Source: Porphyromonadaceae bacterium CG2_30_38_12 (lineage in GTDB: Bacteria > Bacteroidota > Bacteroidia > Bacteroidales > Paludibacteraceae). From it: a stretch of DNA of 42,069 nucleotides. Below are positions 1 through 42,069 of the stretch, piece after piece. Within the stretch, counting starts at the first letter, position 1. The number at the start of each line of letters is the position of its first letter. Where the stretch lies: assembly GCA_001873635.1 (NCBI GenBank), contig MNZK01000026.1:1-42069 (forward strand), read 5' to 3'. The translations under genes and the position numbers were made by a program. Under the pieces are notes generated by a model. It worked only from the letters and a program-made list of their open reading frames with translations, was not told the DNA's origin and searched no databases.

Positions 1-360
1 TAATGATTGTAAATGATACGAGTAATTATTATCCAACGCAACAAAACCTAAAGATTGTCGTCCCCAACTACCTGTTCCCGATTCAGGTGGTTTACTTTGA
101 AATGTTCCATCTGCTTTATATACAACTACATTTGCACCTCCTTCTTCCCAAGGGCAGGAAGTGGCAACGGTTCCATTGGGCAGTACAGCAAGGGAAGTAA
201 TGGTGTGAGGAATATGTGTTGCGCCATTACCACCATCGTTTAATATCCAAGAGGTAGTGTACGAGTTTTGCCAAGAGCGACTCACACAAGGATCTTGTGC
301 ATTTACGATATTCAGAAAAAAGAACATCAAAATAATGGAAAATAAATTGTTTGTTTTCAT
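1..360 (-). CDS. Secreted protein of unknown function, 3' part outside window
   Basis: An open frame of 120 codons starts with ATG at 358-360 and runs without a stop off the left edge. It begins MKTNNLFSIILMFFFLNIVNAQ, a clear Sec signal peptide ending at an A-Q site. The mature part reads DPCVSRSWQNSYTTSW and then has segments such as ITSLAVLPNGTVATSC and VVVYKADGTF. These resemble blades of an NHL- or propeller-like repeat protein, but this is only a resemblance. The gene lies 124 bp downstream of the fecR remnant on the same strand. I do not recognise a family and the C-terminus is not visible, so T9SS export or a catalytic domain cannot be judged. Confidence 0.65.
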   Translation of the reverse strand, partial: MKTNNLFSIILMFFFLNIVNAQDPCVSRSWQNSYTTSWILNDGGNGATHIPHTITSLAVLPNGTVATSCPWEEGGANVVVYKADGTFQSKPPESGTGSWGRQSLGFVALDNNYSYHLQSL

Positions 361-379
361 GATATTTAATTATTGGTTA

Positions 380-396
380 TCGGGTGTTGCACCCGA
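380..396. repeat. Small perfect hairpin (7-bp arms, 3-nt loop)
   Basis: TCGGGTG, loop TTG, CACCCGA form a perfect inverted repeat just upstream of the secreted-protein start. Arm and loop size match the four hairpins at 984-1112, so it may be an isolated member of the same repeat class. It could also be a 5'-leader hairpin. Nothing else is visible between 397 and 484. Confidence 0.6.
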
Positions 397-484
397 CGAA
401 TGAAATTTTAATTATTTGAGGTTTTATTTATCAACTATTTCAATACGTTTAAAAAATATTATTAATGTCACTTGGTATTGATAG

Positions 485-802
485 CTATCGGCATCGCACA
501 TAAACATTGCCTTGTGCGTCAAAGCTAATTTGACGTACTCGATTCATCTGATTTTTTGTTGAATTATTATATCCGCTGTAAATATAAGAAGTAGAACTGG
601 AAGTAGAAAAAACGAACTGTATACTGGCAGCAATTAGGAAGTAATATTCCTGCAAAATGGGTTGCCATTTTAATGACAACCTAACATTAATCAAGTTTAT
701 CAATAGTTGATAGTTTGAAGTATTTAAACGCTCATTATCAGAAATATTTTCTGATAAATGATGCATCATTCGTTTCCCGAATTGCAGTGTTTTGTCAAGC
801 AT
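485..802 (-). pseudogene. fecR remnant (truncated anti-sigma factor N-terminal half)
   Basis: The 105-residue frame is a degraded copy of the fecR gene at 40782-41795. MLDKTLQFGKRMMHHLSENI matches MIDKTKQFEKLMMNHLSENI of the intact gene, and SYIYSGYNNSTKNQM matches TYYIYNGYNNSSKNLM. About 35 residues between these blocks are missing. The FecR ligand/signal domain and the DUF4974 C-terminus are absent. After KNQM the reading changes to RVRQISFDAQGNVYVRCR, which looks like a propeller blade. DNA similarity to the intact copy continues about 78 bp upstream of the ATG (to 880) and then stops abruptly. It retains the transmembrane-like segment but cannot be a functional anti-sigma factor. It could instead be a small membrane protein, but the parallel with fecR makes a remnant more likely. 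Confidence 0.82.
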
Positions 803-983
803 TAGCTTTAGATTTGAATGCTGTTTTATCGCCCTCTATAAAAGATACACATTTCAACTTGAAAACGTTTAGGCAAAATCTACCTTTTTTTATTTTTCTT
901 CAAAAAAGAGGAACGTATGAATTTATACATCACTTTATAGAACTATAGAGCAAAGAGCAAAGATTTAATATGTAGTAAGTAAA

Positions 984-1112
984 GAAACTCTGTAAGAGTT
1001 TCCCCGTCGAGGAATATGTTTTTGGGCAACCTCGCTGAGGTTGTAACTTTTCTTGCATTCTCATCCCCCAAATAAATTTGGGGGTTATGCACAGGCAATC
1101 CCTATGGGATTG
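984..1112. repeat. Cluster of four perfect short hairpins (REP/MITE-like)
   Basis: Four perfect inverted repeats sit in 129 bp: GAAACTCT/AGAGTTTC (984-1002), CAACCTC/GAGGTTG (1027-1043), CCCCCAAAT/ATTTGGGGG (1065-1084) and CAATCCC/GGGATTG (1096-1112). Arms are 7-9 bp and loops 2-3 nt. The arms differ in sequence, so this is not a tandem repeat or CRISPR. The cluster fills the non-coding gap between the GH2 stop and the fecR remnant. It may act as a transcript end or be a relic of a palindromic mobile repeat. The rest of 803-1209 shows nothing recognisable apart from the fecR-like leader at 803-880. Confidence 0.75.
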
Positions 1113-1209
1113 GATGTTAATTAATGGGTAATTATAATATAAACTAATTTCAAGCAAGTACTTATGTTTTAATCATGACTCCCAACCAATATGTTGCATT
1201 TATAGCAAA

Positions 1210-4200
1210 TTACTTGTTTTGAAGTAACTGAAGCGTGTAACTAAATTCAGTATCATCTGACCAAATTTGATATTTCTCCAACGGACGTGGGCCACATCCG
1301 TTGGAACCAACGCCAAGAGTTTTGGTTGATAATGTGAAAACAGTAGCCGTGCTTGCCGGCAAATCAATTTTGTAATCTACAGGATTCATCTGTTCGTCAG
1401 TATGAGTTAAAGCTGAGATTTGCATCCGGTTTTTATCGGTTTTTACTAACAAAGTTGGAAGGTCTTTTCCACTTAACTGAGCCCAACGTACATCTTCGTG
1501 ATTACCGTGTTCCATAGGTTTTTCATATTGATATTGGTCGTTTACGCTCAGCTGATAAACACCTACATCGGAACCACTTTTTCGATCAGCGTAATTTTCC
1601 GATGGACCGCGACCGAAATAAGTCATTTGGTCCAGTTTTTTATTAAACAAAAAACGCACTCCAACACGTGCAAGATTAATTCGCGGACCTACAAACTCCA
1701 CTTTGGTATTTACTTTTACCGAGCCATCACCATTCACTAAGTAAGTAGTTGTTTGTTTAGCAGTAAAACCTTCATTTCCTTCAGCATTTACGAAAGTTGA
1801 AATTTTTGCAGAATACTTATCCGTCGACTCCACCTTCATATCTATCAATGAGTATTTTAGCTTATTTAATCCATAGCGTTCCCATTGATTGTATGCCCAT
1901 ATATCGTCGGTACGATGAGCAGCCCTCCAAAGTAAAAGTTTTGGTGATCCTTCCTCTGACAGCAGATTCACTCCATCTTTGTTTAATTGGCTTATCAGCC
2001 CTGTTTTTTTATCAAATAAAACACTAAAACCGTTTCCTGAAACTTTAGTTGATTGAACATCCTGAGTAACCTCAACTATCTGTTTAACTTGCGATACAAC
2101 AATTGGAGCATTGTTAATAGGCAGTTCAAATTGTTCCGAAGCCACTTCAAATCCTTTCTCAGCCCACAAGCTTTTCTCCTTTAGAGTATATGAAACCCGT
2201 AGAAAATATTCAGCACCCGGTTTTGAGTTCATTACTTTACAAGGAACATTTAATTTGACTTCATTCAAAGCACCAATCAGTGGCAGAACCAACATCCCTT
2301 TTTCAATTTCTTTTCCATCTTGGGATAAGCTCCACCAGGCGTCGAAACCGGCAAGAGAAATAAACTGGAATTTATTTTTTATTTTTATCATTTTTGAGAC
2401 TGGATCAATTAATTCTGTATTAATCCATTGAAATGATTTTTTCATTTCGGGATAGTGAGGTTTTGTTTGTACTCCTTCGGTAGTTCTATCAAAAGAAACT
2501 ACACCTTTGTGAATAAAGTACTTATCGTTAGGATAATCTCCAAATCCACCACCAAAAGCTAATATTGGATGATTGGGGTTGCGATTATTCCACAAAGCCT
2601 GATCCTGAAATTCCCATATCGCACCGCCCAATATTTCAGGATTGCTGTCAATAACTTCCGAGTATTCCGATAGCGAACCCATTGAATTGAACATTGCATG
2701 TGCAAACTCACAGATGTAGAACGGCTTACTCAATTCTTCATTTTGGGCAATGGCAGCAAACTCATCAGGAGTTCCGTACATTTTTCCATCAAAATCCGAA
2801 GGGTTATTTTTCCCAATCCCAAAGCCCTGATAATGAATAAACCGACTTGGGTCAATGGTTTTAATAGTGTCCATAGCTGCCCTCAAATTTGAACCGCCAG
2901 AACCAAATTCGTTACCGAGTGACCATATAATAACTGAAGGGTGGTTTTTGAAATTTTCGACATTTGCTACATTGCGGTCAATTATAGCTGACCTCATGGT
3001 GGGTTCCTCGTTGAACCGATTCATGTATCCGTGGCTCTCCACATTGGCTTCAGCAACCAGCCAAATACCATATTCGTCACATAACTCGTACCAGCGTGGA
3101 TCGTCGGAATAATGACAGGTGCGGACATGGTTGCAATTTCCTTGTTTTATAACTTCAATATCGCGAATCATTTGTTTCTCGGTAATGGCATGTCCCACAT
3201 CCGACCAGTGTTCGTGACGGTTTACTCCTTTTAATTTAATGGGTACACCATTTACAGTGAAACTCCTACCTTTAATTTCTATCTTTCTGAATCCTATTTT
3301 TGAAGAAATAATTTCTCCTTCCGAAGAAATCAAAACTATGGTATACAAATCTGGTGTTTCGGCAGTCCATTTGGCTGGGTTGGAAACAGGAAACTTTATT
3401 GTCAATTGTTCTTCCTGGTCAGAAAATAATGTTTTCCCTGTAACATTTCCTTTCGCAATTTCTTTGCCTGATTTATCGTAAAGTGTTGCTGAAAGTGTTT
3501 GCGCTTTTACAGCTTTATCACCGTAGTTTTTGATTTTTGCCAACACTGCTACGGAAACATCTCTATAGTTTTTGTCCATATCCTGTTTTGCGAAAAAGTC
3601 CCGAATATGCACCTGTGGAGCACTCCAAAGGGTAACGTTACGGAAAATCCCATGCAAACGAAACATATCCTGATCTTCGAGCCAAGTACCGGAACTGTAT
3701 TGATAAACCTCTACGGCCACTACATTTTTGCCGGGTTTTATATAATTGGTCAAATCAAATTCGGCTGCATTCCGACTGTTTACGCTAAATCCCGTTTTCT
3801 GACCATTTACCCATAAGAAAAAAGCACAATCGACACCATCGAATGTAATAAATACCCGACGACCGTTCCAATCGGAGGGAATTTCAAAATCACGGCGATA
3901 ACTTCCCACCGGATTACGTTCCTTATAAGCAGTATATTTCTCATCCGGCTCACTCATTACGTGAGGAAAATCCATTTTTATGGTATAACCAAAATTTCTG
4001 TAAATAGGGGTTCCATAACCTTGCACTTCCCAGTTTGACGGTACAGGAATTTCTTTCCAACCCGACACATCGAAATCGGTTTTGTAAAAATCAATCGGAC
4101 GGTTTTCAGGACTCGGCACCCAATTAAACTTCCACAGACCATTTAAACTCCTAGCATAACTTGAAGCATGACGGTTGGCTACTAATGCCTCCTTTAAGTC

Positions 4201-4383
4201 GAGATAAGGCATGAGAGTGGCATGATAGGGTTCTTTGTTGATTCCCAAACATTCCGGATTTTCAATCTCAGCAGGATAATCAATACCAACTTTCAATTGA
4301 TTTTGAGCTGTCCCTGAAATCGTATTCATTACAAAATAAATTCCAAAAAGTAATGATAATATAGCAAGCTGTTGTTTTTTCAT
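1210..4383 (-). CDS. GH2 beta-galactosidase (LacZ-type), secreted
   Basis: This 1057-residue protein is a full-length LacZ-type GH2 enzyme that would remove terminal beta-galactose in the periplasm. A signal peptide spans about residues 1-27 (ends GTAQ). The sugar-binding domain contains LNGLWKFNW and VPSNWEVQGYGTPIY. It is followed by an Ig-like domain, the TIM barrel (from GVNRHEHWSDVGHAIT), a DUF4981-like domain and a C-terminal beta-galactosidase small-chain domain. The acid/base is E492 in WSLGNEFG and the nucleophile is E559 in ICEFAHAMFNS; both are intact. Its ATG overlaps the upstream GH38 stop as ATGA (4380-4383), implying translational coupling. Beta-galactosidase is the best call; other GH2 activities such as beta-galacturonidase cannot be excluded from sequence. 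Confidence 0.95.
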   Translation of the reverse strand: MKKQQLAILSLLFGIYFVMNTISGTAQNQLKVGIDYPAEIENPECLGINKEPYHATLMPYLDLKEALVANRHASSYARSLNGLWKFNWVPSPENRPIDFYKTDFDVSGWKEIPVPSNWEVQGYGTPIYRNFGYTIKMDFPHVMSEPDEKYTAYKERNPVGSYRRDFEIPSDWNGRRVFITFDGVDCAFFLWVNGQKTGFSVNSRNAAEFDLTNYIKPGKNVVAVEVYQYSSGTWLEDQDMFRLHGIFRNVTLWSAPQVHIRDFFAKQDMDKNYRDVSVAVLAKIKNYGDKAVKAQTLSATLYDKSGKEIAKGNVTGKTLFSDQEEQLTIKFPVSNPAKWTAETPDLYTIVLISSEGEIISSKIGFRKIEIKGRSFTVNGVPIKLKGVNRHEHWSDVGHAITEKQMIRDIEVIKQGNCNHVRTCHYSDDPRWYELCDEYGIWLVAEANVESHGYMNRFNEEPTMRSAIIDRNVANVENFKNHPSVIIWSLGNEFGSGGSNLRAAMDTIKTIDPSRFIHYQGFGIGKNNPSDFDGKMYGTPDEFAAIAQNEELSKPFYICEFAHAMFNSMGSLSEYSEVIDSNPEILGGAIWEFQDQALWNNRNPNHPILAFGGGFGDYPNDKYFIHKGVVSFDRTTEGVQTKPHYPEMKKSFQWINTELIDPVSKMIKIKNKFQFISLAGFDAWWSLSQDGKEIEKGMLVLPLIGALNEVKLNVPCKVMNSKPGAEYFLRVSYTLKEKSLWAEKGFEVASEQFELPINNAPIVVSQVKQIVEVTQDVQSTKVSGNGFSVLFDKKTGLISQLNKDGVNLLSEEGSPKLLLWRAAHRTDDIWAYNQWERYGLNKLKYSLIDMKVESTDKYSAKISTFVNAEGNEGFTAKQTTTYLVNGDGSVKVNTKVEFVGPRINLARVGVRFLFNKKLDQMTYFGRGPSENYADRKSGSDVGVYQLSVNDQYQYEKPMEHGNHEDVRWAQLSGKDLPTLLVKTDKNRMQISALTHTDEQMNPVDYKIDLPASTATVFTLSTKTLGVGSNGCGPRPLEKYQIWSDDTEFSYTLQLLQNK

Positions 4384-7300
4384 TCGTTTTTATTTTTCAG
4401 TTTAAACACATCATTTTCATTAAAATTATCGAGCAAGGGCTGAAGAGAAATTACATTATCCGTAAGAGGTTTGGCCACAGTTACAGCCATTATTTTTATA
4501 TTATTATTACCGGGTAATGTTAGGGTCTTAGCTCCAGCAGGTATTGAAATTTCATATTTATACAAATAACAATATTGATACGCTATATTTCTCATCGGAT
4601 ATGCCTCGTGAATATGTGATGCAAACCAGGCAATATTATCAGTTTTCACATAAGGTAATTCCATAATTTCAACTTTGTTTTGATCCTGGCTTAAAATGCG
4701 ATTGTAAAATTGTCCTATATTACCGTTCCTTTTTTGGATTTGGAGTGTTGTAGATTGTCCATCAACAGTAAAAATGCCTTGTGTGTTTTCGCCTGCCGCT
4801 GCCAGCAAATAGAGTTTTGTGTAATTTTTCTGTGGCAATGTAATGGTCTGTGCTGCACATTCAAGGGTATTATTCACAAAATCGGCATTATCTTCTATCT
4901 TGAAATAAACATCTTCACTCTCAATTATATTCGGCAATAATTCAGCAGGAAACGATTTATTATAAACAAATTGTCCATCGTTTCTATTCTCGTCCGAACT
5001 GATAACATCCGCATTAAAAGGAAGTTCTACACTTCCCTGAATTATAGGAACTTTATCATTACTGTGAGATGCTAGTTTTACAGCAAAACTCCGGATTGTG
5101 TAATGTGTCAAATCGAATTTTAACGCGTTTTTCTCCGATTTATAAGTTCCAATTTTCATCTCCTGCCCGTTTACTTCATAAACATCCTGAATATTAGTTG
5201 GAAATGTAAGTTTTATGTTTTTCAAATCTTTTCCGGAAAGTTCATTCAATCGAACCAGATAATAATCAGAGTGCTCCATTTTTTTGAATGCCATCAAACC
5301 TACCTGCGGATTATTAATAGATATCATAGAAAACGATTGACCCAATTCGCCACTATGTTTTGGCGATTCGAAAGCCAAAAGCGGTTGATTGAAAAACTTT
5401 GCCTGCCATGGCGATTCAGCGGTTCTCCAATCGCCGGAATGACCGTAAACAGCATATTTCATGTCATGAATCCCCCAGTCCTGTGTGCTTTGATAAGTCA
5501 GCCAGTCCCAGCCGTCTTTACCTATTTTGGGGGTGTACAGCAAGGTAAGCCTCAAGGTGTTGTTGTCTGGTTTATCGGAACCATATTTGCAATCTTCGAG
5601 AATTGAAACGCCATATTTACCCGATTTATCAGACAGGTCAAACCATTCTTTGGATGGGACTTCAAACTTATTTTCGTTATTATTTCCTCTCAAAATGGTA
5701 CCAACACCTAAGTTATAGGTTGCATTTTCGTTGGAAACTGCCAATGGGAAAGACGCTTTAAGACTAACTTCACGTGATTGCCAATCAATTTTACTCGTCA
5801 CTTCCAACCTTTTTCCGGCTTCACCAGCCGACAAACTGAAAAGCTGTGTGATTTCTGAGTTAAGCCCCTTCCGTTTTACTTCCAGCGTAACCCTAACCAG
5901 ACCTTGTTCTACAACAATTAGTTGGGCATCCTTATCCATAAAATCGATGGGTGGTTTTTGGCGGTCTTTCCAGTCCATATTCCATGCCGGATATTCCGTT
6001 GGTTGTTCTTGTTGAAATTCAAGTCGTGCCGGCTTCGAAAAAATTTCTTTCGATGCTTTTTTATCCCACATACTCAAGACATCTCCATTGTCGGCAAATT
6101 TTACTTTGTAATACTCATTTTCTAATGAACGATTTGAAGCCGAAAGTTTAGACAGCTGCTTTTCATTGTCAATTTCCCGTATATCATAAACAGCAAATCC
6201 CAACGAAGAAACCTGAGCTAAAAATATAATTTTCAACGAATTATTATTTTTCGAAACAATTTGTGAAGGAGTTTCCTTTCCGTTTTTATCAAATACAGCA
6301 ATGGAAGTTGGAAGTGTTTCATAATTCAATTCGGCAGTCACCACGTCTTCGCGCGATTTTGCCACAGGATTATAAACAACAATTGCTTTGCCTTGAACCT
6401 GTGTATTTAACTTTGACGAAACTGCACTTACACCATGTTTCAGAGCTTCAGCAAAACCATTTGCTGCTATAAATTCATCGTTCCAAGCATATTCATACGC
6501 TTTCGGTATGCTTGTTCCGGGCAAGATGTCGTGCATATGACTGCCTAAAACCAAATTCCAAGCGTTGTTAAGTTTATTGTGCGGATAATTTGTTCCGACC
6601 AACCAGTTTGCCATTACCGATGCTGCTTCAGCGGAATGAGCGAGTAATTCATTCTTGCGGTTTATCCGTTTCATATAAGCCTGCGAAGTCATTGAACCTG
6701 CGCTGTGTTCAATCAATAACAAATCACCAGAATAAACAGGAAGTTTTTTTTCTGATTTCTGGTGTAATATCTTTATACATTTGATCGGACGAAGTGAGTA
6801 AAACTTTGAAATTACTGTCCTTGTTTCGTAAACTGGCTTCAACGTTTTTAATGTCTTTTGCACGTGGTGAACCGCCTTTATCGCCAACACAATAATATCT
6901 GTAATCAAAGGCATAGCCTGATTTTTTCTGATTCTCATTGAGTCTTTCAATCCATTTTGGATTTTTATCAAGCCTTGTTTCAATACTACCAGTATAATCG
7001 GTAGCATTAAGTGCTGCAATAACTCCCTTGCCATCAGGTCCATTCCAAACACCAACATTAAAGGGAATTTCGACAGCCGATCGCCATGTCAGTTTTTGCG
7101 TAGAGAAGCCAAGTATGCCACAATGGTTGAAAACAGATGGCAAATTGCACAAAAAACCAAAGCAATCGGGCAACATATAATCCAAACTTTCTTTTCCAAA
7201 TTCTTTACGAAAAAAGTCGTTTCCATACAAAATCTGGCGAATTAGTGATTCCGAGGATGAAATATTCACTTCACCTTCGTCGACAGAGGAACCGGATACA

Positions 7301-7638
7301 TACCAGCGTCCTTGTTTGACATATTCCTGTACTTTTATAAACAATTCAGGATAATATTCTTTCATCATTTGGTACCTACGCGAACCGGTAAAATTAAATA
7401 CATAGTCGGGATATTTCTCAAACAAACTGAAATTCTCGGTCATTGTTTTCGGAATAAATTCGTTAATGGTGGTCGGATAATCCCAGTTCCATTCTGTATC
7501 TATATGTGCATAACCCACTGTGTAGAGCAAACGATCTTTTGCAATTTCATACTTTTCGGTTTTATGCAACGATTGTGCGTTAGAAAACTGAAAGAGAAAT
7601 GAGAATAAAATGATTTGAATAATTCTTGTCCTTTTCAT
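4380..7638 (-). CDS. GH38 alpha-mannosidase, interrupted by a frameshift
   Basis: The gene encodes an exo-alpha-mannosidase of about 1085 residues if one frame change is allowed. The first part (7638 to about 6744) has a signal peptide ending NAQ, the metal-site motif GYAHIDTEWNW (H45, D47) and the nucleophile motif LPDCFGF (D158). It then reads TPEIRKKTSCLFW and stops. The other frame continues as KLPVYSGDLLLIEHSAGSM and carries the conserved HMHDILPGTSI block (about 6515-6545) and the long beta-sandwich C-terminus. The switch falls on a run of eight A in the coding strand (6744-6751), so a one-base indel, real or from sequencing, explains it. Ribosomal or polymerase slippage is an alternative. 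The stop overlaps the next GH2 start by 4 bp. The rest of the gene is undamaged. Confidence 0.9.
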
Positions 7639-7748
7639 TGTGTAAAAAAAATGGATGTTTAAAGATAATATATCGTTGAAAATTAATTGTTACTTTCTCG
7701 AGATTGATACAAAAATGTAACTTAATACAAGCAACTACAGTTATAATT

Positions 7749-10700
7749 TTATTCCGTAAATGGTTTTATGCGACTTATAAAATGTATTTTGATTGGTTGT
7801 ATTTGGTATTTATTCATAACACCTGTTGCCGTACAGCCCACACCAGTTGTTAGATAATCGAAATTGAAAGTGAGTGCATCCGACTTTTTTAACTGATAGG
7901 TGTATTTTGCTTTCGACATATTTTCGGTTGTATAATTGTAGCAATTAAAGTTAAAATATCTCTCTGACGAGAATTCAATTCCGGCACCTTCGCTATCGCT
8001 TAATTTTACCCAGCTATTATCAGTACGTAATCCACAATCTTGCGGTAACAAGTAAGACATAAACATCTCGTCAACAGTTGTTTTGTAGCGACCAAATCGA
8101 TATCCTGATTTACGGTCGGGGTAGTTTTCTTCGGGTCCACGACCAAACCATTCCACCTTTTGCAATCTTTTGTCGAACGACCAAGTTGTACCAATTCGTG
8201 GTAACGACATGGGCATTTTTCCATTTGGTGTGATGGTGTGTGTTAATGTTATTTCAGCATCTGGAGCTATGCTGTATATCATTTGGTTCTCGAAACCTCC
8301 ATTTTCCTGATTGCCGTGTAGTACCAACTCATCTACTTTAACTACCACATTATTTCCGCATTTTTCTACTTCAAACCTTGCAGGCTTATATCTCATTTTG
8401 TCCAAACCAATGCTATACCAAGCTGTTGCGACTCGTGATCCATAACCCTCGTTTTTAGGATACACATTCACCGAATTGACAGTCCACTCGTCTAGTTCAT
8501 TTGCCAATGGCGCGCGCCAAACGTTCAGTTTTGGTGCTTGTTTAAGCAATTCCTTGCCTTCGAATAGCATCGATAGCAATTTTCCATTCTTTTTGTCAAA
8601 TGTATAAACGAAGTTTTTACCCTTAATTTGAATTTTATCAGCCAAATCAGTCCATTGCAAAGTATTGCTGTTGTTTGCCGGAACTTTATTTATTGCGGGA
8701 ACAACCCACGGCAATTGCATTTGATCCCAAGCAATTTCATACCCCTTCTCAGCCCAACATTCGGCTGCTTTTAAATGAAAACTCAATGTAAGAAAGTAGT
8801 TTGCACCAGCTTTGAGTGCGGGCTTTTGTATGGGAAGTTGAATCGTTTCTTTTTCTTGGGGTTCAACTGCTGCATTGAATGTGCCCGATGCAATGCTTAT
8901 TCCATTTTCTTCTAAGTTCCATTTTGCTTGATAATTAGTTGTATTGCTAAAAAACTGACGGTTGTAAACTTCAATCAGCATTTGTTCTGCATCGCTCCAA
9001 CGCACTGTAATAGGTTGCGCCGTTTTTTTGATTTGCCACATTTCGGGTTCTGGTCGGCGGTCGGGCCAAATGCTTCCATACGTTCTTGCGCCAATACCAT
9101 AACTAAAAAACTCACCTTCGTTAAGCTCTTGTTCAAAATCGAGCCATAAGGCTGCTTTTCTCTTCAATTCAACTGTTGGTTTTGTTAAACTACTACTATC
9201 TATAACCTTATCAAAAATAGCCACTTTGTCGATTATAGCATCGCACAAATAGTTTGTGGTGTTTTGCCCATGTGTTTCGGCATTTTTACCAATACAAACT
9301 GGATATGGGAAGTTTTTGATTTTGCCCGAAACTGCTTTTTCGGCAAGTAATTTTCCGTTAATGTAAATCTGAATAGCTTTTCCGTTGTAAACAGCTGTGA
9401 TATGGTGCCAATTTTCTATCCAATTATTGGGCAAAGTTGCCCGTACATGCTCTTTTTTGTTGGTGTAAATATAAAAATCTATATGCTCAGTACCTATTTG
9501 CTGTAATCCAAATTGAGAGTTTCCTTTTGTAAGCAAAGTACCACCTTTGTTCATTAGTTTTCGTGGATATACCCATATCGAAACGGTCAGTTCGCTGCCA
9601 GAAATTTCAGTTTTTTCATCCTGATAAAGCTCTACCCATTGGTCGTGACCGTTCAAGTCGATGCCTTTTTCTTCGTGACCTGCAACTAATTTCGCACGTC
9701 CCATAATATGTGCAGACATATTATTACCCGACGAATCGATGAGTCTTCGTACCGGCTCGCGTAAGCCGGGGCTTACAAAGTCCCATATTGCACCGCCCAT
9801 TATGCGGGGATATTGGTAAATTATATCCCAATACTCGTCCAATCCACCACCGCCATTTCCTGCCACCGATAGGTATTCGTCCATAAAGAGGGGCGCGAGT
9901 CTACACTTTCGGGCACTAATCCTATTTGCGCTTTAAGTTCGAAAGGTGAAGGATAGCGTGGTCCAATGATATCTTCGCATGAATGCGCAAACGCATTTCC
10001 ACCATACATCCAATAGCGTGTTTTGTCATATTTTCGTCCTTCATCTATTACTGCACAAATGTTTTTGCCCTCGCCACTTTCGTTGCCCGCACTCCAAAAA
10101 AGAATGGATGCATGGTTTCGGTCGCGCATGACCATACGCTTTGCCCTGTCGCGGTACATAGGCTCCCATTCGGTTTTATCACACAAATATTCTGTTGCAT
10201 GTGCTTCATCGCCTGTTTCGTCAATAAGGTAAAAGCCATACTCATCGGCCAACTCTAAATATCGGGTTACGGGTGGGTAGTGTGAAATACGTATACAGTT
10301 GATGTTGAATCGTTTGAAAAGTTCAAAATCTTTTCTAATAGTAGCATCGTCCATGGTGTGCCCCAAATCGGGATGTTGCATGTGCGTATTTATACCATTG
10401 AGTTTAATTGCCTTACCATTGAGATAAAAAACCTGATTTCGGATTTCGGTTTCTTTAAATCCAATGCGAGCTGTTACAACTTCTTCTATTTTTCCAGAAG
10501 CGTTTATTAGTTCCATTGTTAAGCGATAAAGATTGGGCGTTTCGGCAGTCCATTTTTTTGGGTTACTAATCTTTTTCGATTGAATGAAATGTTTTAGGTC
10601 TTTCGAATTAATAACAATATTTTCTAATGTAATACTCTCTATAATAGTATTATTGGCATCAAAAAGAGAGGTGCGTATTTTGTATCCGGCAGCATTTTTT

Positions 10701-11518
10701 TTCGATAAATTATTAATTGTCATTTCTATCTTTAGCTCTGCATTCCGATAATTTTCGTCTAAATCGGTAGTTGCATACCAATCTGAAATTTGTATATTGG
10801 GCTTTGCATACAGCCACACATCGTCGAAAACGCCCGCCATACGCCAATAATCCTGACACTCAAGGTACACACCGTCTGAGTATTTAATAACTTTTACGGC
10901 AAGCAGGTTTTTGCCGGAGTTCACAAATTCAGTAATGTCATACTCAGCAGGTTCTTGCGCGCCTTCGTTGTAGCCCACTTCTTGTCCGTTTACCCATACA
11001 AACGAAGCTGAGGCTGTTTTTTCCATGCGCAAATAGATGCGTTTTCCTTTCCAGTTGGAAGGCACACTAAAGCTTTTGCGATACAAACCGGTGGGGTTAT
11101 ATTCGCGTGGGACGAAGGGTGGATTTGATTGGAAAGGATGAACTTCATTTCGAAACAGTGGGTCGCCAAAACCTTGCATCTCCCAGTTGGATGGAACATT
11201 AATGAGTGACCATTTTTTGTCGTTATATGCATGTGTAAAAAATTCCATTGGTGCATCTTCGGGCGTGTTGGAAAAATTAAATTTCCACATGCCGTTGAGC
11301 GATATGGCATGTGGAGAGTTCACTTTATTATAATTAAGTGCTTCTTTTACTGAATTATAGCTAAAGCAGCGCGTGTGAGCTTCGGTCTGATTCAATTTGA
11401 ACAACTCAACATTCTCAATAAAATGATAAATATCATTAAATTGCGATTGTTGTTTTTGTGCTGCAATGCGTAAACTTACTATACAAAATAATACTAAAAT
11501 TGTTCTTTTTGTAGTCAT
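7749..11518 (-). CDS. GH2 beta-galactosidase-like enzyme with internal LamG domain, frameshifted
   Basis: With one base restored the gene encodes about 1256 residues. The ATG at 11516-11518 starts MTTKRTILVLFCIVSLRIAAQ, a signal peptide; the upstream in-frame start is only a TTG. The first frame holds the GH2 sugar-binding and Ig-like domains and the acid/base E in WSAGNESGEG. It runs out of frame after VDSRP. The second frame resumes with LFMDEYLSVAGNGGGG, whose E is the predicted nucleophile. The break is at a C4 run (9890-9893), about four codons before the nucleophile, so the unrepaired product lacks it. A concanavalin-like LamG domain (about 9240-9670, motifs LTVSIWVYP and WHHITAVYNG) is inserted after the barrel and is followed by the beta-galactosidase C-terminal domains. 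It is preceded by the SGNH gene with a 31-bp gap. Confidence 0.88.
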
Positions 11519-11549
11519 TTGAACGTTAATAATTATGGGATACAATCAA

Positions 11550-12254
11550 CTATTTTCTTGGTTTATGTTTCAGTGCTAGCTTGATGGCTTTCTGAGCAAG
11601 TGGTTCCATCACTGCGTATCCTGCTGCGGTACAATGAACTCCATCGTTGGTTAATTCTGCTTTCATGCCGTGCTTTTCGTTTGCCATTGGAGTGAAATAA
11701 TCCAGATAGATAAAACCTTTTTTTTCGCAGTAGGTATTAATCCAAGCGTTTAATGTTATAATTTTCTCGGCTGGTTCTAAGCCCTTTTTCCAAGGATAAT
11801 CTAAGACTGGCAATACTGACGAAAGTACCACCCTAATTCCATTTGCATTGGCTAATTCTGCCATTGAAGCTAAATTGTCTTGAATCATTTCGAGTGTAGA
11901 AGTACCTGTATTACCTGCTATATCATTCGTGCCTGCAAGAATAACGACAACTTTTGGTTGAAGTGAAATAACATCCTGGCGAAAACGAACAAGCATTTGA
12001 GGTGTTGTTTGTCCGCTGATACCACGACAAATGTATGGATTGTTTGTGAAAAATTCAGGACTGCTATTTTTCCAAGCTTCTGTAATGGAATTTCCCATGA
12101 AAACAACACGCTTTTCGCCATTAACTGGTGATTTTAGCAAAGAATTTTCTGCCTTGTAACGATTTAAATCAGGCCAATCCTGAGCGTTTACGAATAGGGA
12201 ACTAAGTAATAATGTACTTGTAAAAAGTAATTTAATTGTTTTTTTAGAGTTCAT
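11550..12254 (-). CDS. Secreted SGNH/GDSL hydrolase (probable carbohydrate esterase)
   Basis: The 234-residue protein has a signal peptide (about 1-24, ends VNAQ) and all four SGNH blocks: the nucleophile S56 in FMGNSIT, G81 in GISGQTT, N110 in LAGTNDI, and D204/H207 in NDGVHCTAAGY. The length is typical of a single-domain family member. Such enzymes in PULs usually remove acetyl or other acyl groups from the glycan so that exo-glycosidases can proceed; that role here is inference. It starts the GH2-GH38-GH2 gene group and ends 31 bp before the next ATG. A lysophospholipase- or PAF-acetylhydrolase-like role is the main alternative. Confidence 0.92.
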   Translation of the reverse strand: MNSKKTIKLLFTSTLLLSSLFVNAQDWPDLNRYKAENSLLKSPVNGEKRVVFMGNSITEAWKNSSPEFFTNNPYICRGISGQTTPQMLVRFRQDVISLQPKVVVILAGTNDIAGNTGTSTLEMIQDNLASMAELANANGIRVVLSSVLPVLDYPWKKGLEPAEKIITLNAWINTYCEKKGFIYLDYFTPMANEKHGMKAELTNDGVHCTAAGYAVMEPLAQKAIKLALKHKPRK

Positions 12255-12276
12255 GTGTTTATAGTTTTGTAAATTG

Positions 12277-12308
12277 TAAATTTGTTAATTTGTTAATTTG
12301 TTAATTTG
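12277..12308. repeat. Tandem repeat TTAATTTG x3 plus a variant unit
   Basis: Three exact 8-bp units TTAATTTG occupy 12285-12308, preceded by one variant unit TAAATTTG at 12277-12284. It lies 22 bp upstream of the SGNH start codon, inside its likely leader or promoter region, and between that gene and the transposase remnant. Copy number could vary by slippage. Confidence 0.8.
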
Positions 12309-12373
12309 AAAATTCTATGTAGCAACAACTTAATAATATACGTCAAAATTTACTAAGTAAATGGAGTGAAATA

Positions 12374-13326
12374 ATGTCGTATTTCTATAATAAAAACAAA
12401 GAATTGGAACGCGGATTTTCGCTGATTAAGCGGATGCAAAAGAACGGATTTATATATCGCTTTCAGCGATATGATTTTCATATATGGCTTCCTACTTCGA
12501 TGCACTTTGAATGTAAATCCTGTCATTGCCGCAGGTCTTTACGTTCAGGCACTATTATGCACGGTTCTAAATTGCCCTTTTTATATTGGTTTAAAGCCAT
12601 TCATTTGTTCACAAGCACCAAAAAGAACTTTTCAGCTTCTGAGATGCAACGACAATTGGGTCATAAACGTTATCAACCCATTTGAGAAATGCTTCATAAA
12701 ATCCGTAGCGTAATGGGACAACGCGATGCCCAATATACTTTGTCGGGAATGATAGAACTTGATGAAGGCTTTTTCTCCACCGAACGAGATGAAAATGAAA
12801 AAACCGAACCTTTGAAACGTGGACGAGGCAGTCAGAAGAAAAGCAAAGTGCTTGTAATGGTCGAAAGTCAGCAGGTTGAAAACCCAAAAAACCAAAACGG
12901 GTCAATCATTTGAAAATGATAGTCATTCCTGACTTAAAAGCAAAAACGATAGACCAAAAAGCAACCATATCGATAGATAAGGATGCAAAAATCACAACTG
13001 ACGGATCTAACTCATACACGAATTTCAAAGACCATTTTGCTCAACACGATGCTTCCGTTGTTTTACCTGAAGAAATTGCTAAAGTTCTTCCTTGGGTGCA
13101 CATAGCCATAAGTAATGCAAAATCTTTACTTACGGAAATGTATCACGGCATAAAATCAGAATTCCTACAAGGGTATTTGAATGAATTTTGCTACCAATTC
13201 AATCGAACTTAAATACCACTTGACCCTTTTGATAGATTACTCGCGCTTACTACTTCGTACAAATCGAACTTTAAGCATATAACATACAGAAAAGTGAAAA
13301 TTCAAAACTGCATACTTTGCGGATAA
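12374..13326 (+). pseudogene. IS1595-family (ISXO2-like) transposase, inactivated
   Basis: This is the only large decayed gene on the plus strand. Segments match an IS1595-type transposase: the second zinc-ribbon knuckle FECKSCHCRRSLRSGTIMHG, then FSASEMQRQLGHKRYQPI, the acidic motif GMIELDEGFFS, TTDGSNSYTNFKDHF, and LPWVHIAISNAKSLL. Three lesions are visible. A TGA at 12683-12685 replaces the usual Trp after YQPI. A frame change occurs near 12905. A TAA at 13210-13212 interrupts NR-T-stop-IPLDPFDRLL, after which the frame continues to 13326. The first CxxC knuckle is also absent. Clear terminal inverted repeats or a target duplication could not be found. The remnant separates the GH78 gene from the SGNH-GH2-GH38-GH2 group. 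Confidence 0.88.
12454..12472. repeat. Perfect hairpin inside the transposase remnant
   Basis: ATATCGCT, loop TTC, AGCGATAT form a perfect 8-bp stem with a 3-nt loop. It lies exactly where the first zinc-ribbon CxxC of the transposase should be encoded (reading IYRFQRYDFHIWL). Its geometry is the same as the hairpins at 984-1112 and 380-396. Confidence 0.7.
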
Positions 13327-13472
13327 TCATTTTAATTTTTAATTCAATGAACAGAGCTTTTTAGTCCTGTTTTTTGTTTTCATTCCAAAAGTAAGCCTCC
13401 TTATCAGAAAACCAGCATTGTCTGAGGGTCGTTTATACGTATTCGTTCTCGCTCTATTTCTTCTGCAATTAA

Positions 13473-15782
13473 TTACTTAGCAACAAATTGCCATTCGCCA
13501 GAAGAAACTTCAAACCCAATCCTATCTTTAGGAAAATGTAAAGATGGTGCAGCGATTTTCTTTAAATACGTACCATTTTTCCAAACTATTTTTCCATTTA
13601 ATTTAATTCTTTTAATTCCTGAAGCAGGTACGCCTATAACAGATGAAGTTGAAGCAGGAACAGTTACTTTTATTTCCATACCAGAAGCATGTATTTGGAC
13701 AGAAGAGCGAATTGTTCCTTTCACAGTTTCAACGGTTGCCGATGCTTCAGTAAGGCTTCCCAGTTGTGGTATTACCTGGAACAAATCAAAGCCAGGTTTT
13801 ATGGGAGCAATCCCACAAACGTATTGAGACAAAATGGTCAATCCACCACCACTCCACGCATGATTCACCGTTCCACCTCCGAATCCTTCAACACCTATAC
13901 CCCATCCTTCGAAAAGAGTAGTGAAATTAGTGTTATTTACCATTCCGGAAAAACGTTTTTGATGTCGCTGCATCGCTTCTTTTTCATAGCCCATTTGCAT
14001 CATGGCCTCAAATACATATTTTTCCATGTATGGGCTAGCATGTTCCTCGGTCTGAAAAATATTCAACAAAGCTGGATACTTTCCAGGATCAGCAATACCG
14101 GAAACTACAGCCAATGCCTGAGTACGGTCATCCGTTTTGCCATTATACGTTGGATTACGATAGGCTGTTCCGTTCCAAAATTGTTTGTTGAAAGACACTT
14201 TAAAGTTAGACATAAATTCAGCATAATTAACTGCATCATCCGTTTTACCAAGCTCATTGGCCATGTTATGCATCCCTTTTATAGCCAAATAATACCAAAG
14301 ATTTTCTATTAGCAGCATATCGCAGTTTTCGCCCCAGTCGCCCCAACTCCAATCACCGCCACGGAATTTCATCGTTCCTTGCCCATCTACCTGCCAAAGA
14401 CCCAAGTACCTTTTTGCACCATCGTAAAGATCTGCAATGGTTTGTTTATCACCAGTGTATTGGTAATAAGTCCAAAGCCCGTAATAACCGATGGTAACAA
14501 GTGACTGACATGGAAGTTCCGTATTCCAATTTCCGGCAGGTACAGGTGCAAACAAGCTGCCATTTGTCCTTTGCCATCCGAACAGTTCATACAGCCATTT
14601 TTTTGTAAGCGCATGGCTTGAAGGTGAAAGGGCATAAAACGATTCACCAGCCTCATTCACAGCGTCTCCAGTCCATTGAGCCCTTTCCCTGTCGGGGCAA
14701 TCCATATAGCTATCGCGCATTGTAAGATAAAGGGTTCGATTGGCTTTTTCCCATAATTTGTTGAAAAAGGGATTGGAACAGTGAAAGCTACCAGCAAATT
14801 CGGTGTCGTAGCCAGACTCACGGTATTTTAAATCGAGTATCTTTACTCCTTTGGGAATAATATAATACATCTTATGCCCGTTTAACCAACCCAGACTTTC
14901 GAATTCCTGAACGCCATTTTTAGAAATATATTCGGCTCTTATTCCACCAGCCCCACCATTGAAATAGAGATAATTGTCTGTACAAATTGTAATCTTTTTC
15001 CCCTCGGGTGCATCAATCTTGAGGTAGGGGGTAACCTGCATGTTGTATGGTAGTTCACAAATAATTGTGTCGTAGGTTTGCGAAACTCCAGAAACGTTTT
15101 GTTGAAGATAGTTTTTTAATCCAAAATCCTTCAACAAAGGAATGGGGCGCACTACCAGTTTGTTCCAGGGATAATCACCCGCTTCCCCCAAAACCATTGC
15201 TCCAGACAATTTTTTTTCGATGTAGTTCTCAGCCTGCCAAGTACCGATGTCTTTGCGTGCATCATATAAGATACTAGATTCTGACAATCTGAAATTGGAC
15301 AGTGGTTCATCTGCTGTCTGATAAGCTCTTAGGAGTGAACATTCCCACGAGTTGTTACTCAGCAATTCAAAATCCGGCGATTGACAATCGAAAATCATCC
15401 CCGCCCTACCACTACTTTTGTGCGAAAACCCATCTTTACCGAAATACCAAACCAATATGGCAACAGTATTCTTGCCTGATTTCAATAATGGTGCAATATC
15501 CACCTCATCATAATAAGTATCCAATGGATTTGGTCCACGTTTTAATCCACCTTCAAATACAATCATTTGTCCATTTATCCACATCCAGTATTTGCTGTCC
15601 ACAGCAATTCGGGCAATAGCCTTTTCGGGTTTGGTTTTTATCTCGACAGTTTTCCTATAAGCCAACCACGTATTAGTGGCACTTTGGCACTCCATAGAAG
15701 AAATCCATTGGGCTTTCCATACTTGAGCTTGAGCAAAGATTAAATTTATTGTGAAAATTACTGAAAATAATATTTTTTTCAT
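13473..15782 (-). CDS. GH78 alpha-L-rhamnosidase, secreted
   Basis: The 769-residue protein has a signal peptide (about 1-19, ends AQAQ), an N-terminal beta-sandwich region (VWKAQWISS; KYWMWINGQMIVFEGG), an (alpha/alpha)6 catalytic barrel and a C-terminal beta-sandwich. The GH78 acid motif is present as DCPDRERAQWTGDA, with E366 as the expected general acid. The downstream E625 in TTLFEGWG is the likely base, followed by NHAWSGGG. It would release terminal alpha-L-rhamnose, as found in rhamnogalacturonans, arabinogalactan side chains and gums. It is 144 bp downstream of GH92 and is the last gene before the transposase remnant. The 146 bp between 13327 and 13472 hold nothing recognisable. Confidence 0.94.
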   Translation of the reverse strand: MKKILFSVIFTINLIFAQAQVWKAQWISSMECQSATNTWLAYRKTVEIKTKPEKAIARIAVDSKYWMWINGQMIVFEGGLKRGPNPLDTYYDEVDIAPLLKSGKNTVAILVWYFGKDGFSHKSSGRAGMIFDCQSPDFELLSNNSWECSLLRAYQTADEPLSNFRLSESSILYDARKDIGTWQAENYIEKKLSGAMVLGEAGDYPWNKLVVRPIPLLKDFGLKNYLQQNVSGVSQTYDTIICELPYNMQVTPYLKIDAPEGKKITICTDNYLYFNGGAGGIRAEYISKNGVQEFESLGWLNGHKMYYIIPKGVKILDLKYRESGYDTEFAGSFHCSNPFFNKLWEKANRTLYLTMRDSYMDCPDRERAQWTGDAVNEAGESFYALSPSSHALTKKWLYELFGWQRTNGSLFAPVPAGNWNTELPCQSLVTIGYYGLWTYYQYTGDKQTIADLYDGAKRYLGLWQVDGQGTMKFRGGDWSWGDWGENCDMLLIENLWYYLAIKGMHNMANELGKTDDAVNYAEFMSNFKVSFNKQFWNGTAYRNPTYNGKTDDRTQALAVVSGIADPGKYPALLNIFQTEEHASPYMEKYVFEAMMQMGYEKEAMQRHQKRFSGMVNNTNFTTLFEGWGIGVEGFGGGTVNHAWSGGGLTILSQYVCGIAPIKPGFDLFQVIPQLGSLTEASATVETVKGTIRSSVQIHASGMEIKVTVPASTSSVIGVPASGIKRIKLNGKIVWKNGTYLKKIAAPSLHFPKDRIGFEVSSGEWQFVAK

Positions 15783-15926
15783 ACTTTTAAAATATGGTCA
15801 TTTCTAAGTTATAAATTGAGATAATTTTTAATTTTAATCTCTTTATTGGTTTACTTTAAAAATGCTTTTTTCCAACAAAATTGCCGGTATTATTTGTAGG
15901 AAGTTCTATAAGCATTTTATCTCGAT

Positions 15927-18188
15927 TCATTCCAAAAATGATTCTAAATTCATTGAAAACACCATTCCCTTTTTATCCGACATGGTAAATTCCAGTTTTC
16001 CACCTTCCAGCAGTTGTTGGTGGGTGATAGATCCATTGTTATAATCTTTTCCGTTCAATTTCACTTTTTCAATGTAGATATTTTTATCTCCAAAGTTCTT
16101 AGCTTTTACAGCAAATGTCCTCTTATTGGGCAGATTTATAGCAACTTCCGCGAATTCAGGCGTTCCAAATACATATTTCCCATCAGCAGGATTGACCGGA
16201 TAAAAGCCCAATACACTGAAAACATACCAAGCCGACATTTGTCCCATGTCCTCATTTCCACAAAGTCCATCAGGTTTATTGGAATACAAGGTGCTCATTA
16301 TTTCGTGAATTCGTTCTTGCGTTTTCCAAGGTTGGTCCACAAAATTGTAGAGGTACGCCACGTGATGACTCGGTTCATTTCCATGCGCATACTCGCCAAT
16401 CAAACCCGAAACATCAATCGGTTTGCCTTCCAAACTGGAGGTTTCTACTGTGAATAAAGCATCTATTTTATTTGCCAAAGCTTGTTTGCCACCAAAAATT
16501 TCAATTAATCCGGGAACATCGTGTGGCACAAAAAGCGAATACTGCCAAGAATTTCCTTCTACGAAATCGCATTTTTCGTACGAAGCGAAAGTGGGGTCAA
16601 AAGGCTCTACAAAATTTCCTTTGGCATTTTTACCACGCATAAACTGTGTGTTTTTGTCGAACACATTCCGGTAGGCTTGCGACCTTTTGGTGAAATAGGC
16701 ATAATCTTCTGTTTTGCCTAATGCTTTTGCCATCTGAGCAATACACCAATCATCATACGCATATTCCAGCGTTTTTGAAACCGATTTGTTTTCTAAGTCG
16801 GTAGGAATGTAATTGTACTTTTTCAAGAACTGAATGCCAAAAGTATCTTGCATGGCACTGGTTTTCATGGCTTCGTACGCTTTGTTCACGTCAAACCCTT
16901 TAATACCCTTGAAGTAAGCGTCCGCAATTACCGGAATGGAATGATAGCCAATCATGCAGTTGGTTTCGCTGCTGCAAAGTGGCCAAATTGGGAGCAATCC
17001 ATATTGGTCGTATTGTGCCAACATGCTGTTAATCATATCGGGAACCATTTGAGGCTGAACAATGGTAAGCAGCGGATTCAATGCCCTGAAAGTGTCCCAA
17101 AGCGAAAGTCCCGTGTAATTAGTAAAGTTATCGGCCGTATGAATTTGTTTGTCAAACCCACGGTATCGTTTGTCGGTATCACTGTAGGTATATGGTGCTA
17201 TACACGAATGGTATAAAGCAGTATAGAAGGTTTCCAGCTTTTCGCGGTTGTCGGATTTTACGGTGAATGATTGCAGTATTTTTTCCCATTTTTGCTCGGC
17301 TTGTTGTTTCACTTCGGCAAAATCCCAATTCGCAATTTCGGTATCCACATTTTTCAATGCACCATCAATATCTACTTCCGAAATACCCACTTTCGATTGT
17401 AAGGGTTGATTATTTTCTGATTGAAACGTCAATGCCACTTTCACATCTTTTCCGGTAGCATCGGTTTTATTGTCGGCTAATTTTCCATCCACAAAAAGCT
17501 GAATATCATTAATTTTTTTAGAAAAACGAGCAGCAAAAAACACCTCGTGATTGACCCAGTCTTTTTCTTGTTTCTCGCCCCAACCTCTCGATTTGCGTGA
17601 GCCAACTATCAAACTGTCATTTACAATCTTCAAATTTCCGTAAGAAATAATATCCGATTTTAGGCTGTGAAAAAGGTCAATCATCACCTTTTGTTCACTT
17701 TTTTCGGGATAAGAATATTGGTGAAAACCAGCACGTGTGGAAGCGGTCAATTCTACTTCAATCTTGTATTTGTCGAGCAATACTTTATAATATCCCGGCG
17801 AAGCAATTTCGTTTTTGTGCGAAAATGGCGACCTATACCCTTTTTCAGGATTTTCGCGAGTTCCGGCTTCAAAATTGGTTTCACCTGTAAATGGCATAAA
17901 CAACACATCGAGCAGTTCGCCACGCCCCGTTCCACTCAAATGGGTATGACTAAAACCGATGATGCTACTGTCGGAATAATGATAACCGGAGCACCAATCC
18001 CAACCTTCGGTATGGGTATCGGGACTAAGTTGCACCATTCCAAACGGAACCGTGGCTCCGGGAAATGTATGCCCGTGACCGGCAGTCCCGATAAAAGGAT
18101 TTACATACTCCGTAAGGTTTGATTTTGAATTCTTACACGAAGTGAATACAAAAATTGAGATAACTGAAAAAAAAATTATTCGTTTCAT
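15927..18188 (-). CDS. GH92 exo-alpha-mannosidase, lipoprotein
   Basis: The 753-residue protein starts MKRIIFFSVISIFVFTSC, a lipoprotein signal with the lipidated Cys at 18. GH92 signature blocks follow in order: NPFIGTAGHGHTFPGATVPF, GWDWCSGYHYSD, GFSHTHLSGTGRGE, GNEPSHHVAYLYNF, and CGNEDMGQMSAWYVFS. GH92 enzymes are calcium-dependent inverting exo-alpha-mannosidases. Linkage specificity (1,2, 1,3, 1,4 or 1,6) cannot be read from these motifs. The ATG lies 14 bp after the GH27 stop, so the two are surely co-transcribed. Membrane anchoring suggests action at the inner face of the outer membrane or on the cell surface. Confidence 0.95.
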   Translation of the reverse strand: MKRIIFFSVISIFVFTSCKNSKSNLTEYVNPFIGTAGHGHTFPGATVPFGMVQLSPDTHTEGWDWCSGYHYSDSSIIGFSHTHLSGTGRGELLDVLFMPFTGETNFEAGTRENPEKGYRSPFSHKNEIASPGYYKVLLDKYKIEVELTASTRAGFHQYSYPEKSEQKVMIDLFHSLKSDIISYGNLKIVNDSLIVGSRKSRGWGEKQEKDWVNHEVFFAARFSKKINDIQLFVDGKLADNKTDATGKDVKVALTFQSENNQPLQSKVGISEVDIDGALKNVDTEIANWDFAEVKQQAEQKWEKILQSFTVKSDNREKLETFYTALYHSCIAPYTYSDTDKRYRGFDKQIHTADNFTNYTGLSLWDTFRALNPLLTIVQPQMVPDMINSMLAQYDQYGLLPIWPLCSSETNCMIGYHSIPVIADAYFKGIKGFDVNKAYEAMKTSAMQDTFGIQFLKKYNYIPTDLENKSVSKTLEYAYDDWCIAQMAKALGKTEDYAYFTKRSQAYRNVFDKNTQFMRGKNAKGNFVEPFDPTFASYEKCDFVEGNSWQYSLFVPHDVPGLIEIFGGKQALANKIDALFTVETSSLEGKPIDVSGLIGEYAHGNEPSHHVAYLYNFVDQPWKTQERIHEIMSTLYSNKPDGLCGNEDMGQMSAWYVFSVLGFYPVNPADGKYVFGTPEFAEVAINLPNKRTFAVKAKNFGDKNIYIEKVKLNGKDYNNGSITHQQLLEGGKLEFTMSDKKGMVFSMNLESFLE

Positions 18189-18202
18189 ATTGATAAATAT
18201 GC

Positions 18203-19360
18203 TTATTTTAATATAAAGAATTTTACGGAATGACCTTGTATTTTAAGGGTTTTGGTTGATTTTACCGTACCTGAATTTATTCCATTCCAAACATCAAAAA
18301 GTTGACGATTTTGTTTTATGCCAAGTTCCTTCCAATCAATTTCAAACGTAAATTCTTTATCGTTTCTGTTGAAAAATATTACCGCAGTTCTATTATTCGA
18401 CATTTTTTTGGACCAAACTTCAAAATCACCTTCATCATAAATTTTACTTCCCTGTATGCCCAATTTGTCTTGATTTACTTCAATGGCATATTTATTCAGA
18501 AGGATACTTTTCGTTTTTTCATCCATTTTGCGTAAGTCATTTCCTGTAATTAAAGGAGCTGCTAATAAGCACCAGAAACTGAAATGAGCTTCTTCCTCAT
18601 TGTATGTCATTTTTCCATTTCCAACTTCCAACATATCAGGGTCATTCCAATGTCCGGGTCCGGCAAATTTTTCGAGACCTTCCTGTTTGTCTAAAATCAA
18701 AGCCCATCCCATTCCGCCCCATGACGTCTTGCAATCATAGCAATTAACTATATCTGCTGTAGTGCGCCAAAGATGACCTACATTTTGTGCCCATTTATAA
18801 GGACGACTTGAGCCCCACTCGCATAAACTGAAAACTATTGGGCGACCAGAGTTCGCTAATGCTTTACTCATATCGGTATAAGCCTTAATAGGTTCTATTC
18901 CATCTGTATAGCACCAGTCGTATTTCAAATAATCTACGCCCCACGAAGCATAAGTATTAGCATCAATTACTTCGTAGCCATTTCCACCCGGACGTTTTTC
19001 ACATGTAAGCTTTCCGGCACAGGAATATATCCCGAATTTCAGTCCTTTGGAATGAACGTAATCTGCCAACGCTTTCATCCCCGATGGGAAAAGTGTTGAA
19101 TCAACCACGATTGTACCATCAGCTCTGCGGGCAACCTGCCAACAGTCGTCAATTACGATGTATTCATACCCAACTTTATTCATACCTGTCGAAACCATAG
19201 CATCAGCGGCCACCATAACTATTTTTTCGCTAATATTACAGGCGAATTTGTTCCAACTGTTCCATCCCATTGGTGGAGTGAGGGATAGATTCTGTGTTTT
19301 TTGAGCAAAAACGCTCGTTCCAAAAAATAAGAATAATAAGATTGAAATTTGTTTTTTCAT
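18203..19360 (-). CDS. GH27 alpha-galactosidase (copy 1), secreted
   Basis: This 385-residue enzyme has a signal peptide (about 1-19, ends VFAQ), then the GH27 start block LTPPMGWNSWNKFACN, VIDDCWQ, KFGIYSCAG, and the nucleophile D148 in YLKYDWC. The acid/base region is GHWNDPDMLEVGNG (about 236-249). A short C-terminal beta-sandwich ends the protein. The architecture is minimal, with no binding module. It is a clear paralogue of the gene at 24675-25844, sharing nearly all motif blocks. It would remove terminal alpha-galactose. A beta-L-arabinopyranosidase or alpha-N-acetylgalactosaminidase, also in GH27, are less likely alternatives. Confidence 0.95.
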   Translation of the reverse strand: MKKQISILLFLFFGTSVFAQKTQNLSLTPPMGWNSWNKFACNISEKIVMVAADAMVSTGMNKVGYEYIVIDDCWQVARRADGTIVVDSTLFPSGMKALADYVHSKGLKFGIYSCAGKLTCEKRPGGNGYEVIDANTYASWGVDYLKYDWCYTDGIEPIKAYTDMSKALANSGRPIVFSLCEWGSSRPYKWAQNVGHLWRTTADIVNCYDCKTSWGGMGWALILDKQEGLEKFAGPGHWNDPDMLEVGNGKMTYNEEEAHFSFWCLLAAPLITGNDLRKMDEKTKSILLNKYAIEVNQDKLGIQGSKIYDEGDFEVWSKKMSNNRTAVIFFNRNDKEFTFEIDWKELGIKQNRQLFDVWNGINSGTVKSTKTLKIQGHSVKFFILK

Positions 19361-19410
19361 GATTTTTGTTTATTAAAATTATTGTTTGTTTTAGTGGATT
19401 AACCTTTCTC

Positions 19411-19431
19411 CTTGATACACCATGCATCAAG
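19411..19431 (-). repeat. Intergenic hairpin between the GH28-like and GH27 genes
   Basis: In transcript sense CTTGATGCA, loop TGG, TGTATCAAG pair over nine positions including one G-U. It lies in the 102-bp gap between the GH28-like stop and the GH27 start. No U-run follows it, so it is not a standard terminator; an mRNA-processing or stability hairpin, or another small palindromic repeat, is possible. Confidence 0.5.
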
Positions 19432-19462
19432 TTGCAGGCTTTCTACACGTAGGGGAATTACT

Positions 19463-20758
19463 TTATTTGATTTGTTTTATATTGAAATAATTAAATGAAT
19501 TTGAAGTAGAATCGGGTGTGATCTTTAAATTTTTAAAATGAACCAACTCTCCATTAGAAGCATTAACAACAACATCAGGACTTGCAACATCGAAAGTAAC
19601 ATGATCAAATTTGATGGATTTAAAATTGGTGGCATCAAAAAATTTAGCCGAACCCAATTTTGCATCTTCAAAAACCGGAGGTTCAATGTATTTACCTCCA
19701 CGATGGCTAAAACTTGAGTTTTTTATGTTCAATTGAAAATCCTTATTATTTCCACCATTAATATAAAAAGCCGTTCCAATAACTTTTGCTCGTACATTCT
19801 CAAAACTTACAGTAGAAACTGGTTGACCGGTTTGCCACAAACCATTATTAAAATTATACATGTACACAAAATCAACGTTATCAATAGTTACATCTTTTAT
19901 AATCCAATTACCACTTACAATTTTTGAATTTTCGTCGTCGGGCGAAAAGTGGGCAAAGGCACACAACATATTCTTACGTTTTGATATTTTATGAATATAT
20001 TGTGCGGGACCCCAAAATTCACATCTTTCTACTCGGAGATTTTTGCAACCCATACGGATTCCATTACAAGCACTGTTAATTCTACAGTCAGTTATCGAAA
20101 AATTTTGGTTGTCATTTCCGGCAAAAGCATCGTCGCCTGTTCTGAAATCACAACCAGAAACGGTGAAATTGTCGCAAAATCGTGTATGAAGTCCATCATG
20201 GCCTGCCCTAATCTTGACTCTTTCCACATTTCCAAAAGAACAATACCTCATATTGAGTCCCCAGTTTGCCGAATTTTTAATCGTAAAATCCTTAAGTGAA
20301 ATATGTTTGCAATTGACGAATCTTATACAATGTGGTCCGCGAAATCCTTCCTCTCCATCACTATTTCGGCAATTCACACCATCAATTGTACCTTCTCCCT
20401 GAATGGCAATATTCGAGAGGTCTTTACCATAAATAAGAGCATCATTTTTATAATCTGCATATTTATCACTTCCCTGAATAAGTGTACCCTTTTCCAATCG
20501 TAGTGTTACATTGCTTTTTAGTTCAATACCACCTGTACGGTAAATTCCCGAAGGAAAAATCACTACGCCTCCACCTTTTGCAGCACACGAATCAATAGCA
20601 TTTTGTATAATTTGGGTCATTAATCCCGTTTGGCCGGATTTGATAGTAATTTGTGTTTTTTCTGAATTGGGATTTTGCATGGATAAAGTAATAAGGCAAA
20701 ACAATCCCATGGCTACTATCAATATCCAAGGTGATTTCAACTGTGATTTCATTTTCAT
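19463..20758 (-). CDS. GH28-like right-handed beta-helix protein
   Basis: I chose the ATG at 20756-20758 (MKMKSQLKSPWILIV), because the longer frame starts only with TTG. A hydrophobic signal segment is followed by KSGQTGLMTQIIQNAIDSC and VVIFPSGIYRTGGIELKSN, the usual opening of GH28/pectate-lyase beta-helices, then repeated helix coils. The GH28 double-Asp block is present as FRTGDDAFAGN (about D209/D210). The NTD position reads HDGLHT, and the HG and RIK motifs are not visible (NGIRMGCKNLRVERC is at that place). It could be a polygalacturonase-type hydrolase with altered specificity, a lyase, or an epimerase-like beta-helix. It begins 50 bp after the upstream gene ends, so operonic. Confidence 0.75.
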   Translation of the reverse strand: MKMKSQLKSPWILIVAMGLFCLITLSMQNPNSEKTQITIKSGQTGLMTQIIQNAIDSCAAKGGGVVIFPSGIYRTGGIELKSNVTLRLEKGTLIQGSDKYADYKNDALIYGKDLSNIAIQGEGTIDGVNCRNSDGEEGFRGPHCIRFVNCKHISLKDFTIKNSANWGLNMRYCSFGNVERVKIRAGHDGLHTRFCDNFTVSGCDFRTGDDAFAGNDNQNFSITDCRINSACNGIRMGCKNLRVERCEFWGPAQYIHKISKRKNMLCAFAHFSPDDENSKIVSGNWIIKDVTIDNVDFVYMYNFNNGLWQTGQPVSTVSFENVRAKVIGTAFYINGGNNKDFQLNIKNSSFSHRGGKYIEPPVFEDAKLGSAKFFDATNFKSIKFDHVTFDVASPDVVVNASNGELVHFKNLKITPDSTSNSFNYFNIKQIK

Positions 20759-20808
20759 TTTATATTTTAAAATAATTGTTATCAATGATTTATTTAATTC
20801 TCAGTATC

Positions 20809-23800
20809 TCATTTTTCCACACCAAATTCCACTTCATTTGCCCAATGTTCTTTCCACGAAGCATGAAAAGCGCGGGAATTCTTTTTGGAAACGCTGCGAT
20901 CGCGTGACAATTCCATGCAAGCGCCTCCGTTTGCATCATCATTTACACGGAAGGAAAATTTAATAGTTTTACCTTCATCGAGTGCTTTTTTCACATCGGG
21001 CAATTCGCTCCACGGAATAGCACATTCGGTAATTCGGGTACTTCCTTCGTGGGTTATGGCCAATTTCCCATTTTTCACGGCTCCATCAAAAGGTGATTTG
21101 GGCTGACGCGGATAAAAATGCTTTTCGGGCATTCCGGGCACCAATAATCGCCATATCTCCGTGCCACCACCATATTCCGGAGCAACCTGATTGAGCGCGT
21201 ATTCATAATCTGTACACTTGTAACCAATGTAGCGCGGCATGGTTCCTTTGGCGGTGGAGCCGTAGCCGTCGTCACCTATCGGAATCACGTTAAAGGCAAT
21301 TTGAACATTATCAGATGCAAATCCCAATCCGGAACTATTATCGGGCAACACCGGATCTTTGCGGTACGAAAAAAGACGAACACCTTCGGGCCATTTCAAT
21401 GGAATCAGCACATTGGTATCGGTTGCATTGGCAGGGATTCCAGCAGGCATTTTTGGTTCACTTCCAAACACCCAATATCCTTCTTTGCCATACACATTTT
21501 TCCAGTTTCCTTTGGTGTCAAAATCTTCTTTTACAAAGAATGCGGATGTTACGTTATTGGTGCATGTGATCGTTTTATCAAAGAAAACGCCAGCCAACTT
21601 CACATTGTACCACCAGTCACCTTTAAAAGTTACCCGAACATTGCCCGATAGTTCAAACACCAAATAGCAGCCGTCCCAAAGTTTATTACAGCTCTGAGAA
21701 AGGAGCAATGCGTTGGTATTCAAATCAAAAACATCTACCAGCGTTTTTTGCGTATCAATATTGGGAAGATAAAATGCCACCTGAGTAGCTTTATCCGATG
21801 GTAAATTCAAATCAATTCCGAAACCAATGTTATTGGCATCAGGTTCCCAATAGCTCATGATACGACCCGCTCCGGTGGGATGTTGCAATGCTGACTGATC
21901 ATTTTCATTCGCATCACGTTTTCCGTCCTTTTTCCGAAATGAAAGATTGGCATCGGGTTTGTAAGCCACATCGGGATAGAAAAATTCATCGTCATTCCGT
22001 GTTTCAAAACGATACGTTCCAGGATGAGGTGTATTGTCGGCCACCTTAGCGGCAAAATAGAAGTATTGTTCATCATACGCCAAGTACCCATTTGCCATTC
22101 CTTCAGCTTTCGTATCGAATTGTTTGAACGGATACCACGCAGCTTCTGTAACCGACAGACTCGCTTTACCTGCTGTAACCGTCAGTGGAAAAGTATTTGT
22201 CCATTCATCAAGTTTTCCATCAATGATAGGTGTACGTCTCGAAATGACATTTACGTGCATGTTTTCCTCGTGTGAAGCTTTGCCATCTTTTCCGGCATCG
22301 AATAGTACTTCGAGCGGATAAGTATTATCGGGTGATGTTTTTCCACCAGTTATCTGAACTTGTAAAGTTTTGGTTTCATTGGCTTTCATTGTCAATGATT
22401 GGGGAGCATTTAACTCCAGTCCTCCTAACTTAACATTCAATATTCCTGAAACCGGTCGGTTCAGAATATTTGTAATCTGCAGCTCCATAATTGGTTTTTG
22501 CTCAATGCGCCGAACCATATCCTTAGCCACTATTTCTACCGGTTCGTACCCTTCAATTTTTCCTTTTTTTAATGCTGAAATTAAACGTGCATACGAACCT
22601 TTGGAACCGTCTGTCCGCAAAAAATAGCCCTGAAAGGTGAGCGGTATCACAATTTTATTCTCCTTCGTTGCCACCGGATTTCCATAAAAATCGTACAACG
22701 TAAAAGTTGGATCATCGTTTATGGTCATTTTTCCATTGGTCAGTGCATTGTATTCACCGAGTTTTCTCAAAAGATCTTTTCTTTCATGTGAATCGGATGG
22801 TAGTTCTGCCAATTTTCTACGCATTTCATCCTTTTTGGCAATTTCATTCAAACCTCTGACATCTCGAAAAAGTACATTTTCGGCACCAAATGCTTCGCCA
22901 ATATCTCCGATTACTACTACCGTTCCATCATCCGGATTGTTCTTGTATCCTTCAAAACTCATCACCCACGGAAGTCCGTTTTTAAACAACAATTCCTTGA
23001 AATCGCGCTCACCTATATTGTGTTGAACGGCACCCATGGCAGCCGCAGGAGACCATACCGATGGTATTGCTTCTATCTGTTTTCCACCATCCTTAGTGCG
23101 AATCCGTTGTTTTGCTCCACTATGTTCACGCGAAATCATATATCCGCCATAAATTCCCATGGAGCGATCGTAGCCTGCCGACCGGTTGGTAGCTACTACG
23201 GTAGCAATGCGGTCGTCGGTATTTCCAACCCAACTTTCGGTGTCCCAAATTAGTACGCGTCCTTTGTGATCTTTTCGGTTGTTCCACTGCGGATACAAGC
23301 AAGGCGATTCCATTCCCTGATAATGGATGGAAAGGAAATCGAAAATAGGTAGAAAATCCATTTTCCCGTCGGAAAAAAGTTTGTCCCATGCGTTTGAGTT
23401 GGAGTCGCAACCGCCAATCAGCACATCAGCACCTTCTTTACGAGCTTCCAACACTCCGTTGGCCATGGCCGTGTAAATTTCACGATACCGAAGCATGTCC
23501 GACTGCCAACCCGAGATGGAAATACCCTCCCAAGGTTCGTTCCACAAGTGTACGCCGGTAACGCAGCCCTTCGGCCATCCGTTATTCGTGCATATATTTT
23601 TTACAAATTTCTGAAAATCATTATCTAATTCCGGAAGCCATACATAATCCTGTTTGGTTTTCAAAAACACGTTTTTATCATCCAGAAACGAGCGAGGATT
23701 ACCCAGCGGAATGAGCGCCGGACCTTCCATAAACATCAATAAAACAGTAATATTTTTGTCCTTATATTCTTTCAATTTCCGATTGAGCTTTTCCATTTCC

Positions 23801-24423
23801 GAAACATAATCGCGATGGGTTGTCGGAATATAGGATATTCCCATGCGAATGGCCTGAACACCAATACGGCTCAGAAAATCAGCTCCCAAATCGTCCAACG
23901 CCTGTTTTGGATATTGAATGGCAGTTGGGGTTGGTTTAAATGTCCGCACCACACTGCTTGCCAACCTGCGACCCTGTTTTCCCAAGTCGAAAACAATGGC
24001 GTAACCTCCAAAAATTTCGGGTAGTTTGGGTTCAACATCAATATCTACAAAACCATTGGCGGCTACATTAATTTTTAGTGAAATAGATTGTATTTCTGCT
24101 ATTTTAAACATTTCGGGCAACCAAATATCGTTTGGAATACCTTTGGAGCCGTAGTTGATTAGTTCCACTTTGGCGTCAACAGAAATAGCTGTATTGGTAT
24201 TGTTGACCAATTGGAAGGTGAATGTTGCTTTTTCACCCGGCCAGAAAATATTGGCAGGGGACGAAGTTCGTATGCAAGTCACATCGAAATCGTATAAACG
24301 TTGGTTGTTTTTTACACCCATTACCGTTTCGTAATTCAGCCATTCTTCTGGTGCCCGCATTTGAGCAAAAGATTGAATTAGAGATAGTAAAACGAAATAA
24401 AATACAAGAACAGTTTGTTTCAT
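20809..24423 (-). CDS. Putative clan GH-A glycoside hydrolase of unassigned family, with CBM9-like C-terminus
   Basis: This is a 1204-residue secreted protein (signal about 1-20, ends SFAQ). Residues 40-170 look like an Ig-type beta-sandwich (ATFTFQLVNNTNT). A TIM-barrel-like region follows: FLSRIGVQAIRMGIS, ITVLLMFMEGPAL, VTGVHLWNEPWEG with E296, then IFDFLSIHYQG and RVLIWDTESWVG with E396. The Asn-Glu-Pro and the later Glu, 100 residues apart, fit the acid/base and nucleophile of clan GH-A. After about residue 735 (RRTPIIDGKLDEWTN) the rest resembles a CBM9/DOMON-like domain, probably extended or duplicated. I cannot assign a CAZy family. It lies 50 bp upstream of the GH28-like gene. Catalysis on a plant-type polysaccharide backbone is inference. 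Confidence 0.7.
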   Translation of the reverse strand: MKQTVLVFYFVLLSLIQSFAQMRAPEEWLNYETVMGVKNNQRLYDFDVTCIRTSSPANIFWPGEKATFTFQLVNNTNTAISVDAKVELINYGSKGIPNDIWLPEMFKIAEIQSISLKINVAANGFVDIDVEPKLPEIFGGYAIVFDLGKQGRRLASSVVRTFKPTPTAIQYPKQALDDLGADFLSRIGVQAIRMGISYIPTTHRDYVSEMEKLNRKLKEYKDKNITVLLMFMEGPALIPLGNPRSFLDDKNVFLKTKQDYVWLPELDNDFQKFVKNICTNNGWPKGCVTGVHLWNEPWEGISISGWQSDMLRYREIYTAMANGVLEARKEGADVLIGGCDSNSNAWDKLFSDGKMDFLPIFDFLSIHYQGMESPCLYPQWNNRKDHKGRVLIWDTESWVGNTDDRIATVVATNRSAGYDRSMGIYGGYMISREHSGAKQRIRTKDGGKQIEAIPSVWSPAAAMGAVQHNIGERDFKELLFKNGLPWVMSFEGYKNNPDDGTVVVIGDIGEAFGAENVLFRDVRGLNEIAKKDEMRRKLAELPSDSHERKDLLRKLGEYNALTNGKMTINDDPTFTLYDFYGNPVATKENKIVIPLTFQGYFLRTDGSKGSYARLISALKKGKIEGYEPVEIVAKDMVRRIEQKPIMELQITNILNRPVSGILNVKLGGLELNAPQSLTMKANETKTLQVQITGGKTSPDNTYPLEVLFDAGKDGKASHEENMHVNVISRRTPIIDGKLDEWTNTFPLTVTAGKASLSVTEAAWYPFKQFDTKAEGMANGYLAYDEQYFYFAAKVADNTPHPGTYRFETRNDDEFFYPDVAYKPDANLSFRKKDGKRDANENDQSALQHPTGAGRIMSYWEPDANNIGFGIDLNLPSDKATQVAFYLPNIDTQKTLVDVFDLNTNALLLSQSCNKLWDGCYLVFELSGNVRVTFKGDWWYNVKLAGVFFDKTITCTNNVTSAFFVKEDFDTKGNWKNVYGKEGYWVFGSEPKMPAGIPANATDTNVLIPLKWPEGVRLFSYRKDPVLPDNSSGLGFASDNVQIAFNVIPIGDDGYGSTAKGTMPRYIGYKCTDYEYALNQVAPEYGGGTEIWRLLVPGMPEKHFYPRQPKSPFDGAVKNGKLAITHEGSTRITECAIPWSELPDVKKALDEGKTIKFSFRVNDDANGGACMELSRDRSVSKKNSRAFHASWKEHWANEVEFGVEK

Positions 24424-24469
24424 TTTCGATATTGTTATTCAATGGTTCGTTATAAAATATGTTTTTTTG

Positions 24470-24581
24470 AACGCAAAGTTGCAAAGTCACAAAGTCGCAA
24501 AGAAAAACTGAAAGTTTTTGTCTTTGCGTACTTTCTCTTCTTATTGATTTTTATGTATTTAAAACTTTGCGTCTTTGCGTT
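24470..24581. repeat. Nested inverted repeat built on GCAAAG / CTTTGC
   Basis: The outer arms AACGCAAAG (24470-24478) and CTTTGCGTT (24573-24581) are perfect, and the match continues imperfectly inward. A second inverted pair, GCAAAGAAAAACT with AGTTTTTGTCTTTGC, sits inside. The unit lies in the 251-bp gap between the GH27 copy 2 and the 1204-residue enzyme. It resembles a short palindromic mobile repeat; it has no coding capacity. Confidence 0.7.
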
Positions 24582-24607
24582 AACTTTTTAGTTTGAGTGT
24601 ATTATAA

Positions 24608-24663
24608 CCTTTATTAAATACTAAATCATATCATATCATATCATATTAAGTATTTAATAAAGG
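24608..24663 (-). terminator. Long hairpin just downstream of GH27 copy 2
   Basis: CCTTTATTAAATACT (24608-24622) and AGTATTTAATAAAGG (24649-24663) are perfectly complementary over 15 bp, followed by one mismatch and three more pairs. The loop contains tandem TCATA units. It begins 12 bp after the GH27 stop. No U-tract follows on the minus strand, so it may be a bidirectional or processing hairpin, or the end of the adjacent repeat element, rather than a standard intrinsic terminator. Confidence 0.55.
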
Positions 24664-24674
24664 ATCTGTTTTTC

Positions 24675-25844
24675 TTATTTTTTTACACGGAAAAAAACCA
24701 CAGAATGACCATCAATTGAAATAGTTTTAATTTTTTTTGTTGTACCTACTTCACTGTGTTTCCAAATGTCAAAAACCTGCTTATTTCCTTTAATTCCTGC
24801 CTTTTCCCAATGTGCTGGAAAATCATATTTCTTTTCATTCCGGTTGAAAAAAATAACTGCTACATCGCCATTGTGAAGTGGTTTGCTCCAAATTTCAAAG
24901 TCTCCGTCATCGTATACTTTTTTTCCCTGAATACCGGCTTTGTCCTGATTTACGGCAATGGCATCTTTGTTGAGTAGTATGTTTTTTATCGAATCGCTCA
25001 TGTTTCTCAGGTCGTTGCCAGCCATCAAAGGTGCTGCAATTAGACTCCAAAAACTGAAATGAGCAATATATTCATTGTATTTCATGTGTCCATTACCAAC
25101 TTCAAGCATATCCGGATCATTCCAATGACCAGGTCCTGCATATTTCTCAAGTCCAACTTGCATATCGAGAATAGTTGTCCAACCCATTCCTCCCCAGTCT
25201 CTCTTGCAATCCCAGCAATCCTGAATATCTGCAGTTGTACGCCAGAGGTGTCCTACGTTTTGTGCCCAAATGTATGGTCGGCTCGTGCCCCATTCGCACA
25301 TACTAAAAACAATCGGCCTTCCACTTTTTGCAAGTGCATTGCTCATATCGGTGTATGCTTTAACCGGGTCAATACCAGCCGTATTGCACCAGTCATATTT
25401 CAGGTAATCAACTCCCCATTCAGCATAGGTATTTGCATCAATCACCTCGTATCCGTGGCTTCCTGGACGTTCTGCACAGGTTCGTGTACCTGCACAAGAG
25501 TAAATTCCGAACTTTAAACCTTTGGCGTGTATGTAATCAGCCAACGCTTTGATACCTGAAGGAAAATTGACTGAATCAGCTACGATTTTGCCTTTGGCAT
25601 CGCGTGCAATCTGCCAGCAGTCGTCAATAACAATGTATTCATAACCAGCTTCTTTAAATCCGTTTGTAACAAAGGCATCGGCTACTTCTTTAATCAACTT
25701 CTCGTTGACATTACAGCCGAATTTATTCCAACTGTTCCAACCCATTGGTGGAGTGGGAACTAAATTTTGTGTTTTTTGCGCAGTTGAAGTAAGACTGACA
25801 AAAAGGATTACTAAAAAAAACATTTTGTTCATACCTAAAATCAT
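24675..25844 (-). CDS. GH27 alpha-galactosidase (copy 2), secreted
   Basis: This 389-residue enzyme has the same layout as the GH27 at 18203-19360: signal peptide (about 5-22, ends TAQ), VPTPPMGWNSWNKFGCN, VIDDCWQ, KFGIYSCAG, the nucleophile D151 in YLKYDWC and GHWNDPDMLEVGNG. The second Met (MNKMFFLVILF, 25832) gives a more normal signal peptide and may be the true start. Differences from copy 1 lie mostly in the surface and C-terminal sandwich segments, so the copies may favour different linkages. It follows the decayed ribokinase gene by 54 bp and is itself intact. Confidence 0.95.
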   Translation of the reverse strand: MILGMNKMFFLVILFVSLTSTAQKTQNLVPTPPMGWNSWNKFGCNVNEKLIKEVADAFVTNGFKEAGYEYIVIDDCWQIARDAKGKIVADSVNFPSGIKALADYIHAKGLKFGIYSCAGTRTCAERPGSHGYEVIDANTYAEWGVDYLKYDWCNTAGIDPVKAYTDMSNALAKSGRPIVFSMCEWGTSRPYIWAQNVGHLWRTTADIQDCWDCKRDWGGMGWTTILDMQVGLEKYAGPGHWNDPDMLEVGNGHMKYNEYIAHFSFWSLIAAPLMAGNDLRNMSDSIKNILLNKDAIAVNQDKAGIQGKKVYDDGDFEIWSKPLHNGDVAVIFFNRNEKKYDFPAHWEKAGIKGNKQVFDIWKHSEVGTTKKIKTISIDGHSVVFFRVKK

Positions 25845-25898
25845 TTTTTAAAACTATTATTATAAAGATTAATTAATTTGCATGTCAATAAATTACAC

Positions 25899-26840
25899 TT
25901 ACAATTTTTTACTCAATTTATATTCAACCATAAACCTATCAATTTCCACACGAGTTTGATACGATGGGATAGTATCGGGCTTTGTACAAGCCAACGCACC
26001 CACCGCATTGGCAAAACACATGGCATTTTCGATGGACATTCCCTCTGCAAGTCCTACCGCAAGTCCGGCATTGAAAGCATCGCCCGCACCGGTTGAATCT
26101 ATCACATTATCTATTCGGAATGGTTCAGCAATAATTTGTAAATCATTATTAACCAATAAGCTGCCTGATTCACCAAGCGTTATCAGCGCATTTTTACATC
26201 CAGTTTTCAGAATCTGTTTGGCAATTTCCACTTCGCTGCTTTTATCCAACGGATTTAGTCCAACACAAATTCGGGCTTCGGTTTCGTTGGGCGTTAAATA
26301 ATCAACAAATGACAAATCGAAAGCAGTTAAATTTGCAGCAGGAGCCGGATTGAGAATGACTTTAGCACCTTTTTCCTACGATTTTTGACCAGCATATATG
26401 GCTGTAGCAATAGGTATTTCTAATTGTAAAACCACTATAGTATCACTATCTACTATACTCATAGCTTGGTTTATATGATTTTCATCAAGCGAATTTAAAG
26501 CCGAAATATCAATGGTAATAATATTGTGACCATCGGACGAGCAAATTATAAAACCACATGCAGTAGGAAAATCGTTTGTCTGAAAAAGATATTTTGAATT
26601 AACACCTTCATCTTTTAATAAACCAAAAATATTGTCGGCAAAAGCATCCTTACCAACCATACTCACAAAAGCTGTTTGTGCACCCAAACGAGCCGCCTGC
26701 ACAACCTGATTAGAACCTTTTCCGCCCCATGTTTAACGAAAATTAGTACCTATCAATGTCTCGCCCTTCGATGGAATACGCTCGGTATCCATAACGAGGG
26801 CTTCAATATAACTTCCTATGACTACAATTTTCTTACTCAT
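25899..26840 (-). pseudogene. Ribokinase-family sugar kinase with two nonsense codons
   Basis: A single continuous frame of 314 codons, starting with ATG at 26838-26840 (MSKKIVVIGSYIEALVMD), encodes a PfkB/ribokinase-family kinase of normal length. Two in-frame stops break it. TAA at codon 36 (26733-26735) sits in NFR-stop-TWGGKGSNQVVQAA, and TAG at codon 155 (26376-26378) sits in AGQKS-stop-EKGAKVILNPAP. Both are one C-to-T change from Gln codons. The catalytic block DSTGAGDAFNAGLAVG and the ATP-site region are otherwise perfect, and no frameshift is present. It follows the aldolase remnant by 13 bp. Likely substrate was ribose or deoxyribose. The decay looks recent because the rest of the sequence is still well conserved. 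Confidence 0.9.
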
Positions 26841-26853
26841 ATTCAAAAAAGAA

Positions 26854-27416
26854 TTAATAGTTTGAACTACTTCCGGCCTTTTTCATTATAATATCCAATC
26901 CGCTACTTGTACCTGTAAGCTGGGCACCAGCATCGAAAAGGGCTACCATTTTTTCGTACGAATTTACTTTCCCCGAAGCTTTTACTTTACATTCGGAACG
27001 TACGTTATCGAAGAGCAATTTTATGTTTTCGGGAGTTGCATCACCACCACCAAAAGGTGATCCACTCGAATTTTTAATCCAAACAAAACCCGCATTATCA
27101 AAAATTTTAATGGCTTTAATTTTTTCTTCCAACGTGGGAATCAAGCCTAATTCAAGCATTGGTTATATCACAATGCTTTTCGAAACATCGAGCATAGCTT
27201 GCGCTTCTTTCGCAAAAAAATCATAATCACGTGATACAAAAGCACTCATATTAGGCTGATAATCTACTTCATCTGTACCAATTTCCACGCATTCCTTCAT
27301 CAAGGCAATTTTTGCATTCAGCGTTTCGTGTCCCATGCCAAAACCGAAGAAAGTAGCCAATTTCACATCTGTTCCTTTTAATATTTCTTTACCTAACGTT
27401 ACATAATAGTCATAGG
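26854..27416 (-). pseudogene. deoC: Deoxyribose-phosphate aldolase, N-terminally truncated with a nonsense codon
   Basis: From about 27416 the frame reads YYVTLGKEILKGTDVKLATF, GHETLNAKIALMKECVEIG, TDEVDYQPNMSAF, then SIVI, a TAA (27160-27162), PMLELGLIPTLEEKIKAIK, WIKNSSGSPFGGGDATPEN and VKASGKVNSYEKM. This is DeoC, including both lysine regions around the Schiff-base site. The first roughly 45-50 residues are missing and the sequence is joined there to a transporter fragment. The stop lies in the same frame as the rest, so it is one nonsense change. DeoC converts deoxyribose 5-phosphate to acetaldehyde and glyceraldehyde 3-phosphate. Pairing with the adjacent kinase suggests a former deoxyribose pathway. 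Confidence 0.88.
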
Positions 27417-27482
27417 TAAAATAAATGAACCTTGAAGAATACCTGCAATAAGCACCAATGAAATTCCAATTGTTTGTTCCAT
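27399..27482 (-). pseudogene. 5' fragment of a membrane sugar transporter gene (RhaT-like)
   Basis: ATG at 27480-27482 opens a 27-codon frame, MEQTIGISLVLIAGILQGSF followed by ILPMTIM and a stop. The first transmembrane helix and the QGSF-LP pattern resemble the start of RhaT/GRP-type sugar transporters. The frame ends where the aldolase sequence begins (about 27405-27420), so a deletion appears to have fused the two genes. It starts 37 bp after the propeller lipoprotein stop. The family call rests on 27 residues and is tentative. Confidence 0.45.
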
Positions 27483-27519
27483 AATGATAGTTGTTTTTAT
27501 ATGTATGCTTTGACAAAGT

Positions 27520-28536
27520 TTATTGAAAACTTTGCCATATCCCATTTGAATAATGAGAAATACCATTGCCTGTTCCAAACCATATTGACCCGTCCAAATC
27601 CACTGCTATAGTATAAACCTGATTGTTAACCAAACCATTTTTTGTTGTGTAGTTCTTCCAACTATTTCCGATAAGTGTACTTATTCCTTTGTCAGTGCCA
27701 ATCCATATTTTCCCCTTATGATCTTTATTAATAGCGTAAACTGTATCACAAATTAATCCATCTACATGCGAATAAGAAGTCCAATCTGATTTTGTATTTG
27801 GACTGGAATGATAAGCCATTCCTCTATTTGTGCCATACCATTGATGAGAATCTTGGTCAACAAATACGGTAAATACTGTATCAGACTTTAACCCATAAGC
27901 CCAAGGCTGATTATAGGTTGTGGCTCCTGTAATCGCATCGGTATATTTAAATCGTGATACACCGCCGCCTTTTGTTGTTGCATATACCCAACCATCATTT
28001 GCCGAAGCAATAGAAGTAATTTTAAATTTTGAAAGATTTTCTTCTCTCTTCCGTCCAAAAAAATTGGTCCATTTATTATCCTTTAAAATTGACATTCCTT
28101 TCGAAGTACCAATATATTTAATTTTGTCATTACTGATGTTTACGGCTAAGATATTATTATCCAGCAGACTGTCTTCTACTACATTGTAATTGTCAAATGA
28201 AGCAAAGACATTGTTTTTAACAGTAAATGATGTTGCACCTATATTTGTGCCCATCCATATTTTATCCCTTATTGAATCATTTTCTAATGCAAGATCGTTT
28301 ATTGCTAAATCACTTAAATACATATTTTCAGGATAAACAGACCATTTCACTCCATCATAACTAACCAATCCTTTTGCCGTGGCTATCCATTTTACTCCCT
28401 TGTTATCAATTACTATCTTATTTATGACATTTGATGGCAACTTAAAATCAGCTTCTTTTTTGATATCTGTATCACAACTAATCAGAATAAAAGAAAGAAC
28501 GATAAAACTATGATATTTAAAATTAAATAATTTCAT
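27520..28536 (-). CDS. Lipoprotein with Reg_prop-type beta-propeller blades
   Basis: The 338-residue protein has a lipoprotein signal, MKLFNFKYHSFIVLSFILIS then C21. The rest is made of repeated blades of the kind found in the sensor half of hybrid two-component regulators: GVKWIATAKGLVSYDG, IKYIGTSKGMSILKD, WVYATTKGGGVSRFK, HQWYGTNRGMAYHSS, GKIWIGTDKGISTLIG, GSIWFGTGNGISHYS. No histidine kinase or DNA-binding part follows; the protein ends with the last blade. It starts 10 bp after the T9SS CBM9 gene stops. A glycan-binding surface protein or a detached sensor domain are the likely roles. It is intact while the genes right behind it are decayed. Confidence 0.85.
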   Translation of the reverse strand: MKLFNFKYHSFIVLSFILISCDTDIKKEADFKLPSNVINKIVIDNKGVKWIATAKGLVSYDGVKWSVYPENMYLSDLAINDLALENDSIRDKIWMGTNIGATSFTVKNNVFASFDNYNVVEDSLLDNNILAVNISNDKIKYIGTSKGMSILKDNKWTNFFGRKREENLSKFKITSIASANDGWVYATTKGGGVSRFKYTDAITGATTYNQPWAYGLKSDTVFTVFVDQDSHQWYGTNRGMAYHSSPNTKSDWTSYSHVDGLICDTVYAINKDHKGKIWIGTDKGISTLIGNSWKNYTTKNGLVNNQVYTIAVDLDGSIWFGTGNGISHYSNGIWQSFQ

Positions 28537-28546
28537 TTTGCCTTTT

Positions 28547-29668
28547 TTACTCTTTTATAAATAATTGTTTCAGCAAACCTTCACTGCTTGAAATTTGCAT
28601 TATGTAGATTCCTGAAGAAATAGAACTTACATTAATTTTAGTGTTGTTAATATCAAATTTACTGGATAAAATTGTTGTGCCCGATAAATTAACTATCTGT
28701 ATTTGATTAAATTGCATGTCTGGATTTTCAGTTTCAATATTTAAAATATTTCCAACCGGATTAGGCCAAATTAGAATGCCTCTTGAAGAGTTTATAGAAT
28801 GAATGGCTGTAGGTGGAGTTAAAACTGAATCATTAAGGTTTAAAGTCCCAAATTCATTTGTAAACCGATAAAAAGGATATGCTCCACTATAATCATTATG
28901 GTTCGGAATAGTACCAACCATATTATCGCGAACCCCACTATCATCGTCACAATAAGCAATAGCAAAACCCATTACCTTATTCGGCAATAATATTACCGGG
29001 ATATTATTAGTAATATTTTCATTATACTGTTTATTGAATATTTTGAATTCAAGTTCCCATGTGTATTTGTTACCGTTTTTGATTATTTTCACCTTTACAT
29101 GATCGTCGAAGTTGGGTACATTGGCTGTATTGCAATCGGAACCAAGATCAACTACATGATTAATAGCATTGGGATCATCAAAAGGAAGAATAATACCATT
29201 GGTATAGTTGTTTTTATCACGAGCAACAGAGGCAATATGATATGCAAAAGCTTTGAAAGCATTCACACCGCATTCGTGTCCTTCGGGTGTATGATCCTCA
29301 TCGATAAAAAACTCGGTACAATCATCTTCCCAATAATTAGTTTTCGGGTTCACGCGATTATCAACCAATTTATCATCGGTAATTTCCATGAAAACATATA
29401 CCCTTGATGCATCCCATACAACTTTGTAACGACCATAAAAGTCAGCGGAGTCAGGTAAAACTATACCATCGAAAGGTCTGTTAATTAAGGCCCAGCTGGC
29501 AGTTTTCCAGCAATTTTCATTGGCTATTCCATCAATTACAGGCGGTGTATCAGTACGATAAGCCTTGTAATTTATAGAAAATAAACTAAGACAATTTGAA
29601 ATTAAGAAGAAGGTGATAATAACAGTTTTAAAGGTAAATAGAAAAGATTTCTTGATGATAATTTTCAT
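28547..29668 (-). CDS. CBM9-like protein with T9SS sorting domain
   Basis: The 373-residue protein has an N-terminal hydrophobic signal (about 10-32), then a CBM9/DOMON-like domain (about 35-270) with the typical opening TPPVIDGIANENCWKTASW, VWDASRVYVFMEITDDKLV and WEDDCTEFFIDEDH. After a short linker it ends with a type A T9SS C-terminal domain: ILIWPNPVGNILNIE, QIVNLSGTTILSS, SGIYIMQISSSEGLLKQLFI. It would cross the outer membrane through T9SS and be attached or released outside, as a surface glycan-binding protein. A related gene lies at 34264-35379. No catalytic residues are visible. It is 67 bp downstream of the GH27/36-like enzyme gene. Confidence 0.9.
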   Translation of the reverse strand: MKIIIKKSFLFTFKTVIITFFLISNCLSLFSINYKAYRTDTPPVIDGIANENCWKTASWALINRPFDGIVLPDSADFYGRYKVVWDASRVYVFMEITDDKLVDNRVNPKTNYWEDDCTEFFIDEDHTPEGHECGVNAFKAFAYHIASVARDKNNYTNGIILPFDDPNAINHVVDLGSDCNTANVPNFDDHVKVKIIKNGNKYTWELEFKIFNKQYNENITNNIPVILLPNKVMGFAIAYCDDDSGVRDNMVGTIPNHNDYSGAYPFYRFTNEFGTLNLNDSVLTPPTAIHSINSSRGILIWPNPVGNILNIETENPDMQFNQIQIVNLSGTTILSSKFDINNTKINVSSISSGIYIMQISSSEGLLKQLFIKE

Positions 29669-29735
29669 TTATATAATTATTTAAGATTATTTTATTTGGA
29701 ATATTTGTAATAATTCAATGATTTTGCTACCTAAA

Positions 29736-32144
29736 TTATTCTAGTCGCAGTTCAGCTTTTTCATATCTATTTGTGTTGCACAGATAGACTTCAGGTTTCA
29801 TTTCTGCTAAATTTTTGTCGGTTGATAATAGCATAACTTCAACCTGCTTTCCTTCCAGATTCGTATCTACCGGGATATAAAAAGTGAAATTCTTATCTGG
29901 AATACTAAAATGTTCCCAATTGTTGTATTTAAAGGATGGTGCACGATTATTCGCTGCAATTACTTTTCCATTCACAATCATAAAGGCGAAAGCACTTTCG
30001 TCAATACAATTTACAGGAAATGTTACAGAAAGGTAAGCACCTTTAGCTATTCCTGTGAGTTTTCCTGCATATTTCCAGCACAATTTCACATCGTTATCTT
30101 TTTTGAGGCTAAACAAATTTGATGCTTTCCATTTATCCCGATTCACGTATGATTTACCGGAAATACCTTCAACTTCTCCAACTTCGGTTGGGGATTTTGC
30201 CAAACGTAAATATCTGAATGATTTCTTTTTGTTTAAATCAATTATCAATTCACCTTTGTTAAGTTGATATTTTACTTGAATCCATACTGACAAATCTGTT
30301 GAGATTTCGACTCTCTCAGGATTAAAGTTTGCAGGAATCCCTTTAAAGACAATCTTATCCATTGATTTATTTTCGCCAATATCCAATCGGAAAGAACCGT
30401 TATTTTGCCTAAGATTTGAGTAATCGTACAATCGGACTTTAAATGCCGTGTTCATATTGCCATCAAAAGCATATTTATCCCACACACCAATACCAGTAAA
30501 AAGAGTGTCGTTAAAGAATACATCGCGACAAGTTTGAACTTGTGCAATTTTTGTTTGGCCTGAATTCGTTAATTCACGTACTTCAAGTGGATTATTATCA
30601 ACAGCAAAATTGCATGATTCAATATATTTTGATGAATTAACTGGAATAATTGACGGTTGAAGTTCACCAAGTTTGTTTATATATTTTATTTCATTTGTTT
30701 TCCCTGGAAATGTATAAGCAACTTTATTCCCTGTCAGAACAGAAGAAATATCTTTTCCGTTTATGCTTGCTTTTTTATATTTCCGATAATTATCGGATAA
30801 AGAGAAATAAACTTTTTCACCCTCAGCACCCAAAAGATTGATTAAAACTGGTTGCTTGGGAATATTTTTTACCACCTGATAATTACCACCTTTTAGTATT
30901 AATTCAGGATTTGGCTTTGTTGAAACTTTGATTAAACAGGTACGGAAAGGCAAAACGGTAACCTTTACTTCAGAACCTTGATGGTAAGTACCCATAAATT
31001 TTTCAACAGGATGATACTGCAATACTTCAACATCACCACTGGATTGTAATCCTACAGAAGCATCAAGCGTAATCGGAATCTCAATCGATTGCCATGAAAG
31101 GTTTCGTAAAGTAATCAGACGGGTGGAACTGTCACCACGTGAGACTGCAAATTTTCCATACTTTTCTTCGGGTAAAACGATTCCTTGCACCATAATATCA
31201 TTATATAAACGATGAATATTATAGATTCTGGCAAGACGTGGCAGTTCTGCATCAGACAATAAAAATGGATTGCCATAAATTTCGGGAGATAAAATCAGGT
31301 TTCTATTGAATGCTTGTAAAATCAAATCATCATCCCATGCATCAAGAGCCGAAGAAAAGCAAACCCCATGATCTTCAGTCAAACGAAGCAAATCGGGAGG
31401 TAATCCCCTTGAAAGGTTCATTGCCCGATGATGTGGTGCAGGAGTTTCGTTCGATATATTAACATCAACATAGGTTTCACGCCCTTCCCATAAAAAAGTA
31501 GTTGTTTGTTTGCGGGCTTCTTCATTGAGTGTGATGCGATGGTTCAAAACAATTAAATCGGGACTATACTTACGACATTCCTTCATTGTTTCAATAAAAT
31601 TTCCTTGGTTTTCGGGACTTAAATCAGAGCAACAAGCATCAAATTTGAATAATGCAAAATTATATTCCTTGGCAAATTTAATCAACATGTCTTTTCGCTT
31701 TTGGGCTTCACTATCGGAGTTTCCATAGCCATCAGGGCCAAGCCAAACTCCAAGGCGACAATCAAATGATTTTGCAAGATTTGCAAGCAGTCCAAACCCA
31801 TTAGGAAATTTACGTTTAAATAAATCTGTTTCTAAAGAGCCATAAGCAGGCAACCCAATTTCTTCAGCACAATTTGGTCCCTGGTCAACGTCAGCAGCAT
31901 CCATCAAATAAATATCAAGCTTCATTCCATATTCGTCATGCAGCCATTTAAAAAACTTGAGATTTGCTTCAATTTTCTTCTCGTTAGAGCCATACCAGTT
32001 ACGATTAATCCAGTCGAAATAGATTGATTTTGAAGGAGTAAAATTATTGATGACTTTGTCAAGTTGCGTTAATTTTTGAGCTTGATTATTCGTGCAAATT
32101 AAAAGCATCAAACTAATACGCAAAAGGAAAAAGGATTTCTTCAT
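29736..32144 (-). CDS. Putative glycoside hydrolase resembling the GH27/GH36 barrel, family unassigned
   Basis: This 802-residue secreted protein (signal about 1-22) opens with a barrel: SIYFDWINRNWYGSN, MKLDIYLMDAADVDQGPN, CRLGVWLGPDGYGN and ALFKFDACCSDLSPE. The last block aligns with YLKYDWC of the GH27 neighbours and makes D169 the candidate nucleophile. The following TTTFLWEGRETYVDVN (E220, E223) replaces the WNDPDML acid/base region. A beta-sandwich follows the barrel. Residues about 560-680 resemble an F5/8-type-C (galactose-binding-like) domain: YAFDGNMNTAFKVRL and FRYLRLAKS. I cannot place it in a known family. It could be a divergent alpha-galactosidase-like enzyme or act on another alpha-linked sugar. 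It is 79 bp downstream of DUF362. Confidence 0.65.
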   Translation of the reverse strand: MKKSFFLLRISLMLLICTNNQAQKLTQLDKVINNFTPSKSIYFDWINRNWYGSNEKKIEANLKFFKWLHDEYGMKLDIYLMDAADVDQGPNCAEEIGLPAYGSLETDLFKRKFPNGFGLLANLAKSFDCRLGVWLGPDGYGNSDSEAQKRKDMLIKFAKEYNFALFKFDACCSDLSPENQGNFIETMKECRKYSPDLIVLNHRITLNEEARKQTTTFLWEGRETYVDVNISNETPAPHHRAMNLSRGLPPDLLRLTEDHGVCFSSALDAWDDDLILQAFNRNLILSPEIYGNPFLLSDAELPRLARIYNIHRLYNDIMVQGIVLPEEKYGKFAVSRGDSSTRLITLRNLSWQSIEIPITLDASVGLQSSGDVEVLQYHPVEKFMGTYHQGSEVKVTVLPFRTCLIKVSTKPNPELILKGGNYQVVKNIPKQPVLINLLGAEGEKVYFSLSDNYRKYKKASINGKDISSVLTGNKVAYTFPGKTNEIKYINKLGELQPSIIPVNSSKYIESCNFAVDNNPLEVRELTNSGQTKIAQVQTCRDVFFNDTLFTGIGVWDKYAFDGNMNTAFKVRLYDYSNLRQNNGSFRLDIGENKSMDKIVFKGIPANFNPERVEISTDLSVWIQVKYQLNKGELIIDLNKKKSFRYLRLAKSPTEVGEVEGISGKSYVNRDKWKASNLFSLKKDNDVKLCWKYAGKLTGIAKGAYLSVTFPVNCIDESAFAFMIVNGKVIAANNRAPSFKYNNWEHFSIPDKNFTFYIPVDTNLEGKQVEVMLLSTDKNLAEMKPEVYLCNTNRYEKAELRLE

Positions 32145-32223
32145 AATTCAATAATAATTAAGTCGTTCTATTTTTTGATTTAAAATTCAATTACACTTCC
32201 AAAATAAGGAATTCACTTTTTTT

Positions 32224-34143
32224 TTATTTTGATACGGAAGCTGTGTACATTTTTTGTCCAATACTCACTTTCACAATATATATTCCTTGGTTAAGTTGGT
32301 CGAGATGATCCACCTTAATCGTACCAACAGCATTAAATTCATTTGAATAGACACATTTTCCAGCTCTATCATACATGCTAACTTTAGAGGGCTGATTGCT
32401 TTCAGGTAATTCTACTTGAAAATACGTTTTGAAAGGAATAGGATATACTTTAAGTTTTTGTTGGTTTAGCTGACCAATTGTATTATTATCAAAATGAACC
32501 GAAATTGGGTCATAATTAACTTGTTTACTCTTGACTAATGTAGATGGCACAGAAACCAGATGAATGCCTCCCGAAATTCCAGTTAAATTGTCGGAATATT
32601 GTTTATCTATTTTATTATTCCAACGCTCATATACTCCTAAACTTTTCAAAAAAGCACCATCACCTTCCGGGTCATACTTAATATTAGAAGGCCAATTCGT
32701 GGGAGATGCTGCCTGAAGTAAATAATCAGCAACTGCCGGCCAAAGCGGGTAATAACTCCGGGCACCACCCATATTTTTATGTTCAAAGTCTGTATATTCA
32801 GTATATAAAAAATCATAACAAACCGATTCTACGGCTACACCATCCTGCGAAAGAAATAAGGAAGATGTAAAATCGTTATTAAAAGGTAGCATTCCCCATT
32901 TTTGAACAAGTCCACTCCAATCAGTCCCCGACCAGATGGCATCCACTAAAAAAAGCACCGTATTGCCTCCCAATTTTTCGTGTCCCATATAATCAACCAG
33001 ATGTCTGTATTGTTTCATGGCATTGTGATTTGCATCTGGGAAATCATAATGCATAAAAGTTGCACTTTGCGAACTAGCTGTCTGATAGCTATCCAAGATT
33101 GAACCCTGATGATTTTTTGCTGCAAGCGAAATCCCATTCGAACTGTGTGATTTCATGGTGGGAATGTTAATCATGTAAGCTGCATCCATGTAAGCCTGAG
33201 GCAAACGGGATTTAAATTTTTTATCACTAAAAACTAGCGATTCAGTAGTCGAAATTTTTGTTGTTTCGCGTCCAAATTTACCAAATCCATCAATGTAATG
33301 TACATTGGGGTATTTAGTGTGACATAAAGTCCAAAGCGGATTGGCAAAGCATCGAAATGGGTCACCAGCCGTAATATCTTCTTGCTTTACACCTACCGAA
33401 TCAATTAATTGTACAAGTACAACATACAATACTTCGGGAGTTGCATCCATTCTTTCTTTATATTCATATTGAGTTTCGGAAGTATTGGTAGTGTTTAGTT
33501 TAATAACAATTTTTTCGCCCTGTTTATATCCAACTTTACCTTTCCCATGTCGGATATTAAAATTTCTAAATAATTTATCCCAACTTTCGTTGACTGTTTT
33601 AGATTCTGTTAAACTCAAAACAGCATTATTCAACATTTTTTCAACTACATGAACATTCGTATTCTGATACCAATAATCCCCTGCAATATTTTTCATAGTC
33701 TGATTCGTTGCAGTTGCGTCATAAGCCCAAACTACACGCCCCGGATAATAACCGATAGCTGAACCAATGGGTGTATTAGTAGGCTCGGCAACTTTCACCG
33801 AACTTTTATCCGTTGCAAAAGTAAAATTGCTATTGTATCCAATAAATAAAACGGAAGCACTAATACTCAGAAACAAAAAACCGAATGCAACCGTATAATT
33901 TGCTTTTGACCACGCCTTTTTAAAACGCAGAAAAGCCAATCGTCCACCAAAAAGCGAAAGCAGATAAATCACTAAGCCCGACATGAACGGAGAAGCTGCT
34001 TGCATACAAGGATAGGCAGCACGAGAGGGCTTAGGAATAACCCGAATGAGAAACCACAAAGTAGCAGCAATCGAAACAATTATAAAGCCTGCTTTGCTGT
34101 AGCTTAGTTTACTGTTTTTTAGTTTATGGTAAAAGTTTGTCAT
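32224..34143 (-). CDS. DUF362 protein with N-terminal membrane helices and T9SS tail
   Basis: The 639-residue protein opens with three hydrophobic stretches (about 18-35, 50-66 and 84-102), with the motif PKPSRAAYPCMQAASP between the first two. The central DUF362 domain is shown by IVIKLNTTNTSETQ, YMINIPTMKSHSSNGIS, LAAKNHQGS and VDAIWSGTDWSG. No ferredoxin-type Cys cluster is present. The last 75 residues form a type A T9SS sorting domain: LKVYPIPFKTYFQVE, SMYDRAGKCVYSNE, QGIYIVKVSIGQKMY. Membrane helices and a secretion tail on one protein make the topology puzzling. DUF362 has no proven enzymatic role known to me. It lies between the CBM9 gene and the GH27/36-like gene, with a hairpin 45 bp upstream. 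Confidence 0.85.
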   Translation of the reverse strand: MTNFYHKLKNSKLSYSKAGFIIVSIAATLWFLIRVIPKPSRAAYPCMQAASPFMSGLVIYLLSLFGGRLAFLRFKKAWSKANYTVAFGFLFLSISASVLFIGYNSNFTFATDKSSVKVAEPTNTPIGSAIGYYPGRVVWAYDATATNQTMKNIAGDYWYQNTNVHVVEKMLNNAVLSLTESKTVNESWDKLFRNFNIRHGKGKVGYKQGEKIVIKLNTTNTSETQYEYKERMDATPEVLYVVLVQLIDSVGVKQEDITAGDPFRCFANPLWTLCHTKYPNVHYIDGFGKFGRETTKISTTESLVFSDKKFKSRLPQAYMDAAYMINIPTMKSHSSNGISLAAKNHQGSILDSYQTASSQSATFMHYDFPDANHNAMKQYRHLVDYMGHEKLGGNTVLFLVDAIWSGTDWSGLVQKWGMLPFNNDFTSSLFLSQDGVAVESVCYDFLYTEYTDFEHKNMGGARSYYPLWPAVADYLLQAASPTNWPSNIKYDPEGDGAFLKSLGVYERWNNKIDKQYSDNLTGISGGIHLVSVPSTLVKSKQVNYDPISVHFDNNTIGQLNQQKLKVYPIPFKTYFQVELPESNQPSKVSMYDRAGKCVYSNEFNAVGTIKVDHLDQLNQGIYIVKVSIGQKMYTASVSK

Positions 34144-34187
34144 TAATAAAATGATTTTGTTTTGAGGGATTTCGATATTATAAAAAC

Positions 34188-34239
34188 AACCATACTCCCT
34201 AATAATTCAATGCTTTATAAATTATCAGAAAATATGGTT
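34188..34239 (-). terminator. Structured hairpin with U-run after the CBM9 gene
   Basis: In transcript sense AACCATA (34233-34239) pairs with TATGGTT (34188-34194). An inner stem CTGATAATT/AATTATTAG (one G-U) is separated by a 4 by 4 internal loop. GUUUUUAU follows. This looks like an intrinsic terminator or attenuator between the CBM9 gene and DUF362. Confidence 0.6.
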
Positions 34240-34263
34240 ATTATGTAGTTTTTTTTTCTGAAA

Positions 34264-35379
34264 TTAATAAATCACAAGTTTTTGTGTACCCATACTAATA
34301 CCGGTGATACCTACTGCTTTTATAATGTAAATACCTTGTTTTAATTTAGGCACCGATATTGTTTCATTGTTATACGCGATAGGCATAACTTGACCAGCGA
34401 TATTATATACAGAAATCAATACTTTTTCATTCGAATTGATTTTAATTTCTTTGTTATTAGGATTATAAACAGCATTAAACTGTACAACATTTACCTCATT
34501 TACAGCTGTATTACTGTCAACCATTTTGAAAAGTCCATAATAGTTGGAATTTGCATATTCTTGGGTTGAACTACCCAACAGACCTAATGTACCTTCGCGA
34601 ACAAACAACGAAGGAGTGTTCGTGTTTTTCTTGGTACCTGCAAAATCCATGTTAATATCACCGGCAAATATTTTATCCAAACCGTAATTTGTCAAACTGT
34701 TACCATTTGTTGCAATGTCTTTATCCACGTACACTTCCATATCGTATCCATCTGCTGTTTTCTTAATAGCCCATTTAAAGGTGGATTCATCCCAGTTAGC
34801 TGCATCATATCCAAAAACCTTATAATCAGGATTAGAACCAGTAGCAGAACCAGATTCAAAATCGGGACCAGCAGAAAATGCTGGATCTTTAAGACCTACC
34901 ATAGCAGGTATAATAATCTGAATTTTACCTTCACCAACTGCTTTGGCGAAATAAAATTCTATGGCATCATTTTCCCATTGAAATTTAGGATTCTGATAAA
35001 CAATATTATTATCTAATACATGAACAAACATGTAAACACCATCTTCAGTCCACAATGCTTTAAATGTTGCTTTAGCATACGCTTCTGTTTGTGGAAAATT
35101 AGCTAAATTTAATACACCACCATTTAATTCATGCATAACGTTGGCAATGACTTTAGCATTTGCATTATTCCAAGCAGCTTCTGCAACACCATCAACAACT
35201 ACTGTTGAATTTGTTTTTTTTATTTCGTACGGAACCAGATTTAAATCAGTATAGTTATGCCATTGAATGTAGCTGGCACAAGTGCCTTGTACAGTAAATT
35301 TTAAAGCTTCCTGTGCATTTACAAGCATAAAAGCACATAGTAATACCAATGAAAATAGTAGAGTTTTTTTCGTTCTCAT
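34264..35379 (-). CDS. CBM9-like surface protein with T9SS sorting domain (SusE/F position)
   Basis: The 371-residue protein has a signal peptide (about 1-22, ends VNAQ). A CBM9/DOMON-like domain (about 55-285) follows, with TVVVDGVAEAAWNNANA, FKALWTEDGVYMFVHVLDN, QWENDAIEFYFAKA and DGYDMEVYVDKDI. The T9SS C-terminal domain is at about 295-371 (EKVLISVYNIAGQVMP, QGIYIIKAVGITG, QKLVIY). It sits directly after susD, where a SusE/SusF-type binding lipoprotein is normally found, so it probably supplies surface glycan binding through T9SS instead of a lipid anchor. A strong hairpin separates it from susD. Confidence 0.9.
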   Translation of the reverse strand: MRTKKTLLFSLVLLCAFMLVNAQEALKFTVQGTCASYIQWHNYTDLNLVPYEIKKTNSTVVVDGVAEAAWNNANAKVIANVMHELNGGVLNLANFPQTEAYAKATFKALWTEDGVYMFVHVLDNNIVYQNPKFQWENDAIEFYFAKAVGEGKIQIIIPAMVGLKDPAFSAGPDFESGSATGSNPDYKVFGYDAANWDESTFKWAIKKTADGYDMEVYVDKDIATNGNSLTNYGLDKIFAGDINMDFAGTKKNTNTPSLFVREGTLGLLGSSTQEYANSNYYGLFKMVDSNTAVNEVNVVQFNAVYNPNNKEIKINSNEKVLISVYNIAGQVMPIAYNNETISVPKLKQGIYIIKAVGITGISMGTQKLVIY

Positions 35380-35432
35380 AATATTTAATTTTAAAAAGTT
35401 AATAAAATAAATTGATTGTTATTTAAAAATCT

Positions 35433-35470
35433 TATTCGTGCATTTATAAAGCATACTAAATGCACGAATA
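35433..35470 (-). terminator. 14-bp perfect hairpin plus U-run downstream of susD
   Basis: TATTCGTGCATTTA and TAAATGCACGAATA are perfectly complementary with a 10-nt loop, 8 bp after the susD stop. AGAUUUUU follows in the minus-strand transcript. It fits an intrinsic terminator that partly separates susCD from the CBM9 gene, allowing different expression levels. A 3'-end protecting hairpin is the alternative. Confidence 0.75.
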
Positions 35471-35477
35471 GTTTGAA

Positions 35478-37262
35478 TTAATATCCTGGATTTTGATCGG
35501 TTGGTTTTAATCCTGTATTTGATTCTAATTCACTTTGAGGAATAGGCAAACATTCGTTTTTGTTTGTCATGTAGCCATAATGTGCCCATTCTTTATGCGC
35601 AATATTCCAACGTCTGTAATGAAACCATATTTTGCCTTCTAAGCATGTTTCCAAATAGGTTTGATTCATAATCTCTTTCATAACATCCGAAGGGGATATA
35701 TCTACATGTGAAGGCGTATTAATAGGTAGTCCATTAGCTCTTCTAACTACTTTATTCAAATATTCTTTTGCAGTTGCATCTTGATTCAAACGGTGCATTA
35801 CCTCAGCATAATAAAGGTAAACATCATCTAACCTCATAATTCTGAAATTTTGACTAATGAAGCCATTATTTCCTAATCCTGCAGCATTAGCAGCTTCAAC
35901 TTCAACATTATTTGGTATATATTTTTTTATTCCGTAGTTACTATAATCGAATAATTTTTTCTCCCATATTTTTTTGGATGGACTATAAACAAGTAACGTA
36001 TCTACTTTGGGGGTAAAAACCGAGGTAGCCAATCGAGGATCTTTGGGTGAAACTGCATTAAGAAAAGCTCTAACACCATTTTGGTAAGTTCCATCTGTTT
36101 TATAAAAAACTATTGAAGTTAATGGCCTAACTACATCCAAAAATGCGTGTTTATTATCGAAAGTTTGCCCTATAAAAGGAGTACTAACCCGGATTAATGA
36201 ATCTACATAAGCTCTTGTAGAACCAACTACCGTAGGCTTTGATGCTAATGCGTCAGCCAGAGTCTTATTATTTATTACAACCGATGAGCTAAATTTTTCA
36301 ATAGTACTTTGCCTAACGATAGAAGTACCCCATGACTGTAAAGCTAAAAGACGAAAAATATAAGTCCCAGGATACCCAATAACCATGTTATTAAAGCCCA
36401 CTTCAAATAATGACTCAGAATTATTAATGTATTTATAATCAAAATTATGAGCAAAATTAGGGACTAAACTATAAGCAGAATTAGCTATGATTTTATCAAA
36501 AGCTATTTTAGCGCTGTCCCACTTTTGTAAATACATGTATGTTTCGCCAAGATAAGCCTGAGCAGAACCTTTGGTTGCTTTTCCGGCTTCGGCCTCACTC
36601 CATGAAGCTGGCAGCAAACTTTCAGCAAGCTTTAAGTCTTTTACAACAGAATTATACACATCACCACAGCTACTACGCACCTTATACATTTGTTCTCGTT
36701 GAGTTAGTATAGTATCAGAGATTATAACTCCTGGAAGCTCTGGTGAATAATCAGGATTACTTGGCATTCTTACCCCAAATGAACGAACTAAATTTGAATA
36801 GGCTAACCCACGTAAAAAATAACATTGCCCCAACATAGAATGAAGTCGTGTTAAATCATCTCCTGAATATTTACCAGTATTCTCCATTGTCCTCAATCCA
36901 TATATTGCATTATTTGCCCTACCTACAATATTATACCATCCTTGATAATATCCCTTAATTAATCCATTGGTTGATGAGTAATTGTAGTTATTAAAATCCG
37001 TATATCGAGATTCCGGATGAACATATTCAGCTTCACCCGTAGAGAACATCTGAATATAAAAAATTTCTCCAAAATACAACTGATCATTCGAATAAAAGCC
37101 GGCATATACCCCATTAACAGCATACTGAGCATTACTTAGCGAAGTGTAAAATGATGCAGCAGTAGGGTTATAGGGGTCATTTATCTTTAAAAAATCATCT
37201 GTACATGCACTTGATATCAAGAGGACAAGAGCAAATAAAATCTGTTTAATATTCTTATTCAT
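35478..37262 (-). CDS. susD: SusD/RagB-family nutrient-binding outer-membrane lipoprotein
   Basis: The 594-residue protein starts MNKNIKQILFALVLLISSAC with the lipidated Cys at 20, then TDDFLKINDPYNPTAASFYT, the usual SusD opening. Tetratricopeptide-like helices follow (YFLRGLAYSNLVRSFG, AYLGETYMYLQKWDSAK). The C-terminal RagB block contains LDDVYLYYAEVMHRL and ends PTDQNPGY, the common SusD ending. It caps the SusC transporter on the cell surface and binds incoming oligosaccharide. It begins 47 bp after the susC stop, so the two are co-transcribed. Length is normal and no lesions are seen. The glycan bound cannot be read from sequence. Confidence 0.97.
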   Translation of the reverse strand: MNKNIKQILFALVLLISSACTDDFLKINDPYNPTAASFYTSLSNAQYAVNGVYAGFYSNDQLYFGEIFYIQMFSTGEAEYVHPESRYTDFNNYNYSSTNGLIKGYYQGWYNIVGRANNAIYGLRTMENTGKYSGDDLTRLHSMLGQCYFLRGLAYSNLVRSFGVRMPSNPDYSPELPGVIISDTILTQREQMYKVRSSCGDVYNSVVKDLKLAESLLPASWSEAEAGKATKGSAQAYLGETYMYLQKWDSAKIAFDKIIANSAYSLVPNFAHNFDYKYINNSESLFEVGFNNMVIGYPGTYIFRLLALQSWGTSIVRQSTIEKFSSSVVINNKTLADALASKPTVVGSTRAYVDSLIRVSTPFIGQTFDNKHAFLDVVRPLTSIVFYKTDGTYQNGVRAFLNAVSPKDPRLATSVFTPKVDTLLVYSPSKKIWEKKLFDYSNYGIKKYIPNNVEVEAANAAGLGNNGFISQNFRIMRLDDVYLYYAEVMHRLNQDATAKEYLNKVVRRANGLPINTPSHVDISPSDVMKEIMNQTYLETCLEGKIWFHYRRWNIAHKEWAHYGYMTNKNECLPIPQSELESNTGLKPTDQNPGY

Positions 37263-37309
37263 ATATCTTATTTTTGTGATTTAAATTAGTTGTTTTGACA
37301 GTATTTGTA

Positions 37310-40300
37310 TTAAATATCAACCTGTAATCCGAGCATATAAATCTTCGATTGAGGGTATGAGCCATTATCAACACCAGAGCTAATTGCACTGCCAATTCCA
37401 AATTCAGGATCTAATCCAGTGTACTTGGTAAAAGTGAATAGATTCTGCCCTGACATATATAATCGAACCCGGCTAAAACCAATTGCACTACTCCACACCT
37501 TAGGAAAAGTAAATCCTAATTCAATATTTTTAATCCTGAAAAATGAGCCATCCTCAATATACCAACTGGACGGATTTGACATGTTTTTATTGGGATCGTT
37601 ACCATTAATTCGGTAATTGGTAGACGATGGATTAGTTGGCGTCCAACGTGAAAGTGCTAAGGTTGTGGTGGAATAATCGTAACTCGAAAATTGATACATT
37701 TTTACTTTGCTTGCATTAAATACATCACGCTTATAAATACCGGCACTGGAAATCAACAAATCGAAACCTTTAAAATTAGCGGAAGCCTGCAACCCATAAG
37801 TAGCTTTTGGCCATGGACTTCCTATTTTTTGGCGATCGGCAGTTGTAATAACCCCGTCCCCATCTAAATCTCGGTAAATAAGATCACCTGGTGCTGTATT
37901 GGCAGTATGATAATTAATCTGAGCTAGTGCTGAAGGAGTTAAATTTGGATTTTGATTCAGAGCAATCTCACGAGCTTTAGCGTTGTATTCATCTATCTGA
38001 GCTTGTGTCTGAAATATTCCATCACATTGATAGCCATAAAAATAACCTGAACTTTCGCCTACGGTAGTTTTTGATACAAGACTTCCAGCAGCTAATACCG
38101 GACTAGCAAATATGGGGTTATTGTCGGCTAATTGTTCAACTCTATAGTTTACTGATGAAATGTTAGCTCCCAATGAATAATTAAAATCACCAACATTTCC
38201 TTTGTAGGTTACAGACATATCCAAACCTCTATTACTAATAAGCCCAGCATTTACAATTTGATACGAATTTTTAATATACTGATCTGTTAAACCTGAACTT
38301 GTTGGAAGTGGTTTGTAAAATAACATCTGGTCTGATAGTTTCTGATAGACTTCCACATTGAAAAATAAAGCATTCTTAAACAATCCCAATTCAACACCCA
38401 TATCCAATTGTTTTGATTGCTCCCATTTTATAGCGGGATTTCCCATAATATAAGATTGCCTAATACTTACATTTTGAGCAACAGTACTATATGTGCCGTA
38501 AGGATAGGCTCTTGCATTTTGCATATAGGAGGTATAGTTATACTGTCCAATATTATCGTTACCGTTAATACCATAACCACCTCTAAGTTTTAAAAAAGAA
38601 ATCGCAGGAAGGTTTTTAATAAAATTTTCCTCACTTAATTTCCAAGCAAAAGACACAGATGGAAAAACACCATATATATTATCTGCACCAAATTTATCGC
38701 TCCCATCCCTACGTACTACTGCCTGAACTATATATTTTTTATCGTATTGATAGTTAACCCTTCCGAACTGAGAGAGAGATCTTCCAAGCGATTCACCTCC
38801 TTCTGCGTAACGTGGAACATCAGTTTGACTTAAAACCTGAAGTCCAAATTTAGCATTGGTGCCACGGCCATTTAAATTACTACCTGCGTACTGACTGGCT
38901 TCATAACCAGCAGTTAATTGAATGCTATTTAATCCAAAATCCTTCACATAATTAGCATATACATTGAACAGCATTGACCAATTTCTATTAAAACTTAAAC
39001 TTATATCTGTTGTTGAAAAATCCTTTTTATCGGTTAACTTATAAGGCAATGCGACATTTTTACTATTATCAAAAGTCATACCTCCTGCAAATGTTCCAGT
39101 AACAGTTAATCCCGGAATGATAGTAAATGTTGCATAAATATTTCCTGAAACTTGTTGATGATAATCTAATTGCCGATTCATAAGCTGGCTTGCCATTGGA
39201 TTTCCACCATCAAAATCTCCAATTGATAAATAGTCAACAAAGCCAAACCCCCCAGGTTGATTATTTTCATCATACACAGGCATCATAGGAGGTGTTCTGA
39301 ATATTCCATCAAGATATCTTTGTCCGTCTGCAACAGGATTAAGTTTAGAATACAATAAATTCAATGATTCTCCTATTTTTAACCATTTTCTAATTTTATA
39401 ATCGGAATTGATTCGAAACGAGTATTTTTCAAATGAATTATCAACAAAGGACGGCTGCTCCTTGAAATAGGTAGTACCGATATAATAATTTGATGTTTCA
39501 TTTGAGCCTGAAAGTGTCAAATCGTAATTTTGTACAATCCCCTGTTTGTACATCTCTTTAATCCAATTGGTTGTAGGATATTTTCCTATTGAATCCATAT
39601 TTAAACCTTCAGGTACACCCGTTGTAGCCCACTGTTCGTTCTTTAAAGTTATGTATTGATCGGAATTGACCATTTCCGGCAACCGCCAGGCATTACTTGT
39701 TCCAGTATAAGTATTAAAACTTATCTTTGTCTTGGTTTCTCCAAGACCACGCTTAGTTGTTACCAAAATAACTCCGGCAGCAGCTTTAACGCCATATATA
39801 GCAGCCGCTGTACCATCTTTGATAATATCAATATTTTCAACATCGTTCATATTCAGTGAACTCGGGTCTCCTTGCACTCCGTCTATAATCCACAGTGGCG
39901 ATCCACCATTTAACGATGTTACACCTCGGATACTAATATCTGCACCCGCTCCTGCCTGCCCACTGCTTTTCATGGCGTAAACCCCTGATACCTTCCCTTG
40001 CAGTGCTGTGGACACATTGGCTGATGCCGTATTTTGGATTTGATTACCTTTCACTTGAGCAATAGAACCAGTAACATCTGCTTTTTTTTGAATGCCGTAT
40101 CCTACCACAACTACTTCATCTAATAGTTTGCTATTTTCTATTAATTTTATATTTAGTTGATGCTGGTTCTTTACATTTATTTCTTGTGATAAATAACCTA
40201 TATAAGAAATAGACAATTTGCTGTCTTCTGGAACATCTAAAGAAAACTTACCATTTATATCGGTAATAACTCCAATAGTAGTGCCATTTACCTTAACACT

Positions 40301-40690
40301 TGCTCCAATAATTGGCTCTCCTTTTTCTTCGGTTACAATACCCGTTATTTTTTTATTCTCCTTGGGTAATGAAGTTTTATTTTGAAGTTTCTGTGGAATA
40401 AAAATGGAGATATTTTTGCCGTTTACCTCATAGTTTATGCCTTTGTTTTTGAATAAAATAGTGAGAATTTCATCCACGCTCTTCTCTTTTAAATCAATTG
40501 TTACTTTTTGTTTCAAATCCACATCGTTACTACGAACAAGAAAAGAGTATCCACTTTTTGCTTCAATTTCGTTTAATATCTCACTTAATTGCTTGTCTTT
40601 TTGTTGGATACTTATTTTCCTCTCTTGGGAATAGGTCGTATTAATAAACGAAAAAACTGTAATAAGGAGAAGTAAAAATCTTTTTTTCAT
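37310..40690 (-). CDS. susC: SusC/RagA TonB-dependent transporter with STN domain
   Basis: I place the start at the ATG at 40688-40690 (MKKRFLLLLITVFSF), since the longer frame opens with TTG; this gives 1126 residues. Order of parts: signal peptide (ends YSQ), an STN/secretin-N signalling domain (about 24-98, KDKQLSEILNEIEAKSGYSF), a carboxypeptidase-regulatory-like domain (about 112-190, GEPIIGASVKVNGTT), the TonB box and SusC motif (DEVVVVGYGIQKKADVTGS), the plug (DISIRGVTSLNGGSPLWIID), and the beta-barrel ending LGLQVDI. The STN domain marks a transporter that signals to a FecR anti-sigma factor, matching the neighbour 91 bp upstream. It imports oligosaccharide with SusD, powered by TonB. 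The gene is intact. Confidence 0.97.
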   Translation of the reverse strand: MKKRFLLLLITVFSFINTTYSQERKISIQQKDKQLSEILNEIEAKSGYSFLVRSNDVDLKQKVTIDLKEKSVDEILTILFKNKGINYEVNGKNISIFIPQKLQNKTSLPKENKKITGIVTEEKGEPIIGASVKVNGTTIGVITDINGKFSLDVPEDSKLSISYIGYLSQEINVKNQHQLNIKLIENSKLLDEVVVVGYGIQKKADVTGSIAQVKGNQIQNTASANVSTALQGKVSGVYAMKSSGQAGAGADISIRGVTSLNGGSPLWIIDGVQGDPSSLNMNDVENIDIIKDGTAAAIYGVKAAAGVILVTTKRGLGETKTKISFNTYTGTSNAWRLPEMVNSDQYITLKNEQWATTGVPEGLNMDSIGKYPTTNWIKEMYKQGIVQNYDLTLSGSNETSNYYIGTTYFKEQPSFVDNSFEKYSFRINSDYKIRKWLKIGESLNLLYSKLNPVADGQRYLDGIFRTPPMMPVYDENNQPGGFGFVDYLSIGDFDGGNPMASQLMNRQLDYHQQVSGNIYATFTIIPGLTVTGTFAGGMTFDNSKNVALPYKLTDKKDFSTTDISLSFNRNWSMLFNVYANYVKDFGLNSIQLTAGYEASQYAGSNLNGRGTNAKFGLQVLSQTDVPRYAEGGESLGRSLSQFGRVNYQYDKKYIVQAVVRRDGSDKFGADNIYGVFPSVSFAWKLSEENFIKNLPAISFLKLRGGYGINGNDNIGQYNYTSYMQNARAYPYGTYSTVAQNVSIRQSYIMGNPAIKWEQSKQLDMGVELGLFKNALFFNVEVYQKLSDQMLFYKPLPTSSGLTDQYIKNSYQIVNAGLISNRGLDMSVTYKGNVGDFNYSLGANISSVNYRVEQLADNNPIFASPVLAAGSLVSKTTVGESSGYFYGYQCDGIFQTQAQIDEYNAKAREIALNQNPNLTPSALAQINYHTANTAPGDLIYRDLDGDGVITTADRQKIGSPWPKATYGLQASANFKGFDLLISSAGIYKRDVFNASKVKMYQFSSYDYSTTTLALSRWTPTNPSSTNYRINGNDPNKNMSNPSSWYIEDGSFFRIKNIELGFTFPKVWSSAIGFSRVRLYMSGQNLFTFTKYTGLDPEFGIGSAISSGVDNGSYPQSKIYMLGLQVDI

Positions 40691-40781
40691 CTTGATTTTC
40701 AATTTAGTATTTGTGATTATATGTTATATATTAAACTGTAACGGATTTTATTAAAACTATTTTCAAGGAATGCAAAACGCC

Positions 40782-41795
40782 TTACTTTTGGTTAATTAGA
40801 CTCACATTTTTACCATTAAAAACACGTGTATATTTTTTGTCAACATCAATGTATTCCAATATCTTTTCAATTGGTTGATTCAAATCAAGACTGCCTGAAA
40901 ATAATTCTTCTTTTATACGCTGAGATTTTATTTCAATTTGAATATCATATTTTCGCTCCAAATTTTTGGCTATATCTTCCAGTGTAGCATCAACAAAGCA
41001 AAGTTTACCCGTTGTCCAAGTTGAGGAACGTGAAGCATCTACCTTATGTGACGTAATTGTTTTATTTGCTTTATTGAAAACCATTTTTTCGTTAGGCAAT
41101 AAACTTAATATTTTTGTATCATTTCCAGATTCGAACGAAACATCAACCTTACCTTCTAATAAATCCACTTCAATTGCATTTTCATCTGCATAGGAGCGAA
41201 CATTGAAAACAGTGCCTAATACTTTTACTTTTATATCATTGGCATAAACGAGAAATGGCTTTTTTGGGTTTTTCTGAACCTCGAAATAACCCTCGCCGGT
41301 AAGGTTAACAGTTCTAGTTTCATCTCCGTAAGAATTGTTGTATTTTAATGTTGAGCCCGAATTCAACCATGCTACTGTACCATCAGGTAAAACTATTTTG
41401 GTTTGTGAACCAAGAGGCACAACGGTTTCATAGCTCATCAGGTTTTTTGATGAATTATTGTATCCGTTATAAATATAGTATGTAGAAATAGAAGTAGAAA
41501 GAACGAAAATAATAATTGCAGCAACTTTGAAGAAATATTGCAAGAAAACAGGTTGTCTATTTAACGACAAACCATAATTCAAAAGTTGTAATAAGTTTTT
41601 GTAATTTGAATTTTTTTCAGATTCAATAATTGGAATTAAAGAAATGGCTCTTGTTTTTACCATTTCGTTATATTGAACTTTGAACTTGGGGTCGGAATTT
41701 AGAATGTCTAACAATACACCTTCATCATTGTCAGAAATATTCTCTGATAGATGATTCATCATTAGTTTTTCGAATTGCTTTGTTTTGTCTATCAT
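40782..41795 (-). CDS. FecR-type anti-sigma factor
   Basis: From ATG at 41793-41795 (MIDKTKQFEKLMMNHLSEN) it encodes 337 residues; ATG 41843 or a TTG at 41855 would extend it. I prefer the inner start because the left-hand remnant diverges in frame above it. The cytoplasmic N-terminal part is followed by one membrane helix (about 85-103, VAAIIIFVLSTSISTYYIY) and the periplasmic FecR domain (VVPLGSQTKIVLPDGTVAWL, LTGEGYFEVQKNPKKPFLV, VKVLGTVFNVRSYADEN). The DUF4974 end (LERKYDIQIEIKS, SGSLDLNQPIEKILEYI) completes it. It should relay transporter occupancy to an ECF sigma factor, but no sigma gene is present upstream in this window; other DNA begins about 28 bp above the outermost start. Confidence 0.95.
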   Translation of the reverse strand: MIDKTKQFEKLMMNHLSENISDNDEGVLLDILNSDPKFKVQYNEMVKTRAISLIPIIESEKNSNYKNLLQLLNYGLSLNRQPVFLQYFFKVAAIIIFVLSTSISTYYIYNGYNNSSKNLMSYETVVPLGSQTKIVLPDGTVAWLNSGSTLKYNNSYGDETRTVNLTGEGYFEVQKNPKKPFLVYANDIKVKVLGTVFNVRSYADENAIEVDLLEGKVDVSFESGNDTKILSLLPNEKMVFNKANKTITSHKVDASRSSTWTTGKLCFVDATLEDIAKNLERKYDIQIEIKSQRIKEELFSGSLDLNQPIEKILEYIDVDKKYTRVFNGKNVSLINQK

Positions 41796-41904
41796 TAGTT
41801 CGGTTTGATTGCTTTTTATTGCTCTCTGTAAATTAATACACATCTCGACTCTCAAACGTTTAGTCTAAATCATAACTGTCCGAACAATTTTTAGAAATAA
41901 AAAT

Positions 41905-41968
41905 AGAAAAGTCCAAAAGTATTATATTTGTAGCTACGAAACTCAAATAAAAACAAGAGAACTTTTCT
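41905..41968 (+). repeat. Inverted repeat flanking the promoter-like box of the edge gene
   Basis: AGAAAAGT (41905-41912) and ACTTTTCT (41961-41968) are perfectly complementary. The right arm touches the ATG at 41969. Transcripts entering from outside would contain both arms and could hide the start codon. A transcript started inside would contain only the right arm. Confidence 0.6.
41923..41930 (+). promoter_or_regulatory. Promoter -7 box of Bacteroidetes type (TATATTTG)
   Basis: TATATTTG fits the Bacteroidetes -7 consensus TAnnTTTG and lies 38 bp upstream of the edge gene ATG, a reasonable leader length. No convincing -33 TTTG partner is seen, so the call rests on one box. Confidence 0.5.
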
Positions 41969-42069
41969 ATGGCAACAAAATTAGGAAAAAAAATCAGATA
42001 TTCCAATTTTCAAACAGATTTTGGATTTAATACCAAATGGATTATTAAGAAAGTCGATAGCAAAACACC
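41969..42069 (+). CDS. Start of a plus-strand gene, possibly a transposase, cut by the window end
   Basis: ATG at 41969-41971 begins MATKLGKKIRYSNFQTDFGF followed by NTKWIIKKVDSKT, 33 codons with no stop before the edge. It is divergent from the whole PUL. Its position against fecR and the flanking inverted repeat suggest an IS transposase, but the visible part holds no diagnostic motif and I do not recognise the family. Confidence 0.5.
   Translation, partial: MATKLGKKIRYSNFQTDFGFNTKWIIKKVDSKT

Follow-up and report, generated by a model that had tools for sequence, protein, structure and literature searches.

A Candidate Clan GH-A Glycoside Hydrolase Family of Bacteroidota with a Split, Permuted C-Terminal Tail

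Introduction

To which glycoside hydrolase family does a 1204-residue protein belong when it carries the glutamate motifs of clan GH-A and no family assignment, and on which glycan would it act? This question is raised by P0001, a gene in the window, which denotes here the whole stretch of 42,069 nucleotides that was analysed. In our judgement, the explanation that accounts best for the results, with a probability of roughly 60% when taken as a whole, is that P0001 encodes a retaining clan GH-A glycosidase of a separate family, remotely related to GH39 and GH5, which acts, probably in the periplasm, on a glycan containing uronate and alpha-mannose. With P0001, a new family of glycoside hydrolases has a concrete candidate.

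Results and Discussion

Gene and domain layout

The open reading frame of P0001 occupies positions 20809–24423 and starts with ATG. Its position and length of 1204 residues agree with an earlier sequence-only reading, which did not give the strand; it is the minus strand, on which all the features described below are also located. Residues 1–21 (24361–24423) form a putative signal peptide without cysteine, as read from the sequence and the alignment, and Q21-M22 is identical in all 15 alignment rows that reach this position, so that the protein would be exported. The Pfam scan found no T9SS tail domain in the 1204 residues, while other proteins of the window do have one. Because the signal peptide contains no cysteine and a T9SS tail domain is absent, action at the cell surface is not indicated, and the enzyme is probably located in the periplasm.

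The Ig-like domain that had been expected before the barrel is present in the AlphaFold model as an all-beta domain at residues 46–160 (23944–24288), delimited approximately from the DSSP assignment and the pLDDT, where the ten-residue pLDDT means are 66–91 apart from a single block at 43. It is followed by a putative (beta/alpha)8 barrel at residues ~165–525 (22849–23931), which was assigned from the order of strands and helices, the profile matches to GH39 and GH5, and Foldseek, and by a region that is beta-rich in the AlphaFold model at residues 526–730 (22234–22848).

Catalytic glutamates and the barrel model

The two glutamates pointed out earlier, E296 in LWNEPWEG (23536–23538) and E396 in IWDTESWVG (23236–23238), were found as described, exactly 100 residues apart, and both are invariant in the 16 rows of the alignment A1, which consists of the window protein and 15 relatives. 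Both are also present in the homologue L014 and in the two pieces of L015, a homologue that is split; the sequences of L017 and L019 do not include these sites. Within residues 327–682, E396 is the sole glutamate that is fully invariant in A1, and the basic residues R405, R414 and R420 that follow it are invariant as well.

The barrel-only model (numbering +149) contains the strands beta2 (191–196), beta3 (226–231), beta4 (288–293), beta5 (335–337), beta6 (363–365), beta7 (391–394) and beta8 (424–428); it is a weak model, with a mean pLDDT of 58 and no beta1. The invariant NEP of the WNEP motif follows strand 288–293 and is aligned with the NEP of GH39 and GH5, which corresponds to the Asn-Glu(-Pro) feature of clan GH-A. 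The WDTESW motif with E396 is preceded by the modelled strand 391–394, where the local pLDDT is ~41. The earlier placement of both glutamates on barrel strands is borne out in part: the order of strands and helices fits a barrel, which would be closed in the native protein, but the confidence of the model is low. In the proposed mechanism, E296 at the end of strand 4 would serve as the acid/base and E396 at the end of strand 7 as the nucleophile of an exported multidomain enzyme, and hydrolysis would proceed by double displacement, which would place the enzyme in the retaining class with respect to the anomeric configuration.

Relationship to known families

P0001 has no match at the cut-off in Pfam, NCBIfam, PHROG or the PDB sequences, where the Pfam queries were the full-length protein, each of the 16 members and domains cut out singly, and the PDB was searched with the protein and its profile. 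A literature search at the level of records gave no described family that could be tied to the protein. The statement of the sequence-only reading that a clan GH-A type enzyme is present without a family match thus holds across these libraries, and the separateness of the family is judged against them. The Pfam model of GH39 (PF01229) gave nothing at E ≤ 0.001 in the genome of the window and no match at E ≤ 0.1 in the 16 members. The GH5 model Cellulase (PF00150) matched one member, one of the three barrels scanned, with 16 bits compared to the cut-off of 23.5, and the PF00150 match of the window's own genome is on another contig. For PF02055 (GH30), PF02449 (GH42) and PF01301 (GH35), any match in this genome at E ≤ 0.001 is also on other contigs.

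In the profile comparison using HHalign, the barrel alignment matched GH39 (18 of 18 loci) first, with a probability of 84.7% and a score of 53.7, and GH5 (20 of 20 loci) second, with 59.1% and 43.0, where the reading frame of each locus was the one covering the match; the top scores in 30 shuffles were 26.9 for GH39 and 23.6 for GH5. The GH39 alignment runs from the NEP to beta7 and places T395-E396 over the TE of the GH39 motif HYTEW, the position of the GH39 nucleophile, and the GH5 alignment spans the region before beta2 up to the NEP. These results vary with the sequence set used. A smaller set of 15 GH39 sequences gave 85.7%, but the alignment ended at LYPQW, where the GH39 TEW was placed instead of on E396, and parts of this set alone gave 60.3, 5.4 and 4.5%; 3.5% came from an earlier GH5 set (15 of the 20 loci) in which the wrong frame had been picked at least twice. 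No relation to the barrel appeared in the HHalign probabilities of GH30 (0.3; 16 of 16 loci), GH42 (3.9; 14 of 16) and GH35 (0.1; 4 of 6), sets for which the match ends were guessed. The corresponding values were 1.8 for GH2, 0.2 for GH140, and 0.1–0.5 for GH27, GH92, GH28, GH88, SusD-like proteins and the neighbour cluster c8, using the longest frame per locus, which is the wrong gene for at least L059 and L066.

The comparison of folds pointed in the same direction. Using the barrel-only model, Foldseek ranked PslG at positions 1–3 (PDB 4zn2, 5bx9 and 9g17, which we take to be GH39), with E-values from 3.9e-7 to 5.8e-7 and TM scores of 0.35–0.36. The ten matches at E ≤ 0.001 comprise PslG, heparanase, GanA, GH5 mannanase, GH158 and GH35, all presumably GH-A families. 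The clan GH-A type assumed from the motifs is accordingly upheld by the invariance of both glutamates and by the GH-A families being nearest both by profile and by the fold of the weak barrel model. The full-length AlphaFold model (pLDDT 61) was too loose for this purpose, and its matches were a mixture of GH2 enzymes, glucanotransferases, dextranases and others, with query-normalised TM scores of at most 0.15 among the best 50 matches listed.

The protein shares with PslG and GH39 the NEP after beta4, the DFxSxH segment at beta6 and, in the alignment with all 18 loci, the TE at beta7, and this family comes first in both fold and profile; however, it is not matched by the Pfam model of GH39 at E ≤ 0.001 and adds the Ig-like domain and ~680 residues after the barrel. 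The likeness to GH5, second by profile with the set of 20 loci, spans the first barrel half as far as the NEP and includes the weak Pfam match of one member, whereas that match is below the PF00150 cut-off and occurs in a single barrel. Because neither Pfam model reaches its cut-off, the protein was filed in neither GH39 nor GH5.

C-terminal tail

The motif IIDGKLDEW begins at residue 733, from which 472 residues remain to the C-terminus. The CBM9 model PF06452 matches at E ≤ 0.1 in six of the 16 members, below the cut-off of 23.4 bits in both the window protein (18.7 bits) and L005 (21.5 bits). Two segments of the profile CBM9_1 match in order: positions 28–58 match in L005, at the place corresponding to the first part of the domain in P0001 (residues ~733–805, 22009–22227), and positions 113–159 match residues 1121–1171 of the window protein, in the second part (residues ~1037–1204, 20812–21315); the borders of both parts are estimated. 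Unlike CBM9, this domain is split by ~230 residues that contain another domain, at residues ~838–1003 (21415–21912). The two halves of this inserted domain both match an unnamed accessory domain of proteins that have Pfam matches to GH78 (L023), GH101 (L025) and, below the threshold, GH99 (L026), but in P0001 they stand in reverse order and are nested inside the CBM9-like domain. As read from the sequence, the tail appears to be a split CBM9-like domain enclosing an accessory domain whose halves are circularly permuted. The earlier description as a CBM9-like tail of ~470 residues was right as to its length and its start, and the CBM9 likeness is supported below the Pfam cut-off, while the architecture proved more complex, with a split and a permuted insert. 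The tail may bind the glycan through its CBM9-like domain, and the permuted nested domain offers a clear example of how binding modules are rebuilt.

Distribution and neighbouring genes

Homologues were found at 19 loci, all in Bacteroidota, in a single pattern scan covering 84,980 genomes, with identities of 54–85% in the best segments; a full-length homologue in another genome (L001) has 80% identity. No relative was found on the viral contigs or the plasmids searched. The hosts include Parabacteroides faecis, Niastella yeongjuensis, three Chitinophaga species and Dysgonomonas sp. 520, and with such named strains and a small set of recurrent partners, the activity and substrate are testable.

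Directly downstream of P0001 is a GH28 gene (19463–20785; Pfam E-value 8e-12), whose cluster occurs in eight of the 20 loci. GH88 occurs in nine, never together with GH28, and the difference corresponds to one change on the tree. This exclusive pairing suggests two chemical solutions for one glycan and, if true, would help to pin down its uronic acid. The GH92 alpha-mannosidase gene (15927–18188; Pfam E-value 3.3e-187; TIGR01180) has its motif in 14 of the 20 loci; GH92 is missing from six, some of which are shortened by contig ends. Short forms of 338–441 residues account for three of the 15 GH92 proteins, and the GH92 protein of L009 lacks much of the catalytic domain. Two further genes are homologues of GH27-type alpha-galactosidases, assigned by cluster alone: one at 18203–19360, which clusters with a Melibiase_2 protein of L009, and the upstream neighbour at 24675–25844.

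Judged from these neighbours, the target would be a heteroglycan or an oligosaccharide that also bears uronic acid and alpha-linked mannose. GH92 would take off the mannose, and the uronic acid would be handled by GH28 in the lineage of the window or by GH88 in the other; the GH88 class acts on oligosaccharides. A more specific version, which we put forward tentatively and at somewhat less than even odds, is that the new family has a specificity of its own and cleaves a bond within a so far undescribed glycan that contains uronate and mannose, that the uronate partner was swapped once between GH28 and GH88, often together with a further protein without assignment, and that the permuted accessory domain lies inside the CBM9-like domain.

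Alternative explanations

The same similarities could be produced by a very divergent, PslG-like GH39 enzyme, which CAZy would place, or already places, in GH39 or a subfamily. The first rank of GH39 by profile, the position of E396 on the GH39 nucleophile and the top rank of PslG in Foldseek speak for this, but we consider it unlikely, given the silence of the Pfam GH39 model in the genome and in all members and the additional relation to GH5, which is as expected for a separate family within the same clan. A decayed barrel in a binding or structural protein, to which the split relative L015 might point, is very improbable, since both glutamates and the surrounding motifs are kept in all 16 rows.

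The remaining alternatives concern the action of the enzyme. An enzyme that opens a polysaccharide backbone, supplying the endo-enzyme otherwise missing from the PUL, had been proposed from the sequence, and it would act at the cell surface. Endo-action is known among PslG, heparanase and GH5 mannanase, all of them fold neighbours, and the long C-terminal region may bind glycan. This proposal found no support and is improbable, with a signal peptide without cysteine, no T9SS tail domain, an adjoining GH28 protein and GH88 in its place at nine of the 20 loci. An exo-enzyme acting on the uronic acid itself, of the beta-glucuronidase or iduronidase type that occurs in GH79 and GH39, is a rather doubtful alternative; heparanase among the fold matches, the three invariant arginines and the uronate-related partners are consistent with it, but GH28 or GH88 may already deal with the uronates. 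A separate, probably periplasmic clan GH-A family remains the reading that we prefer.

Further observations

The neighbour c8, present in six of the 20 loci, was considered as a lyase and keeps no assignment; it showed no profile relation to 16 heparinase II/III or three DUF2264 proteins, in sets built from the longest frame per locus, and no PDB match. Xanthan, diatom glucuronomannan and Malvaceae-type mucilage, the last being a candidate substrate from general background, were considered as substrates, and the literature favoured none. Passages of PMC9723552, in which neither "GH88" nor "GH28" occurs, tie glucuronomannan to PULs with GH92.

Putative catalytic residues and family comparisons

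The most probable reading of the target is a retaining glycosidase of clan GH-A that is exported and acts alongside an alpha-mannosidase and a uronate-acting enzyme. The target gene (20809-24423, minus strand) is a single intact ORF of 1204 residues on contig C70; the host genome comprises 118 contigs totalling 2.63 Mb and is 82.6% complete. The protein contains the motifs LWNEPWEG, with the putative acid/base E296, and IWDTESWVG, with E396. In an alignment of the window protein and 15 relatives, N295, E296, P297, E299, E315, E326, H367, Y368, W393, D394, T395 and E396 are invariant in 16 of 16 rows, and E396 is the sole fully invariant Glu between residues 327 and 682. This invariance, together with the clan GH-A rule for locating the nucleophile Glu, makes E396 the natural nucleophile candidate. 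Both Glu motifs are likewise borne by the homologue at locus L014 and by the two pieces at L015, and the partial homologues at L017 and L019 were left out of the count.

No match to the target was found at threshold in Pfam, NCBIfam and PHROGs, nor among PDB sequences. Cellulase (PF00150) gave a sub-threshold match of 16 bits against a cut-off of 23.5 in one of the three barrels scanned, that of L009. Searches of the host genome with the Pfam models of GH39, GH5, GH30, GH42 and GH35 did not reach the target gene at E ≤ 0.001.

The barrel alignment was compared by HHalign with family proteins taken from the sampled genomes, where the main comparison used matching frames from every locus at which such a frame was found. 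The values were 84.7% (score 53.7) for GH39 and 59.1% (score 43.0) for GH5, and the maximum scores in a column-shuffle control (n = 30) were 26.9 and 23.6, respectively. In the same comparison, GH42 gave 3.9%, GH30 0.3% and GH35 0.1%. In separate comparisons, GH2 gave 1.8% and GH140 0.2%, and GH27, GH92, GH28, GH88, SusD-like and c8 proteins gave 0.1–0.5%. The GH39 match extends from the NEP motif past β7 and aligns T395-E396 with TE in the HYTEW motif of GH39, the known nucleophile site of that family; the GH5 match covers the barrel start to NEP.

Several comparisons count against these placements. A smaller GH39 set reached 85.7%, but its alignment ends at LYPQW, at a column that cannot be catalytic because Q, V or E occurs there; parts of this set gave 60.3, 5.4 and 4.5%, and a GH5 set containing wrong frames gave 3.5%. 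In earlier sets, known GH-A families ranged from 0.2 to 99.7% against each other, so that a low HHalign value does not exclude a relation. The target is assigned neither to GH39 nor to GH5, since the Pfam models of both families fail to match it, and it probably works like the enzymes of these families.

Predicted fold and location

The AlphaFold models had a mean pLDDT of 61 for residues 22-1204 (18 sequences) and 58 for residues 150-640 (19 rows). The barrel elements are correctly ordered in the model, with strand 288-293 followed by E296 and strand 391-394 by E396; the local pLDDT of strand 391-394 is about 41, and barrel strand 1 is missing. In a Foldseek search with the barrel model, PslG, a GH39 enzyme, occupied ranks 1-3 (E = 3.9e-7, 4.3e-7 and 5.8e-7; TMq 0.35-0.36). 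It was followed, among the 10 matches with E ≤ 0.001, by heparanase (GH79), GanA, a GH5 mannanase, GH158 and GH35. At weaker E values, GH30 and others were mixed with non-GH-A barrels.

The signal peptide contains no Cys and no T9SS tail was found in the target, which favours a periplasmic location.

Architecture of the tail

The IIDGKLDEW segment begins at residue 733. Two parts of the CBM9_1 profile match the tail below cut-off and in profile order: positions 28-58 near residues 775-805 (in L005) and positions 113-159 at residues 1121-1171 of the window protein. The interval comprises 55 profile positions, against more than 300 residues in the target, and holds a domain matched in three proteins of other genomes, namely L023 (with a GH78 match), L025 (GH101) and L026 (sub-threshold GH99). 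In all three, the part resembling residues 957-1003, which is weak in L023 (i-E 0.14), precedes that resembling residues 838-953, the opposite of the order in the target. At the level of sequence, the inserted domain is circularly permuted and nested within a CBM9-like domain.

Distribution of relatives

A single scan of 84,980 genomes turned up 19 loci, with best segments 54-85% identical to the target; since the scan relied on short patterns, this is a minimum as regards species. All are from Bacteroidota, going by titles, and the hosts include Prolixibacteraceae, Paludibacter, Mariniphaga, Parabacteroides faecis, Tannerella, Dysgonomonas, Coprobacter, Niastella and Chitinophaga. L014 and L017 are probably one gene, as they hold its front and back at contig ends of the same Mariniphaga assembly. 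At L015 (9974-13632), the Coprobacter secundus homologue is broken into two overlapping frames.

The target is uncommon among the sampled genomes. It was found in one of 395 genomes of the phylum sample (its own), in two of 395 of the class sample (one with a short C-terminal stretch only), and in three of 60 near relatives (one with C-terminal stretches only); in a same-genus genome, the gene lies on a contig of 6314 bases. The barrel was found in two of 295 genomes of the order sample, the second as a split gene. Searches of viral contigs and plasmids found no relatives.

Gene neighbourhood

The context survey covered these 19 loci and the window, with flanks of up to 10 kb, several ended by contig ends. 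GH92 was present at 14 of the 20 loci (counted via an N-terminal motif, Pfam-confirmed in the window and L009), GH88 at nine, GH28 at eight, GH27 at seven and c8 at six; the GH28 and GH88 assignments follow cluster membership, one protein of each cluster having been scanned with Pfam. L002 has an additional related 763-residue protein outside the GH92 count. GH28 and GH88 never occur together (0/20). Neither was seen at L014, L016 and L019; L017, the probable back of the L014 gene, has GH28 and GH92.

In a tree of 18 target proteins (L017 and L019 absent, two rows without a GH28/GH88 label), one branch with support of 100/100 parts the GH28 from the GH88 set. The distribution requires one change, and none of 500 shuffles was as low. 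Since the two sets form the two sides of one branch, the putative uronic-acid partner was exchanged once. GH92 is found on both sides.

The order SusD-GH27-esterase-GH88-c8-target-GH92 occurs in the Niastella locus and three of four Chitinophaga loci (SusD by reading). The c8 protein, of about 600-650 residues (e.g., L009 8182-9987; also L008, L011, L012, L015 and L018), is confined to GH88-type loci, each time immediately upstream of the target homologue. Its conserved motifs include EYNSPTYT and GQWCGPNLR; neither Pfam, at threshold, nor the PDB yielded a match to it. Short GH92 genes (338-441 aa) adjoin the target homologue at L008 (13612-14628), L009 (13636-14955) and L018 (13627-14952); in that of L009 the N-terminal domain is kept, and the catalytic domain is present only in part. 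In Parabacteroides faecis (L005 13701-16808), a GH92-like ORF of 1035 residues is about 280 longer than most others. It may connect the GH92 cluster with DUF4380-type proteins of other loci, and may therefore be a fusion.

Other genes of the window

Broken genes lie between the PUL genes at 25899-27530 (minus strand), where a pfkB-family kinase extends over two frames, with a Pfam match in each piece and in-frame stops. The stretches upstream resemble an aldolase of the deoC type and the beginning of a RhaT-like transporter; Pfam gave no match for the two aldolase-like pieces. A GH38 alpha-mannosidase (4380-7638) and a GH2 protein with a laminin-G insert (7749-11545), both on the minus strand, each fall into two pieces in overlapping frames, through either real decay or assembly errors. 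The 802-residue protein at 29736-32144 (minus strand), with no Pfam or NCBIfam match at threshold, is perhaps a further unassigned glycosidase, and its homologue adjoins the target homologue in L002.
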